Source of the DNA: Flavobacterium cerinum
GTDB taxonomy: Bacteria; Bacteroidota; Bacteroidia; Flavobacteriales; Flavobacteriaceae
Reading direction: 5' to 3'
NCBI RefSeq assembly: GCF_024496085.1
Contig: NZ_CP101751.1
Span: 434,001 to 498,000 of the forward strand
Length of the DNA: 64,000 nucleotides
Shown here in pieces: positions 1 to 64,000 of this stretch. Each line of letters starts with the position of its first letter. Within the stretch, counting starts at the first letter, position 1. Below the pieces are notes generated by a model, which had not been told where the DNA came from, did not search any database, and saw only the letters and a list, made by a program, of their open reading frames with translations. A program made the translations under genes and the position numbers.

Positions 1-275
1 CCGATAAACCAACATTTTCTTCCGATTTTAAAAACTTTACAAAATGGTTTATTACAGCAAATACCGTTGACTCCATTTCTTTTCACGATTATATTGATGA
101 CGGTGCCACATTTGTAGAGCAATGCTTTGCAATCTGGACCAATGTTGTAACACTAGAGAATAACACCGTAACCAACTACCAATATGCTATTAGTCGTGTA
201 GAAGAATACATTAAGTCCTATTATATAAACAATTATCCGGATAATCTTGAGGATTGGGAATGCGAACTGTATTAG
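1..275 (+). CDS. Hypothetical protein, 5' end outside window
   Basis: An open frame enters from the left edge (codons begin at multiples of three) and reads about 90 residues before a TAG at 273-275. The visible part is soluble, acidic and aromatic-rich (phrases FVEQCFAIWTN and NLEDWECELY at the C-terminus), with no membrane segment. I do not recognise the family. It sits 18 bases ahead of the DUF2071 gene in the same direction. The start codon and any N-terminal domain are missing. Confidence 0.6.
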   Translation, partial: DKPTFSSDFKNFTKWFITANTVDSISFHDYIDDGATFVEQCFAIWTNVVTLENNTVTNYQYAISRVEEYIKSYYINNYPDNLEDWECELY

Positions 276-293
276 TTCTCCAACAAACATATT

Positions 294-1034
294 ATGATCA
301 AGCTATTTTTTCCAATGACAGCAATTGAACAATTACTTTCCGACACCGCCCACCGAACCTTTGATTATCCCAAATCCCGATGGATCTATTATCAGGAATG
401 GAATAATGCTTTGTTTTTACATTGGAAAGTTCCTGTGACTTTACTAGAAAAGCTTGTTCCCGAAAAACTCAATATCGATACTTTCGACGGTCATGCTTAT
501 GTATCATTAGTTGCCTTTACCATGCAAAAAATCCGACCGCGAAATTTACCGGCAATTACTTTTATTTCTGATTTTGATGAAATCAACATACGAACCTATA
601 TTGATAACGACAATAAAAAAGGGGTTTACTTTTTAAATATTGAAGCTGCGAAATCTTTATCTGCTTATATTGCTAAAAAATTATCCGGACTTCCTTATGA
701 AAAATCGGTTATAAATCGTTCCGATACCTCCTATAGTTCATACAATACGCAAAAAGCTTTTGCTCTGGAAACCGAATTCGAAATCAAAGAACCCATCTCA
801 TCAAAAACAGCTTTAGACAAATGGCTTACTGAGCGTTATTGTCTGTATCTTGATCAGGAAAAATCTTTATACCGTTACGACATTCATCATAAAGAATGGG
901 AGATTAAAAATGTTCATTTAAAACAACTTAGTCTAAACTATACTATCGATAATATATCGCTTTCCAATACGCCCGACTTTATTCATTATTCCGATGGTGT
1001 AAAAGTTGTCGCCTGGGAAAGAAGTAAAATATAA
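294..1034 (+). CDS. DUF2071 (YqjF-like) family protein
   Basis: The 246-residue protein shows the DUF2071 pattern: an N-terminal WIYYQEWNNALFLHW segment, then VPEKLNIDTFDGHAYVSLV, then ISDFDEINIRTYI and a YFLNIEAAKS strand. Full length matches the usual 230-250 residues of the family. The biochemical role of DUF2071 is unknown and it appears cytoplasmic, with no signal peptide. An alternative start at 315 (Met-8, MTAIEQLL) looks equally plausible because neither ATG has a ribosome site. The neighbours are unrelated orphans, so context says little. Confidence 0.75.
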   Translation: MIKLFFPMTAIEQLLSDTAHRTFDYPKSRWIYYQEWNNALFLHWKVPVTLLEKLVPEKLNIDTFDGHAYVSLVAFTMQKIRPRNLPAITFISDFDEINIRTYIDNDNKKGVYFLNIEAAKSLSAYIAKKLSGLPYEKSVINRSDTSYSSYNTQKAFALETEFEIKEPISSKTALDKWLTERYCLYLDQEKSLYRYDIHHKEWEIKNVHLKQLSLNYTIDNISLSNTPDFIHYSDGVKVVAWERSKI

Positions 1035-1061
1035 AAACCTTAGATAATTTGATCAAATAAA

Positions 1062-1436
1062 ATGAGTGTCAAATATAAAATCGCTGCTACCACTTACATC
1101 ATTTTATTACTTGCAATAGTATTGTATTGTATGATGTGGGCTTTGGGCATGAAAGAAAACGCAAAACCTAATACCGTACTTATCTCTTTAATTATTTTAG
1201 TTGTATCGAATATCCTTTCACTAATTGCCTTTCCTTATGTTCCTAAGACAAATAAAAAAAGTATTCGCCTTTTGAGTTTACTAAATCTGATCTTTTTACT
1301 TGCCGGATCTTTTTTTATAATAGCATTGCTTCGATCACTCGATTTTTCTTTGTATTCCGTCGTTACATTGGTCACACTTGGACTATCGGATATCGTTTTA
1401 TGTTTAGAATTTAAAAAGCAACTCCAAACGAAATAG
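1062..1436 (+). CDS. Small four-span membrane protein, unknown
   Basis: The 124-residue protein is mostly hydrophobic, with four likely membrane helices at roughly residues 7-28, 38-60, 68-88 and 92-112 and a short basic tail. No motif of a known transporter or enzyme is visible. It lies 27 bases after the DUF2071 gene and could be cotranscribed with it. The opposite-strand frame here is a shadow of this low-complexity hydrophobic sequence. Confidence 0.55.
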   Translation: MSVKYKIAATTYIILLLAIVLYCMMWALGMKENAKPNTVLISLIILVVSNILSLIAFPYVPKTNKKSIRLLSLLNLIFLLAGSFFIIALLRSLDFSLYSVVTLVTLGLSDIVLCLEFKKQLQTK

Positions 1437-1506
1437 TTATCAAACAATAATTACTCTTTTTCAAGATCTTCCGGTATATTTACAAGCCGCTATCACTAAG
1501 TCTGAA

Positions 1507-1974
1507 ATGAAATTTATCGCTATTATTTTCTTACTCTTTTTATCCTATCATACAACTGCACAGCCGGATAATTCCGAATTCACTCAAAAAGTTCTAAAGA
1601 GCAATGTGATTGGAAAAAAAATTACTTCCGGCGTTTGGAATGAAAAGGGAGATACAGAAACAAATCTTACCTATTTGGGTGCTGTAAAAGTAAAAAACGG
1701 AAAGACTTATAAGATAATGAATTCAATATGGACCTGGGGAATATCGGGTCGTGTTACAAATCGGATTTTGATATTTAATGATCGGAATCAGTATCTGGGA
1801 AATTATCCGATAACTGACTCCGAAAATCTCCCAATAGCACTCAAAAAGAGGTATTTGATCTTCAAAAACAACACAGGAAGCATATTCAAGGTTTATTTAG
1901 GAAATGGCATACCCGAAAAATTATATCAAAAAAACACTACTGAATTTAATTATATCTCCGATTTTCAACGTTAA
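1507..1974 (+). CDS. Exported hypothetical protein
   Basis: The 155-residue product begins with a clear Sec signal peptide (MKFIAIIFLLFLSYHTTAQ, cleavage near residue 19). The mature part is a small beta-rich domain with an interior ISGRVTNRILIFNDR stretch. There is no lipobox Cys, so it is probably periplasmic or released. A TATATTTA sequence about 35 bases upstream could be a -7 box. I do not recognise the family. Confidence 0.55.
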   Translation: MKFIAIIFLLFLSYHTTAQPDNSEFTQKVLKSNVIGKKITSGVWNEKGDTETNLTYLGAVKVKNGKTYKIMNSIWTWGISGRVTNRILIFNDRNQYLGNYPITDSENLPIALKKRYLIFKNNTGSIFKVYLGNGIPEKLYQKNTTEFNYISDFQR

Positions 1975-2033
1975 AAGAATCATATCCGTAATTGTATACC
2001 ATATCTTTTATGCTGCCAAACTAATGATCAACC

Positions 2034-2624
2034 ATGACCAAAAAAGAACAAAACTATTATGCCAAAATTAAATCTGACTTAATTGGTCAGAAAATAAAAA
2101 GGGTATTTTATGATGAACTACACTATGCTACCGATGATCATTTTTGGGAACATTCCGATAGTATTCATTCCGTGGATATGAACATTCTGTTAGAATTTGA
2201 AAACGGAAAAATTTGTCAGATTAAATGGGATGATACCTTTTATTGCTACGGAATCGGATTTACTATTTTATCCGATTTGGAGGAAAATAAACAGTTAAAG
2301 ACGATCGAAGTAACACACCATAAAAATTGGTCCGGAATTATTGATTCTGAGTTAACAAAGATCACTGTTTTCTGGGATGAAAGTAATGACTTTCAACACA
2401 CAAACAAAGAAATGGCCGGGATGACCAATAATACGATACGACTTCCGCTAACCTGGCAAATGGAATTCGACAAACAGCAATTGTGGATTTCAGCATTAGA
2501 AATACAGGAAAACGGATATACGAGTTATTGGGCGGATCATTTAACTGTATTTTTTAATAAAGAGCAATTGGAAAAATACAATAATCCAATTCAAAAGGAT
2601 TCAGAGCCTTATACCGTTAGCTAA
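2034..2624 (+). CDS. Hypothetical soluble protein
   Basis: The 196-residue protein is acidic and Trp/Tyr-rich, has no signal peptide or membrane segment, and carries no motif I can name. The N-terminal half has the look of a small alpha/beta fold (LIGQKIKRVFYDELHY, then ILLEFENGKICQIKW). Similar orphan proteins occur in accessory gene strings of flavobacteria. Possible immunity-type roles are only a guess from the setting. Confidence 0.5.
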   Translation: MTKKEQNYYAKIKSDLIGQKIKRVFYDELHYATDDHFWEHSDSIHSVDMNILLEFENGKICQIKWDDTFYCYGIGFTILSDLEENKQLKTIEVTHHKNWSGIIDSELTKITVFWDESNDFQHTNKEMAGMTNNTIRLPLTWQMEFDKQQLWISALEIQENGYTSYWADHLTVFFNKEQLEKYNNPIQKDSEPYTVS

Positions 2625-2677
2625 TCTTTAACCGAAAAGAAACATATATTGATCAATTAATAAAGATACTTTTCCTA

Positions 2678-2685
2678 TATATTTG
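2678..2685 (+). promoter_or_regulatory. Bacteroidota -7 box for the cytochrome c gene
   Basis: TATATTTG fits the TAnnTTTG -7 consensus. A TTG lies 26 bases upstream, which is slightly far for a -33 element. The box overlaps an in-frame TTG at 2683, which argues that this TTG is not a start codon. Confidence 0.45.
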
Positions 2686-2712
2686 TATATCTCCAAAAGG
2701 AGAAAATTGGTA

Positions 2713-3147
2713 ATGATGACATTATTTCAAAAATCGGTCGTTAAAATTCTGCTTGGATCTGCGGCTTTTTTACTCTTTACCGCTATCGCTATATCCTTTT
2801 ATTTTCTTTTTTGGAATTGTACTACCGAAACAACGCAATATACCGTCTGCGCAAATGAATTTGTTACAATGGACTGCGGAATGCACAACTTATCCGGAGA
2901 TGCCACGGAAGGGAAACATCTTTTTAACAGGCACTGTGCTATGTGCCATAAATTAAATGCCGTAATGACAGGACCGGCATTACGCAATACGGATTCAGTT
3001 GTTTTTCGCAAATGGCTTTATTATCAGAATGTTAAAATCGATACAACCAAATTAGACCGGTTCAATGTCGACTTTCATCGTGATCTGTCCAAAAACAATT
3101 TAAAAACAACCGATTTAGAAAACCTTTACGCTTATATTGGTTTTTAG
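2713..3147 (+). CDS. Membrane-anchored monoheme cytochrome c
   Basis: The protein has an N-terminal membrane anchor (residues ~10-34) followed by a small cytochrome c domain with one heme motif CAMCH (C75, C78, H79 counted from the 2713 start) inside the GKHLFNRHCAMCHK context. It should face the periplasm and carry electrons, but the usual distal Met ligand is not obvious in the short C-terminal part. I chose ATG 2713 over the upstream TTG at 2683 because an AGGAGA ribosome site lies 9 bases before 2713 and the TTG sits inside a promoter box. It stands alone among orphans, so its partner is unknown. Confidence 0.6.
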   Translation: MMTLFQKSVVKILLGSAAFLLFTAIAISFYFLFWNCTTETTQYTVCANEFVTMDCGMHNLSGDATEGKHLFNRHCAMCHKLNAVMTGPALRNTDSVVFRKWLYYQNVKIDTTKLDRFNVDFHRDLSKNNLKTTDLENLYAYIGF

Positions 3148-3232
3148 CTATACCTGGATTAGCCTATTTTTATAATAATCCGAAAGTACAATCCAGCCAA
3201 AAAAAGTATTTTCACATTATTGATCTCACAAT

Positions 3233-3850
3233 ATGATAGCAGAAGAAAAACCTGAATTTTGGGAAACTAATTTTATCGATAAAAAAGAAATGTGGGGCTT
3301 AACACCTTCTCATTCGGCTCGTATTGCCGGTGAATACTTCGCTGAAAAAGGGCTTAAAAATATTCTTATTCCGGGAATCGGTTACGGTAGAAATGCTGAG
3401 CCTTTCCGACAAAACGGAATGACGGCTACCGGAATTGAAATCTCGAAAACGGCCATTGAAATGGCACGGGAACATTATGGAACCGACCTAAAAATATATC
3501 ACGGTTCTGTTACCGATATGCCTTTTGATAATCAAAAATACGACGGGATTTTTTGTTATGCCTTGATTCATCTTTTAGATGAAAACGAAAGAGAAAAGTT
3601 AATCCGGGATTGTTATAACCAACTCGAAGACGGCGGTTATATGATTTTTACGATGATATCCAAAGAAGCGCCCACCTATGGAACCGGAAACTATATCAGT
3701 CCGGATCGTTATGAAATTATAGAAGGCGTCAATATGTTTTTTTATGACCAGGAATCGGTTCAGAAAGCGTTCAACACTGCCGGATTGTTTGAAATCACAA
3801 CGATACAGGAAAATTTTCCTTTCTTTTTGATCAAGTGCAGGAAAAATTAA
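3233..3850 (+). CDS. Class I SAM-dependent methyltransferase
   Basis: The 205-residue protein has the Rossmann methyltransferase motifs in order: motif I ILIPGIGYGR (residues 44-53), an acidic residue after the second strand in GIEIS (E69), then SVTDMPFDNQKYDGIF (motif II/III region) and a DGGYMIFTMIS strand. The layout with an N-terminal WGLTPS segment resembles thiopurine-methyltransferase/TehB-like enzymes that modify small molecules. The substrate cannot be read from sequence. It is flanked by unrelated genes. Confidence 0.8.
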   Translation: MIAEEKPEFWETNFIDKKEMWGLTPSHSARIAGEYFAEKGLKNILIPGIGYGRNAEPFRQNGMTATGIEISKTAIEMAREHYGTDLKIYHGSVTDMPFDNQKYDGIFCYALIHLLDENEREKLIRDCYNQLEDGGYMIFTMISKEAPTYGTGNYISPDRYEIIEGVNMFFYDQESVQKAFNTAGLFEITTIQENFPFFLIKCRKN

Positions 3851-3876
3851 ATCGATAGCCGCTTTACTTTCAAATT

Positions 3877-4332
3877 ATGTGTGATTTTACAAAAGGTTTT
3901 AAATTATGTAGCTGTGAACCGGAAAAAATTAAATTCCGGGAAAAAGAGGTTTACAAAAAATCCGATGGTCAACTTATTCCGGTGAAGAATAAAAAGAACG
4001 ACTCCATTCCGTTGATCTATATCTGGCAATTGTTTCGCCTGGTCGGGGAATATAAGAATAGTAGTATGCTCGGTCGCTATATACTTCCGACTGATACTGT
4101 CGGAAACGGGTTAGATGCCGAATGGATCGCCTTAAACCTCAATTCTGAAAACTGCTTTGATTTCGAATATGATCCGCAGGAAGGCGATACTTTATTTATC
4201 CGGCAAAATGTAATTCTTGGCCCTTATATTTCTCTTCTTTATAAAGATGGTCAATGGATAATTGATCATTATAGCCCTTTTGAATTTGAAATAAAGGAGC
4301 TTAAAGAAGGCTTAATTAGAGAAATCTCTTAA
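3877..4332 (+). CDS. Hypothetical protein with N-terminal Cys pair
   Basis: The 151-residue protein is soluble and starts with a short Cys-containing segment (MCDFTKGFKLCSCEPEK) that could bind a metal, then a beta-rich body ending in FEFEIKELKEGLIREIS. There is no signal peptide. I do not recognise the family. It begins 26 bases after the methyltransferase, in an array of orphans. Confidence 0.5.
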   Translation: MCDFTKGFKLCSCEPEKIKFREKEVYKKSDGQLIPVKNKKNDSIPLIYIWQLFRLVGEYKNSSMLGRYILPTDTVGNGLDAEWIALNLNSENCFDFEYDPQEGDTLFIRQNVILGPYISLLYKDGQWIIDHYSPFEFEIKELKEGLIREIS

Positions 4333-4416
4333 CATTCCGATTCCAGCTTTTACTTTTATACTGATTATTAACACAATAGTCATTATATTCGTATTTCATC
4401 ATTTCAAAAAACAACC

Positions 4417-4941
4417 ATGAATCTCATAAAAAGTATTGTTGTACTCAAAAAATATCCGAATTTAAAACGAGAAGTTCGTATTGGGTTAACTAACGAATCC
4501 TATCCGGAAACCGGAGAACTCAGCGATCTGGATCTTGACGATATTGCAGAAATTATTTCCGAATTAGATGCTTTAGTAGCTAAAAATGATCCCGAAAGCT
4601 ATCTGGAATGGGGCGTCGATTTATTTTCAGTATGCTCCTATCCCGATATTTCAAAATGCTCGGATGTTATCCATGATCTTGATTATCCCGATTGCAATAC
4701 CGCTCATTTATTAGCGTTTATGCGACAATTGTTGGCTTTTAAAGAACAATATACACAGCCGGATACACTAAAAAATATTTTGAAACCGGCTTTTCAACAA
4801 ATAAAAAAGGATCCTTCCGGTTTTAAAAAATGGGAAATCGGCACCTATTATGAAACCATTGTAGATACTATTCGTATCAACTTAAATCTTTCGGAAGACG
4901 ATTTTCAACTTACAGCTGATGAATATATTGATCAATTATAG
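4417..4941 (+). CDS. Hypothetical acidic helical protein
   Basis: The 174-residue protein is strongly acidic and helical, without signal peptide or membrane segment. Features such as LSDLDLDDIAEIISELDALV and a Cys-rich centre (VCSYPDISKCSDV) match no family I know. Small acidic orphans of this kind in Bacteroidota often turn out to be immunity proteins, but no toxin is visible nearby, so that is only a hint. Confidence 0.5.
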   Translation: MNLIKSIVVLKKYPNLKREVRIGLTNESYPETGELSDLDLDDIAEIISELDALVAKNDPESYLEWGVDLFSVCSYPDISKCSDVIHDLDYPDCNTAHLLAFMRQLLAFKEQYTQPDTLKNILKPAFQQIKKDPSGFKKWEIGTYYETIVDTIRINLNLSEDDFQLTADEYIDQL

Positions 4942-4980
4942 AAAGTAATATAACAACCAACAGTTCTTTAAACGTAGCCT

Positions 4981-5574
4981 ATGTCTCCCTTTAATTTTGA
5001 AACTTTCAGACAAAAATATCCTGACGATTGCAAAACTAAAAGCAACAATTCCTGTGTATTAGCACTTTACAGTATTGTATTGGCCGGCGAACACAAGGAC
5101 AGCGACTATTGGAACGAGGAACACGGTGCATCGGACATTATCCGGCTATTTGAAACTATTTTTACGACATATGACTGGGAAGAATTAGAAGCAGATTTAA
5201 AAAACTGGACGACTTCCCAACTGGAACTCTTTACCGAAGCGATACTTTCCGGCTATTATAGTTATACCAACAATGGTATTTATAATGATCACTATGATAT
5301 TGAAAAGCTGACGCAAACGATTCCGAATCGATTAAATTTACTACTCCCGATACTGGCTATTGAAAAGGAAAGAGATCTTCAATATCACGAACTCTCCTGG
5401 ATTATTGTAGAAAACAGTAATTTCATTAATGATCATTTTGAAATAGTACTCCAAAAAGATCCTCAGCATTTAAATACTATTAAAACGATTTTCGAATCAT
5501 TTGCTCGTTTCGATTCCACCGATCCGATGATCATAACATTAAAAAATAAGATTGACAACGTCTCTAATAAATAG
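4981..5574 (+). CDS. Hypothetical soluble protein
   Basis: The 197-residue acidic protein has no signal peptide. It contains a helix-rich body (LYSIVLAGEHKDSDYWNEEH near the N-terminus, LLLPILAIEKERDLQYHELS in the middle). The gene starts 39 bases after the preceding orphan and could share its transcript. No family is recognised. Confidence 0.5.
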   Translation: MSPFNFETFRQKYPDDCKTKSNNSCVLALYSIVLAGEHKDSDYWNEEHGASDIIRLFETIFTTYDWEELEADLKNWTTSQLELFTEAILSGYYSYTNNGIYNDHYDIEKLTQTIPNRLNLLLPILAIEKERDLQYHELSWIIVENSNFINDHFEIVLQKDPQHLNTIKTIFESFARFDSTDPMIITLKNKIDNVSNK

Positions 5575-5731
5575 TAGTTATCAAACACTTATAAAAACAA
5601 AACACGTTTAGCACAGTTTTCTGTAACAGTTCTGACTAACAATTAAACAATAACCGAAAACAAAATAAATCTTGGAGTACATTACTTTTAAAACACAATT
5701 ATATTTCACAAGTGCCCGATTAATTACCCTC

Positions 5732-6499
5732 ATGAAACTCTACCTTCTTTCAGAAAATGATTTCAGGTTGCAATTCCAGGAAGAATGTGCTGCATTAGAA
5801 AAAGAATTTTTCGGAACCTATAAAATCGGTGGCGGCGGTATTAAAAATAATGGATTTGACCTGGATCGTTTCCTTAATGATCAAAATATTGGTGCTTTCG
5901 CTGATATTCTCCTTAGGGTTCTTACTACAAATGAACTAACAAACGATCAAACGGCTAAAAATGTAGCAACTGTTGAAGCATTCACTCAATATGACGAAGC
6001 AAAAATCAAAGATTTCCTGATTGACAATCTTATTTTTAATGACCCTCAAAAAGAGAATGAATTAAAGGTGCTTTTCGTAGTCGTATATGCAGCATTAAAA
6101 GAAGGCTATTTTTACAAAGTATCTGCCCCTCTTACTGATCAGCTTCTTGGTGAGTGGCTTTCAACTCGTGAAACCGGACAATTAAGAATTAATTACAATA
6201 TGACCGATTTTATGCCGATTGGGAACCAGATCCATCTTATAGTCAGTCGATATAACCAGGATTTTCACCTCTTTTCCTGTCTGGCAAAAGTGGCCAATTA
6301 TACTACACGAAAAGAGAGTGAACTTACAGTTCGCGAAACTTTAATCAAAATATCAGACGGGTATATCCACCATCATTATTTAGATAATGAGAACTTTATT
6401 TTTTTATACAAAAGCCCGATTTTCAGATATGACGGGGATAGTTTTGAAACACAAATCGGAGATATTGGCTTTACCTTTAAAAGAATAGAACAACAGTAG
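5732..6499 (+). CDS. Hypothetical soluble protein
   Basis: I place the start at ATG 5732 (MKLYLLSENDF). The frame stays open up to a TTG at 5672, so a 275-residue form is also possible. The 255-residue protein has a Gly-rich loop (IGGGGIKNNGFD), a helical centre and a beta-rich C-terminal half ending with a GDIGFTFKRIEQQ strand. No known domain is seen. It closes the plus-strand orphan array and a 419-base non-coding stretch follows. Confidence 0.5.
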   Translation: MKLYLLSENDFRLQFQEECAALEKEFFGTYKIGGGGIKNNGFDLDRFLNDQNIGAFADILLRVLTTNELTNDQTAKNVATVEAFTQYDEAKIKDFLIDNLIFNDPQKENELKVLFVVVYAALKEGYFYKVSAPLTDQLLGEWLSTRETGQLRINYNMTDFMPIGNQIHLIVSRYNQDFHLFSCLAKVANYTTRKESELTVRETLIKISDGYIHHHYLDNENFIFLYKSPIFRYDGDSFETQIGDIGFTFKRIEQQ

Positions 6500-6918
6500 C
6501 ACTTATTCCGAACAGAACTTTCTTTAAAACAGCTACAGGATATATAAAAATCACGTTTTGTGCACCTGACAATATCATTTTACAAATAATTATTTTGTTA
6601 AATTAATTTTATTTTTCGTTTTTGAAAGAAATTTCTTATATATTTGAGATGTTCAAAAACAGGAAATAAAAAAATTGAATCAGAGGAAAAAGAAATCCCA
6701 CATCATATTCAAAATATTTTTATTAAAATCGAAACAATAAGTTCACATTTTCCTTAAAAAATGTTATACGATTTTTCCTATTTTTGTTAAAATCAACTTC
6801 TGACACCCAACAGAATTGTATTCAATTGACGATCACTATAGTTCAGACCGACTCGTCTAAAGGTTTCCGCATACGTTTAAAATAGCTATAAAAACCAATC
6901 ATAAACTATATAATAAAC
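6500..6918 (+). other. Non-coding leader region before the 8-gene operon
   Basis: This AT-rich gap has no gene I can support. It contains two TAnnTTTG-like boxes, TATATTTG at 6639-6646 and TATTTTTG at 6779-6786. Either could start the operon whose first gene begins at 6919, leaving a leader of roughly 125-265 bases. No strong hairpin is evident. Confidence 0.4.
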
Positions 6919-7491
6919 ATGAAAAACAGAAAATTCCTCCTTTTTGCAGCCATTGCAACACTTACCTTCACAACTTACAGTTGTAATGGTAACAAATCAG
7001 AAGGCGCGACCGAAGCAGCTGCTACAGAAGAAACCGCAGCTCCGGAAAAACCGTTGGTATTCGCTGAATTTGTTGATCTTGATTTGAGCAGCTACGGAAT
7101 TCCGGTTGTTACAAAAGCCCCGAAAGATGCTAAAGTTATCAAAAGCACTACAGAAGGTGAAGTATTTGTATATGGTGGAAAACTATTTAAACTGACGTTT
7201 TCGATCCATGAAGGAACTGCGGAAGAATCAGTAGGAATAATCAAGGAAATTACCGGTGACAAGGAAATGAACCCGGGCTTCGATAAATTCGTAGCGGAAG
7301 ATCCGACCGGTTTCATGAAACAAAACAAAGAAGGCAAACTGGCGTTCACCCATGGGGTAACCACAGGGCAATCTTCAGTAATTATTCAGGAAGGAATGGG
7401 ATTTGACCAATCTCCTGATCAATTTACTGATTATAGTGCCGATGACATCAAATTAATGTACGAAGCAGCAAAAGCTACCGTAGCAAAATAA
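6919..7491 (+). CDS. Lipoprotein, first gene of an eight-gene operon
   Basis: The 190-residue protein has a lipoprotein signal (MKNRKFLLFAAIATLTFTTYS followed by Cys-22) and a low-complexity Ala/Glu/Thr linker (residues ~28-43), then a globular domain. It should be anchored in a periplasm-facing membrane leaflet. The body (VTKAPKDAKVIKSTTEGEVF, ending SADDIKLMYEAAKATVAK) matches no family I can name. Separated from the ankyrin gene by 84 bases that include a hairpin, so it may be expressed at a different level from the seven genes downstream. Confidence 0.65.
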   Translation: MKNRKFLLFAAIATLTFTTYSCNGNKSEGATEAAATEETAAPEKPLVFAEFVDLDLSSYGIPVVTKAPKDAKVIKSTTEGEVFVYGGKLFKLTFSIHEGTAEESVGIIKEITGDKEMNPGFDKFVAEDPTGFMKQNKEGKLAFTHGVTTGQSSVIIQEGMGFDQSPDQFTDYSADDIKLMYEAAKATVAK

Positions 7492-7517
7492 TTTTCAATT
7501 CATCTTACTTTTTTAGA

Positions 7518-7542
7518 CCTCGGGCAAAAATTTTGTCCGGGG
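7518..7542 (+). terminator. Intercistronic hairpin, possible attenuator
   Basis: CCTCGGGCAAAA and TTTTGTCCGGGG can pair along their length with two G-T wobbles around a minimal loop. A short pyrimidine stretch follows but no long T-run, so it looks like a leaky terminator or an mRNA-stabilising stem between the lipoprotein and ankyrin genes. Confidence 0.45.
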
Positions 7543-7575
7543 CTTCTATACAAACAACCAAACCAACAAAAAAAT

Positions 7576-8793
7576 ATGGACATTAACAAAGAACTAGTAA
7601 TCGCTTCAGAAGCAGGTGATTTAGAAACAGTAAAACAAATGTTAGCAAAAGGCGCCGATACCAGTGCCATGGGACCTAATTCCGGTGCTTTACATTGCGC
7701 GGCAGCAAACGGTCATCGCGAAATCGTGCAACTTTTGCTTGAAAACGGTTCTAACCCGAACATCCCCGACAACCAATCGTTTTATCCGATTCACTTAGCG
7801 GCAGCTTTCAAACATATAAATATCGTAAAAGATCTGATTCAACACGGCGCTAAACTTGACGTGGTGACTTCAAGTCTCGGAACGGTACTTCACGTTGCTG
7901 CGGCAAACAACTTCTACGAAATACTCGACCTTCCTGAAGTCAAAAAAGGACCGATCGAAGCCAGAGATCAGGAACAAAAAACAGCTCTGAACGTAGCTGC
8001 CTGTTTCGGTAGTTATACGATAGGATGGAAACTTATTGACGCCGGTGCAGACGTAAACACGTTGGACGATTTCGGTTTCTCACCTCTACTTAACGTTTTA
8101 ATGCGTTTGGAAGAAGCTAAAGTACCACATTGGGAATCAGAAGGAACAAATTCGGGTGTCTATGTAAAATACCAGATCACAAACGGTTGTTTCCGTTATA
8201 TAAAACCATACAATGGCGGAGCAAACGAATTGGGCCGTGTACTTTCGATTATGGATCAATACGACATCTCCGGATATTCCTGGGGACCTAAGCAACACCG
8301 CAATTATGTAGAATGCATTTATCTTGCTCAAAATCTTATCCGTAAAGGAGCTGATATACACATTCGCGGCAATAACGGCAATACTCCGATGATCATGGCT
8401 TGCTCTGCCGGTGAACCAGAAATGATGAAAACATTGGCTAAAAAGGGTGCCTCTTTTGACGTGAAAAACAATCAGGGAATTGCTCCTTTACATTACGTAG
8501 CCCGTAGTAAACGTCTTGACGGTTTGAAAGCCTTTTTAAAACTTTACCCGGAGCAAGACATTAACGCAGTTGACGAAAACGGATGGACAGCCGGACATTA
8601 TCTGGGCGATGTTGGCGGACATCCTGAAATGGCTAAAGTTTTAGTCAAAGCCGGTCTCGATACGACTATCGGAAGTACCAAATATGTAGGTCCACTTGCG
8701 CCCGGAATCACCGCTAAAGAAGTAGCCGAACATTGGAACGACGACGAAATCGCAAAACTTTTAACACCGAAAAAAACAAAATCAAAAGCATAA
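7576..8793 (+). CDS. Ankyrin-repeat protein
   Basis: The 405-residue protein has ankyrin repeats at residues ~3-100 (GDLETVKQMLAKGAD, NGHREIVQLLLENGSNPNI, FKHINIVKDLIQHGAKLDV), ~130-165, and ~255-400 (GNTPMIMACSAGEPEMMKTL, GIAPLHYVARS, NGWTAGHYLG). The repeat array is interrupted at ~170-255 by an insert without ankyrin character that contains Trp, Tyr and Cys residues. Ankyrin arrays bind proteins, and no catalytic domain is seen. No signal peptide, so it is cytoplasmic. It is followed 7 bases later by the next operon gene. Confidence 0.85.
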   Translation: MDINKELVIASEAGDLETVKQMLAKGADTSAMGPNSGALHCAAANGHREIVQLLLENGSNPNIPDNQSFYPIHLAAAFKHINIVKDLIQHGAKLDVVTSSLGTVLHVAAANNFYEILDLPEVKKGPIEARDQEQKTALNVAACFGSYTIGWKLIDAGADVNTLDDFGFSPLLNVLMRLEEAKVPHWESEGTNSGVYVKYQITNGCFRYIKPYNGGANELGRVLSIMDQYDISGYSWGPKQHRNYVECIYLAQNLIRKGADIHIRGNNGNTPMIMACSAGEPEMMKTLAKKGASFDVKNNQGIAPLHYVARSKRLDGLKAFLKLYPEQDINAVDENGWTAGHYLGDVGGHPEMAKVLVKAGLDTTIGSTKYVGPLAPGITAKEVAEHWNDDEIAKLLTPKKTKSKA

Positions 8794-8800
8794 TTTGATC

Positions 8801-9328
8801 ATGGAAAATATTATTTATAAAATTGACCCTAACGCAAACCGAAACACTGCACTACAGCAAGCATCAAACCATATAAAAGCAACACTTCAATCTAAATTCG
8901 GTTCCTCTTACGTGATTTCTGCTGATGCTTTTATTGATGCAGACAAAAACTGGTCACATGAAATACAAGTCCGTCAAGGCAACAAAATCGGAGCTGCCGT
9001 TGGTTTAAAATGGGAAAAATCCAATCCGAATGTCGTCCTGCTTGACGCTAGCGAATCTTCCAAAATAGGTAACATAATCACCATTTCCGTTCTCCTTTTA
9101 TTTTTGGTAATCGGTGGTTATATGGGGTACAACAAAATCGAACCATTCGCCTTTTTACCGGGATACAGAATCGCTGCCGGTTTGGGTGGTCTGTTTGCAC
9201 TTATCCCCGGGATTATTCTTGTTTTTATTTTGAAATCAATACTACTGAAAGGCGAAAAAGAGCAAAATGCACAACTTGTTAACGAAGTCAGACAAGTGAT
9301 TCAAAATATATCTGCTAACAATATATAA
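8801..9328 (+). CDS. Two-span membrane protein of the operon
   Basis: The 175-residue protein begins MENIIYKIDPNANRN. I use ATG 8801 rather than the in-frame TTG two codons upstream. Residues ~1-80 form a soluble domain, followed by two membrane helices at ~86-106 and ~118-147, and a short charged tail. No family is recognised. It lies 7 bases after the ankyrin gene and 7 bases before the next one. Confidence 0.6.
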   Translation: MENIIYKIDPNANRNTALQQASNHIKATLQSKFGSSYVISADAFIDADKNWSHEIQVRQGNKIGAAVGLKWEKSNPNVVLLDASESSKIGNIITISVLLLFLVIGGYMGYNKIEPFAFLPGYRIAAGLGGLFALIPGIILVFILKSILLKGEKEQNAQLVNEVRQVIQNISANNI

Positions 9329-9335
9329 TAACGTA

Positions 9336-9950
9336 ATGGCGAAATCAAAACCTATCGGACTTAAGAAGGTTGCGAAACCGGAAGATATGAGTAAAGTAAT
9401 CATTTCTTTTCCAAGACCTGCAGACGTTCTTGCCGAACCCAAACATTTCGAACAGAAAATCCTGTTGCCGCAGTATAGTATTCCGGGACAAATTATAAAA
9501 CCGGAATTCGCTGATGTTGTGTTCCATTTTATCGTGACACCGGTATTTCTGGATTATGCTGATTTCAGACTTACTGCTGATAACAAATACGAAATCGTAT
9601 CCTACAGTGAAACCCCTATTTCGAATTTCGATGAAAAGTTTCTCAAATGGTGTGCCGGTGATATGGAGGACAATTTTTACGGATACGAAGACAAACCAAC
9701 CTATTTTGAAGTTGACAAATCGGTAAAAAGCGAAAGCATTTATAAAGGTGGAGAACCTATTTGGGATCAAACCACCTACGAAAAAGACAATGTGCGCAAA
9801 ACAGATTATTCACTCGATATCTTTAAAGATGAAAACGGTGAGCTTATGGAATTCATCGCTGCTCTTTATGACAGCAACATTTATGGTTCGTATAATCTGT
9901 TCTATTCACCTAAAACGCGTTTAATACGTCAGTTTCATCAATCGACCTAA
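9336..9950 (+). CDS. Hypothetical soluble protein of the operon
   Basis: The 204-residue protein has a basic N-terminus (MAKSKPIGLKKV), a beta-rich middle and no signal peptide. Phrases such as FDEKFLKWCAGDMEDNFYGY and NIYGSYNLFYSPKTRLIRQF match nothing I know. The stop is 2 bases before the next start, so translation of the two is probably coupled. Confidence 0.6.
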   Translation: MAKSKPIGLKKVAKPEDMSKVIISFPRPADVLAEPKHFEQKILLPQYSIPGQIIKPEFADVVFHFIVTPVFLDYADFRLTADNKYEIVSYSETPISNFDEKFLKWCAGDMEDNFYGYEDKPTYFEVDKSVKSESIYKGGEPIWDQTTYEKDNVRKTDYSLDIFKDENGELMEFIAALYDSNIYGSYNLFYSPKTRLIRQFHQST

Positions 9951-9952
9951 AA

Positions 9953-11620
9953 ATGATACCACTGAATAGTTTACAAACCGATCTAAATCGCTTGTATGAA
10001 GGGCAGGATACCAAAGCTTTAAAAATCGAATTCAACAGGAAGGATAGCTTGCTTAAACAGATGCATATCTTTGAGAACGGATTCTGGTTTCTGGCACCCT
10101 TTGCATTCGATTTGGCCTCTTACAAAACTTTAGCCGTTTCACTTTCACCTCGTATGACGTCTTTGAAAGACGAACCCGTAGTAAAAGTTTACACCGGATC
10201 TTACGGTGATGTAGCAGCCGTCACCCAAGCGCCCGATGTAAAGGCAATAATTCCGATGGCTTACCTGAAATTGATGGAAACCGCTACTGCAATCAAAGCT
10301 TTGAAATCCGATTTGGAGGCCGCAATCAGTCAGTCGAAACCGCTTTTTGATTATCTGGGAGAAGGGGATCTTGATTTTCTTAAATCCTATTTGTCGGATG
10401 AGGAAAATCAGGAACGTTTTAAAAAAGCAAAAAGAAATTATGATTCTTTTTTCTGTGATTTCTGGAATCATTATTACGACACGCCCGAACACAAAAAAGC
10501 GTTTGATCTTTTCGCTCAGTTAATCGACAACAAGAAATTTCTACCCGAATTTCAGGAAGAAGATTACGGTATCTGGAATGCATACGTCTATAGTGCGCTC
10601 ACAGAACGGGCTGACAATTTGGAGCCTAAAAATAAAGTCCAAATGGAAAAGCAGTACTGGCATTTATGGAAATATGCGCGCATGCCGCTTGGGGTGGATT
10701 GCGATAGTATGCCCTTTAAAAAATATGAATACTACACTGGTCAATCAAAAGACATGATGTGGCATGTGAGTTTGTCGATTAATTCGGCACGTGACCACTA
10801 TGGTTTTTTACCCGATGAAGTAGCCAACCATCCGTTGTATGAAGCTACGACTCTTATTCAAGACAAACAATATGCAGGCGACCAACACTGGATTGCCGCA
10901 AAGCGTTTTGATGAAGAATTTAACGATCCCGAATCCTGCTGGAATGCTTTGGTATGTACGGCCTATTGGGCGGGACTTGCGAGACGTTTCGATCTTGTGG
11001 AGGCCTCGTGGCAATACGCAATCGATTTGTCGCAAAGACAGGGTTGGAATGTGCTAAACGAAGTACTCAAGGATCAATGGGCTTTTTATGAGTATCACAG
11101 TAACGACAGGCGCACCAAAATGGATAGCGTAAAAAACCTTTTAGATAATTTTATCAAAATCGAAGTCGAAGCACTTCGTACTAACGATACTTCCCTGATA
11201 GGTCAATTGCATGCGATGACGTATCTCAAATGGAGTTTTCTACCGGAATTCGATTTCGGATGGGAAGAACAAGCGACAAAAAACGAACAGCCAATACCGC
11301 GTCATCTGTATAAAATCGTACAATACGAACACGAACATTACGGAGAAATCTGGGCGTGCTACCTATCTGCCGCCAATCCGGAAAACGGACGCAAGACGTT
11401 GGACGATTGTTTTATATTGGCACAAATTGACGGTGAACACAAACTAATTGCCCGATGCATCACAACTGACAGCAAAGCAGACAGATGGACAAGAGCTTCC
11501 GGAAACCCGGATATCGGGGATTACGTTAGAAACACTTCTATTACACAACAGTTCTTTAACAAGCCTACCGATACGGAATGGGCATTAAACGATTTCGGAG
11601 ACTATGAAAAAATTTTTTAA
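9953..11620 (+). CDS. Large hypothetical protein of the operon (555 aa)
   Basis: This is the largest product of the operon, soluble, without signal peptide. Two parts can be seen: an N-terminal ~120-residue domain and a Trp-rich helical body. Around residues 330-375 it contains a stretch of WNALVCTAYWAGLARRFDLV character, reminiscent of helical-repeat (TPR/SEL1-like) packing. The C-terminus carries a beta-rich segment (CFILAQIDGEHKLIARCITT). I cannot assign a family. It overlaps the next gene by 17 bases. Confidence 0.6.
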   Translation: MIPLNSLQTDLNRLYEGQDTKALKIEFNRKDSLLKQMHIFENGFWFLAPFAFDLASYKTLAVSLSPRMTSLKDEPVVKVYTGSYGDVAAVTQAPDVKAIIPMAYLKLMETATAIKALKSDLEAAISQSKPLFDYLGEGDLDFLKSYLSDEENQERFKKAKRNYDSFFCDFWNHYYDTPEHKKAFDLFAQLIDNKKFLPEFQEEDYGIWNAYVYSALTERADNLEPKNKVQMEKQYWHLWKYARMPLGVDCDSMPFKKYEYYTGQSKDMMWHVSLSINSARDHYGFLPDEVANHPLYEATTLIQDKQYAGDQHWIAAKRFDEEFNDPESCWNALVCTAYWAGLARRFDLVEASWQYAIDLSQRQGWNVLNEVLKDQWAFYEYHSNDRRTKMDSVKNLLDNFIKIEVEALRTNDTSLIGQLHAMTYLKWSFLPEFDFGWEEQATKNEQPIPRHLYKIVQYEHEHYGEIWACYLSAANPENGRKTLDDCFILAQIDGEHKLIARCITTDSKADRWTRASGNPDIGDYVRNTSITQQFFNKPTDTEWALNDFGDYEKIF

Positions 11621-12278
11621 AATTGGCTGTGGAGCCATTATCGGCTTATTTGCCATCGCTTATGCTATTTATTACTATAATTATGGAAGCGGCGGACCAA
11701 CGCAAGCCGTTAAATTCATGAATACAGGAACAGAATTGCGCTCTGTGACTTTTGAACAGATAATGCCCGACGGGAAACTGGAGAAAATATACACCATCGA
11801 CAGTAAAATCAAACCGGATGAATCGCTTATTCGACAAGTTCCGCCAGGTAATTATAAGATTTCCGTTTGGGACACAAACGATAGTTTGGTTAAAACTTCT
11901 GAATATAAGCTTAAACTTCCAAAAGCGGATGAATCGAATTACAAATTGCTGCGTTTCGATTTGGCTGTAGACAAACTTTTAGTACTCGTAAACATGAACA
12001 GCTTGTACGGAGGTAATGCAATCGCCGATCATATGTCGAAAGCAATGGGAACAAAAAGCGACGGGATTAAGATTGCAAGGGTATATGACGGAGAATTTCC
12101 GTTTCTAATCGAAGAAATGTATACGATACGTACTATAATCGACCTGGAGGAAGACTTTCCGGACCGAATAAAATACGGTAATGTAGTCTATGGATTGTTT
12201 GCTATTCCGAAAGCACTACCTAAAGATCAACTTCAAAATGCTTTAATTAAAGAAATTGCCAAAAAAACAGTAAAATAA
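11604..12278 (+). CDS. Signal-anchored hypothetical protein of the operon
   Basis: The 224-residue protein starts inside the end of the 555-residue gene. An N-terminal hydrophobic helix (residues ~8-28, CGAIIGLFAIAYAIYYY) should act as a signal anchor, leaving the rest outside the cytoplasmic membrane. The exported part has a beta-sandwich-like beginning (VKFMNTGTELRSVTFEQIM). No known domain is recognised. The next gene starts 2 bases after the stop. Confidence 0.6.
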   Translation: MKKFFKIGCGAIIGLFAIAYAIYYYNYGSGGPTQAVKFMNTGTELRSVTFEQIMPDGKLEKIYTIDSKIKPDESLIRQVPPGNYKISVWDTNDSLVKTSEYKLKLPKADESNYKLLRFDLAVDKLLVLVNMNSLYGGNAIADHMSKAMGTKSDGIKIARVYDGEFPFLIEEMYTIRTIIDLEEDFPDRIKYGNVVYGLFAIPKALPKDQLQNALIKEIAKKTVK

Positions 12279-12280
12279 GT

Positions 12281-12844
12281 ATGTCAAAATACAATATGCT
12301 TGAAGCTCAGGGCAAACAAGCCTATCTTGCTGCTTTGGATGAAATCGGATGGTTTGACCTTCCGCAAAACGATCGTTCCAAAATCGAAGCAAAAATCAAC
12401 GAAAGTAACGGTGATTTTTACCTCAGCCTGCATCATTTGACCTTTTTGGCCGAAGATTTTGAAACCGAAGACGGATTTAAAGATTTGATTGCAACCTTTC
12501 AAACAATAACAGGAATCCGTTTTCAATCGGTTGATTTTGATTTCAACGAAGACAAAATGGAACTCAAGATTATTGCCAAAACCGATACCCAAACGATCAC
12601 AACATGGGTAGACATGAGCGAATATCCGGTTTCAGAAGTCGAAGGAATATTAAATGAGATCATCAACGAGATCGGTATGGAAACGCATTTTGTTTGGCTT
12701 CCGCTCGAAAGTGAAATTCTTTTTTACGTTTTTGTACCTCACGAACTGTATATGAAAGCTGTTAAAAAAGGTATTATCCCACAAGACGATTATTATATTA
12801 ACGGTTTATACGATGAATACAACATCGACGAAAGCCAGCCTTAA
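12281..12844 (+). CDS. Hypothetical soluble protein of the operon
   Basis: The 187-residue protein is very acidic and has no signal peptide. It reads like a two-layer alpha/beta protein (YLAALDEIGWFDLPQND at the N-terminus, then SVDFDFNEDKMELKIIAKTD). No family is recognised. Spacing of 2 bases from the upstream gene and 9 bases to the next places it firmly in the operon. Confidence 0.6.
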   Translation: MSKYNMLEAQGKQAYLAALDEIGWFDLPQNDRSKIEAKINESNGDFYLSLHHLTFLAEDFETEDGFKDLIATFQTITGIRFQSVDFDFNEDKMELKIIAKTDTQTITTWVDMSEYPVSEVEGILNEIINEIGMETHFVWLPLESEILFYVFVPHELYMKAVKKGIIPQDDYYINGLYDEYNIDESQP

Positions 12845-12853
12845 ATTGACAAT

Positions 12854-13603
12854 ATGAAAGAACAAATACTAGAATTACTTAAAAGTGATTCGCTTCACCA
12901 TTACCTCGTCGGAATCGACCTTTTCCTCACTAGCTACCGCAACAATTCGATCACCAGTGCTGATTTGGATCATGAAATCATCGAACGTATCTGTGCTGTT
13001 TTCCTGATTGAGAGATGGGCAGAACATGAGGATTGGACCGGCATTCTCGATGTTTTTATGGATGTGTTACCAAAGTACGGTTACTATTTGTCCCATGAAG
13101 ATACAGGGCATCATCTGAGAGGACTTACGATATTCATCGATGGAATTCATCAGGGAGAAATCGATCTTTCCGGTTTTTTATACGCTTCCAAAAATGCTTA
13201 TATCGATGCGCAGACCACTGCTCAAGCGCTCAAAGAATATTTTCAGAAAGAAAATGATGAGATATCGACCGGTATATTCGAAGAAATGGAGACGTTTTTT
13301 GGTAGTATTGCCTCGGGTCAGTTCGGTGCGGCACAAATTATAAGTGAATTGCGCGATTGGTCGGTAGAAATGGCACAAGGTTTTTATGTCGTGATGTCTC
13401 ATACGGACTATAACCGTAACTGGATGTTACGCAGTTTGTACAAAGTAGTCGACTCGCCTATTATTCAGGAACAAATTTTTGACAAATTCCTGAATGTATT
13501 ACGTACGATACGCGTCCAATACGAAGAAAACGGCGAAAACGAAAAACTCGAACCGATGGATGAATTTATTGAATCGATTGTTTCGGCAAGTAAAGGCGAA
13601 TAA
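12854..13603 (+). CDS. Hypothetical helical protein, last gene of the operon
   Basis: The 249-residue protein is acidic and almost entirely helical (LLKSDSLHHYLVGIDLFLTS, AEHEDWTGILDVFMDVLPKYGY, ISELRDWSVEMAQGFYVV). No signal peptide, no catalytic motif. It may be a HEAT-like scaffold, but I cannot assign a family. No terminator-like stem with a T-run is visible after the stop. The next gene begins 74 bases on. Confidence 0.6.
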   Translation: MKEQILELLKSDSLHHYLVGIDLFLTSYRNNSITSADLDHEIIERICAVFLIERWAEHEDWTGILDVFMDVLPKYGYYLSHEDTGHHLRGLTIFIDGIHQGEIDLSGFLYASKNAYIDAQTTAQALKEYFQKENDEISTGIFEEMETFFGSIASGQFGAAQIISELRDWSVEMAQGFYVVMSHTDYNRNWMLRSLYKVVDSPIIQEQIFDKFLNVLRTIRVQYEENGENEKLEPMDEFIESIVSASKGE

Positions 13604-13677
13604 TCTTCTTCGAAGGCAAAAAATAAGATTGATAATGTTTATTTTCGATGCCGGATATTCGAATTAATTAATCAGGA

Positions 13678-14286
13678 ATGGAATATAAAGTTTTACGAAA
13701 AACCAATAAAAAACACATCACATTTAATACGCTATTCTATGGCGGAATATTGGTTTGGGTACTTACGCTATTTTCATCCGCTATTTTCGATTATATCGAT
13801 ATTATCTGGATAAAATTGCTTGTATTGGCGGAGTTATTCTTTGTTATGGCAATTCCATTAATCAGTTTTTTTAAATTTAATGAATACAAGACCTTAAAAG
13901 GCGAGTTGTCTTCACTATTAATCTTCCATCCCGATGGTATTCAGATCGACTCCAAATTCCACGAATTGGATACGATAAAAAAAATCAACCTGGAACATAC
14001 CAGCGATTACAAAGGGCGTTTTGCTCCTGAAAGAGGCGATTTTGACGGAAATTTATCCAATGGTGTTGCGAATTTACTTGTGCTTAACCTGATTAACGGC
14101 ACTCGTATTTCGTTACACTTTCAACAAAGTAAACAAGATGAAATATTTCAGGAAAAGGAAAATCTGATACGGTACTGTAATGACGGAAAACTAGGTCTCC
14201 TATCCCTTTTGGATATTTTAAGGATTACCGATTACAACGAAATTCAGCGCTTTAAAAAAGAAAATATATCAAGGCTTAGTAACTAA
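13678..14286 (+). CDS. Membrane protein with cytoplasmic beta domain, unknown
   Basis: The 202-residue protein has two membrane helices at ~22-43 and ~48-68 followed by a ~130-residue soluble domain with a PH-like run of strands (LLIFHPDGIQIDSKFHELDTIKK, then NLLVLNLINGTRISLHF). This two-helix plus PH-like layout is common among bacterial membrane proteins of unknown role. It is the last plus-strand gene before the convergent metal-efflux operon. Confidence 0.55.
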   Translation: MEYKVLRKTNKKHITFNTLFYGGILVWVLTLFSSAIFDYIDIIWIKLLVLAELFFVMAIPLISFFKFNEYKTLKGELSSLLIFHPDGIQIDSKFHELDTIKKINLEHTSDYKGRFAPERGDFDGNLSNGVANLLVLNLINGTRISLHFQQSKQDEIFQEKENLIRYCNDGKLGLLSLLDILRITDYNEIQRFKKENISRLSN

Positions 14287-14320
14287 AAATTTTCCTTTCA
14301 AAATATAGTTGTTGTTATAC

Positions 14321-14340
14321 TGCCGGCCTTACAGCCGGCA
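14321..14340. terminator. GC-rich hairpin between convergent genes
   Basis: TGCCGGC and GCCGGCA form a perfect 7-bp stem around a CTTACA loop, in an otherwise AT-rich spacer between convergent genes. There is no T-run on either side, so a bidirectional terminator is likely but not certain. Confidence 0.5.
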
Positions 14341-14370
14341 TATAAACCAATTCACTCAGGTTTCCCGTCC

Positions 14371-15060
14371 TTATACTGTATTAACACCAAAAAGATACCC
14401 AACTAAAGCAGTTGCTCCCATGGCAATAGTTCCCCAAAAACAGATTCGGGCCATCGCTTTTACTATTCCGGAGCCTCCGGTTTTTGCTGCTATAGCTCCT
14501 AATAACATTAAAAAAATAATCGAAAACAGGTATTGATACGGTATCATATGCGGTAACGGTGCGAACCAGGAAACCAACAGTGGTAATACGGCACCGGCAA
14601 CAAACGAAAAAAACGATGCCAATGCCGCAAGAAATGGCTTAGCCTGAGTAATTTCATTTAGTCCCAATTCGTCCCGGGCATGCGCTTCGAGCGCATTATG
14701 ACGTGTTAACTGTTCGGCAACCTGTAAAGCTAAATCGGCCTCAAGTCCTCTTTGGCGATAAACTTTTGCGAGTTCCGTTAATTCAACATCCGGCATTAAC
14801 TCCAATTCCCGTTTTTCTCTGGCCAGATCCGATGCTTCCGTATCTTCCTGAGAGCTTACCGAAACATATTCACCGGCCGCCATCGACATGGCTCCTGCAA
14901 CTAACCCGGCCAAAGCCGTTAGTACAATAACCGTACGGTCGTTACTGGCCGCAGCCACACCGATTACAATACTACTGGTCGATAAAATTCCATCGTTTGC
15001 TCCTAAAACGGCTGCACGTAACCATCCTACTCTATTGATATAATGTTTTTCCAATTCCAT
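14371..15060 (-). CDS. VIT1/CCC1-family iron/manganese transporter
   Basis: The 229-residue protein is a classic VIT-family member: VGWLRAAVLGANDGILSTSS near the N-terminus, TALAGLVAGAMSMAAGEYVSV for the second helix with its conserved Met/Glu residues, a cytosolic helical domain (residues ~70-140) rich in Glu/Arg, and three further membrane helices. VIT proteins move Fe2+ or Mn2+ out of the cytosol. Here it is the last gene of the metal-efflux operon, 9 bases after the PAP2 gene, which supports a role in metal detoxification. Confidence 0.9.
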   Translation of the reverse strand: MELEKHYINRVGWLRAAVLGANDGILSTSSIVIGVAAASNDRTVIVLTALAGLVAGAMSMAAGEYVSVSSQEDTEASDLAREKRELELMPDVELTELAKVYRQRGLEADLALQVAEQLTRHNALEAHARDELGLNEITQAKPFLAALASFFSFVAGAVLPLLVSWFAPLPHMIPYQYLFSIIFLMLLGAIAAKTGGSGIVKAMARICFWGTIAMGATALVGYLFGVNTV

Positions 15061-15069
15061 AATAAACTT

Positions 15070-15879
15070 CTAAAATTTTCGAATAAAACCTAATCCGACA
15101 GTATTAGACTGATAATACGGATAAACCATCGTGGTTACTTTTTCTTTTTTACCTTTTAACAGATGATCAATCTTAGGAAAAAGCCAATAGGCTAACTCGG
15201 TAGACAAAATACCGATTCCGGCACCTGCAACAACATCCCCTACCCAATGTTTATCATTTAAAATCCGGTAAATACCGGTAAAAGCAGCCAAAGGATATCC
15301 GGAAAGAGCCAGCCAAAGCGATTTGTCTTCATATTCGCGAAACATAAAATGTGCCGATGAAAAAGCGGTAGCCGTATGTCCGGAAGGAAAAGAAAGATTA
15401 TTCGACTTATCGGGTCGCTCTTCTTTAACCAAATACTTTACCGGCATGATTACTGCTCCGGTAATTAGTTGTGAAGTCGCATAAATTATAGTACGGTCAC
15501 GCAAATTATGCTTTCCTTCAACACCAAACAGATTTAAGGCATATACCGCTGCTGCCGGTGCATATTGGGTATAATTATCATATACAATATGTTTGGGAGT
15601 GTGCTCATTAACCTCAAATTGAGTGGAATTATTGATATTTTTAATATCTTCAACCATCAAACTCAGCAATCCATAAGTAATGAATATAGCGGGAATGATC
15701 ATTTTTTTTCCTGAAAATTGATAAACGGGATCTGATTTTTTTACCACATCGGTAGTATCGGGATTACTTCCCAAAAACAGATCCGTATCCGAAACCGTCG
15801 TACCATAAAAAGTACTTCCCCAAAATACTACTGTTATCAGCACTATTATCTTTTTGATTTTTTTGGTATTTTGTATCAT
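15070..15879 (-). CDS. PAP2-family membrane phosphatase
   Basis: The 269-residue protein carries all three PAP2 motifs: KYLVKEERP (K-x6-RP), PSGH, and R-x5-H-x3-D in YRILNDKHWVGD. An N-terminal signal/anchor and several hydrophobic helices place it in the membrane with the active site outside. Substrates of the family include phosphatidate and undecaprenyl diphosphate, and the exact one is not readable here. Its start overlaps the stop of the cusB-like gene by 4 bases (ATGA), so it is translated with the efflux system, an unusual partner for it. Confidence 0.88.
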   Translation of the reverse strand: MIQNTKKIKKIIVLITVVFWGSTFYGTTVSDTDLFLGSNPDTTDVVKKSDPVYQFSGKKMIIPAIFITYGLLSLMVEDIKNINNSTQFEVNEHTPKHIVYDNYTQYAPAAAVYALNLFGVEGKHNLRDRTIIYATSQLITGAVIMPVKYLVKEERPDKSNNLSFPSGHTATAFSSAHFMFREYEDKSLWLALSGYPLAAFTGIYRILNDKHWVGDVVAGAGIGILSTELAYWLFPKIDHLLKGKKEKVTTMVYPYYQSNTVGLGFIRKF

Positions 15880-17072
15880 TCTTCCTTATTTTTTAATTGC
15901 ATTAATAAAGTATAAGCCCCGTTTGAAACAATTGTCTTTCCCTCTAAGGTACTACTATTTTGTATCGCAACATCCGATTTTTCTTTATTTCCAATCGTAA
16001 CTTCCTGCATCATATATTTACGCGGGGCAGTTTGTACGAATACATAATCTTTCCCTTCATAATTAACAATACTCGCTTCAGGAAGGGTTTTTGCTTTCCC
16101 GGAAGTTAATTCGACCTCAGCATTCATATACATTCCGGGTAATAAGTCCTTATCATAACGTGTAAAATGGCAATGTACCGTAGTTAATCCATCCGTATTA
16201 ATATCTTTACTGATCAATATTATTTGCGCTTCGTATTTTTTATCGGGTTCTGCATTGCTGTAGGCTATTATTTTCTGACCGATGGCGAGCTTGATTACAT
16301 CTTTTTCGTAGACTCTTAAACTTAGGTGAATGTCTTCCGGATCAATGAGTTCGAACATCACATCAGAAGGTGCTATATATTTACCTATGTTGGCATTTAC
16401 TTTACTTACAAAACCACTAATGGGGCTGTAAACGGACACGTTTTTCGAAATTTTGTCCGCCGTGAGTGTTGCCGGATTAATTGTAATCAGTTTTAATTTT
16501 TCGGCCAGTGCTTTCATCAGAATACGCTGATTATTCATTTCTGCCTGAGCTAACTGTAAGACTTTATTACTGCTGGCCTGACTTTGATTCAGGTCTTTTT
16601 GGCGGTAATAATCTAACTCTGCAAAATTAAACCTTGATTTTGCCTGTAAATAATCCTGTTGTAACTGGATGTATTGCTGATCTTCCATAATCGCAATGCG
16701 TTCTCCTTTGCGGACATGTGTTCCCGGCAAAAGCTTTGTTTCCAGCAAATATCCGCCCATTGGAGCACTAACTGAAATAAGATTTTGTGGCGGCACATCT
16801 ATTTTTCCGTTTAGTTTCAATATACCGGCCATATCTTTTTCGATCAATTTTATGGTTTCGATGCCCGCATTTTTAAATTGCGTTTCAGTTAATACTACCT
16901 GATTTTCATTTTGAGGCAGGTTATTTTCAGCAGCAACTTCTCCTTTGTCTTTACAGCTTATCAGCAATTGCAGGACAAGAAGCAGTACTGTTTTGACGAT
17001 TATACGAGGTCCGTATTTTTTGTTACTGACAACCATTTGTTTTGTATAAGTGTCTGATAGTATCATTATCAT
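15876..17072 (-). CDS. CusB/CzcB-type RND adaptor lipoprotein
   Basis: The 398-residue periplasmic adaptor has a lipobox (LLISC, Cys-40) after a hydrophobic segment, a barrel-sandwich hybrid domain (PMGGYLLETKLLPGTHVRKGE), a helical hairpin (~150-200, Gln-rich coiled coil), the second half of the lipoyl domain (VYSPISGFVSKVNANIGKYI) and a beta-barrel. Start codons at 17072 or Met-13 are both possible, since the lipobox is far from the first Met. It should join the CusA-like pump to its fused TolC-like channel. It begins 6 bases after the pump gene. Confidence 0.9.
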   Translation of the reverse strand: MIMILSDTYTKQMVVSNKKYGPRIIVKTVLLLVLQLLISCKDKGEVAAENNLPQNENQVVLTETQFKNAGIETIKLIEKDMAGILKLNGKIDVPPQNLISVSAPMGGYLLETKLLPGTHVRKGERIAIMEDQQYIQLQQDYLQAKSRFNFAELDYYRQKDLNQSQASSNKVLQLAQAEMNNQRILMKALAEKLKLITINPATLTADKISKNVSVYSPISGFVSKVNANIGKYIAPSDVMFELIDPEDIHLSLRVYEKDVIKLAIGQKIIAYSNAEPDKKYEAQIILISKDINTDGLTTVHCHFTRYDKDLLPGMYMNAEVELTSGKAKTLPEASIVNYEGKDYVFVQTAPRKYMMQEVTIGNKEKSDVAIQNSSTLEGKTIVSNGAYTLLMQLKNKEE

Positions 17073-17078
17073 ATTGTT

Positions 17079-20000
17079 TTAATTAGAGGTAAGATAATTA
17101 AGCTGAATAACAGTATCATTCAGTGTTTTTAAGGCTTCTGCATAATTGCTCTGAATACCGATGGCCTGATTTAAAAGCAGTACAAAATCGAGATAGTTAA
17201 TTTCTCCGTTTACGAACTGTTTTTCGGCTGTTTCTGTAATTAACAGGGCATTCTTAAGTCCGTTATTTTCAAAATACCGGACAATTTCGAGGTTACTCTG
17301 ATAGGCTGCCATCAGCTTTTTATTTTGTGTTTGCAGTTGTGCTGTTGCAGCTTCGTAATCACTTTGTGTTACTGTCTCCATTATTTTTGACGCTTTCGCT
17401 CTGTTTTTTTGCCCCTTTGTAAATAGGGGTAAGGAAACTCCGGCCTGGATAGAATGGAAGCGACTACCGGCATCATATACCACTTCATTCGCTCCGGTAC
17501 CTCTAAAGCTCGTATTACTATAGCCTACCATAAATCCGGGAAGTAAACGGGCTTTTTCCAATTCTGTTTGGCGTTCGGCTACCGTTTTTGACTGGCCAAG
17601 CAGCTTTAAAAAAGGGTGCTCCTCAACAGCAGAAGTCGGTATTAACACTGCTTTTTTATTGGCTTTTTCAGGTTTATATATAGTATCCGAATTAAGCAAT
17701 AACTGAAATTGCAATAACCCGACTGCTATTTCCTGTTGGATTTGTTTCAATTGAGTGGCTATAGCCATTTTTTGGGTTTCGGCAGTTACTTTTTCCAGGA
17801 CATTACTTTCCCCTTTTTGGAGTCGGAGGCTGGCCTTCTGATAAAAATTCCCGTAGAGTGTATCGGCTTTAGAAAGGAGCTTTTCTTTTTCGTACCAATA
17901 TTGTAACTGATAGTAAAGCTGAGTAACGGCTTTTTTAATTTCATATTCCTTTAACGAAACACTCAAAATGCTTTGCTTCCATTCTTCTTCATAAAGTTGT
18001 CGTTGTCTTTTGTATACGGTTGGAAAAGCAAAACTTTGAGATACTCCGAATTTAGTATCATTATAATAGCTGTTAATCTGACCTACATCTGCTGTAAGAT
18101 CAGTTTGAGGGAGACTGGCAGATGATTTGATCAATGCTTCGGCATAATCGGCTTTTAATTTTTCGCTTTTAAGGCTCCGGTTATTTTTCACTGCAATTTC
18201 AAGGGCTTTATCAAGTGCAATTTCCGTTTGAGCCTGTAGCTGAATTCCCAGCATTAAAAAGGCTATGAGACTAAGCAATTTTAAACTTTTTATGCCCGCT
18301 TTTAATTTGATTCCCTTTTCAAATAAGATGAAAAGTATGGGTAGTACAAAAAGTGTCAGGAAGGTCGCAATTAGTAATCCTCCAATTACTACCGTTGCAA
18401 GCGGACGTTGTACCTCGGCTCCGGCTCCGTTACTTACCGCCATAGGCAAAAAGCCTAGTGAGGCTACAAATGCGGTCATTAATACCGGACGAAGTCGTAA
18501 TCCGGTACCGGTTGTTACAATTCGGGCTATATTTTCCATACCTGTTTTCTTTAATCGGTTAAATTCAGCAATCAGAACAATACCATTTAACACCGCCACA
18601 CCAAAAAGGGCAATAAATCCAACGCCGGCACTAATGCTAAAGGGCATTCCCCTTAATGCCAAAAACAAAATCCCCCCTATAGTCGATAATGGAATCGCCG
18701 TGTAAATAAGTAAACTTTCTTTTACGGATTTAAAAGCAAAAAACAACAATACAAAAATCAGCAGTAATGAAACCGGAACTGCTATCAGCAAACGTTTTTT
18801 CGCTTCGTTCAGGTTTTCAAACGAACCGCCATAGGTAATATAATATCCGTCGGGTAACTTAATGTTCGAACTGACTTTTGTCTGGAGTTCTTCTACAATA
18901 CTCTGTACATCACGACCTTTTACATTAAATCCCACAATTATACGGCGTTGTGCATTTTCCCTTTGAATCTGATTCGGCCCGTTTTTAACCTGAATGTCTG
19001 CCAGTTGTATTAAAGGAATCTGATTTCCGTTTGGTGCCGGAACCAATAAATTACGAACATCTTCAATACTCTTTCTATCATTCGTATTAAGTCGTACGAC
19101 AAGATCGAATCGTTTTTCTCCTTCAAAAACTAACCCGGTACTTTGTCCGGCAAAAGCCGTATTAACGACTTTGTTGATATCGGCTATCGATAAATGATAT
19201 TGAGCAATTAATGGTCGGTTATAGGCAATAATAATCTGCGGCATACCGGTTACCGGTTCGATATAAATATTTTCTGCGCCATTTACAGTTCCAATCACTT
19301 TACCTAACCGGTTTGCTACTTTTGCCAATGAATCGAGGTTTTCTCCAAAAATTTTTAAAACCACATCCTGTCGGGCTCCGGTCATCAGTTCATTAAATCG
19401 CATTTGTACCGGGAACTGGAATCCGGCGGTAATTCCGGGAACATCCTGTAGTGCTTTATGCATTTTGGCAGACAGTTCCGGAAACGTGCGCGCCGAAGTC
19501 CATTCGCTTTTATCCTTTAAAATAACCATCATATCACTGGCATCCATGGGCATGGGATCGGTTGGAACTTCTCCGCTACCGATTTTTGTAACCACTTTAA
19601 TCACTTCGGGAAACTGTGATTTTAAAATATGCGCTGCTTTTTGCGTAGTTTCTATCGTAGTGGTTAGATTACTCCCCGTTAATACGCGGGTATCTACTGC
19701 AAAGTCACCTTCTTCAAGCGAAGGGATAAACTCCCCTCCCAAAGTGCTCATTACTCCTATGGCTATAACAAACAAAGCAAATACGGCTCCTAAAATGATT
19801 CCCGGAATTCGTAAAACCTTTACTAATGCTTTTTTATATGTGTTTTCCACACGTGCCATAACCCTGTCGGACAAGTTCGCCTTATGACTTACTTTTTTAC
19901 TTAGAAAAAAAGAACTCATCATCGGGATATAGGTCAGCGACAAAATAAACGCTCCGAGTAGTGCAAAAGCTACAGTTTGCGCCATTGGCCGAAACATTTT

Positions 20001-21422
20001 ACCTTCAATTCCTTCCAATGTGAAAATAGGGAGATAAACTATTAAGATAATAATTTGTCCGAACACAGCACTATTCATCATTTTACTGGCCGAGCCGACT
20101 ACAGCTTTGTCCATTTGCTTGCCGGACAGATTGGTAATCTTTTGAAATCGGGCATTGTGCGATAACTGATGCATCACCGATTCTACAATAATTACGGCTC
20201 CGTCTACAATCAGCCCGAAATCCAACGCACCTAAACTCATCAGATTCCCGCTAACTCCAAAGGCATTCATCATACAGATGGCAAAAAGCATCGATAACGG
20301 GATTACGGAAGCGACCAGTAAACCTGCCCGGATATTGCCGAGAAAAATTACCAGTACAAAGACAACTATCAGTGCACCTTCCAGCAAATTGCGTTCGACC
20401 GTACCGATCGCATTGTTCACCATTTTCGTCCGATCGAGAAAAGGTTCGATTACTACGCCTTTCGGCAAGGTTTTCTGAATCTGATCAATGCGCTCTTTTA
20501 CATTTTTGATCACCTGACTACTGTTGGCACCTTTAAGCATCATAACCACAGCACCGGCTACCTCGCCCTGATCATTATAACACATGGCGCCGTAACGGGT
20601 TGCAAATCCGGTTTTAATATCGGCTATATCCCTTAAAAACAAAGGCGTTTCGTTATTTTTACCGGCTATCGCGATGTTTTCAATATCGCTGAGCGTACCG
20701 ATGAGTCCTTCACTTCGGATATACAATACGGTTGGCCCCTTTTCGATATAAGCCCCTCCGGTATTCTGATTGTTGTTTTCGAGTGCTGTAAAAACGTCGT
20801 TTATTGTAATACCGTATGCATTTAATTTATCCGGTTTAACAGCGATTTCATATTGCTTTAGCTTTCCGCCAAAACTACTGACCTCGGCAACTCCTTTTAC
20901 ACCCAATAATTGACGACGAACAATCCAGTCCTGTAATGTCCTTAATTCAGTAATATCATATTGCTGTTCATAGCCTTTTTCCGGGCGTAATACATACTGA
21001 TAAATTTCTCCTAATCCGGTTGAAATCGGTCCCAAACCCGGTGTTCCTATCCCCTGCGGGATCTGGCTTTGTACTTGTTGCAGACGCTCTGCTACCTGTT
21101 GCCGCGCCCAGTAAATATCAACATTATCTTCAAACACTATGGTTACTAAAGACAATCCGAATCTGGAAAAGCTGCGTATTTCCTTTAATCCTGAAATGTT
21201 ACTGTTGGCCTGTTCAATCGGAAAAGTAACCAGTCGTTCGATATCGGTGGCACCGAATGACGGTGCCGTGGTAATCACCTGAACCTGATTATTGGTTATA
21301 TCCGGAACGGCATCGATGGGCAATTGAGTGGCCTGATAGCCTCCATAGCCAATCAGCGCCACTATCAATAATCCTATGATGAGTTTATTTCTTACCGAAA
21401 ACTCTATTATTTTATTTAGCAT
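17079..21422 (-). CDS. CusA/CzcA heavy-metal RND pump fused to TolC-like channel
   Basis: The 1447-residue protein joins two usually separate subunits. Residues ~1-1040 are an HME-type RND transporter: GYQATQLPIDAVPDITN at the start, the GALDFGLIVDGAVIIVES proton-relay helix near 400, repeated porter domains, and a second set of helices ending LPILFILFEKG. After a second signal-like hydrophobic segment (LLSLIAFLMLGIQLQAQ, ~1050) residues ~1068-1447 form a TolC/CzcC-type outer-membrane efflux protein. This fused form is known in Bacteroidota. Substrates are probably Cu+, Zn2+, Co2+ or Cd2+, but the residues do not settle which. Confidence 0.93.
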   Translation of the reverse strand: MLNKIIEFSVRNKLIIGLLIVALIGYGGYQATQLPIDAVPDITNNQVQVITTAPSFGATDIERLVTFPIEQANSNISGLKEIRSFSRFGLSLVTIVFEDNVDIYWARQQVAERLQQVQSQIPQGIGTPGLGPISTGLGEIYQYVLRPEKGYEQQYDITELRTLQDWIVRRQLLGVKGVAEVSSFGGKLKQYEIAVKPDKLNAYGITINDVFTALENNNQNTGGAYIEKGPTVLYIRSEGLIGTLSDIENIAIAGKNNETPLFLRDIADIKTGFATRYGAMCYNDQGEVAGAVVMMLKGANSSQVIKNVKERIDQIQKTLPKGVVIEPFLDRTKMVNNAIGTVERNLLEGALIVVFVLVIFLGNIRAGLLVASVIPLSMLFAICMMNAFGVSGNLMSLGALDFGLIVDGAVIIVESVMHQLSHNARFQKITNLSGKQMDKAVVGSASKMMNSAVFGQIIILIVYLPIFTLEGIEGKMFRPMAQTVAFALLGAFILSLTYIPMMSSFFLSKKVSHKANLSDRVMARVENTYKKALVKVLRIPGIILGAVFALFVIAIGVMSTLGGEFIPSLEEGDFAVDTRVLTGSNLTTTIETTQKAAHILKSQFPEVIKVVTKIGSGEVPTDPMPMDASDMMVILKDKSEWTSARTFPELSAKMHKALQDVPGITAGFQFPVQMRFNELMTGARQDVVLKIFGENLDSLAKVANRLGKVIGTVNGAENIYIEPVTGMPQIIIAYNRPLIAQYHLSIADINKVVNTAFAGQSTGLVFEGEKRFDLVVRLNTNDRKSIEDVRNLLVPAPNGNQIPLIQLADIQVKNGPNQIQRENAQRRIIVGFNVKGRDVQSIVEELQTKVSSNIKLPDGYYITYGGSFENLNEAKKRLLIAVPVSLLLIFVLLFFAFKSVKESLLIYTAIPLSTIGGILFLALRGMPFSISAGVGFIALFGVAVLNGIVLIAEFNRLKKTGMENIARIVTTGTGLRLRPVLMTAFVASLGFLPMAVSNGAGAEVQRPLATVVIGGLLIATFLTLFVLPILFILFEKGIKLKAGIKSLKLLSLIAFLMLGIQLQAQTEIALDKALEIAVKNNRSLKSEKLKADYAEALIKSSASLPQTDLTADVGQINSYYNDTKFGVSQSFAFPTVYKRQRQLYEEEWKQSILSVSLKEYEIKKAVTQLYYQLQYWYEKEKLLSKADTLYGNFYQKASLRLQKGESNVLEKVTAETQKMAIATQLKQIQQEIAVGLLQFQLLLNSDTIYKPEKANKKAVLIPTSAVEEHPFLKLLGQSKTVAERQTELEKARLLPGFMVGYSNTSFRGTGANEVVYDAGSRFHSIQAGVSLPLFTKGQKNRAKASKIMETVTQSDYEAATAQLQTQNKKLMAAYQSNLEIVRYFENNGLKNALLITETAEKQFVNGEINYLDFVLLLNQAIGIQSNYAEALKTLNDTVIQLNYLTSN

Positions 21423-21475
21423 AATTCTATTTTATTAATCTGATACGCTTCGAATATTTGTATAGAAATCCGCAA

Positions 21476-21491
21476 ACACCACTATTGGTGT
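21476..21491. repeat. Small hairpin before the efflux pump gene
   Basis: ACACCA and TGGTGT pair around a CTAT loop between the small exported-protein gene and the pump gene. It might tune expression of the pump, but the stem is short. Confidence 0.3.
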
Positions 21492-21519
21492 CTGTATAAA
21501 ATCTACTACTCAAAAAAAA

Positions 21520-21906
21520 TTAACAAAACCTCGGAGGCTGCCAAATACTTGAAAGATATGAGGAAATATAACCGGGGGAGTCATAAAATGCCTGTTGCTT
21601 TTCTACCCGGTTAGTGTTTAGTGGATTCGTAAAAGAAATGGGTGTTGGAATAACAAAAGAGATGGAAGCCACCACGGGATACGTCAATGCTTTAAATGGC
21701 AATTGCATATCGCGGTCATAATCGGCATCGTGTACATTTCCATTAGCATAATGCAGACATAAAAAGTCCCAAAGTGTTATTTTGTCATTCTCGTGTCGAT
21801 GCTCTAAATAATGCTCAACTAATATCGGTATTTTCAACAATTCCGACAATTGAGTTGCTGAAAACAGATACAGGCTTACAAATAGTATCGCTATCGTTTT
21901 TTTCAT
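21520..21906 (-). CDS. Small exported protein leading the metal-efflux operon
   Basis: The 128-residue protein has a signal sequence (MKKTIAILFVSLYLFSATQL), a His/Asp-rich stretch (HYLEHRHEND, then CLHYANGNVHDADYDRD) suited to metal binding, and a C-terminus ending IWQPPRFC. The PP close to the C-terminus resembles that of the three small copper-island proteins in this window, suggesting a related accessory role. The gene is first in a five-gene minus operon, 97 bases before the pump. The function is unknown. A metal-sensing or delivery role is inference. Confidence 0.65.
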   Translation of the reverse strand: MKKTIAILFVSLYLFSATQLSELLKIPILVEHYLEHRHENDKITLWDFLCLHYANGNVHDADYDRDMQLPFKALTYPVVASISFVIPTPISFTNPLNTNRVEKQQAFYDSPGYISSYLSSIWQPPRFC

Positions 21907-22275
21907 TACTATAAATATAAGTTTTTTTTAAGTTGTTTGTTACGCTTATTTTAATTCTTATTCAGATTGCTTAAAAAAACAAAGCGCTCATATACAAAAA
22001 GTTACCTCAGCACTTTATTATTATTTATTCTTTGTATAAACAATTGTTTTTGATTATTTTTTAAGTCTGTGAATCAAAAAAAATCATATCTTAGATAGCC
22101 ATTTTATATACAGCGCTTTTATTTTAGGTTACCGTTTCTTTTTTACGAATACACAACTTCAAAAAAGTAACAACATAACATTCAGACAAATAGAAAAAAC
22201 ACTACTCAATTCTATATTTGCTAATCTCTAAAAAGGGACGGTATTGTCTTCGTATTACTTATAATAACTATTCTT
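21907..22275. other. Divergent intergenic region
   Basis: The 369-base AT-rich spacer separates the minus-strand efflux operon from the plus-strand thioredoxin-ApbE operon. It contains TATATTTG at 22213-22220 for the plus side and a TATATTTA on the minus strand close to 21906. I see no gene, repeat or hairpin of note. Confidence 0.5.
22213..22220 (+). promoter_or_regulatory. -7 box of the thioredoxin-ApbE operon
   Basis: TATATTTG matches TAnnTTTG and lies about 55 bases before the first ATG. No good -33 TTG is seen at the expected distance. Confidence 0.45.
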
Positions 22276-22707
22276 ATGAAATTTATAGCCTTACTTCTAA
22301 TGATATTCCTCCCTACGCATTGGGAGCCGGATTTTGAGCATGCTAAAAAATTAGCAAAAGAAAAAAACGAGTTAATTCTGCTGAACTTTTCCGGTTCAGA
22401 CTGGTGTGTTCCCTGTATTGTAATGCATCGGGACTATTTTAACGACAGTGGTTTTACTGCGATGGCAGATGACAACCTGGTTATGGTTAATGCCGATTTC
22501 CCAAGAAAGAAAAAAAATAGGGGAACAGCAGATTTGATCAAAAGAAATGAAGCCCTCGCTGAAAAATACAACAAAGAAGGCCTTTTTCCTCTAACCTTAC
22601 TTTTAAATGCAGATGGTAAAGTGATCAAAACCTGGAAAGGAAAACCGGATGTTTCGGTAGCACAATGGACACAGGAAGTAAAAAATATCTGTGATGCTCA
22701 AAAATAA
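22276..22707 (+). CDS. Thioredoxin-family protein, exported
   Basis: The 143-residue protein has a hydrophobic N-terminus (MKFIALLLMIFLP) and a thioredoxin-like fold with the active site WCVPC in the context NFSGSDWCVPC, followed by a cis-Pro region FPLTLLLNADGK. It belongs to the thioredoxin_7/DUF255-like type and should act as a periplasmic thiol-disulfide reductant. It is the first gene of a conserved set with ApbE, DUF4266 and DUF3570, 9 bases before apbE, which suggests it keeps a partner cysteine protein reduced. Confidence 0.85.
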   Translation: MKFIALLLMIFLPTHWEPDFEHAKKLAKEKNELILLNFSGSDWCVPCIVMHRDYFNDSGFTAMADDNLVMVNADFPRKKKNRGTADLIKRNEALAEKYNKEGLFPLTLLLNADGKVIKTWKGKPDVSVAQWTQEVKNICDAQK

Positions 22708-22716
22708 TCCGACTCT

Positions 22717-23640
22717 ATGAAAACCTATTCTCAGTCGTTAAAGCTGATGGGCAACAATTTCACAATATCGGTAGTAGCCGAACAGGAAGCGTTTGCCCAA
22801 ACAAATATAGAAAGGGCAATTGCCGAAATAAGACGAATTGAGCAACTATTTACCACCTATAAAGATGACAGTCAAACAAACCGGATTAATAAAAATGCCG
22901 GAATCGCCCCCGTAACAGTTGATCAAGAAGTGTTTGATTTAATTGAGCGAAGTATAAGCATCTCAAAAATAACGCAGGGAGCGTTTGACATTAGCTACGG
23001 GAGTATTGACACATCGTTATGGAACTTTGATAAAACCATGACCGCATTACCGTCTAAAGAAGAAGCTAGAAAGCGGGTTCACCTCATCAATTATAAAAAC
23101 ATTATTCTGGATAAAAGCAATTATAGTGTTTTTTTAAAAGAAAAAGGAATGCGGATCGGTTTTGGAGGGATCGGGAAAGGATATGCCGCAGAACGGGCTA
23201 AAAAAATTCTAATAGAGAATAAGGTTATAAGCGGTATTATCAATGCAAGTGGGGATCTTACTACCTGGGGAAAACAACCCAACGGTAAACAATGGACTAT
23301 TGGTATTGCCAATCCCGATCAGCCGACAGCTGCATTCTCCTTTATTGAAATATCGGATAAAGCAGTAGCCACTTCCGGCAACTATGAAAAATATATCCTG
23401 ATAGACGGTCAAAAATATTCACACACCATTGATCCTAAAACCGGATTACCTATCAGAGGAATTAAGAGTGTTACCATTATTTGTAATAATGCCGAGCTTG
23501 CCGATGCGATGACAACTCCGATTGCCATTATGGGAATTCAGGCCGGCTTGTATCTAATCAATCAGATACCGGATCTGTATTGTATTATAATAGACGATAA
23601 CAATAAAATTTACACATCCAAAAACATCAACCTCCAATGA
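22717..23640 (+). CDS. apbE: ApbE FAD:protein FMN transferase
   Basis: The 307-residue protein has the ApbE motifs in order: RIEQLFTTYKDDSQTNRIN, the flavin-binding GFGGIGKGYAAERA near 150, NASGDL, ATSGNYEKY, YSHTIDPKTG and the metal-binding ADAMTTP. The enzyme transfers FMN from FAD to a Thr/Ser of target proteins outside the cytoplasm. No signal peptide is visible on this protein, which is odd for the family. Its stop overlaps the start of the DUF4266 gene (ATGA), so the two are coupled. Confidence 0.92.
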   Translation: MKTYSQSLKLMGNNFTISVVAEQEAFAQTNIERAIAEIRRIEQLFTTYKDDSQTNRINKNAGIAPVTVDQEVFDLIERSISISKITQGAFDISYGSIDTSLWNFDKTMTALPSKEEARKRVHLINYKNIILDKSNYSVFLKEKGMRIGFGGIGKGYAAERAKKILIENKVISGIINASGDLTTWGKQPNGKQWTIGIANPDQPTAAFSFIEISDKAVATSGNYEKYILIDGQKYSHTIDPKTGLPIRGIKSVTIICNNAELADAMTTPIAIMGIQAGLYLINQIPDLYCIIIDDNNKIYTSKNINLQ

Positions 23641-23864
23641 AAAAAGTAATGTCTCATCTGCTTTCCGTTTTATCCGGCGTACTTGTATTTGCGACGGCAT
23701 CCTGTACTTCGGTAAAAGAATATCAGAAAGGAAAACTAAACGATTCAGAAATGGTCCTTTCCAACCGAAAAATAGAAAAAACCGAATTAAGTTTTCAATC
23801 CTATCGTGAGGGTTCTTCCGGAGCAAACTCCGGTAAGAGCGGCGGTGGGTGCGGTTGTAATTAA
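23637..23864 (+). CDS. DUF4266 lipoprotein
   Basis: The 75-residue lipoprotein has a signal ending at Cys-23 (ATASC), the DUF4266 core (VKEYQKGKLNDSEMVL) and a Gly/Ser/Cys-rich tail ending GGGCGCN. The tail holds an SGAN sequence (residues 61-64) that partly fits the S/T-G-A-S/T site used by ApbE, so it is a candidate flavinylation target. That is inference. DUF4266 is regularly found between apbE and a DUF3570 gene, as here. Confidence 0.85.
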   Translation: MKKVMSHLLSVLSGVLVFATASCTSVKEYQKGKLNDSEMVLSNRKIEKTELSFQSYREGSSGANSGKSGGGCGCN

Positions 23865-23889
23865 TCTTTAACTTCTAAAAAACTAACCG

Positions 23890-25068
23890 ATGAAGCGAAT
23901 CGTTATAACAGGCTTTGCCTTATTAGGAATACTGCGTGTACAGGCACAGACGCCGCCTGATTCGACGGGTTATAAGAGTACCCGATTAAAAGTAGACGAA
24001 ATTAATCTGGTCTCCAGTTACTATCGTCAGGATGGGAATAATTCGGCTGTCACGGGGGGCATCGGTACGGAAAAACTAACCGATGTATCCAATACCATTG
24101 ATGTAAAACTGATCCGGTACAGTAAATCGGGAAAAAAGCACACGCTTGATGTAGAAGCCGGCATCGATTATTACACTTCTGCTTCATCGGATATGATTGA
24201 TCTTCAAGCCAATTCATCTGCATCATCATCAGATATTCGTTTTTATCCCTCTTTTAATTACAGTATCGAAAACGAAGAGAAAGGAAACACCCTTGGCTTT
24301 GGTTTGTCATCGTCATCGGAATTCGATTATCAATCTTTTGGTGGTAATGTGGGCTATTCCAAAAAAACAAAAGACAAAAACGGCGAATTTACAGCCAAAT
24401 TTCAGGCTTATCTGGATCAGGTAAAGTTAATTGAACCCATCGAGCTGCGAACAAACGGAAATCATTACGGTTCGGCATCAAGGAATACCTTTGCCGGTTC
24501 CCTTAGCTATTCTCAAATTATAAATCAGAATCTTCAAATCGTCTTTTTAGCCGATATTATCACACAAAACGGCTATTTAAGCCTTCCTTTTCACCGGGTT
24601 TATTTTACGGACGGAACAGTGCATCAGGAAAACTTACCCGGCAACCGGTTAAAAATTCCTTTGGGCGTGAGAACCAGTTATTTTTTGGGTGATAATATCA
24701 TTATCCGTGCCTATTATCGTTATTATACTGATGACTGGGATATCAAATCCCATACAGCAGATATTGAGGTTCCGGTAAAAATATCACCTTTCTTTTCGTT
24801 AAGTCCGTTCTACCGGTTTTACACACAAAGTGCCGCTAAATATTTTAAACCCTATGAAGCGCATACAGGTACCGATGATTACTATACCAGCAACTACGAT
24901 CTTTCAAAGTTTGACAGTAATTTCTTCGGAATCGGGATGAAATTGACGCCGCCTAAAGGAGTATTCGGAATTAAACATTTTAACACCCTCGAAATACGTT
25001 ACGGTCATTATTCCAGAACAACAGCCTTAAATGCTGATATTATCAGTATTAATCTGAAATACAAATAA
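23890..25068 (+). CDS. DUF3570 outer-membrane beta-barrel protein
   Basis: The 392-residue protein has a signal peptide (cleavage after VQAQ, residue ~20) and alternating beta strands throughout, ending in an aromatic-terminated barrel strand (ADIISINLKYK). It belongs to DUF3570, seen as an outer-membrane partner of DUF4266 and ApbE. It probably completes an envelope-spanning flavin-dependent redox system, though what it moves or reduces is unknown. It follows DUF4266 by 25 bases. Confidence 0.85.
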   Translation: MKRIVITGFALLGILRVQAQTPPDSTGYKSTRLKVDEINLVSSYYRQDGNNSAVTGGIGTEKLTDVSNTIDVKLIRYSKSGKKHTLDVEAGIDYYTSASSDMIDLQANSSASSSDIRFYPSFNYSIENEEKGNTLGFGLSSSSEFDYQSFGGNVGYSKKTKDKNGEFTAKFQAYLDQVKLIEPIELRTNGNHYGSASRNTFAGSLSYSQIINQNLQIVFLADIITQNGYLSLPFHRVYFTDGTVHQENLPGNRLKIPLGVRTSYFLGDNIIIRAYYRYYTDDWDIKSHTADIEVPVKISPFFSLSPFYRFYTQSAAKYFKPYEAHTGTDDYYTSNYDLSKFDSNFFGIGMKLTPPKGVFGIKHFNTLEIRYGHYSRTTALNADIISINLKYK

Positions 25069-25326
25069 TCAGGATATCGCTTTATCAAACACAAAAAATT
25101 AAAATAGCAACAATTAAAACCTGAGGTATCCCCCAGCAACTTTGTATGATTGAAAAAAAAAAAACAGACAGGCGATGGAATTTTAAAGTGACCTTTAACA
25201 CCAATCACTTAGGATATGTTAACTTAGGATACAGGTTAGCATATCTATGCTTAAAGAATGCAACAACTTAAACATATACAACAATATAGCTTAACTCTAT
25301 TTTGTTTGTATATTCTATTATTTAAA

Positions 25327-25614
25327 TCACTTGCCACTTATGATTTTGTTATACTCCGTTTTATTCATCAGCCCTTTTACCAATTCGTTATACTGAACAG
25401 GTGTTAATCCTAATTGTTTAATTGTAATTTTAGTTCTGTCTTCTCCAAATTTTCCATCACTTAAAGAAGGCAACTTTATCATACCGTAATATTTATTCTC
25501 TACAATGATTTTTGCGGTATCATGCCTGCCATTTTTATAAATATCCTTCACTGGAATTATTTCGCGAATGGCAACATTTACTTCTTTTTCAGTAAATATT
25601 ATGAATTTCCCCAT
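25327..25614 (-). CDS. Hypothetical protein, second gene of a TA-like pair
   Basis: The 95-residue basic protein (pattern FIIFTEKEVNVAIREIIP, later GRHDTAKIIVENKYYGMIKL) starts directly after the stop of the 85-residue partner with no gap. No catalytic motif is recognised. Size, charge and abutting arrangement fit a toxin-antitoxin or similar regulatory module, but the family is not one I can name. Confidence 0.5.
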   Translation of the reverse strand: MGKFIIFTEKEVNVAIREIIPVKDIYKNGRHDTAKIIVENKYYGMIKLPSLSDGKFGEDRTKITIKQLGLTPVQYNELVKGLMNKTEYNKIISGK

Positions 25615-25872
25615 TTACTTTAATATTTTTTCAAATTCCTTTTTAAGCTTGACTGCGTTACCTGATGGAATATAATCACTATTAAATAAGTCCTGATATA
25701 GATTCTTTAAATCCTCTTTTAACTCTTCGATAGTTTCATTTAAATCATCACTTTTTGCATACAAATTCAAGTCCTGGACTATGGATAAGTACTCATTATT
25801 CTCCCTTAGCACCTTCACTTTTAATGGGCGTACCAACGGGATTCCTTCAATAAAATTGATGAAATGATACAT
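25615..25872 (-). CDS. HicB-like/DUF1902-like small protein
   Basis: The 85-residue protein has a beta-strand start (LKVKVLRENNEYLSIVQDLN) followed by an acidic helix (SDDLNETIEELKEDLKNLY). This layout resembles the HicB antitoxin/DUF1902 fold, in which a partial RNase H-like domain binds a toxin. The match is by eye and weak. It is the first of two abutting genes. Confidence 0.5.
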   Translation of the reverse strand: MYHFINFIEGIPLVRPLKVKVLRENNEYLSIVQDLNLYAKSDDLNETIEELKEDLKNLYQDLFNSDYIPSGNAVKLKKEFEKILK

Positions 25873-26141
25873 TTTACTACTATACGATTTTATATTTTAT
25901 GCAATTTCATCGCATCTTAATTTTTAGAATTGATCTTCCGGAATTTGCCGATTAATCGATTGTACACCAACAAATTTTGTTAATTCACATGTAATATCGA
26001 ACTATCCTTAACACAAAACTACAGTAAAAATGTTTCACCAAATTAAAATAGAGGGACTCCAGACAAAATATAAAATCGTTCTAAATAGCAATAAGCTATA
26101 ATATCCTGTATCCAGAACTTACATAAGGACATCAAAAAACA

Positions 26142-26828
26142 CTAATCCCGTTTTTGGAACATCTTAAAAAAATAAAGATTGAGAAGAAATTGAGCATATC
26201 CGTAAACAGCATCTTCTACTGGAATGGTAAGTAATCGTATATTCAAGAATTCTTCCGGATTGTAATTCACAATCGGCGCTTCCAGTCCGGTACCGGTTAA
26301 TACGCCATTAACAGGAAAAAAGCCAAGCATTAATATAAAAAACACCAGAGAAGCTTTTCCGATCCAATCTACCCGGGCTATAAAATGTAAAAAGATCAAG
26401 GTTAGCATTGTAATAATTGCCGTAACTAAAGTATAAATTTTATCTGCATACAATAAAGCAAATACGGCACATACAATCACGCTGACAAATACAATGATAT
26501 TGTTGTAGGCTATGGTCCAGTTGAGGTTAAAAAATTTATCGAGACAAAAAAATGTAAAGATGCACGAAAACGGAATGCATATAAAAAACAACCACTCTTC
26601 CAGCGGTAAACCGAAAAGGCTAATGCCAAGGGTATAGGTTTTATTAAACCACCAGACCCCTATTTTTGTAAAAAAGATATCCCATATTATAAATGGTATT
26701 GCAACCAATATACCGGATCTTAAAAATACCGGAAACTGTTTATTGAACTGTATTCTTTTGTCAAATGAAAAAATAAAGCAAATAATTACGGTCAGTAAAT
26801 TAATCAATAAATAAGTATACGGTTTCAT
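26142..26828 (-). CDS. crtY: Lycopene cyclase, CarR/CrtYcd type
   Basis: The 228-residue membrane protein contains two lycopene cyclase domains, each with its acidic signature: LPLEEWLFF (~75) and IPVEDAVYG (~207). It has about seven hydrophobic helices. This type of cyclase, known as the fused heterodimeric type of Bacteroidota, forms beta-ionone rings on lycopene. Its start overlaps the stop of crtZ by one base. It is the last gene of the carotenoid operon. Confidence 0.9.
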   Translation of the reverse strand: MKPYTYLLINLLTVIICFIFSFDKRIQFNKQFPVFLRSGILVAIPFIIWDIFFTKIGVWWFNKTYTLGISLFGLPLEEWLFFICIPFSCIFTFFCLDKFFNLNWTIAYNNIIVFVSVIVCAVFALLYADKIYTLVTAIITMLTLIFLHFIARVDWIGKASLVFFILMLGFFPVNGVLTGTGLEAPIVNYNPEEFLNIRLLTIPVEDAVYGYAQFLLNLYFFKMFQKRD

Positions 26829-27283
26829 TATTGTTTAGCGTTAAAATACATTCTGAAATATTTCAAGGGAACCCATAAAAAACCAAAACATTCTCCATCG
26901 TGCTTACCGGTATGCTTGTGATGCTGTTTATGTGCTCTCCGTATAGCCAGGAAATAGGGATTTTGTGTTTTTTGCAATGCTTTTATACGTTGGTGAATAA
27001 AAATATCGTGTACCCAAAAGTAAGCGATACCGTATAAAGTAATTCCTAAACCAACATAAAACCGGAAATCGAAATTATTCAAGGATCCCCAATAAAGTAA
27101 AGCTATGGCCGGCAATGCAAAGATCACAAAAAAGTAATCGTTTTTTTCAAGAGGGCCTTTATTGGTGTGATCGTGATGATCCCGATGCAAAGCCCATAAA
27201 AATCCATGCATCACATATTTATGGATAATCCAGGTGGCACCTTCCATTAGTATAAATGTTAAAAGAACGATACTAAAATTCAT
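26828..27283 (-). CDS. crtZ: Beta-carotene hydroxylase
   Basis: The 151-residue protein has the His clusters of the di-iron membrane hydroxylase family: HKYVMH, HRDHHD, HDIFIHQR and HKQHHKHTGKH. These match CrtZ, which adds 3-hydroxyls to beta-carotene to give zeaxanthin. The neighbouring cyclase and desaturase make the assignment firm. A 170-base gap separates it from the upstream gene in the operon, long enough for an internal promoter, though none is clear. Confidence 0.92.
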   Translation of the reverse strand: MNFSIVLLTFILMEGATWIIHKYVMHGFLWALHRDHHDHTNKGPLEKNDYFFVIFALPAIALLYWGSLNNFDFRFYVGLGITLYGIAYFWVHDIFIHQRIKALQKTQNPYFLAIRRAHKQHHKHTGKHDGECFGFLWVPLKYFRMYFNAKQ

Positions 27284-27453
27284 ATCGGTTTGAAAAATTA
27301 ATTAGACAATGATTCCGACTAAGCATAAATTCCTGCCTTTTACAGGTATAAAACATCTTAAAAACACCTAAAATGAACTGAGCACTGATTGTAACCCACA
27401 TTGAAAAAGCGGTTTTGACACATGTAATGGTTGTTTTCTTTTAAATTGGTATA

Positions 27454-27930
27454 TCATCGTATTTCTTTTTTAATGACTTTGGCAATCATATTCTTCAGTA
27501 AAGTTGAGGTTATGCTGTTTTTGTTTTCGTGAATAAATTGCAAATCTTGTGCTACTTCGTTATTGTATCCTAAAAATGAAGGACAATTTTGCTGAATCGA
27601 TAATCGGATAAAACGGATTTCAATATTATCCGGGTTTTCTTTTACAGCATTTTCGATATCTTTTTTTCCCTTGTTAAAAGCATTGAGTTTAACAATCGGA
27701 TTGATGGCATGACTCGCCCAGATTGTTTTGAAAGCTCCCCTGTAGGCAAGATAAACACTATTTCCGTTTTTAGTATGCAACTGCACTAACATGGCCTTAC
27801 ATAACTTTTTATCCGACACGGCTTTAATGTAATTCGCTCGTATGGCATCCATCTCCTTATCCGGATAATCATTATCTGCTACCCTTGTAAGATAGGGAAA
27901 AAGGAGTAGCAACACCATCAATAACTTCAT
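27454..27930 (-). CDS. Exported hypothetical protein in carotenoid operon
   Basis: The 158-residue protein has a signal peptide (MKLLMVLLLLFPYLTRVA) and a helical mature part. It contains Cys residues at ~43 and ~114, with a centre reading LAYRGAFKTIWASHAINPIVKL. Its start overlaps the stop of crtB by 4 bases, so it is translated with the carotenoid genes, yet it has no enzymatic motif. Its role in pigment metabolism or transport is unknown. Confidence 0.65.
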   Translation of the reverse strand: MKLLMVLLLLFPYLTRVADNDYPDKEMDAIRANYIKAVSDKKLCKAMLVQLHTKNGNSVYLAYRGAFKTIWASHAINPIVKLNAFNKGKKDIENAVKENPDNIEIRFIRLSIQQNCPSFLGYNNEVAQDLQFIHENKNSITSTLLKNMIAKVIKKEIR

Positions 27931-28763
27931 AAAACAGCTATTTTATATTGTACATAACTGCTCATCGCAAGGGATAACTTTTGACTATTGGGAATACGGA
28001 TCCGTTGCGACATTATTTTCTCCGCCGGAGTGTTTTTAATTTTATTAAATAATGACAAATAATATTTATAGGCCAGATAGACTCCAAACCGGGACGAAGC
28101 CGGTAGCATTTTGATCCCGGTAAGCGCTTCTTTAAATTCCGTTTCGATTTCGGTTTCGATCTGATGTTTAATCTCCGGGCTAAAAAGATTCATTTGAATA
28201 TTAGGAAAATAGGTACGTCCCAAAATCTGATAGTCGTCTTTCAGATCTCTTAAAAAATTCACTTTCTGAAAAGCGGAACCCAATTTCATCGCATAGGGTT
28301 TTAGTTTTTCAAACGAGGCCTTATCTCCATCCACAAATACCTGAAGACACATTAGCCCTACCACTTCGGCTGAACCTAAAATATATTCCTGATACCGCTC
28401 GGAATTATAATCTAACTGATGCAAGTCCATTTCCATACTATGCAGGAATTGTGCAATTAATGACCGGTCGATATTATAACGGCTTACCGTTTCCTGAAAA
28501 GACTGTAATATCGGGTTTAATGAAATTCCTTCCTGAAGAGCCGTATCGGTTTCATTTCGAAAGCGTTCCAGTAAAGTCGCTTTATCATAATCGTGAAAAC
28601 TGTCAACAATCTCATCTGCCAGTCGTACATAACCATAAATAGCGTATATAGCAGGTCTGATAGCGGGCTTTAAAGCCAGAATACCCAGAGAGAAGCTGGT
28701 ACTGTATTTTTCGGTCACAATTTTACTGACCTTATAGGATACTTCGTCAAATAGCTTTTTCAT
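27927..28763 (-). CDS. crtB: Phytoene synthase
   Basis: The 278-residue enzyme has both Asp-rich motifs of squalene/phytoene synthases: ADEIVDSFHDYD (~50) and FLRDLKDDYQILGRTYFP (~170). It joins two geranylgeranyl diphosphates to phytoene. The gene overlaps crtI by 17 bases and the downstream hypothetical gene by 4. Length fits the family. Confidence 0.93.
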   Translation of the reverse strand: MKKLFDEVSYKVSKIVTEKYSTSFSLGILALKPAIRPAIYAIYGYVRLADEIVDSFHDYDKATLLERFRNETDTALQEGISLNPILQSFQETVSRYNIDRSLIAQFLHSMEMDLHQLDYNSERYQEYILGSAEVVGLMCLQVFVDGDKASFEKLKPYAMKLGSAFQKVNFLRDLKDDYQILGRTYFPNIQMNLFSPEIKHQIETEIETEFKEALTGIKMLPASSRFGVYLAYKYYLSLFNKIKNTPAEKIMSQRIRIPNSQKLSLAMSSYVQYKIAVL

Positions 28764-30240
28764 ACCGGGATATTTTTAGTTTATCTACTTCTTTTGCAAC
28801 TATATTACCTGATATAATAGAAGGTGGAACTCCCGGTCCGGGTACTGTTAGTTGACCGGTGTAGAACAGATTTTTTACGTGCTTGTTTTTAATAGACGGT
28901 TTTAGTACCGCCGTTTGATTTAGCGTATTGGCTAATCCGTAGGCATTACCGCCATAAGCATTATAATCGTTTATAAAATCGCTGACACAATAACTTTTTT
29001 TATACTCTAATTTTGATTTTAAGTTATAAACTCCGGTATGTTTTTCTATGCGTTCTAACATTTCGTCCAAATACTTTTCCCGAACGGATTCCGCATCGGA
29101 AAGCCCCGTGGCAAGCGGTATCAGTAAAAAAAGGTTTTCACAACCTTCCGGAGCGACAGTAGGATCGGTTTTAGACGGACAACAGGCGTAGAACAATGGT
29201 TTTTCCGGCCATTTTTTAGTATTGTAAATCGTATCGACATGTTCGTCCAGATCATTCTCAAAAAACAACGTATGGTGTTTCAAGCCGGGAATCCGTTCCT
29301 TAAACCCCAGATAGTAAATTAAACAGGAAGGTGCAAAGGTTCGGGAAGCCCAATACTTTTCATCATAATTTCGCATTTCGGGTTCCAGCAGCGTTTCTGT
29401 ATGATGATAGTCACAGGATGCTATTATGCTATCAAACGCCTGGAATGTTCCGTTAACGATTAATCCTTTAGCCTGACCTTGTTCCACAACAATCTGATCA
29501 ATATTTTGATTAAAATGAAAATGCGCACCTTGTTCTTCTGCTACTTTTTTCATTGCTATAACCAATTGATAAAAACCACCTGCCGGATACCAGGTTCCCA
29601 GAGCATAACCGCCATAATTCATCAGACTATACAAGGCCGGAATTTTGATTGGTGAAGCCCCGAGAAATATAACCGGAAATTCCATTAGCGTTCTTAGCTT
29701 GGGATTGGAAAAATAGTGACCTACATAACTTCTGAAATTAGTAAGCAAATTCAGTTTTAAAGCGGTACCTGCAATTTTGGGTGACATGAATTCAACCCAA
29801 CTGTGACAAGGCTTATTTACAAATTCACGCATTCCAACATCATATTTGAATTTGGCAGCTTTCATAAATACGTCCAGTTTTTTACCGGCTCCTTTTTCAA
29901 TATCCTCAAATAAAGCTTTAAGCGCTTCATAGGATTTCGGAACTCCGATTTTTTCATCGCTGAAAATCATTTCAAACTGCGGATTTAAAGCTATCAGATC
30001 GTAAAAATCGGAAGTACGATAACCAAAGTCATTAAAAAATGATTCGATAATATCGGGCATCCAATACCAGCTTGGCCCCATATCAAAGGTGTATCCGTTA
30101 GTCGTTTGAAACTGCCGGGCTCTTCCGCCGGGCTGACTTTGCTTTTCAAAAACATGAACCTCATTACCCGACTGAGCGCAATATGAAGCTGCTGACAAAC
30201 CCGAAATCCCGGAACCGATTATTGCGATTTTCTTTTTCAT
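28747..30240 (-). CDS. crtI: Phytoene desaturase
   Basis: The 497-residue flavoprotein opens with the FAD-binding signature IGSGISGLSAASYCAQSG and VHVFEKQSQPGGRARQF, and ends with the CrtI C-terminal motif TGQLTVPGPGVPPSIISG. It converts phytoene to lycopene at the membrane. It follows the MarR gene by 12 bases, so the operon is marR-crtI-crtB-hyp-crtZ-crtY. Confidence 0.94.
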   Translation of the reverse strand: MKKKIAIIGSGISGLSAASYCAQSGNEVHVFEKQSQPGGRARQFQTTNGYTFDMGPSWYWMPDIIESFFNDFGYRTSDFYDLIALNPQFEMIFSDEKIGVPKSYEALKALFEDIEKGAGKKLDVFMKAAKFKYDVGMREFVNKPCHSWVEFMSPKIAGTALKLNLLTNFRSYVGHYFSNPKLRTLMEFPVIFLGASPIKIPALYSLMNYGGYALGTWYPAGGFYQLVIAMKKVAEEQGAHFHFNQNIDQIVVEQGQAKGLIVNGTFQAFDSIIASCDYHHTETLLEPEMRNYDEKYWASRTFAPSCLIYYLGFKERIPGLKHHTLFFENDLDEHVDTIYNTKKWPEKPLFYACCPSKTDPTVAPEGCENLFLLIPLATGLSDAESVREKYLDEMLERIEKHTGVYNLKSKLEYKKSYCVSDFINDYNAYGGNAYGLANTLNQTAVLKPSIKNKHVKNLFYTGQLTVPGPGVPPSIISGNIVAKEVDKLKISRYEKAI

Positions 30241-30252
30241 AGCCTATATTTT

Positions 30253-30918
30253 TTAGTCTATAAAATAGGCCGCATTCACTTTTTGCAAAAGCTCATGACT
30301 ATCTATCTGTTGAGAAAAAATCGGGTGATGAAAATCATCCAGCTTATTTAACAACCGTATTAATTGCATTTTTTCGGAATGAGACAGATCTCCTGAAACG
30401 ATTTGGGTTGCAAGTCGTATTTTTCCCATTTGAGCATCTAATGACTGTAAGCCTTCCTGTGAAATTTCAATTACCTTACTCCTTTTATCCGTTTCGGAGT
30501 CATTTTGTGTTACCCAACCGTTTTTAATTAATCGGTTTATGATCTGCATTCCGGTTGGCTTATCCTGAATATTTCTTTTAATAAGCTCCATTTTGGTCAT
30601 TGCTCCAAATGCCTTCAAGTTGATCAAATAAATAAAATCTTCCTGAGTCGAAAATTCTGATTCCTGTATTGCCGACTTGGAATAGGTTTTAGCATATCGA
30701 TTCATGTGCACCAATAAAGTACTGATTACACTCTCCGGGCTTCTTCCCTCCGTTTTACCTTCCCAATCAGGTTCATCTAAAGAAAAGTCCGTTTGTTTTT
30801 CCCTCTCAAAAAACCATCTTTTAAAACCACTTACATCTTTGGCATAACCATCATTGTTATTCTCCTTTTCGAATTTTTCGACAAGTTGAATAACATCCTG
30901 AATAAGCTGATAGTTCAT
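30253..30918 (-). CDS. MarR-family regulator of the carotenoid operon
   Basis: The 221-residue protein has a long N-terminal helical part and a MarR winged helix at ~100-180 (KMELIKRNIQDKPTGMQIINRLIKNGWV, wing DSETDKRSKVIEIS). It is the first gene of the carotenoid operon. A perfect inverted repeat sits just upstream of its start, which suggests it represses itself and the crt genes. Inducer unknown. Confidence 0.85.
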   Translation of the reverse strand: MNYQLIQDVIQLVEKFEKENNNDGYAKDVSGFKRWFFEREKQTDFSLDEPDWEGKTEGRSPESVISTLLVHMNRYAKTYSKSAIQESEFSTQEDFIYLINLKAFGAMTKMELIKRNIQDKPTGMQIINRLIKNGWVTQNDSETDKRSKVIEISQEGLQSLDAQMGKIRLATQIVSGDLSHSEKMQLIRLLNKLDDFHHPIFSQQIDSHELLQKVNAAYFID

Positions 30919-30928
30919 AAATAATCTA

Positions 30929-30954
30929 TTTTTAGTATGTAAATATACTAAAAA
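30929..30954 (-). promoter_or_regulatory. Palindromic operator/promoter of the MarR-crt operon
   Basis: TTTTTAGTAT and ATACTAAAAA form a perfect 10-bp inverted repeat with a 6-base spacer, 11 bases upstream of the MarR start. On the minus strand the centre contains TATATTTA, a near-match to the TAnnTTTG -7 box, so a protein bound here would block transcription. This fits MarR autoregulation. Confidence 0.65.
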
Positions 30955-31353
30955 TAAACAAACAAGTATTTTTAAATACTTTATTTTATTAGAATTTAGA
31001 AAAAAGAGACGTTCTACACAGAAATAAAAGCAGATAAAGCACTACCATCCAAAGCATTAAAATACTTACAAAAACTTCTAAGCAATTCCCATTTTTAAAT
31101 TCTTTGTAGCAAAAAAAGATTTTTCCCATAATGACCGATAAATAAAACCCCTATAATTCTTGCATTTATTTCAAGAGGCAACAAGCATTGAAGGAAAATG
31201 AAAGTTTGTTAGTTTTTTATATTTATAGTTCTTTCCGACAAAAAATACTATAAAAAGGAAAAATCAGACTATTACACGAGTAGTATTTATACGTATAGAT
31301 AACCTACATTTTAAAAAGTACCGAACATCCGGATCTATACAGATTCAGGAGAT
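30955..31353. other. Non-coding AT-rich spacer
   Basis: About 400 bases between the MarR operator and the end of the CPBP gene. I find no open frame with protein character, no tRNA and no strong terminator. It holds A/T-rich runs only. Confidence 0.4.
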
Positions 31354-32061
31354 CTAAATAGTATTGGGTTTTGATCTTTTTTGTATTGCTTTCAAATACA
31401 TATAACTAAGTATTTGAAAACCCGAAAAATGGATAACCAGAACCGTAATAGAAATAACAGCCACGGGCACAACCGGATCAGCCGGAAAAGATTTTATTAA
31501 TAATTGCAGACCGATAGCCTTATTCTTAGAAAAAAGAATCATCGTGGAAAAATTGGTTCCGAAATGTAGCGCCAGCGGTAAATATATAGTTTTAGATTGT
31601 GCAAATGCCAATGCAAAGATATAGCCCACTGATCCCGTGCTCAAAAATATAAATACCATTTGTAACGGACTACCAAATGCATTCCAGGAAAACCAATGAT
31701 AAACACCAAAGGCTATAGAAGATATTATTATTGCTTTTTGATTGCCTAATTTTCGGATCAGAATATACAGTAAAGCACCGCGAAAAATTAGCTCCTCAAA
31801 AACAACTGCCCGAATGATATATACAACAGAATTTACAAAAGCTGAAAAAGTATAATCCGGATTCAACTTTAAAGGATTGTGAACAAGTGCCGCTACTGAA
31901 AATTCAAAGAGGCAGTAATAAGCAACCGGCCATACAATACTTACTGAAAACAAAATGAATCTGTACCGGGTGAGCTTAACACCAAGCACGCTTAAATTTT
32001 CCTTAATTGCATACTTTAAAATAAAGTACGACAAAACGATTTCTATAAAAATTCCTATCAT
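31354..32061 (-). CDS. CPBP-family intramembrane glutamic protease
   Basis: The 235-residue protein has multiple membrane helices and the CPBP (Abi/Rce1-like) motifs: EELIFRG (EExxxR) near residue 95, FGVYHWFSWN and LHFGTNFS. These residues form the active site of intramembrane glutamic proteases. Bacterial members process or bind membrane proteins and bacteriocin systems, but the target here is unknown. It is divergent to a membrane-bound XRE regulator 86 bases away. Confidence 0.85.
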   Translation of the reverse strand: MIGIFIEIVLSYFILKYAIKENLSVLGVKLTRYRFILFSVSIVWPVAYYCLFEFSVAALVHNPLKLNPDYTFSAFVNSVVYIIRAVVFEELIFRGALLYILIRKLGNQKAIIISSIAFGVYHWFSWNAFGSPLQMVFIFLSTGSVGYIFALAFAQSKTIYLPLALHFGTNFSTMILFSKNKAIGLQLLIKSFPADPVVPVAVISITVLVIHFSGFQILSYMYLKAIQKRSKPNTI

Positions 32062-32147
32062 AACATATTAATTACCCAAATTTATTAACTTTGAGTATAG
32101 AAAATTGCCGCCAAATACAAATGGCGTATAAATGACGTATTGACGGG

Positions 32148-32570
32148 ATGTCTACAAATAACCAATGTATAGCTGAACTTCTTCGTACCGGCAGAATAGC
32201 CAAAGGGTATACTCAACAGAAACTTTCCGAAGTGACCAATGTCAGTTTGCGTTCGATACAACGAATCGAAAAAGGTCAGGTAAAACCCAGAATGTATACA
32301 CTACAATTGTTATCTGCCGAACTGGGAATACAGATAGCGGATTTATCACTTTCCGAAAAGAGTTCTGAACCCTTGACAAAAAAACAAATCAATTTTGCAC
32401 GGGAAATCATTCTCTCTGTAGGGAGTGGACTTTTCTTATTATTTGGCAGTGTTGCTTTTCTTTGTCAAAGTGTAAGATTTCCCGAAACCCGTTTCGAATT
32501 ATATGCCTTTTGGGCTATCATTACGTTGGTTTACCTGATAATCACGTTAAAAATATGGAAAAACAATTAA
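32148..32570 (+). CDS. XRE-family regulator with two membrane helices
   Basis: The 140-residue protein has an N-terminal helix-turn-helix (residues ~8-65, KGYTQQKLSEVTNVSLRSIQ) and two C-terminal membrane helices (~87-108 and ~117-135). A DNA-binding domain tethered to the membrane points to sensing a membrane signal. The divergent CPBP protease next door is a natural partner for regulated release, but that is inference. Confidence 0.8.
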   Translation: MSTNNQCIAELLRTGRIAKGYTQQKLSEVTNVSLRSIQRIEKGQVKPRMYTLQLLSAELGIQIADLSLSEKSSEPLTKKQINFAREIILSVGSGLFLLFGSVAFLCQSVRFPETRFELYAFWAIITLVYLIITLKIWKNN

Positions 32571-32875
32571 GCCTGTATTCGTTATACATTACATTATTTC
32601 AGTTTTTTAACTCGCTATTCAGGGACAAACAACCTTTTTCCTCCGAAATCAGCAGTTCGTTTTCATTGAGAGATATTATCCGCTTAAATAAAGATTCAGT
32701 GACTAAATTTTACCATTGCGATATTCCAAGCCTGTAATTATTGTTTATTTAGCAAATTCATCAGGCATATTCAAGCCGAAATTCGGAAATTGACACAAAA
32801 CGAGTGAATTTTGCACAAAAAAGATTTCCATCTAAAATGTAATAATTACCTTTGCTGCGGATTTAAACTGTTTTA
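32571..32875. other. Spacer before the copper island
   Basis: About 305 bases with no supportable gene. Its 3' end contains TACCTTTG at 32847-32854, a consensus -7 box for the first copper-island gene. Confidence 0.5.
32847..32854 (+). promoter_or_regulatory. -7 box of the first copper-island gene
   Basis: TACCTTTG is a perfect TAnnTTTG match, placing transcription start close to 32861, about 15 bases before the GTG start. No clean -33 TTG is seen. Confidence 0.6.
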
Positions 32876-33244
32876 GTGAGAAAGTTTATAGTCATATTAG
32901 CACTCTTTATGCTTCTTAAGCCTGTAATTCCGGTTTTGGAGTATATTGTATTTTATGATTATATCAAAAACGAACTTTGTGAAAACAAAGACAAACCGAA
33001 ACTTAAATGTAACGGAAAATGCCATTTAGCGAAAGAGATGGCTAAAGCATCCGATACTCCTGAAAAAGGAAACGAAAAAAAGCATATTTCAATAGAAACA
33101 AGTATTGTTTTCTATAAAGAAATCGAAGAGGATTTCGGTTTTAGTCCCCTTTTCTACAAATACAAATCAAAAATATCTTCAAATTATGATCTGTCCTATT
33201 CTTATTTAGAGACAGATTCTCTATTTCGACCTCCGGTAGTTTAA
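32876..33244 (+). CDS. Small membrane protein with C-x9-C-x3-C-H motif (copy 1)
   Basis: The 122-residue protein starts at GTG and has one N-terminal membrane helix (VILALFMLLKPVIPVLEYIV). It then shows the Cys pattern C35-x9-C45-NGK-C49-H50 followed by LAKEMAKASD, a plausible Cu(I)-binding site, a charged linker and a C-terminus ending SLFRPPVV. A close paralogue lies at 44559 and a more distant one at 39116. Position before an OprC-like receptor suggests a copper-related accessory role. The family has no known function that I can name. Confidence 0.7.
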   Translation: MRKFIVILALFMLLKPVIPVLEYIVFYDYIKNELCENKDKPKLKCNGKCHLAKEMAKASDTPEKGNEKKHISIETSIVFYKEIEEDFGFSPLFYKYKSKISSNYDLSYSYLETDSLFRPPVV

Positions 33245-33440
33245 TTTTTTAATAGGATTATTGCACCAGGTATTGTTTTTCTACAATATCAGAACGGATA
33301 TGGCCTGTATTCAGATATGTGCACTATTCTCTATTTTATCACCGGTAGCTTTACAACTTAATAGCGCTTTTTTTAAAACTGTTATTTCATGTAAACTGCC
33401 AGTCGATACCACATAGTTTTTAATTAAACATTTACCTGAA

Positions 33441-34367
33441 ATGAAATTTTTTAATTTTTTTGTAATTGCGACATTGTTCGCAGTTATAACTTCATGTACT
33501 CTGGACAAAACGGATTTTGAAGCCGAAACCAACAGGGATGTTACCGAATATTTTGAATTTAAAGAAGTTACTTCTTTCAACAGCGGTAATTACAAGATAA
33601 GTGTTGCGGCTTTAAACGGGACTTTTTATAAAGGATATAATGAAATTCGCTTAACCATAATAAATACTCAAAACAACCAGACTCTGAATAGCTCAGATGT
33701 CACTTGCTTACCTATACTGACCAATTCAGACGGTAATAAAACTTCGTGTCCACACCGATATAATTTGGTCTATAACACAGAGGGGAATTATTATTCGGGA
33801 TATGCCGTATTTACAAGTATAAGTAATCCAATGGAAAACTGGGACCTTTATATTGGTTTCACCGATAATAATCAGTTACATTCCGCTAATGGCCTTATCT
33901 CCGTTCAGAATCAACCAAATATGAATCTGAATATGACATCCTTTACGGGAAATGACGGCGAAAAGTATTTTATTGCATTGGTAGCTCCTCAGAAACCCAG
34001 AGTAGCCGAAAACGAATTGGTAGCAGGAATTTACAAATACAATCAGCCCACAGAACCTGCGGGAACATTTCCTGATCCGTCACAGTTTTCATATTCCGAA
34101 GTGCAAAATTATACTTTGAAACTGGATCCGAGAATGCCGGAACCCTCAATGGGTAATCATTCCTCGCCTAACAATGTTGATTTAACTCAGAAAACAGACG
34201 GGTTGTATTATGGAGTAGTTAATTACACCATGACCGGAAACTGGACACTGAATTTTATTATGCAGAATCAAAACGGACAAGTCATAAAAGGAACAGAAGT
34301 TCCGACGGATTTCACACCGGGAATCGAAGGAGTAAAAAGCGAACTTTATATTGACATTTTATTCTGA
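33441..34367 (+). CDS. YtkA/FixH-like two-domain lipoprotein
   Basis: The 308-residue lipoprotein (lipobox TSC, Cys-19) appears to have two similar beta-sandwich domains at ~35-150 and ~185-300. The second has RMPEPSMGNHSSPNN followed by GLYYGVVNYTMTGNWTLNF, the Met/His pattern of YtkA-like copper-binding domains. The first keeps a SCPH in the matching place. It ends just before the TonB receptor and is probably its surface or periplasmic partner in copper uptake. The copper role is inferred. Confidence 0.7.
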   Translation: MKFFNFFVIATLFAVITSCTLDKTDFEAETNRDVTEYFEFKEVTSFNSGNYKISVAALNGTFYKGYNEIRLTIINTQNNQTLNSSDVTCLPILTNSDGNKTSCPHRYNLVYNTEGNYYSGYAVFTSISNPMENWDLYIGFTDNNQLHSANGLISVQNQPNMNLNMTSFTGNDGEKYFIALVAPQKPRVAENELVAGIYKYNQPTEPAGTFPDPSQFSYSEVQNYTLKLDPRMPEPSMGNHSSPNNVDLTQKTDGLYYGVVNYTMTGNWTLNFIMQNQNGQVIKGTEVPTDFTPGIEGVKSELYIDILF

Positions 34368-34371
34368 TACT

Positions 34372-36366
34372 ATGAGATATATCACAATAGTATTGCTTTT
34401 TTGGGGAATGTTTCTCAATGCTCAGAATAACGGAGCAAAAAAAGACAGCATTAAAGAAAAAGAAATCAAGTTAAAAGAAGTCGAAATTATTGTAGCTACT
34501 AAGAAGAAAATAGAAACCGAAATGAAAATGGCAGTTTCGGTAGATCAGTTTCTGGCTTCTTCCGATCAGATCAGTTTTATTAAACGTGGCGCATATGCAT
34601 GGGAACCATTGTTAAACAATATGAGTACAGAACGTTCTGTCATCACTATTGACGGAATGCACGTTTTCGGAGCTTGTACAGACAAAATGGATCCGATTAC
34701 ATCTTATGTGGAGAGCAATAATCTATCGACAATCGATATAAAATCAGGTCAGGAAGGCGGCATGCACGGTTCAACTGTAGCGGGAAGCATCGATTTGAAA
34801 AGAAAAAACACAGCATTTAGCGAAAAGCAAGAATGGAAAGGTGCTTATCAATCGGGTTTTGAATTTAACAATAAGCAGTTTTTCAACCTTGGAAATGTAT
34901 CTTTTGCGAGTAATAAATTCGTAGCAGACGGAAGTATTTCCTATCGAAAAGCCGAAAATTATTTTGACGGTAATAACAATGAAGTGAAACATTCGCAATT
35001 CAAAAAATTCAACAGTTCTTTAGGATTGGCTTACAAAACGAGTACTTTGTCTTCTCTACGAGCTGATGCTATTTTTGATATGGCGAAAGATGTAGGCTAT
35101 CCTGCACTTCCGATGGATTTATGGCTTTCAAGAGCATTAATCACTTCGGTTGCCTACAAGCAATTGTTTAAAGAAGGATTAGTAAGAGTCTGGGATTCGA
35201 AAATCTATTTTAATGCCATAGAGCATTATATGGACGACACCACCCGACCTGAAAACCTGGTGCATATGGATATGCCGGGCTGGAGTACAACGTATGGATT
35301 GGTTTCTAAAATTAATCTAAAAAAAGAAAACTACTCTTCAGAAGTTCAGCTGAATGCATATAATAATGTTTCCATTGCCGAAATGCGAATGTATCCGCAG
35401 GATCGAAGCAAACAGACCATGTTTGCCTACAGCTGGCCCTGGGTTACAACTCGTTATGCTGGCCTTTCCATAAACAATTCATTGGAAATTACTGAAAAAA
35501 GTCAGATCAATTTCGGTGGTTCTTTAGGCATGAATTATAACCATTCCAAATATGTGGATTTTAATTGGATTTTTCATCCCGGAGCGCCACAGGAAAAAAC
35601 CCGTTTTTTACCCAGTCTGTATGCCGGTTATACGATAGATGTCAAAAAGTTTAATTTTTCTGCCGGAGGCGGTTATGGCCATCGTGCGCCATCTGTTTCA
35701 GAAGGTTACGGCTATTATATCTATAACAGTTTCGATCGTTACGATTACATAGGAAACCCGGATTTAAAAAATGAAATTTCGTATGAGATTAACGTTGCTG
35801 CCGGTTTCTCTGATGAAAAGTTTAGCCTTAAAGCCAAAGCAAACTATTTTTATATTCAGAATTACATCATCGGAAGAATTTTAAGCATGGGAAGTCCTAT
35901 GAACTATCAATCAGTTGGAGTAAAAGGATACACTTCGCTTGACTATGCTACTTTGTTTAATTTTTCACTTAACGCTCAATACGACATACTGGAACATCTG
36001 CATTGGAAAGGAACCCTGACCTACGCCCGCGGGAAAGATAATAAAGACGGAAACCTTCCTTTTATACGCCCGTTGAGTTATCAGACTTCATTACAGTATC
36101 ACTATAAAGATTTCGGTTTTCAGACCGCTTTAAACGGTGATTTCGAACAAATTAATTACAGTCCTGAATATGGAGAAGACAAAACACCCGCTTACAGGAT
36201 TTGGAACTTGTCTGCTGATTATACTTTTTATATCAACAATTTCAAAACTGTATTTCAGATCGGTGCCGAGAATATCTTAAATGAATATTACAGTACTTAT
36301 GCCGACTGGGGAAATATCCCAAGAATGGGACGCAATATTTTTACCTCTTTAAAAATCAATTTTTAA
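34372..36366 (+). CDS. OprC/NosA-like TonB-dependent copper receptor
   Basis: The 664-residue protein has a signal peptide (cleavage after LNAQ, residue ~18), a plug domain without the usual carboxypeptidase-like leader, and an outer-membrane barrel ending in an aromatic strand (FTSLKINF). The plug carries FGACTDKMDPIT, i.e. C102-x3-M106, the copper-ligand motif of OprC/NosA receptors. I start at ATG 34372. An in-frame TTG at 34351 overlaps the previous gene. It is the uptake gate of the island. Confidence 0.88.
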   Translation: MRYITIVLLFWGMFLNAQNNGAKKDSIKEKEIKLKEVEIIVATKKKIETEMKMAVSVDQFLASSDQISFIKRGAYAWEPLLNNMSTERSVITIDGMHVFGACTDKMDPITSYVESNNLSTIDIKSGQEGGMHGSTVAGSIDLKRKNTAFSEKQEWKGAYQSGFEFNNKQFFNLGNVSFASNKFVADGSISYRKAENYFDGNNNEVKHSQFKKFNSSLGLAYKTSTLSSLRADAIFDMAKDVGYPALPMDLWLSRALITSVAYKQLFKEGLVRVWDSKIYFNAIEHYMDDTTRPENLVHMDMPGWSTTYGLVSKINLKKENYSSEVQLNAYNNVSIAEMRMYPQDRSKQTMFAYSWPWVTTRYAGLSINNSLEITEKSQINFGGSLGMNYNHSKYVDFNWIFHPGAPQEKTRFLPSLYAGYTIDVKKFNFSAGGGYGHRAPSVSEGYGYYIYNSFDRYDYIGNPDLKNEISYEINVAAGFSDEKFSLKAKANYFYIQNYIIGRILSMGSPMNYQSVGVKGYTSLDYATLFNFSLNAQYDILEHLHWKGTLTYARGKDNKDGNLPFIRPLSYQTSLQYHYKDFGFQTALNGDFEQINYSPEYGEDKTPAYRIWNLSADYTFYINNFKTVFQIGAENILNEYYSTYADWGNIPRMGRNIFTSLKINF

Positions 36367-36406
36367 TTCTAAAATCAATTAATAGTAACAACTAAATTTT
36401 TCAAAA

Positions 36407-37273
36407 ATGAGAAATCTTAAAAAGTACCTTTTATTATCTGCTATTTCATTAGCAATTGTATCGTGCAGTAGTGATGATGCCGCACCAGTAGCCAATAACG
36501 TAACACTATCTTTCAAAAACACCTTTGGGGATACCGAGATTGTTTTAGGAGGAGCGACATCTTCTACGGCAACTGTAAACACATCTGATGCAGGTCAGGT
36601 TCACCATTTTTCGGAACTGAAATATGTAATCAGTAACATTCGTCTGGTAAAAGCAGATGGAACTGAAGTACCATATAATATAAACGATTTGGATAAAGGC
36701 GCGACCGTTATTAACCATGCCAATCCTTCAACATTAAATTATGTAATGAGTAATATTCCTACCGGAGAGTACAAACAAATTAAATTCGGTTTGGGAGTAC
36801 GAAGTGACCTGAATACATTAAATCAGGTAAGTTTCCCTAACTTCTATGCTACTGCCGGTGCCAACGACACTCAAATGATGTGGGAATGGGGAACGGGATA
36901 TCGCTTTACCAAAATTGAAGGATTTTATGGTGCCGATAATAAAGAAATGTCTATTCACACCGGAAGCACTGTTGAAGGTTCTGAAGGGAATTATACGCAA
37001 GGTGTTGATGCCTACAGAAACATTACATTGGATCTGCCTGTAAACGCTGTTGTCGGTAATCAGTCGCCTAAAATTAAAATAAAAGCCGACTTTAATAAAC
37101 TATTAAGCGGAACTACTAATACGATTACATTATCAACCGGAACAGGAATGGGTGACAATGCTACACCTAATATTCACACAGCTGTTCAGATGGTAAAATT
37201 TGTAGATAATTTAGGCGGAAACGGAACAAACGATCTTAAAGGAATGTTCTCTGTTAGTACCGTAGAAAACTAA
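36407..37273 (+). CDS. MbnP-family copper-binding lipoprotein
   Basis: The 288-residue lipoprotein (Cys-20) belongs to the MbnP family: VTLSFKNTFGDTEIVLG start, HHFSELKYVISNIRL in the centre and the hallmark MMWEWGTGYRFTKIEGF (W159, W161). In known MbnP proteins a Trp is oxidised to kynurenine by the partner MbnH and helps form the copper site. The MbnH homologue follows 53 bases later. It should act in the periplasm or on the surface, next to the copper receptor. Confidence 0.85.
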   Translation: MRNLKKYLLLSAISLAIVSCSSDDAAPVANNVTLSFKNTFGDTEIVLGGATSSTATVNTSDAGQVHHFSELKYVISNIRLVKADGTEVPYNINDLDKGATVINHANPSTLNYVMSNIPTGEYKQIKFGLGVRSDLNTLNQVSFPNFYATAGANDTQMMWEWGTGYRFTKIEGFYGADNKEMSIHTGSTVEGSEGNYTQGVDAYRNITLDLPVNAVVGNQSPKIKIKADFNKLLSGTTNTITLSTGTGMGDNATPNIHTAVQMVKFVDNLGGNGTNDLKGMFSVSTVEN

Positions 37274-37282
37274 TTGATACAA

Positions 37283-37307
37283 AGAGCCGTCTTAAACAGG
37301 CGGCTCT
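37283..37307 (+). repeat. Hairpin between mbnP-like and mbnH-like genes
   Basis: AGAGCCG and CGGCTCT form a 7-bp stem around an 11-base loop in the short gap. No T-run follows, so it is more likely a processing or stability element that sets different levels for the two proteins. Confidence 0.4.
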
Positions 37308-37326
37308 ATTAAATACTTCATATAAG

Positions 37327-38346
37327 ATGAAAGTTTTTTTTAAAATTTTACCTCTTTTATTCTTGTCAGTGTCTTGTAGCAATGACAACTACGAACCGGT
37401 TTCATATGATAATCCCGAACTATCATTAAATATTCCCGTTGGTTTTCCGGCATTGAATAATTCGTTTTACACCAACAAGCCTACAAAATACGGAGTTGAA
37501 TTAGGAGAAAAACTGTTTAATGAAAAACGGTTTAGTGCAGACAATACTATTTCGTGCGCAAGTTGTCACAAGCAATCATCTGCCTTTGCCGACAATGCTA
37601 TACAGGCAATCGGAATTAATGGTAGAATCGGACTTCGGAATACACCACCAGTTCAAAATCTTGCTTTTATGAAATTCTACAATTGGGACGGAAGCAAGCT
37701 GAGTTTAGAAAATCAGCCCATTGTTCCCATTATTACCCATGAAGAAATGGATTCATCTATTTTAGAAGTCATTGGTAAAATTCAAAATGACACTTCATAC
37801 AAAACACTTTTTCAAAAGGCATTCGGGGATGAAAATATTACACCCGAACGAATTTACAAAAGTATTGCCCAGTATGAATACACATTGATTTCCGCCAACA
37901 GTAAATACGACAAAGTAATGCGAAATGAAGGAGCTGCTTTTACAGAAAGTGAAACACAGGGCTATCTGATTTTTCAGCAGAAGTGCTCCGGTTGCCACAG
38001 TACAGAACTCTTTACCGATCAAAGTTTCCGAAACATAGGATTTCCGGTAAACCCGAATTCTAATGAAGCCGGGAGAGCAAGAGTTACCGGAAATATGCAA
38101 GAGTACATGAGCTTTCGGGTACCGTCTTTACGTAATGTCGAATATACCGCGCCTTATGGCAGTTTTGGACAATTCGCGACACTTAAAGATGTTTTGGATT
38201 ATTTTGACAATGGCGTTTTAGATGCCGATAATTTAGATCCTGTATTTAAAAATAATGACAAAAGAATTCCGCTTACCGAACAGGAAAAAGAATATCTAAT
38301 TTCCTTTATGAAAACATTAAGTGACGGCAGTTTTACAAATCATTAA
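37327..38346 (+). CDS. MbnH-like diheme cytochrome (CCP/MauG family), lipoprotein
   Basis: The 339-residue lipoprotein (Cys-17) has two heme motifs, CASCH (C77-H81) and CSGCH (C220-H224), in the bacterial cytochrome c peroxidase/MauG fold. It contains NGRIGLRNTPPVQNLAF and a C-terminal LRNVEYTAPYGSFGQF. Paired with MbnP it most likely acts as MbnH, which oxidises a Trp of MbnP to kynurenine. A plain H2O2-reducing peroxidase is the alternative. Confidence 0.87.
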   Translation: MKVFFKILPLLFLSVSCSNDNYEPVSYDNPELSLNIPVGFPALNNSFYTNKPTKYGVELGEKLFNEKRFSADNTISCASCHKQSSAFADNAIQAIGINGRIGLRNTPPVQNLAFMKFYNWDGSKLSLENQPIVPIITHEEMDSSILEVIGKIQNDTSYKTLFQKAFGDENITPERIYKSIAQYEYTLISANSKYDKVMRNEGAAFTESETQGYLIFQQKCSGCHSTELFTDQSFRNIGFPVNPNSNEAGRARVTGNMQEYMSFRVPSLRNVEYTAPYGSFGQFATLKDVLDYFDNGVLDADNLDPVFKNNDKRIPLTEQEKEYLISFMKTLSDGSFTNH

Positions 38347-38505
38347 TATTAAATTCTGATGACTATACTTTATCTCAGACAGCATTGGTTCACTTTAAAT
38401 GTATGTTAGAAAAGACCTAATTCCGATCTCCCTGTTTTAAAGAAGCAATGCAATTTTAGCAAAAATTAAAAATTACATTTACAATATTTTGATCATCATT
38501 TTTCA

Positions 38506-39111
38506 ATGGAAAAATTAGTAGGAAGCATACTGTTAGGACTGGTATTATTGTCGTGTACGAACCGACAACAAAGATTGCCTTTTCTGGGGAATCCGATTGT
38601 AAAAGGACAAGACACCCTCTATCCGAAGATTAAGGATTTTACTTTTATTAATCAGGATAGTATAACGGTGACGAATAAAACATTTGATGGTAAAATATAT
38701 ATCACCGATTTTATTTTCTTGTCTTGCCCAACGATTTGTCCTAAAATGACCGTTGAAATGCTTGCTGTTTATCACGAATATCAAAACAATCCAAATATTG
38801 CTTTTTTATCGCATACGATAGATCCCGAACAGGATACTATAAAGCGGTTAAAAACATATTCAGAAAACCTGGGGATTACCGGTAACTGGCATTTTGTAAC
38901 CGGCAATAAGGAAAACATCTATCAGATGGCAACCGAAAGCTACTTTATGACAGCTTATCCCGATGCCAAAGAACCGGGAGGCTATGTACATAGCGGCGGG
39001 TTACTATTAATCGATCGTAACCGACATATCCGTGGTGTTTACGACGGAACCAATCCGCAGGAAACAAAACGATTAATCGCTGATATAGCCTTATTATTAA
39101 AAGAAAAATAA
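38506..39111 (+). CDS. SCO1/SenC-family copper chaperone lipoprotein
   Basis: The 201-residue lipoprotein (LLSC, Cys-17) has the SCO thioredoxin-like fold with the copper site SCPTICPK (C74, C78) and the distal His in GGYVHSGG (H162). SCO proteins deliver copper to the CuA site of cytochrome oxidase or act as thiol reductants. It lies 159 bases after the MbnH-like gene and 4 bases before the next GTG, so it likely forms a unit with the small Cys protein. Confidence 0.9.
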   Translation: MEKLVGSILLGLVLLSCTNRQQRLPFLGNPIVKGQDTLYPKIKDFTFINQDSITVTNKTFDGKIYITDFIFLSCPTICPKMTVEMLAVYHEYQNNPNIAFLSHTIDPEQDTIKRLKTYSENLGITGNWHFVTGNKENIYQMATESYFMTAYPDAKEPGGYVHSGGLLLIDRNRHIRGVYDGTNPQETKRLIADIALLLKEK

Positions 39112-39115
39112 AGCA

Positions 39116-39493
39116 GTGAAAAAGATTACAACCTTTTTTTTACTTATTTTATTTGTGTTTCAAAGTACGAGTAACTTTTGGATCATAACTTCTTTTTATA
39201 TCAATCAGGACTATATTACTGAGAACATATGTATCAACCGGTTTGATAAAATTCCGGTTTGTTATGGTAAATGTTATCTATCCAAACAGCTTAGGGAAAA
39301 TGACAAAAAAGAACAAAAGCTTCCTAATATAAAAGAAAAAGAAATTCAACTCTTTTATTACAACGATTTTGATTTTACAATCAACAAAGTAACCGATAAT
39401 GGTTATTATATACATTATCCCCGGTACAGACCGAAATTCTTTACGGAAGAATACCTTTATTCCGTATTTCACCCTCCCAAACAGAACGCCTAA
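39116..39493 (+). CDS. Small membrane protein with C-x9-C-x3-C motif (copy 2)
   Basis: The 125-residue protein starts at GTG 4 bases after the SCO stop. It has one N-terminal helix, then C39-x9-C49-YGK-C53-Y54 matching the spacing in the copies at 32876 and 44559, but with Tyr instead of His. It ends SVFHPPKQNA, again with PP near the C-terminus. Tight coupling to SCO suggests it works in copper delivery. The function is otherwise unknown. Confidence 0.7.
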   Translation: MKKITTFFLLILFVFQSTSNFWIITSFYINQDYITENICINRFDKIPVCYGKCYLSKQLRENDKKEQKLPNIKEKEIQLFYYNDFDFTINKVTDNGYYIHYPRYRPKFFTEEYLYSVFHPPKQNA

Positions 39494-39531
39494 AATACCG
39501 TTTAAAATTTTTTAATTTAAATGAAACCATT

Positions 39532-40395
39532 ATGCAAACCGGATATTTAACTGTTTGTAACATGGGTTTATTCGGCGATAATGCTGTTAACTTCTGGATG
39601 GAGGACCTGACGGGTATTCTGGAGCGGTTTCCGCTATTGGAACGTCCACACAAGCAGGATTTTTTTGCCATCTACAGTGTTGAACAGGCGGAAGGCGATA
39701 TCTGTATTGATAATCAAAAGATTAAGCTGGAACCGCAAAAGGTTATCGTAATCAGACCTCGTTGCATCAGTAATATAAACATTAATAAAGCAGCTAAAGG
39801 AAAGCTGATTTGTTTTACAGAAGACTTTTTTTCCCTGCGTTACAATAACAATATTCTGCATCACTTTTCTTTTTTAGAAAGGGAAGCATTGCCGTATATC
39901 AGGTTAAATGATACTCAAATAGCGCGCTGGGAAACATTACAACTTTTTGTTGATAGCGAATTTAAAACCAAAGGAAAGGAAACGGGCAAGGTACTCCGTT
40001 CGTATCTGAATATTTTATTATTTGAGTTGGAGCGACTCTATAATCCTTTAGGAACACCAAAAGAACATTCACTCCGACAAGAGAAGATACAACTTTTCCA
40101 AAAGTTAATCGATCAGAATTTTAAAGAAAAGAAGTTACCTTCCGACTATGCCGCAATCTTAAATGTAAGTCCGAATTACCTGAATAAAATGTGTAAGGAA
40201 GAAACGGGACTCACTGCCGGCGATCTTATCCGGAAGCAAATCGTATTGGAAGCACAGCGATTGTTGCTCTATACTACGGATACTATAAACGAAATAGCCG
40301 ATAAACTCGGATTTGAAAACGTATCTTATTTTGTGACTTTCTTTAAAAAGCAGGCTAATGTTACTCCTGAGCAATTCAGAAGAACTGAGAAATAA
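39532..40395 (+). CDS. AraC-family transcriptional regulator
   Basis: The 287-residue protein has an N-terminal cupin-like sensor part (residues ~20-140) and a C-terminal AraC double helix-turn-helix (~190-285: LPSDYAAILNVSPNYLNKMCKEETG and INEIADKLGFENVSYFVTFFKKQ). It lies inside the copper island and may control it. The ligand is unknown. Confidence 0.88.
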   Translation: MQTGYLTVCNMGLFGDNAVNFWMEDLTGILERFPLLERPHKQDFFAIYSVEQAEGDICIDNQKIKLEPQKVIVIRPRCISNININKAAKGKLICFTEDFFSLRYNNNILHHFSFLEREALPYIRLNDTQIARWETLQLFVDSEFKTKGKETGKVLRSYLNILLFELERLYNPLGTPKEHSLRQEKIQLFQKLIDQNFKEKKLPSDYAAILNVSPNYLNKMCKEETGLTAGDLIRKQIVLEAQRLLLYTTDTINEIADKLGFENVSYFVTFFKKQANVTPEQFRRTEK

Positions 40396-40413
40396 ATCGT
40401 AAAAACAAACACC

Positions 40414-40746
40414 ATGAAAATAAAACATAACAAACTTCTAACAATACTACTGAATACAATGGCATTGTTGACGCTGACAGTCTTTTTCAGTTGCCAGGAA
40501 AAAGAGGGCGGAAATACTTTAAATAGTTCTAAGCAACTGATTCAACCGGAAAATCCGCTTAATAAACTGAAATACGATAATACAATCGATTTTTTTTGTA
40601 AAATGGATATAACCCGGTATGGTGTTAGTGATACACTTCACTATAAGGGAAAATTATACGGTTTTTGTTCTAAAATGTGCAAAGATGAATTTCGGAAGAA
40701 CCCGGATTCATACCTTACCGATAAAACGGTTTTGGAGCATAAATAA
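40414..40746 (+). CDS. YHS-domain lipoprotein
   Basis: The 110-residue lipoprotein (FFSC, Cys-27) carries a YHS domain with CKM (C62-M64) and FCSKMCKDEF (C85, C89), a metal-binding pattern found in copper-handling proteins and at the ends of CopA-type ATPases. It follows the AraC gene by 18 bases. A copper-binding role outside the cytoplasm fits the surroundings. Confidence 0.8.
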   Translation: MKIKHNKLLTILLNTMALLTLTVFFSCQEKEGGNTLNSSKQLIQPENPLNKLKYDNTIDFFCKMDITRYGVSDTLHYKGKLYGFCSKMCKDEFRKNPDSYLTDKTVLEHK

Positions 40747-40756
40747 CCAAAAGTGT

Positions 40757-40781
40757 AAAAAGTAAAATAAAAGTACTTTTT
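40757..40781 (+). terminator. Weak AT-rich hairpin after YHS gene
   Basis: AAAAAGTA and TACTTTTT pair over 8 bp with the right arm ending in T residues. It is a weak terminator candidate ending the SCO-AraC-YHS group. Confidence 0.35.
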
Positions 40782-40894
40782 ATCTAATGAAAGCGTTCCG
40801 TTTATTGAAACTTCCGGCATGATTATTTTGAAAGTTTTTACTGATTTGTAGTCATCTTTGTGAAGTCAAAACAAAGCGCAAAAGCAAAGAAATA

Positions 40895-41062
40895 ATGCCA
40901 AAAATTTTTTATTTTTTTCCTTTTCTGGTTTTATCGGTACTGATTGTTGCTATATGCCATGATCAGGATCAAAAGAAAAAAATTGCAGAAAAAGAACCGG
41001 ATATAGTAAATGTTACAGGAACCGATTCTAATTCAAATACCCGTAAATTAATTAAAGCCTGA
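40895..41062 (+). CDS. Possible 55-residue single-span protein
   Basis: A short open frame begins MPKIFYFFPFLVLSVLIVAI, a convincing membrane helix or signal, followed by CHDQDQKKKIAEKEPD and a polar tail. A CATCTTTG box 34 bases upstream resembles a -7 element. No homologue is recognised, and a frame this short could occur by chance. Its position in the copper island makes a small membrane or secreted accessory protein possible. Confidence 0.4.
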   Translation: MPKIFYFFPFLVLSVLIVAICHDQDQKKKIAEKEPDIVNVTGTDSNSNTRKLIKA

Positions 41063-41441
41063 TCTTTAAAAACGTTGTTACAGTCGTGTGTAGCGACCGG
41101 AATGGAGATCAGTAACGATAACTGTAACTGCTGACAAAAAACAGTTATTTATTTTAATTACAAGAGCCATTTTCCAAAGAAGCAGTAATGTTAAAAAGTA
41201 CCCATTATTAGTAAGCTTCCTGAAAGCGGTTAGTTAAAGCCCCTGATGCGAAAGTATCGGGGTTTTTTGTACCCTATTTTTAGCGATAATAATGGAAATA
41301 CGTTATATCGCGGGTTTTAAGGTGTAAAAAACGAAAAAAAAGTCCGCTTTCATGAAAAAGAAAGGAACGTTTATCTAAATATTCCGCTTTTTTATTTTTA
41401 TGTCCGTGGCCGTATTCTTCGAAACTTTGCAAAAAAAATTT
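41063..41441. other. Non-coding region with possible structured RNA
   Basis: This gap before the oxidase genes holds an 8-bp inverted repeat, GTTACAGT (41077-41084) with ACTGTAAC (41121-41128), and a strong terminator at 41240-41268. No gene is supported. The stretch could encode a small RNA or be a long 3' untranslated region. The start of the next gene is within or just after it. Confidence 0.35.
41240..41268 (+). terminator. Rho-independent terminator
   Basis: CCCC-T-GAT and ATC-GGGG pair with one bulge around a GCGAAAGT loop, followed by six T residues. It separates the copper genes from the oxidase operon. Confidence 0.75.
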
Positions 41442-42908
41442 ATGGATTTCCCAATGTTTCATTTGGACTGGCTTAATAACCGGATGCTGATCGCCGGTAT
41501 AGCCACCCTGCATGTAATTATTAATCATAGTCTTGCTGTAGGCTTTATTCCTTTTATAACATGGTTAGAACAAAAAGGAGTAAAGAAAAGTGCTGCCCAT
41601 GAAGTAACCCAAACGGAATGGGATCAAATGGTCTATAAAATGATGAAAGTAGCATTTATCATTACCACAACTATTGGAGCGATGACCGGAGTTGGAATAT
41701 GGTTTTCGGCCTCACTAATAAGCCCGGCTTCGATAGGTAGTTTAATCCGTGTTTTTTACTGGGCATGGTTTACGGAATGGATAGTATTCGTTACAGAAGT
41801 TATTCTCATTATGATCTATTTTTTGACATGGAAGAACAGTAATAGCTCATTAAAAGCCAAGTTGCGACATATCCGCTTCGGCTGGTTTTTGAGTATCGCA
41901 TCCTGGATAACTATGGCGTTAATTGTTTCCATTCTTGGATTTATGATGGATCCGGGAAATTGGAATACCGATAAAAGCCTGATAAATGGTTTTACAAACC
42001 CGATCTATCTGCCGCAATTGTTATTCAGAAGCCCTACAGCTATGTTATTGGGAGGTATTTTCGGATTGTTGTTGGCTACTTTGTTTACCAAATCCGGATC
42101 GGAAATAAGAAAAGTAGTAGTTCAGGCAGCTTCAAAATGGATATTGCTTTGGGCCCCGATCACACTTATAGGTGCTGTCATTTACTATAAGGCGATACCG
42201 GAAGCAATGACTGAAAATATGAGTACAGCAGTTGGAACAATGGACTTTGCGCAGTATTATGATTTACTGAAATATATGATTGTAGCAGGTATCGGATTAA
42301 CAGTTATTATAGCTTTAATCGGTTTGTTCAAAACAAAAAAGATTAAGCCTTATATGGTAGTCATACCGGTTATTACTGCCTTTGCCTTTTTGGGATTCTT
42401 TGAGCGGGTAAGAGAATTTATTCGTAAACCTTATGTCATCGGGCAATATATGTATTCGAATTTATTGCTGGAAGACGATTATGTGGTCTATCAACAGGAT
42501 GGTGTTTTAAAACATGCTACTTATACTACCGTAACGGAAATCAATGATGAAAACAAGATTGAAGCGGGTAAAAATGTATTTACCATTGCTTGTAGCCGTT
42601 GCCATACGACACAGGGTGTAAATAGTGTGGTGGATGTCTTCGAAAGAATGTATGGCGTTGGTCAGCCGCTGGATATAAATTCAATGGCTACTTATATTCC
42701 CAACATGCACAACGGAAGAAACTATATGCCGCCATTTCCGGGAACACAACAAGAATCGGAAGCATTAGCCGAATATATCCGATATGTCCAGGAAACAGGA
42801 GAATCTCTGGAAGGCGCACAAACGGATGGCATTGCTGTGAATCCTTCCAATTCTGTAAAAGCTGTTTTAGAGTATAAAAAAAGTAAAAAAAAGACAACAG
42901 ATGAATAA
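41442..42908 (+). CDS. Cytochrome bd-like membrane subunit fused to cytochrome c
   Basis: I start at ATG 41442 (MDFPMFHLDWLNN). The frame extends to 41400 but the first 14 residues look unlike a protein start. The 488-residue product has about nine membrane helices with His pairs (IATLHVIINHSLAVGF), TGVGIWFSA and an aromatic helix (IRVFYWAWFTEW) resembling CydA. It then has a C-terminal cytochrome c domain with CSRCH. This layout recalls the OR-C branch of the bd oxygen reductase superfamily, where electrons come from cytochrome c. The assignment to that branch is inference. Confidence 0.7.
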   Translation: MDFPMFHLDWLNNRMLIAGIATLHVIINHSLAVGFIPFITWLEQKGVKKSAAHEVTQTEWDQMVYKMMKVAFIITTTIGAMTGVGIWFSASLISPASIGSLIRVFYWAWFTEWIVFVTEVILIMIYFLTWKNSNSSLKAKLRHIRFGWFLSIASWITMALIVSILGFMMDPGNWNTDKSLINGFTNPIYLPQLLFRSPTAMLLGGIFGLLLATLFTKSGSEIRKVVVQAASKWILLWAPITLIGAVIYYKAIPEAMTENMSTAVGTMDFAQYYDLLKYMIVAGIGLTVIIALIGLFKTKKIKPYMVVIPVITAFAFLGFFERVREFIRKPYVIGQYMYSNLLLEDDYVVYQQDGVLKHATYTTVTEINDENKIEAGKNVFTIACSRCHTTQGVNSVVDVFERMYGVGQPLDINSMATYIPNMHNGRNYMPPFPGTQQESEALAEYIRYVQETGESLEGAQTDGIAVNPSNSVKAVLEYKKSKKKTTDE

Positions 42909-44253
42909 TAGCTTATTGATAGCCCTGCAATCCGGTTCAATACCGGTACCCAAAGATATCCCATTACCCTTACCGCTACCGGAATGGTTGCTGATTATAA
43001 TATTAGTGATTTCATTTTTAGCCCATATTATTTTTGTGAACCTGATGTTGGGCGGATCACTATTGACACTTTGGTCCGAAATAAAAGGATTAAAAGACAA
43101 AGAGTACGATATTCTGGCTCTCGAAATAGCCAAAACGACTACTGTAAATAAAAGTATTGCCGTAGTATTGGGAGTTGCACCGCTTTTGAGTATTAATGTA
43201 TTATATACCGTATACTTTTATTCGGCTAATGCACTAACCGGTTTGGTATGGATTGCGGTAATACCGTTGGTAACCATAGCTTTTCTACTCACCTACCTTC
43301 ATAAATATACATGGAAAACCCTGGAAAATAACAAAGCCGTTCATATTTCAATTCTGGCGCTGGCAGTGGTAATCTTTTTATTTATTCCGTTTATCTTTCT
43401 AACCAATATCAATCTGATGTTATTCCCCGAAAAATGGGCGGTTGTAAAAGGCTTTATGGATGCTTTGCTGTTACCTAATGTCTTTCCGAGGTATTTCCAT
43501 TTTATTTTTGCTTCACTGTCGGTTACCGGATTATTTCTGTTCTGGTATATGAGTCGAAAGAACTATCCTTTTGAAACGATTTTTAGCAGACTAACCCGTT
43601 ACGATATTCAACGCAAAGGCTATTCTCTGGCTTTGGTTGCTTCGATTGCACAGTTTCTGATCGGTCCTTTAGTATTGCTTACATTGCCGTCCAAAGGTAT
43701 GGGGTGGAACCTGATTTTAGTGATTCTCACCGGAGCTGCGATGGCACTTCCGGCGATGTGGATGATGTGGAAAGCGCTTTCCGGAGCCCGGGAAAATATG
43801 AGCCGGAATTTTTATAAAATTGCCCTGCTGCTCACCGTAACCGTATTGTTTATGGGATCCGGAAGGCAGATATACCGGGCGAATTCATTAAAACAACACC
43901 AGGAACTGGTAAAAATTAAAACAGTAGCATTTCAGGAAATTAAAAAACAGGCTATCGCAAAGAGTAAAACAGCACAGACGAATGAAGCCAATGGAACACT
44001 TTCGGAAGCCGATAAAGGTAAAAAAGTATTCAATCAATACTGTGCTGCGTGTCATAAACCAACGGAAAAGCTGGTTGGACCACCGGTAACAGAAATGCAA
44101 TCCATTTATAAAGACAATGTTCCCGGATTGAAAAACTGGATTCGTAAACCCGGAAAAAAACGCCCGGATTATGCCCAAATGCCGGCATTCCCACAGATAG
44201 CTGATTCGGATTTGAATAACTTGACAACGTATCTTTTAACATTAAACAAATAA
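42901..44253 (+). CDS. Second bd-like membrane subunit with C-terminal cytochrome c
   Basis: The 450-residue protein overlaps its partner by 8 bases. It has eight or nine membrane helices, a central FPRYFHFIFASLSVTGLFLFW helix with conserved His, and a C-terminal cytochrome c domain with CAACH and KLVGPPVTEMQ (~375-450). Together with the preceding gene it looks like a two-subunit membrane oxidoreductase with a heme c on each subunit. Whether oxygen is the acceptor cannot be read from sequence. Confidence 0.7.
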   Translation: MNNSLLIALQSGSIPVPKDIPLPLPLPEWLLIIILVISFLAHIIFVNLMLGGSLLTLWSEIKGLKDKEYDILALEIAKTTTVNKSIAVVLGVAPLLSINVLYTVYFYSANALTGLVWIAVIPLVTIAFLLTYLHKYTWKTLENNKAVHISILALAVVIFLFIPFIFLTNINLMLFPEKWAVVKGFMDALLLPNVFPRYFHFIFASLSVTGLFLFWYMSRKNYPFETIFSRLTRYDIQRKGYSLALVASIAQFLIGPLVLLTLPSKGMGWNLILVILTGAAMALPAMWMMWKALSGARENMSRNFYKIALLLTVTVLFMGSGRQIYRANSLKQHQELVKIKTVAFQEIKKQAIAKSKTAQTNEANGTLSEADKGKKVFNQYCAACHKPTEKLVGPPVTEMQSIYKDNVPGLKNWIRKPGKKRPDYAQMPAFPQIADSDLNNLTTYLLTLNK

Positions 44254-44257
44254 AACT

Positions 44258-44422
44258 ATGGTAGCCGTATTTGGAATCATGATCGCCTTATTTATTGTTC
44301 TCGCGGTGATAAACCTTGTAAAGATCAATATGCTGGCATTACAGATTATTAAAGACAAAGAGCTTAATAATCAGGAAAACCCGAAAGAGAAAAAATATCA
44401 GTTTATTAAGGGACTGTATTAA
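44258..44422 (+). CDS. 54-residue single-span protein, possible small oxidase subunit
   Basis: The frame starts 4 bases after the bd-like subunit stop and encodes MVAVFGIMIALFIVLAVINL plus a charged tail ending YQFIKGLY. One membrane helix and the position right behind the oxidase subunits recall CydX/CydS-type small subunits of bd oxidases. A terminator follows directly, which supports a real gene. No sequence match to CydX is claimed. Confidence 0.6.
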   Translation: MVAVFGIMIALFIVLAVINLVKINMLALQIIKDKELNNQENPKEKKYQFIKGLY

Positions 44423-44429
44423 AAGTAAT

Positions 44430-44451
44430 ACCCGCCAGTTTTCAGGCGGGT
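44430..44451 (+). terminator. Hairpin ending the oxidase operon
   Basis: ACCCGCC and GGCGGGT form a 7-bp stem around an 8-base loop, 7 bases after the small-subunit stop, followed by a T-rich tail. Confidence 0.7.
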
Positions 44452-44546
44452 TATTCTAATTTAGAAAATCAATCCGAATATATATGTTTTCGGTTATAAG
44501 AATGCTATTCACGAAAACAAATAGGTTCTACTCTTTTGTGAAGCGT

Positions 44547-44554
44547 TACTTTTG
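44547..44554 (+). promoter_or_regulatory. -7 box directly before a GTG start
   Basis: TACTTTTG matches TAnnTTTG and ends 4 bases before the GTG at 44559. Transcription would begin at about the start codon, giving a leaderless mRNA. Confidence 0.5.
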
Positions 44555-44558
44555 TCTC

Positions 44559-44933
44559 GTGAAAAAAATACTTGTCATATTTGCTTTTTGGATGTTGCTA
44601 AAGCCGGTCTTACCAGTTTTGGAGTACGTAGTAAATTATCAGTATATCGTAACAGAACTTTGTATCAACAAAAACAAACCAGCGGTTCATTGTAACGGAA
44701 AATGTCACTTAATGCAAGAGTTGGCTAAGGCTTCTGACAGCCAGGAAAAACAATTACCGGAAAAAAAGCTCTCGCTTTTGGAAAGCAGTATTTTGTTTTA
44801 CAAAGAACTCGAATATTTTAAAATCTGTTATTGGACTCAACCGGAAAATCGGAAAAGTCACTTTAACTACGACAATTCTTTTTATACGCATCTTATTAGC
44901 TGTTCACTGCTAAAACCTCCCATTTTTATTTAA
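44559..44933 (+). CDS. Small membrane protein with C-x9-C-x3-C-H motif (copy 3)
   Basis: The 124-residue protein is a close paralogue of the one at 32876: C35, C45, C49 and H50 align exactly (CNGKCHL) and about 39 of the first 59 residues are identical by hand count. The alignment supports the GTG start at 44559 rather than an upstream ATG at 44484. It ends SLLKPPIFI. It closes the copper island and its duplication on either side suggests functional importance. The function is unknown. Confidence 0.7.
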   Translation: MKKILVIFAFWMLLKPVLPVLEYVVNYQYIVTELCINKNKPAVHCNGKCHLMQELAKASDSQEKQLPEKKLSLLESSILFYKELEYFKICYWTQPENRKSHFNYDNSFYTHLISCSLLKPPIFI

Positions 44934-45186
44934 TTCTAAATATCAGGATTCGCCTCTCAGAAAAGTAGTTTATCTACCAGTATTCCGTTGGAATAAAGAA
45001 TATTAAATTCAAATGAACAGGAAACCAAAATCAAGCAAAACAGCCCTTTAGTCTCATTCTAATAGGTTTTAAACTTTTATTTGGCGATTCTACGGAAAGA
45101 GCAAAGCTGACAGTATTCCTGAAAACCCTTATGGATTATGATCATATCAATAATCCGTTATTTTACTTTCAAACATAGAAAAACCA

Positions 45187-46875
45187 ATGAAAAACAACTA
45201 TATTTTTTTACTGCTGTTTTTAAGCAGTATGGCAATGGGACAAAATACTGTCCAACCACAATGGAACACACAGGGAATAACCGTAGCCGGCGGAAACGGA
45301 GCCGGTTCGGATGCCAACCAGCTTATGATGCCCTACTCTGTTTTTGTAGATGAACAAAATAATATATATGTAGCTGATGCTCCCAATCATAGAATCCAAA
45401 AATGGTTACCCGGAGCAACAACCGGAATAACCGTAGCCGGAGGAAATGGTGCGGGAGATGGTAGTAATCAGCTAAACTATCCCACAGGAGTATGGGTTAA
45501 AAATGACGGAACAATTTATATTTTAGATAGTTTTAATGCCCGAATTCAGCAATGGTTACCAGCTGCAATTACAGGAACAACTGTAGCGGGAGATAATGGT
45601 GTTGGTAGTGCTGAAAATCAAATGAGCTATCCGGGCGGATTCTTTTTAAAAGGAAATGATTTTTACATTGCGGATTCCGGGAACAGTCGCATTTTGAAAT
45701 GGGGAATTGGTAATACTACAGGATCAGTCGTAGCCGGAGGAAGTTTTGGTGCCGGAATGAACCAATTAGGCAATCCTAATTTAAGCGGAACTGTCTATGT
45801 CGATAACGATAATGCTATTTATGTAACCGATTTCAGTAACAACAGAATCCAGAAATGGCACTCGGGAGCAACAGATGCCATAACGGTCGCCGGCGGAAAC
45901 GGTGATGGTTCCGGTAATAACCAAACGTTTACTCCTAATGGTATTTATGTGTTGAACGGTGGAATAATACTGATAGCCGAATACGGAAATAACCGGATTA
46001 GCCAATGGACAGAAAGTCAGTCGGAAGGTACGGTTATTGCCGGCGGAAACGGATCCGGTTTAGCTGCCAATCAGTTGAATTTACCAAGAGGTCTGTTTGT
46101 CGCACAGAACGGAGATCTTTATGTAACAGACTTCGGAAATAACAGAATACAAAAATTTGAAGCCATTCCACAACAGCAACCTATCTGTACGGAAAATCTT
46201 GGTGGTGGCTTAGAGCCTTCTTTTGTGGAATTAAAAATCAACGGAACCAATTTCCTGCATACTACTTATGAAGAGCCTACAATATATTATCATGAATACC
46301 CACAGTCAGGAAATACCACAACCCCATTAAATCGCGGACAGCAATATAGTTTTTACACTTTTACATCTTCAGAAGCTGTCATCGGACTTTGGATTGATTA
46401 CAATCGGAATAATATTTTTGAGGCGAATGAGTATACGCAGCTTGTAAATAATATGAATTCTCAAAACACCAAGAACTTTACGGTTAGTACTAACGCTCTA
46501 ATAGGAACTACCAAAATGAGACTTCGCTCCCGTGCCTACGGTAGTACAATTGAAGATAATGATGCCTGTACCCATTTCGGCTCCGGTGAAACCAGAGATT
46601 ATACTATTACGATAGCCGATTCCAATCTTTCTTTAGGAGAAAACGAAACCGCAAAAAAGGTTCACTTATTTCCGAATCCGACACAATCTACGCTTAATAT
46701 ACAAGCATCAAAACCGGTTTCAATTGCGATACTTAGTCTGGATGGTCGGATACAAATTCCGCGTGAACAAACAAATGTACTGAACTTACAATCACTATCT
46801 CCTGGAATTTACATGGCATTAGTGTATGATGAAGACTTAACAATTCGGGAAGTGGTTAAAATAATTAAACAATAA
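45187..46875 (+). CDS. T9SS-secreted NHL-repeat protein with GEVED domain
   Basis: The 562-residue protein has a signal peptide (to residue ~19), six NHL-type repeats at ~30-330 (each with ITVAGGNGAG-like and IYVADxxNHRIQKW-like parts), a GEVED-type domain at ~385-475 (IGLWIDYNRNNIFEANEY) and a type A T9SS sorting domain at ~492-562 (VHLFPNPTQSTLNIQ). It should be exported through the outer membrane and anchored or released at the surface. The NHL propeller probably binds a protein or glycan. Confidence 0.88.
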   Translation: MKNNYIFLLLFLSSMAMGQNTVQPQWNTQGITVAGGNGAGSDANQLMMPYSVFVDEQNNIYVADAPNHRIQKWLPGATTGITVAGGNGAGDGSNQLNYPTGVWVKNDGTIYILDSFNARIQQWLPAAITGTTVAGDNGVGSAENQMSYPGGFFLKGNDFYIADSGNSRILKWGIGNTTGSVVAGGSFGAGMNQLGNPNLSGTVYVDNDNAIYVTDFSNNRIQKWHSGATDAITVAGGNGDGSGNNQTFTPNGIYVLNGGIILIAEYGNNRISQWTESQSEGTVIAGGNGSGLAANQLNLPRGLFVAQNGDLYVTDFGNNRIQKFEAIPQQQPICTENLGGGLEPSFVELKINGTNFLHTTYEEPTIYYHEYPQSGNTTTPLNRGQQYSFYTFTSSEAVIGLWIDYNRNNIFEANEYTQLVNNMNSQNTKNFTVSTNALIGTTKMRLRSRAYGSTIEDNDACTHFGSGETRDYTITIADSNLSLGENETAKKVHLFPNPTQSTLNIQASKPVSIAILSLDGRIQIPREQTNVLNLQSLSPGIYMALVYDEDLTIREVVKIIKQ

Positions 46876-47137
46876 AATAAACACGATTTTTAAAGTGACA
46901 ATTCATTTTGATTATAAACCCGTATTTCAACTGATTTGGATAACCTTTTCAGAAACTTCATGTCTGAATTTAGAAGATTGTAATACTTGTAGATACTCAA
47001 TAAGTTGAAGAAGCGTGGGATTTAGCTCAATGCTTAACAGTAATTTATGGACATTACATATATTCATCTAACTAAATCTTGACAATGCAAATACTAAGAT
47101 TTCATTGTTAATCGCTATAGATTATAGTTCATTTTTT
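46876..47137. other. Long 3' region of the NHL gene or small RNA
   Basis: About 260 bases between the NHL stop and a strong plus-strand terminator hold no open frame of protein character. It is either an extended 3' untranslated region or an unannotated small RNA or decayed gene. Confidence 0.35.
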
Positions 47138-47171
47138 AAGCCTTTATAAGATCATAAAGGCTTATTTTTTT
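47138..47171 (+). terminator. Rho-independent terminator
   Basis: AAGCCTTTAT and ATAAAGGCTT form a perfect 10-bp stem around an AAGATC loop, followed by A and seven T residues. Confidence 0.8.
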
Positions 47172-47322
47172 GAATTATTTACTTTCATAAACTTATCTAT
47201 GCATTGATAATCAAAGTGAGATTTAAATTTACAAAAGCAATAAAAAAGCACAATATTTAATTTATTATCAGTCAATCAATTGTCACTACTTGGCTGTAAA
47301 GGTTTGAGAGGATTTGAACAAT

Positions 47323-47360
47323 AAAAAAACACGCTGTAAATCAATGATTTACAGCGTGTC
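47323..47360 (-). terminator. Terminator of tRNA-Ser
   Basis: On the minus strand ACACGCTGTAAATC and its complement form a perfect 14-bp stem with a 3-base loop, followed by seven T residues. It sits 12 bases after the tRNA gene. Confidence 0.85.
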
Positions 47361-47371
47361 ACACTATTCAG

Positions 47372-47459
47372 CAGAGAGGAAGGGATTCGAACCCTCGATA
47401 CTCTTTTGGAGTATACACACTTTCCAGGCGTGCGCCTTCGACCACTCGGCCACCTCTCT
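47372..47459 (-). tRNA. tRNA-Ser (GGA)
   Basis: The 88-base gene folds as a class II tRNA: a 7-bp acceptor stem (AGAGAGG with CCTCTCT), a D arm (GCCGAGTGGTCGAAGGC), an anticodon loop CTGGAAA giving anticodon GGA (plus-strand 47423-47425), a long variable arm (ATACTC and GAGTAT), and a T arm with GGTTCGAATCC. The long variable arm and anticodon make it serine. CCA is not encoded. It lies downstream of ansA on the same strand. Confidence 0.97.
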
Positions 47460-47521
47460 AAATTTTCAGACTGCGAATTAACGACTTTTATTTTGTTTTT
47501 TCAATGCTTTTTGAAAAAAAT

Positions 47522-48550
47522 TTATGTCATTTCCCCGCGTATTGCTGTTTCGAATATAGTTTTAAAAACCGAAGGCGAAACTTGTTGCCCTAACAGGTAC
47601 ATCAACTTAGCAATTGCTGCTTCTGTAGTGATATCCCGTCCGGAAATCACGCCTATTTTTTTCAGTTCCAGTCCGGTTTCATATTTGTCCATATTGACAC
47701 TTCCACCGGAACATTGCGTCACATTGACCACATGAAGTCCTTTTGCAATGGCTTTTTCTAACGTACTGATAAACCATTCTTCCGTAGGTGCATTTCCGGA
47801 ACCATAGGTTTCCAGCACTACTCCTTTTAAATTCGGAATATGCAATACGGCTTGTAATACGCTTTCATTAATTCCCGGAAACATTTTAACGATTACCACA
47901 TGATCGTCGAATGCAGTGTTGACTTTTAGTTTTTTATTTCCGGTTTTATGGAACAACAGATCTTCATTTACCTTTAAATGTACACCGGATTCCGCTATAG
48001 CCGGATAATTAGGCGATGTAAAGGCATTAAAATGTTCTGCACTTATCTTAGTAGTACGGTTACCGCGGTATAATTTATATTCGAAATACAAACATACTTC
48101 CGTAACCAGCGGTTTATTTTTATTTTTTAGTGTCGCAATTTGTATCGCTGTGATCAGATTTTCTTTTGCATCGGTTCTTAAATCCCCTATCGGTAATTGC
48201 GATCCGGTAAAAACAACGGGTTTATCCAGATTTTCTAACATAAAACTTAATGCAGAAGCCGAATACGACATCGTATCGGAGCCGTGTAACACCACAAATC
48301 CGTCAAATTGATCATAATTGCTTTCAATTGCATTCGCCATTGCTACCCATTTTTTCGGGTTCATATTGGACGAATCAATCGGTTCTTTAAACGAGAACGT
48401 CGCAATATCGCAATCCAGTAGTTTCAGTTCCGGGATACGCAATAGCAATTCATCGAAGTCAAACGCTTTTAAGGCACCTGTTTCGGCATCTTTTACCATA
48501 CCGATGGTTCCTCCTGTATAAATCAACAGAATGTTCGGTCGATTAGACAT
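47522..48550 (-). CDS. ansA: Type I L-asparaginase
   Basis: The 342-residue cytoplasmic enzyme has the two asparaginase signatures, LIYTGGTIGM near the N-terminus and VLHGSDTM near residue 88, and no signal peptide, as in type I (AnsA) enzymes. It hydrolyses Asn to Asp and ammonia. Its start overlaps the end of the acyltransferase gene by 8 bases, so the two share a transcript although their reactions are unrelated. Confidence 0.93.
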   Translation of the reverse strand: MSNRPNILLIYTGGTIGMVKDAETGALKAFDFDELLLRIPELKLLDCDIATFSFKEPIDSSNMNPKKWVAMANAIESNYDQFDGFVVLHGSDTMSYSASALSFMLENLDKPVVFTGSQLPIGDLRTDAKENLITAIQIATLKNKNKPLVTEVCLYFEYKLYRGNRTTKISAEHFNAFTSPNYPAIAESGVHLKVNEDLLFHKTGNKKLKVNTAFDDHVVIVKMFPGINESVLQAVLHIPNLKGVVLETYGSGNAPTEEWFISTLEKAIAKGLHVVNVTQCSGGSVNMDKYETGLELKKIGVISGRDITTEAAIAKLMYLLGQQVSPSVFKTIFETAIRGEMT

Positions 48551-49676
48551 TTTCGTATTTCATTTTATTGATAACCGGATTGGCATACATTGCCAAAAAT
48601 CCTTCCCGAAGTGTTTTTACTTCAGCTCCGAGTTTCATTTCCAGTCTTCTTTCAAAAAGTTGTTTTTCTTTCTGCGTATATTGATTGGAAAAACGATCGG
48701 TTTTATGTAATAAATCATAAGCAATATAGTTTGTTGGCCACAATCTGTATGTCGAAAGAATCGAATCGTCAATTACTTGCGCCAATGCTTGAATCTGCTT
48801 ATTGGAGTTATCAAATTCGGCTCCGATCTTATCCAGCTCTTTGTCCAATATATCACCAACATGGATATGAATACGTTTTTTTTGCCCTATAATTCCGCTT
48901 ATCAACGTGATAAAATCTTCATTTTTCTCTTTGATATATACCTCATCATTGGCTTCAGCCATTAATTGCGGCATTTTAAGGGCATCGGTAGGATCGTATT
49001 CGTACGATATCGATACCGGAACTATTTTCAGTCTTTTAAAGAATCCTATTACATCCTTTCCTTCGCAGGCCATAGCCAACATTTTCAAAACGCCGGGATG
49101 CGTGGCATCATTACCGTCTTTTGTACGTCCTTCCCGTTGGGCAATCCATACGGAACGGTTTTCTTTTGTTAGCAAATGATACATAAACTCCGACATTAAC
49201 TTGGAGCTTTGCAATAGTTCCCGAGGCGACAATCCGCGTTGTACCAAAAAGTTTCGGTTTAACTTGGAAAGTGACAATAAGAAGGATTTTTGCACCAGGT
49301 TATCCCCGATAGCAGAAGCTGTCATAATCTGTCCGTGATCAAAAAGGCTAACATTCAATAAAGAAGTATCCAGAATGATATCCCTGTGATTTGAAATAAA
49401 AAGATAAGCTGTATTCGGTTCCAACTTCTCAAATCCGGAAGTGGTGAGACCATCTGAACTTTTTTCCAACACCCGTTGTACTGACTGGTAAATAAAATTT
49501 ACCTGAAAGTCTCTGATAGAATGTGTTCTTCCCAATTGCTCCATCCATACCGCTTCATCTACATCGGGAAACGTAAAGCTCATCAAAGCTTTCATCATAG
49601 GGTGATGCATGATACTTTTCAGGGCTTCATTTACTTCAGAATCATAAAACTGGCGTATATGATCAAATTTTGACAT
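48543..49676 (-). CDS. 1-acyl-glycerol-3-phosphate acyltransferase family protein
   Basis: The 377-residue protein has the acyltransferase block FISNHRDIILDTSLLN, then NFLVQRGLSPRELLQSS and WIAQREGRTKDGND (the E-G-T/R block), as in PlsB/PlsC-like enzymes of Bacteroidota. It should add acyl chains to a glycerophosphate acceptor at the membrane. It lacks long membrane helices and is somewhat larger than PlsC. It overlaps ansA. Confidence 0.82.
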   Translation of the reverse strand: MSKFDHIRQFYDSEVNEALKSIMHHPMMKALMSFTFPDVDEAVWMEQLGRTHSIRDFQVNFIYQSVQRVLEKSSDGLTTSGFEKLEPNTAYLFISNHRDIILDTSLLNVSLFDHGQIMTASAIGDNLVQKSFLLSLSKLNRNFLVQRGLSPRELLQSSKLMSEFMYHLLTKENRSVWIAQREGRTKDGNDATHPGVLKMLAMACEGKDVIGFFKRLKIVPVSISYEYDPTDALKMPQLMAEANDEVYIKEKNEDFITLISGIIGQKKRIHIHVGDILDKELDKIGAEFDNSNKQIQALAQVIDDSILSTYRLWPTNYIAYDLLHKTDRFSNQYTQKEKQLFERRLEMKLGAEVKTLREGFLAMYANPVINKMKYENV

Positions 49677-49739
49677 TAGTTACTAATTTAACAATCCACA
49701 AATGAACAAAAATTTTATTAATTGAAGGGAAATTCTTTG

Positions 49740-50507
49740 TTAAATCCCAAAAATTGCTTTCGAGTTTTCCGTGGTAATCCGGGCGATTTCTTCTATTGGA
49801 AGTTGGTACAATCCGGCCAGTTTTTCAGCAACCAGTTTTGTATAACCGCTCTCATTTCGTTTTCCCCGATACGGAACCGGTGCCAAATAAGGCGAATCGG
49901 TTTCCAATACAATATGTTTCAGATCAATTTGTTCTAAAAATTGATCGATTTTTCCGTTTTTAAACGTAACCACTCCACCGATTCCCAGTTTCATATTATA
50001 CGATATCGCTTGCAAAGCTTGCTCATAAGTCCCGCTAAAACAATGGAAAATTCCAAATAAATCTTCTGATTTTTCCAGTTCCAAAACTTCAAAAATTTCA
50101 TCGAAAGCTTCCCGGCAATGAATATTAATCGGTAATTTATATTTTTTTGCCAGCTGTATCTGACGACGAAAAGCAATTTTCTGGATATCCAATGTGGTTT
50201 TGTCCCAATATAAATCGATACCGATTTCGCCTATGGCTTTAAATTCCCGTTGTTCCAAAGCAGCTTCTACATGTGCTAGTTCCTGTTCGTAGTTTTCTTT
50301 TACATAACAAGGATGCAATCCGATCATCAGATAAATATTGTCCGGATAGGCTTTTTCCAACGCATACATTTTCTGAGTATAGGAAGAATCTATCGAAGGT
50401 ACAAAAAAACGGGTCACTCCTTCTGCAATCGCTCTTCTTATCATCTCATCCCGATCCTGATCAAACTCTTCTGAGTATAAATGCGTATGGGTATCTGTTA
50501 AAATCAT
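49740..50507 (-). CDS. TatD-family metal-dependent hydrolase
   Basis: The 255-residue TIM-barrel protein has TDTHTHL at the start (H7, H9), GEIGIDLYWD, PINIHCREAF, GIFHCFSG and ETDSPYLAP, the metal-binding series of TatD DNases. Members act as 3'-5' exonucleases or D-aminoacyl-tRNA deacylase-like enzymes. A TACCTTTG -7 box (minus strand, 50532-50539) lies 25 bases upstream. Confidence 0.93.
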   Translation of the reverse strand: MILTDTHTHLYSEEFDQDRDEMIRRAIAEGVTRFFVPSIDSSYTQKMYALEKAYPDNIYLMIGLHPCYVKENYEQELAHVEAALEQREFKAIGEIGIDLYWDKTTLDIQKIAFRRQIQLAKKYKLPINIHCREAFDEIFEVLELEKSEDLFGIFHCFSGTYEQALQAISYNMKLGIGGVVTFKNGKIDQFLEQIDLKHIVLETDSPYLAPVPYRGKRNESGYTKLVAEKLAGLYQLPIEEIARITTENSKAIFGI

Positions 50508-50531
50508 TCTAAATCTTTTCGTTTAAAGCGG

Positions 50532-50570
50532 CAAAGGTACAACAGTTGTTTAATTTTTAAGCTACTTTTG
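50532..50570. promoter_or_regulatory. Divergent promoters of tatD and the retropepsin gene
   Basis: Two -7 boxes face apart: TACCTTTG on the minus strand (50532-50539) for the TatD gene and TACTTTTG on the plus strand (50563-50570) for the protease gene. The plus box ends 4 bases before its ATG, implying a nearly leaderless transcript. Confidence 0.6.
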
Positions 50571-50574
50571 ATTT

Positions 50575-51015
50575 ATGGAAAATTTACATGAAGTTTTAAA
50601 ACACAACGGTTATACCAAGATCCCTTTCAAAGTATCGAAAACACAGCATTTATTGATTAAAGCCAAAATCAACGGTGCTTCCGGCAACTTTATCCTGGAT
50701 ACCGGTGCATCCAACAGTTGTATCGGTTTTGAAAGTATCGAACGTTTTTTTCTTGCTGCTGAAGATTCTCCCACCAAAGCAGCCGGTGCCGGCGCTACCG
50801 GTATGCACACCCAAATGGCTAACGGAAATCTGCTACAACTTTCCCGTTGGAAAACAGATGATTTTTCATTGGTTATTTTCGACATGAGTCACGTCAATCT
50901 GGCTTTAAAACAATACAAAGCGAAACCGGTTCACGGTATTATAGGCGCTGATGTACTATTAAAAGGCAAAGGAATTATCGATTATTACAATCATTATCTT
51001 TATTTAAAAAAATAG
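50575..51015 (+). CDS. Retropepsin-like aspartic protease
   Basis: The 146-residue protein has the aspartic protease motif FILDTGAS (D42) and a downstream GIIGADVLL motif, the two halves of a retropepsin-like fold. With one D-T/S-G site per chain it should act as a homodimer. There is no signal peptide. Its substrate is unknown. It is divergent to TatD. Confidence 0.85.
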   Translation: MENLHEVLKHNGYTKIPFKVSKTQHLLIKAKINGASGNFILDTGASNSCIGFESIERFFLAAEDSPTKAAGAGATGMHTQMANGNLLQLSRWKTDDFSLVIFDMSHVNLALKQYKAKPVHGIIGADVLLKGKGIIDYYNHYLYLKK

Positions 51016-51076
51016 TATTCGCCATTCGCGATTTTTCATTAGCTTTAGCCATCCAAACCAATGACTATCAAAGCAT

Positions 51077-52660
51077 ATGAAAAAAAATTACGTATTCACA
51101 TTACTTACCTGTCTGATCACCTTGTTTGCATTCGGAACCTGTCCGACTCCAACCGGGCTTTCCGTAACAGGCGTCACTTCTAATTCCGCTCAAATTGGCT
51201 GGATCGGTAACATCCAGACCGAATGGGAAGTTTATATTACTCCGGTAGGAACACCAGCTCCGACAGTAAATACTACGGGCACAATTGTAACCTATAATCC
51301 TTATATAGCGACAAACCTTATTTCTTGTACTTCCTACAATGTATATGTCCGCTCAGTTTGCTCTCCGACCGAATTCAGTAACTGGTCGGCTGCTATTACT
51401 TTTAATACGAAATTAGGTCTTAATTCTGACATTCCGGCTATTGAAGTTTGTGACAGTAATAACGACGGAATAACCAGTTTCGATTTAACATCGAATAACT
51501 ATGCGATCTTATATGGTTTAAACCCAAATGAATACACTGTAAGCTTTCATGAAACTCCGGAAGGTGCTTATAACAATACCGAACCCATCACTACACCTAC
51601 GAGCTATCTCAATATTAATCCGTATACAATGACGATTTATGTCCGAGTAGCGAACTTAACATCCGGCTGCTTCGGTGTTGTTACTTTCAATATCATTGTC
51701 CATTCAAGTCCATCAATTCATCTTCCATACAATAGTTATATTTGTTATGACAATACAACCAGTACGGCCACACCTTATATTATTAACACGTATTTATCTC
51801 CTAATCAATATACTTTTGAATGGTATAAAGACAGTGTGATTATCGCCGGTGCAACAGGAAGTTCATTCACCACTACTACAGCCGGTGTTTATTCGGTTGT
51901 TGTCCACAACATCATCACCGGATGTACTATTAATGCCACAACTGCGATTACCTATTCAAATGCTCCAACTGCTTCGGCCGATATCGACAACCAAACCGTT
52001 ACAATCACTACGACCGGACCCGGAAATTTCAAGTATTTAATCGACAATGAACCGGCACAATTGAGTAATATCTTTGAAAATGTAGCTTTAGGAACACATA
52101 CTATTCAGGTAATTCCGACTAATTCGAGTTGTCCTCCGTTTTATCTGACCATAACGGTGACAACACCTTCCTCACCGCTTGGGCAAACAACTCAGACATT
52201 TACACAAGGACAAACTTTAGCCAATCTGGTGATAACCGGGCAAAACATTCAATGGTATGCCACTCCCGGAACAGCAGGATTAACTTCTACTACCGAAACG
52301 CCATTACCAATGAGCACTGTTTTGGCACATAATACAACCTATTATGCATCGCAAACAATTAACGGGATTGAAAGTCCGGATCGATTAGCTGTTACCGCAA
52401 TGATGGTGCTTAACAATGACGATTTCACTTTTAAAAAATTAGTTTATTATCCGAATCCGATTTCGAATAATCTAACGATTTCCAATCAGGAAGCAATTTC
52501 AGCAATTACCATTTCTAACTTATTAGGTCAAACCGTAGTAGACAAAAAAATAAACAGTAATCAATATGATGTTGATTTCTCCGGTTTATCCAAAGGCATT
52601 TACCTTGTTAAAGTCACCGCCAATAATCAAAGTAAAACATTTAAAGTCATAAAAGAATAA
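51077..52660 (+). CDS. T9SS-secreted protein with fibronectin type III domain
   Basis: The 527-residue protein has a signal peptide (to residue ~20), a fibronectin type III domain at ~22-112 (CPTPTGLSVTGVTSNSAQIGW), several Ig-like beta-sandwich repeats (~120-430) and a type A T9SS sorting domain at ~455-527 (LVYYPNPISNNLTIS, ending KTFKVIKE). It is probably a surface adhesin-like or matrix protein. No catalytic motif is visible. Confidence 0.87.
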   Translation: MKKNYVFTLLTCLITLFAFGTCPTPTGLSVTGVTSNSAQIGWIGNIQTEWEVYITPVGTPAPTVNTTGTIVTYNPYIATNLISCTSYNVYVRSVCSPTEFSNWSAAITFNTKLGLNSDIPAIEVCDSNNDGITSFDLTSNNYAILYGLNPNEYTVSFHETPEGAYNNTEPITTPTSYLNINPYTMTIYVRVANLTSGCFGVVTFNIIVHSSPSIHLPYNSYICYDNTTSTATPYIINTYLSPNQYTFEWYKDSVIIAGATGSSFTTTTAGVYSVVVHNIITGCTINATTAITYSNAPTASADIDNQTVTITTTGPGNFKYLIDNEPAQLSNIFENVALGTHTIQVIPTNSSCPPFYLTITVTTPSSPLGQTTQTFTQGQTLANLVITGQNIQWYATPGTAGLTSTTETPLPMSTVLAHNTTYYASQTINGIESPDRLAVTAMMVLNNDDFTFKKLVYYPNPISNNLTISNQEAISAITISNLLGQTVVDKKINSNQYDVDFSGLSKGIYLVKVTANNQSKTFKVIKE

Positions 52661-52665
52661 ACAAG

Positions 52666-52694
52666 AAAGCCTCCATCATCCGGAGGCTTTTTTT
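52666..52694 (+). terminator. Rho-independent terminator
   Basis: AAAGCCTCC and GGAGGCTTT pair perfectly over 9 bp with a 7-base loop and a T-run, directly after the T9SS protein gene. Confidence 0.88.
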
Positions 52695-52925
52695 ATACTC
52701 CTCTTTCGTCTGTTTAACTCCTAAATAGCATTTATTATTTATAATTATATCTCAATCATGAGATATAATAAACTTTTAAACAAATCCGTTAAATTCTTTT
52801 ATTATTTCAAAAATATTGTTAAAATTTGTAAAGCATAATACAAAACTAACTTTTAAATTAATTCCATTTAATGACACCAAGCCAATGATAAACTAAAAAT
52901 CTAACCCAATCTTAACTAACTAAAA

Positions 52926-53732
52926 ATGAAACTGATTATTGAACAACTTAAAAAAGGCATTCAAACCCATCCTTCCGTTCTTAACAGTACCTTATCAAGT
53001 GTCAAAACATGGAAAAGAGCCCAATACATTATCCTTTCGGAAATCATGTCCCATGTATTAGCCCGGTCAGAATTCCTTCAGGGAAATCGGAAAAACGAAT
53101 TAGGCACCACTATTTCGAGTACAACCTTACATCGTATTTTTACCAATGATTATACAGCGAAGGAGAACCTAGATTTACGATTCCTTAAAACGCTGGATAA
53201 ACTCGCCATATTTATCGGTTACCCCTCGCTAAATAATTTTATAGCCAACCATCACGGTAAGCCGATCGATCATACCGAACATACGGCTTATTTCGAACAT
53301 CTAATCTATCAATTTTGTGAAGATGAATTTCAGTGCCTGCTTAAACTTCCGGAAGTTAATCTGAGCGGTTTATCTGATTTTATTTTTGAAGACGGTCCGT
53401 TAACCCAGCGAATTACCGGATTATTGGAAAAATACGCGCAATTAAACTTACATCTGAATACCGACAATAACCGATCTAATTTTGAAATATTCGATTTTCG
53501 GCATACGCGTATAGATGACTCTCTGGCTGTAATTTCAGCTAAGGAACTTTGGAATCTCGAATGGCGGGATGCTACCGGAACGATTAATAACGTCTATAAC
53601 AAAGTTAATTTACAAACTTATTTTATCAAAAAACAGCATAACATCTGGAAAATATGGGACAATTACAATCCTGATTATCACAATTTAAGCTTAGAATCCT
53701 CATTAAATATGCTTCAAAAAATAGAGACTTAA
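52926..53732 (+). CDS. Hypothetical protein with putative DNA-binding N-terminus
   Basis: The 268-residue soluble protein has a helical N-terminal part with ISSTTLHRIFTNDYT (~60), which resembles the recognition segment of XRE-like repressors, followed by FLKTLDKLAIFIGYPSLNNF. The C-terminal third looks like an NTF2-type alpha/beta domain (NVYNKVNLQTYFIKKQHNIW). It may be a regulator, but no clear family match is possible by eye. It is preceded by a 230-base AT-rich gap. Confidence 0.55.
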   Translation: MKLIIEQLKKGIQTHPSVLNSTLSSVKTWKRAQYIILSEIMSHVLARSEFLQGNRKNELGTTISSTTLHRIFTNDYTAKENLDLRFLKTLDKLAIFIGYPSLNNFIANHHGKPIDHTEHTAYFEHLIYQFCEDEFQCLLKLPEVNLSGLSDFIFEDGPLTQRITGLLEKYAQLNLHLNTDNNRSNFEIFDFRHTRIDDSLAVISAKELWNLEWRDATGTINNVYNKVNLQTYFIKKQHNIWKIWDNYNPDYHNLSLESSLNMLQKIET

Positions 53733-53753
53733 AACTTTATTTATTCCATAAAA

Positions 53754-53783
53754 AAACCTGTCAGATTGATTTCTGACAGGTTT
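53754..53783. terminator. Bidirectional terminator between convergent genes
   Basis: AAACCTGTCAG and CTGACAGGTTT form a perfect 11-bp stem around an 8-base loop, with A residues on the left and T residues on the right, so it serves both the plus-strand gene and the MFS gene. Confidence 0.85.
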
Positions 53784-53807
53784 CTATTTTTTTAAACGTT
53801 TCCGGTA

Positions 53808-55025
53808 TTACAAATTACCTTTCTTGAAAACCATATAGGATATTATTGTACTAACTAACATCAATACTCCACCTAGTAAAAAAGGGGCTCCGGCAAACTG
53901 GAACGGCGCCTGATCATGTGTAAAGAAATAAAACGTATTTGTCATTAACGGCGGACCGATGATCGATGTTACGCTCATCAAACTGGTTAAGGTTCCCTGC
54001 AATTCCCCTTGTTCTGTTGGCGGCACATGACTGGTTATAACCGATTGTAAAGCCGGTCCTGCAATTCCTCCTAAACAGTACGGAATAAGAAACAGCAACA
54101 TCATCCAACCTTCATAAGCAAAAGCAAACAGGAACATCCCGATCGTATATAATAACATTCCTACATAGATACTTTTTTCATTTCCTAATTTCGGATTGAT
54201 CCACCGAATTAAACCTCCCTGTACCAAACCAACCAATAATCCAATGGCTCCTAATGAAATTCCAACCATTTTTTCATCCCAATTGAAACGATACATCGTA
54301 AAGAAACTCCAGTTACTATGTACGGCATGCGCCGCAATATAAAGAATTGTCATCGATACTACCAATCCGATTAGTGCCGGATATTTTTTCAGATTCAATA
54401 AAGACCCTACCGGGTTAGCTCTTTTCCAGTCGAAAGCCCGACGGTTTTCTTTTGCCAATGATTCCGGAAGGACAAACATCCCATACAAAAAGTTTATCGC
54501 ACATAAAACTGCTGCTGCATAAAACGGAACACGCGCTCCGTATTGTCCTAAAACGCCTCCTATTACCGGTCCGATTATAAAACCTAAACCGAAAGCAGCA
54601 CCGATCATTCCGAAGTTTTTAGCCCGGTCTTCACTCGTGCTGATATCAGCAATATAAGCGGAAGCCGTTGTTATACTGGCACCGGTAATACCGGCTAAAA
54701 TACGCCCTATAAACAACCAGGTGATGGTTGGCGCAAACGACAACAGCAAATAATCTAATGCAAATCCTAATAAGGATACTAATATAATGGGTCTCCTCCC
54801 GTATTTATCGCTTAGGTTTCCGATTACCGGAGCGAAAATAAATTGGGTAAAGGCATAGGCAAATGTCAACCATCCGCCGTATTTGGATGCCACACTGACA
54901 TCTCCGTGTATTAACTCTTCGATCAGTTTAGGGATAACCGGAATAATAATTCCCCAACCGGTAATATCGATAAGCATGGTTATAAATATAAAACCAATCG
55001 CTGCCGATTTTTGTTTCTGTTTCAT
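53808..55025 (-). CDS. TCR/Tet-type MFS drug efflux transporter
   Basis: The 405-residue protein has twelve predicted membrane helices and the MFS loop motif [11 protein letters not shown] between helices 2 and 3, with [21 protein letters not shown] for helix 4 and [16 protein letters not shown] (motif C of drug/H+ antiporters) in helix 5. This places it in the TetA-like DHA1 group. Actual substrate is unknown. No adjacent TetR regulator is present, so a housekeeping efflux role is more likely than acquired resistance. Confidence 0.88.
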
Positions 55026-55134
55026 CTATTTTTTTCTTACTAATCCGTCACAAAAATATTCTTTTTTGCTTCTGTTATTCATTTTTCTTTTAAAGGTTAC
55101 TTTAACTTTTTTATAGCGCCTGTTTGAAAAGCAT

Positions 55135-55166
55135 AAAAAAACCACGCTAATAGCGTGGTTTTTTTT
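55135..55166 (-). terminator. Terminator of the sucA-sucB transcript
   Basis: ACCACGCT and AGCGTGGT pair around a 3-base loop with A and T runs flanking, 20 bases after the sucB stop on the minus strand. The symmetric A/T flanks would let it act in both directions. Confidence 0.85.
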
Positions 55167-55185
55167 ATCATATTGAAAGATCTTA

Positions 55186-56406
55186 TTATAGCTCTAATGC
55201 TTTTTTAGGATTGTTATCCATTAAGATTTCCATTGGGTTTTCCAACGCTTCTTTTACAGCCACAAGGAATCCTACTGATTCACGGCCGTCAATAATTCTA
55301 TGATCGTATGATAAAGCTACAAACATTACCGGAGCGATAACGATCTGACCGTTTTTCACTACAGCACGCTCTACCACATTATGCATTCCTAAAATACCGG
55401 ATTGCGGCGGATTGATGATTGGTGTCGACAACATACTTCCGAATACACCTCCGTTAGAGATTGTAAATGTACCGCCTGTCATCTCGTCAACCGTGATTTG
55501 TCCGTCACGAGCACGTATCGCTAAACGCTTAATTTCTGCCTCAACACCTCTGAAAGACAATAATTCTGCATTACGCACTACCGGTACCATTAATCCTTTA
55601 GGACCGGAAACAGCTACGGAGATATCACAGAAATCATACGAAACTTTTTCTTGTCCGTCGATCATTGAGTTTACATCCGGATATAATTGCAATGCTCTTG
55701 TAACCGCTTTAGTAAAGAATGACATAAAACCTAAACCTAATCCGTGTTTTGCTTTAAATGCCTCTTTATATTCTTCACGTAACGCGTAAATTGCACTCAT
55801 ATCCACTTCGTTGAACGTAGTCAACATTGCTGTTTCGTTTTTCGCAGACACTAATCTTTCTGCAACTTTACGACGTAACATAGATAATTTAGTTCTTTCA
55901 GAACCTCTGTTTCCTCCTGTAGGCGTACCCATTGAAGGAACTGCATTTACAGCATCTTCTTTTGTAATTCTTCCACCTTTTCCAGTACCAACGATTTCTG
56001 TAGACTGAATGTTTTTCTCATCAAGAATTTTTCGGGCAGCAGGTGATGGTGTACCTGTTGCATAAGTAGTAGCTGCCGGTGCCGGCGCTGCTTTAGGAGC
56101 TTCAGCTTTAGGAGCCTCAACCGCTTTTTCTTCTTTAGCCGGTGCTGCTGCGCCACCTTCCGGTTTTGCTGCACCTGTATCGATTAAACAAACTACCTGA
56201 CCTACTGCTACCGCATCACCTTCTTCAGCTTTAAGGGTAATGATACCACTTGCTTCCGCCGGTAATTCAAGGGTTGCCTTATCGGAGTCAACCTCTGCAA
56301 TAGCTTGATCTTTTTCTACATAATCTCCGTCTTTTACCAACCACGTTGCAATTTCAACTTCTGTGATTGATTCCCCCGGTGAAGGGACTTTCATTTCTAA
56401 AATCAT
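55186..56406 (-). CDS. sucB: Dihydrolipoyl succinyltransferase (E2 of 2-oxoglutarate dehydrogenase)
   Basis: The 406-residue protein has an N-terminal lipoyl domain (residues ~1-77) with the lipoylated Lys in EVDSDKATLE, an Ala/Pro/Lys-rich linker, a peripheral subunit-binding domain (~115-150, PSPAARKILDEKNI) and the catalytic domain ending in the SYDHRIIDGRE active-site motif. It transfers succinyl groups to CoA. It lies 54 bases after sucA. The E3 component is not in the window. Confidence 0.95.
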   Translation of the reverse strand: MILEMKVPSPGESITEVEIATWLVKDGDYVEKDQAIAEVDSDKATLELPAEASGIITLKAEEGDAVAVGQVVCLIDTGAAKPEGGAAAPAKEEKAVEAPKAEAPKAAPAPAATTYATGTPSPAARKILDEKNIQSTEIVGTGKGGRITKEDAVNAVPSMGTPTGGNRGSERTKLSMLRRKVAERLVSAKNETAMLTTFNEVDMSAIYALREEYKEAFKAKHGLGLGFMSFFTKAVTRALQLYPDVNSMIDGQEKVSYDFCDISVAVSGPKGLMVPVVRNAELLSFRGVEAEIKRLAIRARDGQITVDEMTGGTFTISNGGVFGSMLSTPIINPPQSGILGMHNVVERAVVKNGQIVIAPVMFVALSYDHRIIDGRESVGFLVAVKEALENPMEILMDNNPKKALEL

Positions 56407-56460
56407 CGGTATATAATTTTATAAGGTGTTGTTATTTTTACTGTGTCTCAAATGTACAAT

Positions 56461-59232
56461 TTAATTGAATAAATTTTTGTCAAAAACCATTGCAATTGCA
56501 TTAGCATGACGTTTTTTAGAACGGGTATAACTTCCGGCAGCCGGTGCGCTATACGCTTTCGGTGAAGCCAGACGCAATTTCACTTCATTGAAATTCATTA
56601 GCATATATCCGTAAGCTCCCATGTTTTTCGGTTCTTCCTGAGCCCAAACAAAATCATCTGCATTCGGGTATTTTGCCAATACCGCTTTTATTTGCTCTAC
56701 CGGTAACGGGAACAATTGTTCGATTCGTACTAAGGCTACATCGTTTCTTCCTTTTTCTTCTCTTTCCGCTAATAAATCATAATAGAATTTACCGGTACAG
56801 AATACTACTGATTTTACTTCATTAGGATTTACCGTTACATCATCGATTACTTCCTGGAAGTTTCCGGTTGTAAATTCCTCAACTGAAGAAACCGCTAACG
56901 GATGACGCAATAAACTCTTCGGTGTAAATACGATTAACGGTTTACGGAATTTCGTCACCATTTGTCGGCGTAACAAGTGGAAGAAGTTAGCAGGTGTAGT
57001 ACAATCCGCTACATACATATTATGTTTCGCACACAATTGTAAATAACGCTCCATACGAGCCGAAGAGTGTTCTGCTCCCTGGTTTTCATATCCGTGCGGC
57101 AATAACATTACCAAACCGTTTTGGTTATTCCATTTATCTTCCGCAGCAGAAATATACTGATCAATCATGATTTGTGCTCCGTTCGAGAAATCTCCGAACT
57201 GTGCTTCCCAGATTGTCAATGTATTCGGGCTAGCCAAAGCGTATCCGTAATCAAAACCAACTACTCCGTATTCTGACAATAATGAGTTATAGATATAGAA
57301 TTTACCTTTCTGATCTTTCAGCTGGTTTAATAATACCACTTCTTCTTCCGAATCTTCTACTTTTACAACGGCATGACGGTGCGAGAACGTTCCTCTTTCT
57401 ACGTCCTGACCTGAAATACGCACATCGTATCCTTCTGTTAACAAGGAACCGTAGGCTAACATTTCACCCATTGCCCAGTCTAACTTATCGGTTTCGAAGA
57501 ACATCGTTTTTCTGTCGTTTATCAGTTTTTGAATCTTACTGATAAATTTTTTGTCGGATGGCAATTCTGTCACCACTTTAGCAATATCAGTCAACACTGA
57601 TTTGTCTACTTTGGTTTCAAATTTCTGCAACATCACATCATCACTCACTTGTTCGAATCCTTTCCATTCGTCTTGCATGAACGGGGTGATGATTGTTAAA
57701 TCTTTTTTACGGGAAGCTTCTAAATTCTCTTCTAATCCCGCTTTATATTCGGCTTCCAATGTACCCACATAGTTATTGTCGATTACATTTTCTGCTTTTA
57801 ATTTCTCTGCATAGATATCTCTTGCATTTTTATGTTTTGAGATGATCTTATATAATTGCGGCTGCGTAAAACGAGGTTCATCACCTTCGTTATGACCGTA
57901 TTTTCTGTATCCTAAAAGGTCGATAAATACATCCGATCCGAATTCCATTCGGTAATCCAATGCAAATAACATTGCGTGTACTACAGCTTCCGCATCATCC
58001 GCATTAACATGTAATACCGGCGACAAGGTTACTTTTGCAATATCCGTACAATAGGTAGACGAACGCGCATCTAAATAGTTCGTTGTAAATCCAACCTGGT
58101 TATTGATCACTAAGTGAATCGTTCCGTTGGTTTTATAACCGTCCAGTTTTGCCATCTGAACAATTTCGTATACAATTCCCTGTCCGGCCACAGCTGCGTC
58201 ACCGTGAACAGCGATCGGCAATACTTTCGCCGTATCATTCGGGAAATATCGGTCTTGTTTTGCTCTGGCGATTCCTTCGATTACCGCACCTACTGTTTCC
58301 AGGTGAGACGGGTTTGGTGCCAGGTTGATATTAATATTTTTTCCGGTCTGTGTCGTTCTGTTGGCTGTTAATCCTAAGTGGTATTTTACGTCACCGTCAA
58401 ACAAGGCATCATCATCATAATCTTTTCCGTCAAATTCAGAGAAAATATCCTGAGTTGCTTTTCCGAAAACATTTGCTAAAACATTTAAACGTCCGCGGTG
58501 TGCCATTCCCATTACAAACTGCTCAACACCTTTTTCAGCTGCTGTTTCAATTAAGGCATCTAAAGCCGGGATTGCTGATTCACATCCTTCCAGAGAGAAA
58601 CGTTTTTGTCCAACATATTTTGTATGAAGGAAATTTTCAAAAGAAACCGCTTCATTTAATTTTTTAAGGATACGTTTTTTCTGATCGGCATTAAAACTTG
58701 GGTGATTATCATTGATATCCAGTCTTTTCTGAATCCACTCGATGATTTTCGGGTCACGGATATACATGTACTCCACTCCGATTGATTCACAATACACTTT
58801 ATTCAGGTGATTTAAGATATCCTGAAGTGTACATGGGTTTAAGTTTACCACTCTTGCCGCGTCAAAAACCGTATTCAGATCTGCTGTTGTTAATCCGAAG
58901 TTTTCAATTGCTAATGACGGTGTAAAGATTCTTCTGTCACGAACCGGATTTGTTTTGGTAAACAAATGCCCTCTTGTACGATATCCTTCAATCAGTTTTA
59001 AAACGTTAAATTCTTTTTGTAATTTATCGGAAACTGCAGAACAATCCGTTTGTCCGTTTGCCATAGCCGATAATTGCTCTACCGGGCTTTCGCTATATTC
59101 ACTAGCAAAATCAAACCCCTGGAAGAAGCTCCTCCAACTTGGTTCAACGCTATCTGGATTCTGTAAATATTGATCGTATAAATCTGCAAAAAATGCAGTG
59201 TGTGCCGCGTTTAAAAAGGAAAACCTATCCAT
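56461..59232 (-). CDS. sucA: 2-oxoglutarate dehydrogenase E1
   Basis: The 923-residue thiamine-diphosphate enzyme begins with the short E2-binding helix typical of SucA (FFADLYDQYLQNPDSVEPSW). It carries the HRGRLNVLANV block, the TPP-binding stretch HGDAAVAGQGIVYE followed by GFTTNYLDARS, and the C-terminal transketolase-like part (AQFGDFSNGAQIMIDQYISA). It decarboxylates 2-oxoglutarate in the TCA cycle. A -33/-7 promoter lies about 40 bases upstream. Confidence 0.96.
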   Translation of the reverse strand: MDRFSFLNAAHTAFFADLYDQYLQNPDSVEPSWRSFFQGFDFASEYSESPVEQLSAMANGQTDCSAVSDKLQKEFNVLKLIEGYRTRGHLFTKTNPVRDRRIFTPSLAIENFGLTTADLNTVFDAARVVNLNPCTLQDILNHLNKVYCESIGVEYMYIRDPKIIEWIQKRLDINDNHPSFNADQKKRILKKLNEAVSFENFLHTKYVGQKRFSLEGCESAIPALDALIETAAEKGVEQFVMGMAHRGRLNVLANVFGKATQDIFSEFDGKDYDDDALFDGDVKYHLGLTANRTTQTGKNININLAPNPSHLETVGAVIEGIARAKQDRYFPNDTAKVLPIAVHGDAAVAGQGIVYEIVQMAKLDGYKTNGTIHLVINNQVGFTTNYLDARSSTYCTDIAKVTLSPVLHVNADDAEAVVHAMLFALDYRMEFGSDVFIDLLGYRKYGHNEGDEPRFTQPQLYKIISKHKNARDIYAEKLKAENVIDNNYVGTLEAEYKAGLEENLEASRKKDLTIITPFMQDEWKGFEQVSDDVMLQKFETKVDKSVLTDIAKVVTELPSDKKFISKIQKLINDRKTMFFETDKLDWAMGEMLAYGSLLTEGYDVRISGQDVERGTFSHRHAVVKVEDSEEEVVLLNQLKDQKGKFYIYNSLLSEYGVVGFDYGYALASPNTLTIWEAQFGDFSNGAQIMIDQYISAAEDKWNNQNGLVMLLPHGYENQGAEHSSARMERYLQLCAKHNMYVADCTTPANFFHLLRRQMVTKFRKPLIVFTPKSLLRHPLAVSSVEEFTTGNFQEVIDDVTVNPNEVKSVVFCTGKFYYDLLAEREEKGRNDVALVRIEQLFPLPVEQIKAVLAKYPNADDFVWAQEEPKNMGAYGYMLMNFNEVKLRLASPKAYSAPAAGSYTRSKKRHANAIAMVFDKNLFN

Positions 59233-59271
59233 AACTTTGTCTAAAGACCTTTTTTGTTAGAAAATTTTTCG

Positions 59272-59302
59272 CAAAAGTACGACAATTGTAATAATCTTTC
59301 AA
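59272..59302 (-). promoter_or_regulatory. sucA promoter
   Basis: On the minus strand TTG (59300-59302) is followed after 20 bases by TACTTTTG (59272-59279), a full -33/-7 pair of the Bacteroidota sigma-A type, leaving a leader of roughly 30-35 bases before the sucA ATG. Confidence 0.75.
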
Positions 59303-59340
59303 TGTTTTTCATACTTTTATGTCATAAAATATTCCTAAAA

Positions 59341-59892
59341 ATGAACATCAAATCAAGCATCAACAGTTTTTTAACAATCTTTTTGAGTTGTGTCTTTTAT
59401 TTAATGTCGACTTCTACATTAAAAGCACAAGTTTATCAACAAACGGCTCAAAAAAGTGATTTCTGGGAAAAAGTACGTTTTGGAGGTGGTTTAGGCCTAA
59501 ACTTTGGGAATAATTTTACAAATATTAATATTGCACCGAGCGCCATCTATCAGGTCAACGAATATTTTGCTGCGGGAATCGGTCTGACCGGGAGTTATGT
59601 TAAACAAAAAAATTACTACGATTCCTATCTTTACGGCGCCAGTCTTATAACCTTGTTTAATCCGTTACCGGAAATACAGTTATCGGCAGAATTGGAACAA
59701 CTTCGCGTTAACAATACCTATACGCAGTTTACACCAAAAATAGAAGATGACTTTTGGAATACCGCTTTATTTTTAGGTGCCGGATATCACCTTCAAAACA
59801 TTACGATCGGAGTACGTTATAACGTTTTATTTAAGGAAAGAAACAATGTGTACAGCGAAGCTTTTATGCCTTTCGTTAGAGTTTATTTCTAA
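59341..59892 (+). CDS. Small outer-membrane beta-barrel protein
   Basis: The 183-residue protein has a signal peptide (MNIKSSINSFLTIFLSCVFY onward, cleavage near LKAQ) and alternating amphipathic strands ending in an aromatic strand (FMPFVRVYF), as in eight-stranded outer-membrane barrels. I start at ATG 59341. The frame also runs up to a TTG at 59254, but that leaves an extra non-signal-like leader. Its end overlaps the convergent 116-residue gene by 17 bases. Confidence 0.7.
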   Translation: MNIKSSINSFLTIFLSCVFYLMSTSTLKAQVYQQTAQKSDFWEKVRFGGGLGLNFGNNFTNINIAPSAIYQVNEYFAAGIGLTGSYVKQKNYYDSYLYGASLITLFNPLPEIQLSAELEQLRVNNTYTQFTPKIEDDFWNTALFLGAGYHLQNITIGVRYNVLFKERNNVYSEAFMPFVRVYF

Positions 59893-60226
59893 ACCAAACT
59901 TTTTGCCATTCGCGTTTTAAAACCAGAAAAGCAACTTGTTCCGCTAATTCCACGATATCAGAACCATCCAGACTTTTTACTTGTTCTTCCGGCACATCAA
60001 TAATGTACAGCAGATTTAAATATTCGGCAAATTTAAATTGAATCAGCTGGTAAATTTTATCATGCAACCGCAACTTTAAATCAATCGGCGAAATAGAAAC
60101 ATCCAAATCCAGACTTTCATTAGCCAAAGTAAAATCTTTATTGATCTGTTCAACCAGCTTTCGGTACAAATCTTCTTTTTGTGCTTCCGATAGCAGCAAA
60201 TCGGTATTTAAAGGCGGTGTATACAT
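59876..60226 (-). CDS. Conserved hypothetical protein downstream of polyprenyl synthase
   Basis: The 116-residue soluble, acidic, helical protein (LNTDLLLSEAQKEDLYRKLV, later LDVSISPIDLKLRLHDKIYQ) begins 1 base after the polyprenyl synthase stop and is surely cotranscribed with it. There is no known domain. The tight linkage suggests a role tied to the synthase, but nothing in the sequence proves it. Confidence 0.65.
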   Translation of the reverse strand: MYTPPLNTDLLLSEAQKEDLYRKLVEQINKDFTLANESLDLDVSISPIDLKLRLHDKIYQLIQFKFAEYLNLLYIIDVPEEQVKSLDGSDIVELAEQVAFLVLKREWQKVWFRNKL

Positions 60227-60227
60227 C

Positions 60228-61202
60228 TTAAACCTGTCGTTTCATCAGGTTTTCCCCGAAGTCTTTTAATTTTTCTTTTTTATCTGAAGCGATATCCATT
60301 TTTTCCAATGTTGCAAATGCTTTTAAAGTATAAAATTCAATCGCTTTTTGCGTTTCTTTTGCCGCTCCGGTATTCTCAAAAACACTTTTTACGGAAGCAA
60401 TTTTATCGTTATTATCGACCGGCTGAATAGAAAACAAATGCAATAATTCCGCTTTAGTAGTAGCATCAGCAAATTCCAATGCTTTCAGGTACAAATACGT
60501 TTTTTTATTTTCGATGATATCGCCTCCAACCTGCTTTCCGAAAGTCAGCGGATCACCAAAAGCATCCAGATAATCATCCTGCAACTGGAAGGCAATACCC
60601 AGATTTAGTCCGAAATCATAAATCAAATCTGCATTTTCCGTACTGGCTTCCGCTACAATCGCACCCATTTTCATCGCCGCAGCAACCAAAACAGCCGTCT
60701 TATATTCGATCATTTTCAGATATTCCGGAATAGTCACATCATCACGTTGTTCAAAGTCGACATCCCATTGTTGTCCTTCGCAAACTTCCAAAGCCGTTTT
60801 ACTAAACAATTTGGCTAAAGCCGAAAACACTACAGGTTCGTATTGTTCAAAATATTGATACGCCAAAATAAGCATGGCATCACCCGATAATATTCCGGTA
60901 TTGATGTCCCATTTTTCATGAACCGTTTCATTTCCTCTTCGCAACGGAGCATCGTCCATAATATCATCATGAATCAGTGAAAAATTATGAAACAACTCAA
61001 CTGCAGTGGCAGCAGCCATCGCTTTTCCGGCATCGGTATCGAATACTTCGGCCGCCATTAAAGTCAAAACCGGTCGCATTCGTTTCCCTCCCAACGACAA
61101 TATATAAGTAATCGGGTCGTATAAATTTCTCGGTTCTTTTTCGATGGATAGCGTTGAAAAATGTTCTGCAATGAGCGTCTGATAATAATGTACTGGGTGC
61201 AT
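60228..61202 (-). CDS. Polyprenyl (probably geranylgeranyl) diphosphate synthase
   Basis: The 324-residue enzyme has both Asp-rich motifs, DDIMDDAPLRRG (D79-D80...D83, no insertion) and FQLQDDYLDAFGD, plus GGKRMRP near residue 40. An aromatic residue (F74) five positions before the first motif, with an uninserted DDxxD, is the arrangement of archaeal-type geranylgeranyl diphosphate synthases. It could therefore supply the C20 precursor for the crt operon. Farnesyl or longer products remain possible. Confidence 0.85.
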   Translation of the reverse strand: MHPVHYYQTLIAEHFSTLSIEKEPRNLYDPITYILSLGGKRMRPVLTLMAAEVFDTDAGKAMAAATAVELFHNFSLIHDDIMDDAPLRRGNETVHEKWDINTGILSGDAMLILAYQYFEQYEPVVFSALAKLFSKTALEVCEGQQWDVDFEQRDDVTIPEYLKMIEYKTAVLVAAAMKMGAIVAEASTENADLIYDFGLNLGIAFQLQDDYLDAFGDPLTFGKQVGGDIIENKKTYLYLKALEFADATTKAELLHLFSIQPVDNNDKIASVKSVFENTGAAKETQKAIEFYTLKAFATLEKMDIASDKKEKLKDFGENLMKRQV

Positions 61203-61283
61203 ACCTGATATTTTCGGCTAAAATAAAGCAAATAGCAACGCTATCAAAGCAAAAAATTTTTGTTAAAATATCGTAAAAACTTT

Positions 61284-61311
61284 GGAAACTTTTTTAGTAT
61301 TAAAAGTTTCC
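61284..61311 (+). promoter_or_regulatory. Palindromic operator upstream of the TetR gene
   Basis: GGAAACTTTT and AAAAGTTTCC form a perfect 10-bp inverted repeat with an 8-base spacer, ending 28 bases before the TetR start. This is the typical size and place of a TetR-family binding site, overlapping the region upstream of the -7 box at 61316-61323. Confidence 0.7.
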
Positions 61312-61315
61312 TTTA

Positions 61316-61323
61316 TACATTTG
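61316..61323 (+). promoter_or_regulatory. -7 box of the TetR-efflux operon
   Basis: TACATTTG fits TAnnTTTG and gives a leader of about 10 bases before the ATG at 61340. It abuts the palindromic operator. Confidence 0.6.
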
Positions 61324-61339
61324 CCGAAATTTTTTGACC

Positions 61340-61939
61340 ATGAAAAACGAAATTTTAGAGAAAGCATCCGACATGTTCCTGAATTTAGGCTTCAAAAGTG
61401 TGACGATGGATGACATCGCTTCTGAAATGGGTATTTCAAAAAAAACCATTTATGAACACTATGCCACTAAAGTGGAATTAGTCAAAGCAGCGACTACATA
61501 TCTGTTTGATAAAATCTCTGCCGGAATTGACGAAATATGCACACTCGGCAAAAATCCGATCGAAGAGCTTTTCGATATTAAAGATTATGTGCAAAAAAAC
61601 ATAAAAGAGGAAAACTCTTCAACCATATTCCAGTTACAAAAGTACTATCCGAAAATTCACGATTGTTTAAAATCCATGCAATTTGAAAAAATGGACACTT
61701 GTGTGATCGACAACCTGAACCGGGGAAAAGAAGCCGGTTTATTCCGCCAGGAAATCGATGTAGATTTTATCGGTCGTATTTACTATGCCAGTGCCATGAG
61801 CACAATGGACATTGAATTGTTCCCGGAAAACATGTACACGCGTAAGGAGCTGGATGAAAAACTGTTGGAATATCACGTTCGCGGTATTGCCACTCCGAAA
61901 GGAATTGAAACTTTAGAAAAATTACTCATTAATCAATAA
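61340..61939 (+). CDS. TetR/AcrR-family repressor of an efflux operon
   Basis: The 199-residue protein has an N-terminal TetR helix-turn-helix (MDDIASEMGISKKTIYEHYATK, residues ~24-45) and an all-helical ligand-binding part. I start at ATG 61340. A TTG two codons upstream is also in frame. It heads an operon with TolC and an RND adaptor, and the palindrome upstream makes autoregulation likely. Ligand unknown. Confidence 0.88.
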   Translation: MKNEILEKASDMFLNLGFKSVTMDDIASEMGISKKTIYEHYATKVELVKAATTYLFDKISAGIDEICTLGKNPIEELFDIKDYVQKNIKEENSSTIFQLQKYYPKIHDCLKSMQFEKMDTCVIDNLNRGKEAGLFRQEIDVDFIGRIYYASAMSTMDIELFPENMYTRKELDEKLLEYHVRGIATPKGIETLEKLLINQ

Positions 61940-61946
61940 ACATCAT

Positions 61947-63281
61947 ATGAAAACAAGAATAACAATTGCGTTATTATTTTTTGCCATTGTCAGCCAGGCA
62001 CAGGTTCAGCGTTTGTCGCTAAAAGACGCTCTGAAATATGCCCTGGAAAACAAAGCCGATGCTAAAAAAGCTAAGCTTGAGGTTGACAACAGTAATCACA
62101 AAATAGCCGAAGTACGCTCCCGTGCCTTACCGCAAATCAGCTTAAACGGAAGCCTTACTTATAACCCGATCTTACAGCTAAATGCTTTACCGGGCGACTT
62201 TTTCGGACAACCGGGAACTACTATTCTCGCTCCGTTAGGGCAAAAATGGAACTCTGTTGGCGGCGCCACTTTAACACAGAATATCTTTGATTATTCTGTT
62301 TTAACCGGATTAAAAGCAGCGAAGTCTACTCGTGAATTTTATCAGGTGAATGCGCAATTAACAGAAGAGCAGGTGATCGAAAAAGTGGCTAATGCTTACT
62401 ATCAGGTATTCGTACAAAAACAAAAACTGAACACTATCGACAGTACATTGGCGAACAATACCAAAGTACGTAATATTATCGACGGACAGTTTAAAAACGG
62501 ATTGGCCAAAAAAATCGATTTGGATCGTGTAAATGTAAAATTGATCAACCTTAATTCTACAAAACAACAATTGGTTAACGGTGTGCAAATGCAGGAAAAC
62601 ACATTAAAATTCCTTATTGGTTTACCTGCTTCCACCCCAATTGAAATTGTAAAAGAAGACATTCAGGTTAAACCGTTCCTAAACGAGACACCATCCGTAA
62701 CAAACAGAAGTGAATATCAGTTATTGGAAAAACAAAAAACACTTCTGAAATACCAAAAAGAATCATTTATAGCAGAACATTATCCCACTTTATCCCTTTC
62801 TGCTAACTATAATTATATTGGTCAGGGTCCGGTAATGCCTTTAGGAGCAAAACCTGCTGACGGTGTGTATTGGTCGGATTTCTCTACGATCGGATTAAAC
62901 CTGAAGATTCCTGTTTTTACCGGTTTCGCCACCCGTTCAAAAGTAAGACAAGCTGATGTGAGTCTTCAAAAAATTGAAGAAGATCTGAAAGATTCTGAAT
63001 TAGCTTTAGGATTAGAATTTGAAAATGCGAAATCGCAGTTAAACAACAGTCTTATTACGATTAACAATCAAAAAGAGAATGTGAATCTGGCCCAGGAAGT
63101 TTTCAGCAATACCAAAAACAATTATATCAACGGACTGGCTTCTTTAACTGATCTGTTGGATTCTGAAAATGCACTGACAGAAGCAAAAAACAATTATACA
63201 TCCGCTTTATTGGAATACAAACTGGCCGAAATCCAGATCATTAAATCCAAAGGAGCGTTAAAAACACTTTTAAATCAATAA
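61947..63281 (+). CDS. TolC-family outer-membrane efflux channel
   Basis: The 444-residue protein has a signal peptide (cleavage near SQAQ, residue ~19), LSLKDALKYALENKADAKKA at the start and two repeats of long amphipathic helices with barrel strands, as in TolC. The final helical repeat includes NYINGLASLTDLLDSENAL. It starts 7 bases after the TetR gene and should form the outer channel of a tripartite pump. Confidence 0.92.
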   Translation: MKTRITIALLFFAIVSQAQVQRLSLKDALKYALENKADAKKAKLEVDNSNHKIAEVRSRALPQISLNGSLTYNPILQLNALPGDFFGQPGTTILAPLGQKWNSVGGATLTQNIFDYSVLTGLKAAKSTREFYQVNAQLTEEQVIEKVANAYYQVFVQKQKLNTIDSTLANNTKVRNIIDGQFKNGLAKKIDLDRVNVKLINLNSTKQQLVNGVQMQENTLKFLIGLPASTPIEIVKEDIQVKPFLNETPSVTNRSEYQLLEKQKTLLKYQKESFIAEHYPTLSLSANYNYIGQGPVMPLGAKPADGVYWSDFSTIGLNLKIPVFTGFATRSKVRQADVSLQKIEEDLKDSELALGLEFENAKSQLNNSLITINNQKENVNLAQEVFSNTKNNYINGLASLTDLLDSENALTEAKNNYTSALLEYKLAEIQIIKSKGALKTLLNQ

Positions 63282-63293
63282 CCATCAATCAAT

Positions 63294-64000
63294 ATGAAAA
63301 GAAAAATTATCACAGCAGTCGTTATATTAGGTTCATTAGGCCTGATCGCTTATGTGTTAAGCAGCAATAAAGCAAAGAATGAAGAGAAAACAGCCGTAGT
63401 AGCCGAAACCAATGCTACTGTAGTTGTAAAGATAGATACTGTAAAAACACAACCCGTTTCCCTGGATTTCATCGCAAACGGAAATTTTTATCCGTCTCAG
63501 GAATTAAATTTCTCCGCTGAAAACTCAGGACGCGTAACAAAGGTTTTAGTTGATGAAGGAACGCCGGTACGAATCGGACAAACTTTAGCCATAATTAAAG
63601 CGGATAAAATTAACGTAGACTTACAAAATGCGGAAGCTTCTTATCAAAATGCAGCAGCTGATGCGCAACGTTTTGAAAGCGCATTCAAAACCGGAGGTGT
63701 AACCAAACAACAATTGGATCAGGCGAAACTGGCACTTGCCAATGCTAAAGCGCATTTACAACAAGCTAAAATCACATTGGGTGATGCAAGCATTAAATCG
63801 TCTATCAACGGAATCGTAAACAAACGTTTTATCGAACCGGGATCTGTTGTTTCTCCGGGAACACAATTGTTTGAATTAGTGAATGTATCCACTTTAAAAT
63901 TAAAAGTTTCCGTAAGCGAAGATCAAATTGCCGGGCTTAAAGTAGGTTCACCTATTAAAGTGAAAGCAAGCGTTTATCCGGATAAAGAATTTAACGGTAA
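63294..64000 (+). CDS. RND efflux adaptor, 3' end outside window
   Basis: The visible 235 residues have a single N-terminal helix (MKRKIITAVVILGSLGLIAY), the first lipoyl half (ENSGRVTKVLVDEGTPVRIGQ), an alpha hairpin with Gln/Ala-rich heptads (~120-165) and the second lipoyl half (SSINGIVNKRFIEPGSVVSPG), then the start of the beta barrel. This is an AcrA/MexA-type membrane fusion protein of the TolC partner gene 12 bases upstream. The pump gene is expected just beyond the window. Confidence 0.92.
   Translation, partial: MKRKIITAVVILGSLGLIAYVLSSNKAKNEEKTAVVAETNATVVVKIDTVKTQPVSLDFIANGNFYPSQELNFSAENSGRVTKVLVDEGTPVRIGQTLAIIKADKINVDLQNAEASYQNAAADAQRFESAFKTGGVTKQQLDQAKLALANAKAHLQQAKITLGDASIKSSINGIVNKRFIEPGSVVSPGTQLFELVNVSTLKLKVSVSEDQIAGLKVGSPIKVKASVYPDKEFNG

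Follow-up and report, generated by a model that had tools for sequence, protein, structure and literature searches.

OprC of Pseudomonas aeruginosa is a TonB-dependent transporter of ionic copper (PMC8610252). Within the Flavobacteriaceae, an OprC-like receptor with the CxxxM/HxM motif has been reported from Bizionia argentinensis, and copper uptake was proposed for it (PMC11213822). In Bordetella, TonB-dependent copper import by CrtA is tied to heme-copper oxidases, with a few of the operons containing SCO genes; CrtA belongs to another receptor subfamily and is reported to import chelated copper, and in B. pertussis this acquisition is backed up by cytochrome bd (PMC12914433). Copper acquisition by the chalkophores of M. 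tuberculosis has the same type of backup (PMC12140626). Methanotrophs possess the pairs MbnP/MbnH, MopE/SACCP and CorA/CorB, in which a partner protein adjoins a di-heme MauG-type enzyme, sometimes with a TonB-dependent receptor close by; MopE is found at the cell surface and binds copper via kynurenine (PMC3621798). Finally, two-subunit CydAA'-like types (OR-N) combine two CydA-like subunits with a putative cytochrome c-linked electron input (PMC10839748). A locus with likenesses to several of these systems is described here from Flavobacterium cerinum.

Genetic organization of the locus

The window is a stretch of 64,000 nucleotides of the F. cerinum genome. An initial annotation had placed a receptor, a YtkA-like protein, MbnP, MbnH, SCO, YHS and AraC proteins and three small Cys proteins in the segment 32847-44933, and all of them were recovered there from open reading frames, family profiles and motifs (Table 1). 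The genes fall into two modules, cys1–YtkA–OprC-like receptor–MbnP–MbnH (module 1) and SCO–cys2–AraC–YHS–bdA–bdB–cys3 (module 2). We infer that the two modules together make up a copper-supply locus, with module 1 acquiring copper and module 2 linking it to respiration, and assign to this reading a probability of about 0.65.

Table 1. Predicted features of the putative copper-supply locus (positions within the window)
Feature	Positions	Strand	Description	Basis
TACCTTTG	32847..32854	+	Candidate -7 promoter box upstream of cys1, weak	Read from sequence
cys1	32876..33244	+	122 aa, LCxNK…CNGKCHL…RPPVV, one N-terminal hydrophobic stretch	Family alignment
YtkA-like	33441..34367	+	YtkA-like-domain lipoprotein, CTLDKTDFE after lipobox	PF13115
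Receptor	34351..36366	+	OprC-like TonB-dependent receptor, CTDKM and HYM putative copper ligands	TIGR01778, OprC 6fok alignment
MbnP-like	36407..37273	+	Lipoprotein, WEW motif, CSSDDA after lipobox	PF20243
MbnH-like	37327..38346	+	Di-heme lipoprotein, MauG/CCP superfamily, two CxxCH, CSNDNYE after lipobox	TIGR04039, PF03150
SCO	38506..39111	+	Lipoprotein, CPTICP and VHSGG	PF02630
cys2	39116..39493	+	ICINRF…CYGKCYL…HPPK, divergent family member	Family alignment
AraC	39532..40395	+	AraC-type regulator	PF12833
YHS	40414..40746	+	YHS lipoprotein	PF04945, 46.8 bits
bdA	41400..42908	+	CydA-like N-terminal helices, C-terminal c-type domain (CSRCH)	Alignment A2, hhalign, PF13442
bdB	42901..44253	+	Second CydA-like membrane cytochrome, C-terminal c-type domain (CAACH)	Alignment A3, hhalign, PF00034
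54-aa ORF	44258..44423	+	Single helix	Read from sequence
cys3	44484..44933	+	Start more likely 44559	52% identity to cys1

As the initial annotation had proposed, gene order was compared in related genomes, using the best 80 of at least 577 relatives of the receptor from a scan of genome contigs. The order of module 1 is complete in 77 of these 80 loci, so that the arrangement is far beyond chance; the counted loci are related to one another and the counts are therefore not independent. The other three of this best 80 lack only the cys gene, the contig ending there, and the complete module is carried by flavobacteria, sphingobacteria and one Chitinophagaceae bin. Module 1 is a conserved predicted operon in Bacteroidota, and the lack of this order in all related genomes, which the initial annotation had named as a refutation, is not observed.

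The two modules are separable. In a second Flavobacterium (L140), the series SCO–cys–AraC–SOD–YHS–NHL–bdA–bdB fills a 20-kb stretch from which the receptor operon is absent, and module 2 is seldom found by that operon, SCO being near it in 10 and bdA in one of the best 80 of at least 577 loci. Module 2 adjoins module 1 in F. supellecticarium (L192), whose receptor is 96% identical to that of the window. The whole island as one conserved unit was rejected, since among the best 80 of at least 577 loci it is complete in L192 only. Of the single copper island for uptake, handling and delivery that had been proposed, the uptake and handling part is well supported for module 1, by gene order and by the receptor ligands described below, but the proposal joined two separable modules and overlooked bdA and bdB. 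A plasmid search matched 27 plasmid records, all at less than 60% identity.

Putative copper-binding proteins of the envelope

The receptor (start possibly 34372) can be aligned with P. aeruginosa OprC (6fok, E=3.4e-9) across the plug and some of the barrel; C109xxxM113 and H292xM294 are in register. Against NCBIfam TIGR01778 it reaches 85.7 bits over residues 66-648, far under the equivalog cut-off of 472.45, and it is therefore filed as OprC-like and not as OprC. The CxxxM…HxM ligands are kept in all of the best 80 of at least 577 receptors, and in all 17 receptors, that of the window included, which the receptor profile found in the loci sample. Over 90% of its length the protein is 21-22% identical to receptors that are encoded on plasmids and carry the annotation TonB-dependent copper receptor. 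By analogy with OprC, free or weakly chelated copper would be the simpler reading of its substrate. Unlike OprC (PMC8610252), the receptor gene shares an operon of fixed order with those for MbnP/MbnH, the YtkA-like protein and the three-Cys proteins. Such an operon does not appear, and MbnP is not mentioned, in the examined passages of the Bizionia report (PMC11213822), and the searched text on Bordetella CrtA does not mention MbnP/MbnH (PMC12914433).

The MbnP product scores 128 bits against Pfam PF20243 (cut-off 27), being the only match to this family in the genome, and 65 bits against NCBIfam TIGR04052 (equivalog cut-off 140), while MbnH scores 200 bits against TIGR04039 (equivalog cut-off 363) and 168 bits against PF03150. 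Since the equivalog cut-offs are not reached, the proteins are named MbnP-like and MbnH-like. In every one of the best 80 of at least 577 receptor loci the two genes are adjacent, MbnP has the WxW motif and MbnH has two CxxCH motifs; in a wider sample, WxW is present in 60 of 101 MbnP-length matches. Most pairs in the family are located elsewhere and therefore have no fixed tie to the OprC-like receptor: in 54 of 100 MbnP loci, taken from 109 non-self places of which nine weak or second copies were left out, MbnH is followed by sufB. The occurrence of MbnP/MbnH without methanobactin genes, which the initial annotation had singled out, is not peculiar to this locus, because conservation of the pair well outside the methanobactin producers was reported in 2013 (PMC3621798). 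This was already known, as was an OprC-like receptor in Bizionia (PMC11213822).

The export consensus for lipoproteins of F. johnsoniae is SDDFE (PMC5080379). Among proteins with a recognised lipobox in the best 80 of at least 577 loci, at least two acids at +2 to +6 occur in 62 of 66 MbnP, 56 of 73 MbnH and none of 68 YtkA-like proteins, and in 39 of 121 other lipobox ORFs of the same loci (at least 120 aa, outside the named families). These counts exclude 14 of 80 MbnP and 7 of 80 MbnH in which no lipobox was recognised in the first 45 residues; under a looser lipobox rule the acidic signal is present in 64 of 68 MbnP and 57 of 74 MbnH. In the window, CSSDDA of MbnP fits the export signal (a polar residue, then at least two acids after Cys+1), whereas CSNDNYE of MbnH has a single acid at +2 to +6 and falls short of the signal that most of its relatives have. 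Compared with the methanotroph pairs (PMC3621798), the window is distinguished by this acidic, Bacteroidota surface-export-type signal on MbnP, by an island in which no methanobactin gene is among the genes identified, and by scores under the equivalog cut-offs. At the cell surface, MbnH would have no obvious electron or peroxide source.

The YtkA-like match is weak (24.5 bits against a PF13115 cut-off of 25.9, residues 221-270 of 308 only), and a homologue precedes the receptor in all of the best 80 of at least 577 loci. By alignment, cys1, cys2 and cys3 form one family, with cys2 only 18% identical to cys1. The family occurs in 118 of the 296 Bacteroidota genomes sampled and matches no Pfam family; the NCBIfam match of cys1 is at chance level, and no relative was found among solved structures. 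A cys gene follows bdB in F. supellecticarium too. The CxGKC motif and a third Cys form a plausible Cu(I)-thiolate site. Forty three-Cys loci, mostly the stronger ones, were examined out of the matches in the 118 genomes; in 27 of them a copper receptor, MbnP, MbnH or SCO gene lies within four ORFs, and in three (L138, L166, L171) the neighbouring TonB receptor scores as siderophore type, not copper type.

Strong nosZ matches in four of the 40 three-Cys loci (L136, partial, and L138, L146, L170; L134, with a 21-bit match, was not counted) could point to a metallation locus serving one copper enzyme, for example, N2O reductase. This is scarcely credible, as nosZ occurs in none of the best 80 of at least 577 receptor loci and in none of the 100 MbnP loci, and the genome of the window gives no NosZ match in a search in which three genomes exceed the cut-off (an earlier PF18764 search for NosZ had no positive control). 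By the genome search and the loci counts, NosZ as a general client is ruled out.

It could also be imagined that the YHS, SCO, three-Cys and MbnP/MbnH proteins bind and detoxify excess envelope copper, the receptor playing a minor part. YHS/TRASH-type domains and Cys-rich proteins, both represented here, are often metal binding; copper damages Fe-S clusters, and the frequent location of MbnP/MbnH in suf operons would fit a role in copper stress. However, the conserved operon is built around an OprC-type receptor, and the genes identified in 32.8-44.9 kb include no efflux ATPase, RND pump or multicopper oxidase, which renders such a function distinctly unlikely.

Regulation and the membrane cytochromes of module 2

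The SCO protein scores 88.8 bits against PF02630 (cut-off 22.8), and CxxxCP and a downstream His can be read in its sequence. At 14 of the 19 places in the genus sample, bdA has an SCO orthologue upstream. The sensor domain of the AraC regulator has C9, one His and a PxC site in common with six synteny-linked homologues; a match in L151 and an opposite-strand match in L204 were judged to have no relation to the synteny-linked regulator and were excluded.

The candidate box TACCTTTG fits TAnnTTTG, the -7 promoter consensus of Bacteroidota. ATATTTG is found in 32 of 77 regions upstream of cys1, against 9.2 expected from Markov shuffles, a figure confounded by relatedness; words of this type, which fit the -7 box, are among the most enriched 7-mers there. 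The few other enriched 7-mers occur in 5 to 16 of the 77 regions, again confounded by relatedness. By eye, a TTCAATCC-like element is apparently recurrent in AraC-linked loci. A single regulatory site for cys1, SCO and bdA was rejected, as no enriched word is tied to the SCO or bdA upstream regions.

The bdA and bdB products (bdA starting at 41442, judging by homologues) appear to be a pair distantly related to the cytochrome bd superfamily. In hhalign comparisons with CydA, with COX1 as the negative control, bdA gives E=1.5e-4 and a probability of 51% (against L190, E=1e-33) and bdB gives E=7e-7 and 92%, the two probabilities coming from single comparisons. The His of the first CydA helix is aligned in both proteins, and the second CydA His falls on H200 of bdB and Phe209 of bdA; bdA and bdB align with each other over the c-type domain only. 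The sole match among solved structures is a weak one, CydA 5doq (E=0.0011), which the hhalign comparisons strengthen, and PF01654 has no match in bdA, bdB or the rest of the genome. In contrast to the OR-N types (PMC10839748), each subunit has a C-terminal c-type domain, which OR-C types may have too, and lacks a PF01654 match. The occurrence of bdA across Bacteroidota is patchy (12 of 296 genomes at E<=1e-30). Replacement of canonical CydA by bdAB is not supported: CydA is encoded by 7 of 18 Flavobacterium genomes that carry bdA and by 9 of 18 that were chosen without bdA. The 54-aa ORF, which like both cytochromes is missing from the initial annotation, matches no family above cut-off and might, tentatively, be a small subunit of bdAB.

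These cytochromes raise the possibility of a copper-sparing switch, in which AraC, under copper starvation, would induce scavenging together with copper-free substitutes: bdAB for heme-copper oxidases and, in relatives, a Mn/Fe SOD for Cu,Zn-SOD. A Mn/Fe-type SOD does lie within module 2 in L140, L149, L194 and five Chryseobacterium loci, and the SCO–bdA linkage, the precedents of copper acquisition backed up by cytochrome bd, and a genome with one Cu,Zn-SOD gene, two COX1 genes and no PF01654 match are all consistent with it. However, bdA is near the receptor operon in a single one of the best 80 of at least 577 loci, the CydA counts reveal no replacement pattern, no promoter motif common to cys1, SCO and bdA was found, the module of the window has no SOD, and the oxidase activity of bdAB is putative. 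We hold such a switch to be unlikely; it extends the copper acquisition and respiration reading and does not exclude it.

A proposed model for copper supply

In the two-module copper-supply reading, the locus would probably capture copper, import it with energy from TonB and provide it to heme-copper oxidases. Judged by the acidic export-type signals, MbnP and, less surely, MbnH would probably sit at the outer membrane, facing outwards. By comparison with the methanotroph pairs, a copper site on MbnP probably arises when MbnH oxidises one of its Trp residues. From MbnP the copper would go to the OprC-like receptor and may then be imported, driven by TonB, by way of the CxxxM–HxM site. Once in the periplasm, it would be relayed by the YtkA-like lipoprotein and the three-Cys proteins of the membrane. 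Module 2 would tie copper to respiration, with SCO loading heme-copper oxidases and AraC acting as a sensor of copper or the thiol state, and bdA–bdB may serve as an oxidase independent of copper. The COX1 products and Cu,Zn-SOD are likely copper clients. Confidence in this explanation is lowered because the MbnH of the window lacks the two-acid signal and because some three-Cys genes lie by receptors of non-copper type.

A more elaborate version would have a surface-located, kynurenine-modified MbnP, matured in place by MbnH, feed the receptor, with three-Cys chaperones passing copper inward and an AraC–SCO module adjusting respiration between oxidases that use copper and a new bd-like one that is copper-free and has covalent c-type domains. 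The same two points weigh on it, and in this complete form it is very unlikely.

In outline the locus is an ordinary one. It suggests that copper is captured on the cell surface and that respiration is linked to its supply. Among the hits listed in a partial literature survey (MbnP/MbnH, OprC/CxxxM, Bacteroidota copper receptors, CNGKC, bd-type pairs and copper starvation), none describes the module 1 operon or the three-Cys family. Given its order in 77 of the best 80 of at least 577 loci, module 1 is a strong candidate for a main copper-import route in Bacteroidota, and it defines a three-Cys family, which is without a Pfam match. If MbnP and MbnH act at the cell surface, the pair would gain a new location and a new purpose outside methanotrophs. 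Finally, the linkage of SCO and bdA poses the question of why a copper chaperone travels with a relative of a copper-free oxidase.

Gene content and the receptor operon

The window occupies positions 434001-498000 of a 4.08-Mb single-contig genome, and ORFs together with family searches confirm the presence of every gene named in the initial annotation. The copper motif claimed for the OprC-like receptor is real in both its parts, since C109xxxM113 and H292xM294 align to the two halves of the OprC copper site. MbnP and MbnH are homologues of the proteins so named, but with scores below the NCBIfam equivalog cut-offs, and the YtkA-like lipoprotein has a domain match, albeit a weak one (24.5 bits versus a cut-off of 25.9).

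The receptor alignment, used to scan named genomes, gave at least 577 relatives, of which the best 80 were read with flanks of up to 10 kb. These are 71-96% identical to the window receptor, and the closest named one among the matches listed is that of Flavobacterium supellecticarium (96%), to which the window's organism is probably closely related. The same gene order is indeed found in related genomes: 77 of the 80 loci have the full series cys–YtkA–receptor–(cys)–MbnP–MbnH, and in L218, L224 and L238 the first cys alone is missing, in each case at a contig end. The additional cys between receptor and MbnP is present in 32. CxxxM and HxM occur in all 80 receptors, 170-195 residues apart (180 in OprC), as do WxW in all 80 MbnP and two CxxCH motifs in all 80 MbnH. 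Carriers include Flavobacterium, Winogradskyella, Myroides, Chryseobacterium, Sphingobacterium and a Chitinophagaceae bin. This first module is a conserved operon; because the loci are related, the counts show conservation and not independent events.

MbnP was present in 99 of 199 Flavobacteriaceae genomes in a broader sample. Among 100 MbnP loci read, the receptor is present in 9, a cluster of cys, MbnP, MbnH and a protein of about 330 aa without Pfam family in 28, and sufB at most 1.2 kb downstream of MbnH in 54, while 7 are without cys, receptor and sufB. The suf Fe-S cluster operon is the commonest place of MbnP/MbnH in this sample.

The occurrence of MbnP/MbnH beyond methanobactin operons has been in print since 2013 (PMC3621798), and publications followed on copper binding by OprC in 2021 (PMC8610252), on a flavobacterial receptor of OprC type bearing the motif in 2024 (PMC11213822) and on the linkage of copper receptors to oxidases in 2026 (PMC12914433). 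In the literature searched, of partial coverage, we found neither the fixed operon of Bacteroidota nor the three-Cys family nor the linkage of SCO to bdA–bdB described.

The three-Cys family

The three small Cys-motif membrane proteins belong, by alignment, to one family. In its members a single hydrophobic stretch at the N-terminus is followed by LCxNK…C(N/D)GKC(H/Y)L and finally by PP at the C-terminus; 8 columns, 3 of them Cys, are invariant in an alignment of 30 sequences. The pattern C-x8-12-CxGxCxL is seen in 200 of 213 gathered members and a PP close to the end in 211. A profile search found 1104 proteins. The 120 of these that were listed have no Pfam domain, and where a name is given it is 'hypothetical' or 'uncharacterized protein', with one exception ('5-methylthioribose kinase'). 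Sampling of 296 Bacteroidota genomes found the family in 118; a PDB search gave no match.

An OprC-like receptor, MbnP, MbnH or SCO lies within 4 ORFs of the three-Cys gene in 27 of 40 loci read. In 10 of the other 13, a TonB-receptor-sized ORF (711-788 aa) is at most 2 ORFs away, its receptor type having been scored only for L138. The receptors adjoining three-Cys genes in L138, L166 and L171 score as siderophore type and not copper type, and the family is therefore not tied to copper alone. From Cys spacing and neighbours, the proteins are putative Cu(I)-thiolate chaperones.

The protein of about 330 aa is also encountered in 13 of the 40 three-Cys loci. Four of the 40 loci (L136, where it is cut by the end of the stretch read, L138, L146 and L170) have a strong nosZ match in the neighbourhood of the three-Cys gene, and in L138 a PepSY protein adjoins the TonB receptor.

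A separable second module

The locus had been read as a single copper island, but the second module (SCO–cys2–AraC–YHS–bdA–bdB, with cys3) is separable: in L140, from another genome of the genus, SCO–cys–AraC–SOD–YHS–NHL–bdA–bdB occurs in 20 kb of sequence that lacks the receptor operon. SCO–cys–AraC adjoins the first module in 5 of the 80 receptor loci, after it in 2 and before it in 3 (L192, L194, L248, L257, L268). Furthermore, five Chryseobacterium loci (L245, L246, L255, L258, L260) have a YHS–SCO–SOD group ahead of the first module, with a further cys in 4 of these groups. These varied placements suggest that the two modules were joined more than once. The AraC regulator shares C9, one His and a PxC Cys with six linked homologues, L151 being set aside.

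Across the genus, bdA is found in 18 of 249 genomes, at 19 places, and at 14 of these an SCO orthologue (at least 50% identity, same strand, within 8 kb) lies upstream; 7 of 21 SCO orthologue places are without bdA alongside.

Positions of features in the window and in two loci of other genomes
Sequence	Feature	Position	Remark
Window	gap between YHS and bdA	40747-41399	650 bases
Window	tiny lipoprotein-like ORF	~40895-41062	in the gap, by eye
Window	terminator-like hairpin	near 41240	in the gap, by eye
Window	bdA	41400-42908	
Window	bdB	42901-44253	
Window	54-aa single-helix ORF	44258-44423	directly 3' of bdB; possibly small subunit of the cytochrome pair
Window	secreted NHL-repeat/GEVED protein with type IX sorting domain	45187-46875	after cys3; homologue in same neighbourhood in L192 (F. 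supellecticarium), L193 and L140
L056	cys–MbnP–MbnH–~330-aa cluster, example	9053-12509	
L111	MbnP/MbnH at the suf operon, example	8542-10367	similar loci among L032-L131
L111	SufA	8103-8429	
L111	SufB	6638-8083	

Probable distant relatives of cytochrome bd

The initial annotation did not include bdA and bdB, two large membrane cytochromes, each with a C-terminal c-type domain (CSRCH in bdA, CAACH in bdB) and each with a mean column identity of 75% in an alignment of 14 close homologues. Neither matches the Pfam CydA family, nor does anything else in the window's genome, while 10 of 14 control genomes were positive. In single comparisons, not database searches, with a profile of 16 CydA proteins, bdA gives E=1.5e-4 (probability 51%) and bdB E=7e-7 (92%); against COX1 as negative control the values are E=0.11 and 0.38. 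A further single comparison aligns bdA over its full length with L190 at E=1e-33, L190 itself being a weak PF01654 match (25 bits). The mutual match of bdA and bdB is confined to the c-type domain. The first-helix His of CydA is aligned in both proteins, and a second CydA His is matched by H200 in bdB but by Phe209 in bdA; in CydA the two His are the b595/d and b558 ligands. The two proteins probably belong to the cytochrome bd superfamily as remote members, perhaps along the lines of the two-subunit CydAA' types reported from Nitrospinota (PMC10839748), and form a putative oxidase.

Possible surface display and a proposed route for copper

By a simple lipobox rule of our own, applied to related sequences, at least two acids at +2 to +6 occur in 62 of 66 MbnP and 56 of 73 MbnH with a recognised lipobox, as against none of 68 YtkA-like proteins and a background of 39 of 121 other lipobox ORFs of the same loci. 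SCO and YHS proteins with a recognised lipobox (7 of 20 and 11 of 14) have at most one acid there. In MbnP of receptor loci the prevalent reading is CSxDD; in the window, MbnP has two acids and MbnH one. Surface lipoproteins of Bacteroidetes are marked for export by a polar or basic residue with acids after it, and SDDFE, from SusD homologues of F. johnsoniae, is functional in Capnocytophaga (PMC5080379). The functional analogue MopE is surface-associated (PMC3621798). In view of these acidic export-type signals, MbnP, and MbnH in many relatives, may face outward next to the receptor.

Gene content and order, the copper ligands of the receptor, the heme and Cys motifs and the signals are directly seen, and they point to a probable route for copper. 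MbnH would make kynurenine on MbnP; copper would be captured and handed over to the receptor, which would import it in a TonB-driven manner, and the YtkA-like and three-Cys proteins would relay it. Likely copper clients in the genome are two COX1 genes and one Cu,Zn-SOD; a NosZ search that scored G222, G252 and G263 above its cut-off gave no match in this genome. An attractive but unlikely alternative would have AraC turn on, under copper starvation, scavenging together with replacement enzymes, the bd-like pair and, in relatives, the Mn/Fe-SOD; both are copper-free, but the tests made lean against this switch or are silent. In the route of capture, import and delivery, AraC would be a copper or thiol sensor, and SCO would deliver copper to the heme-copper oxidases.
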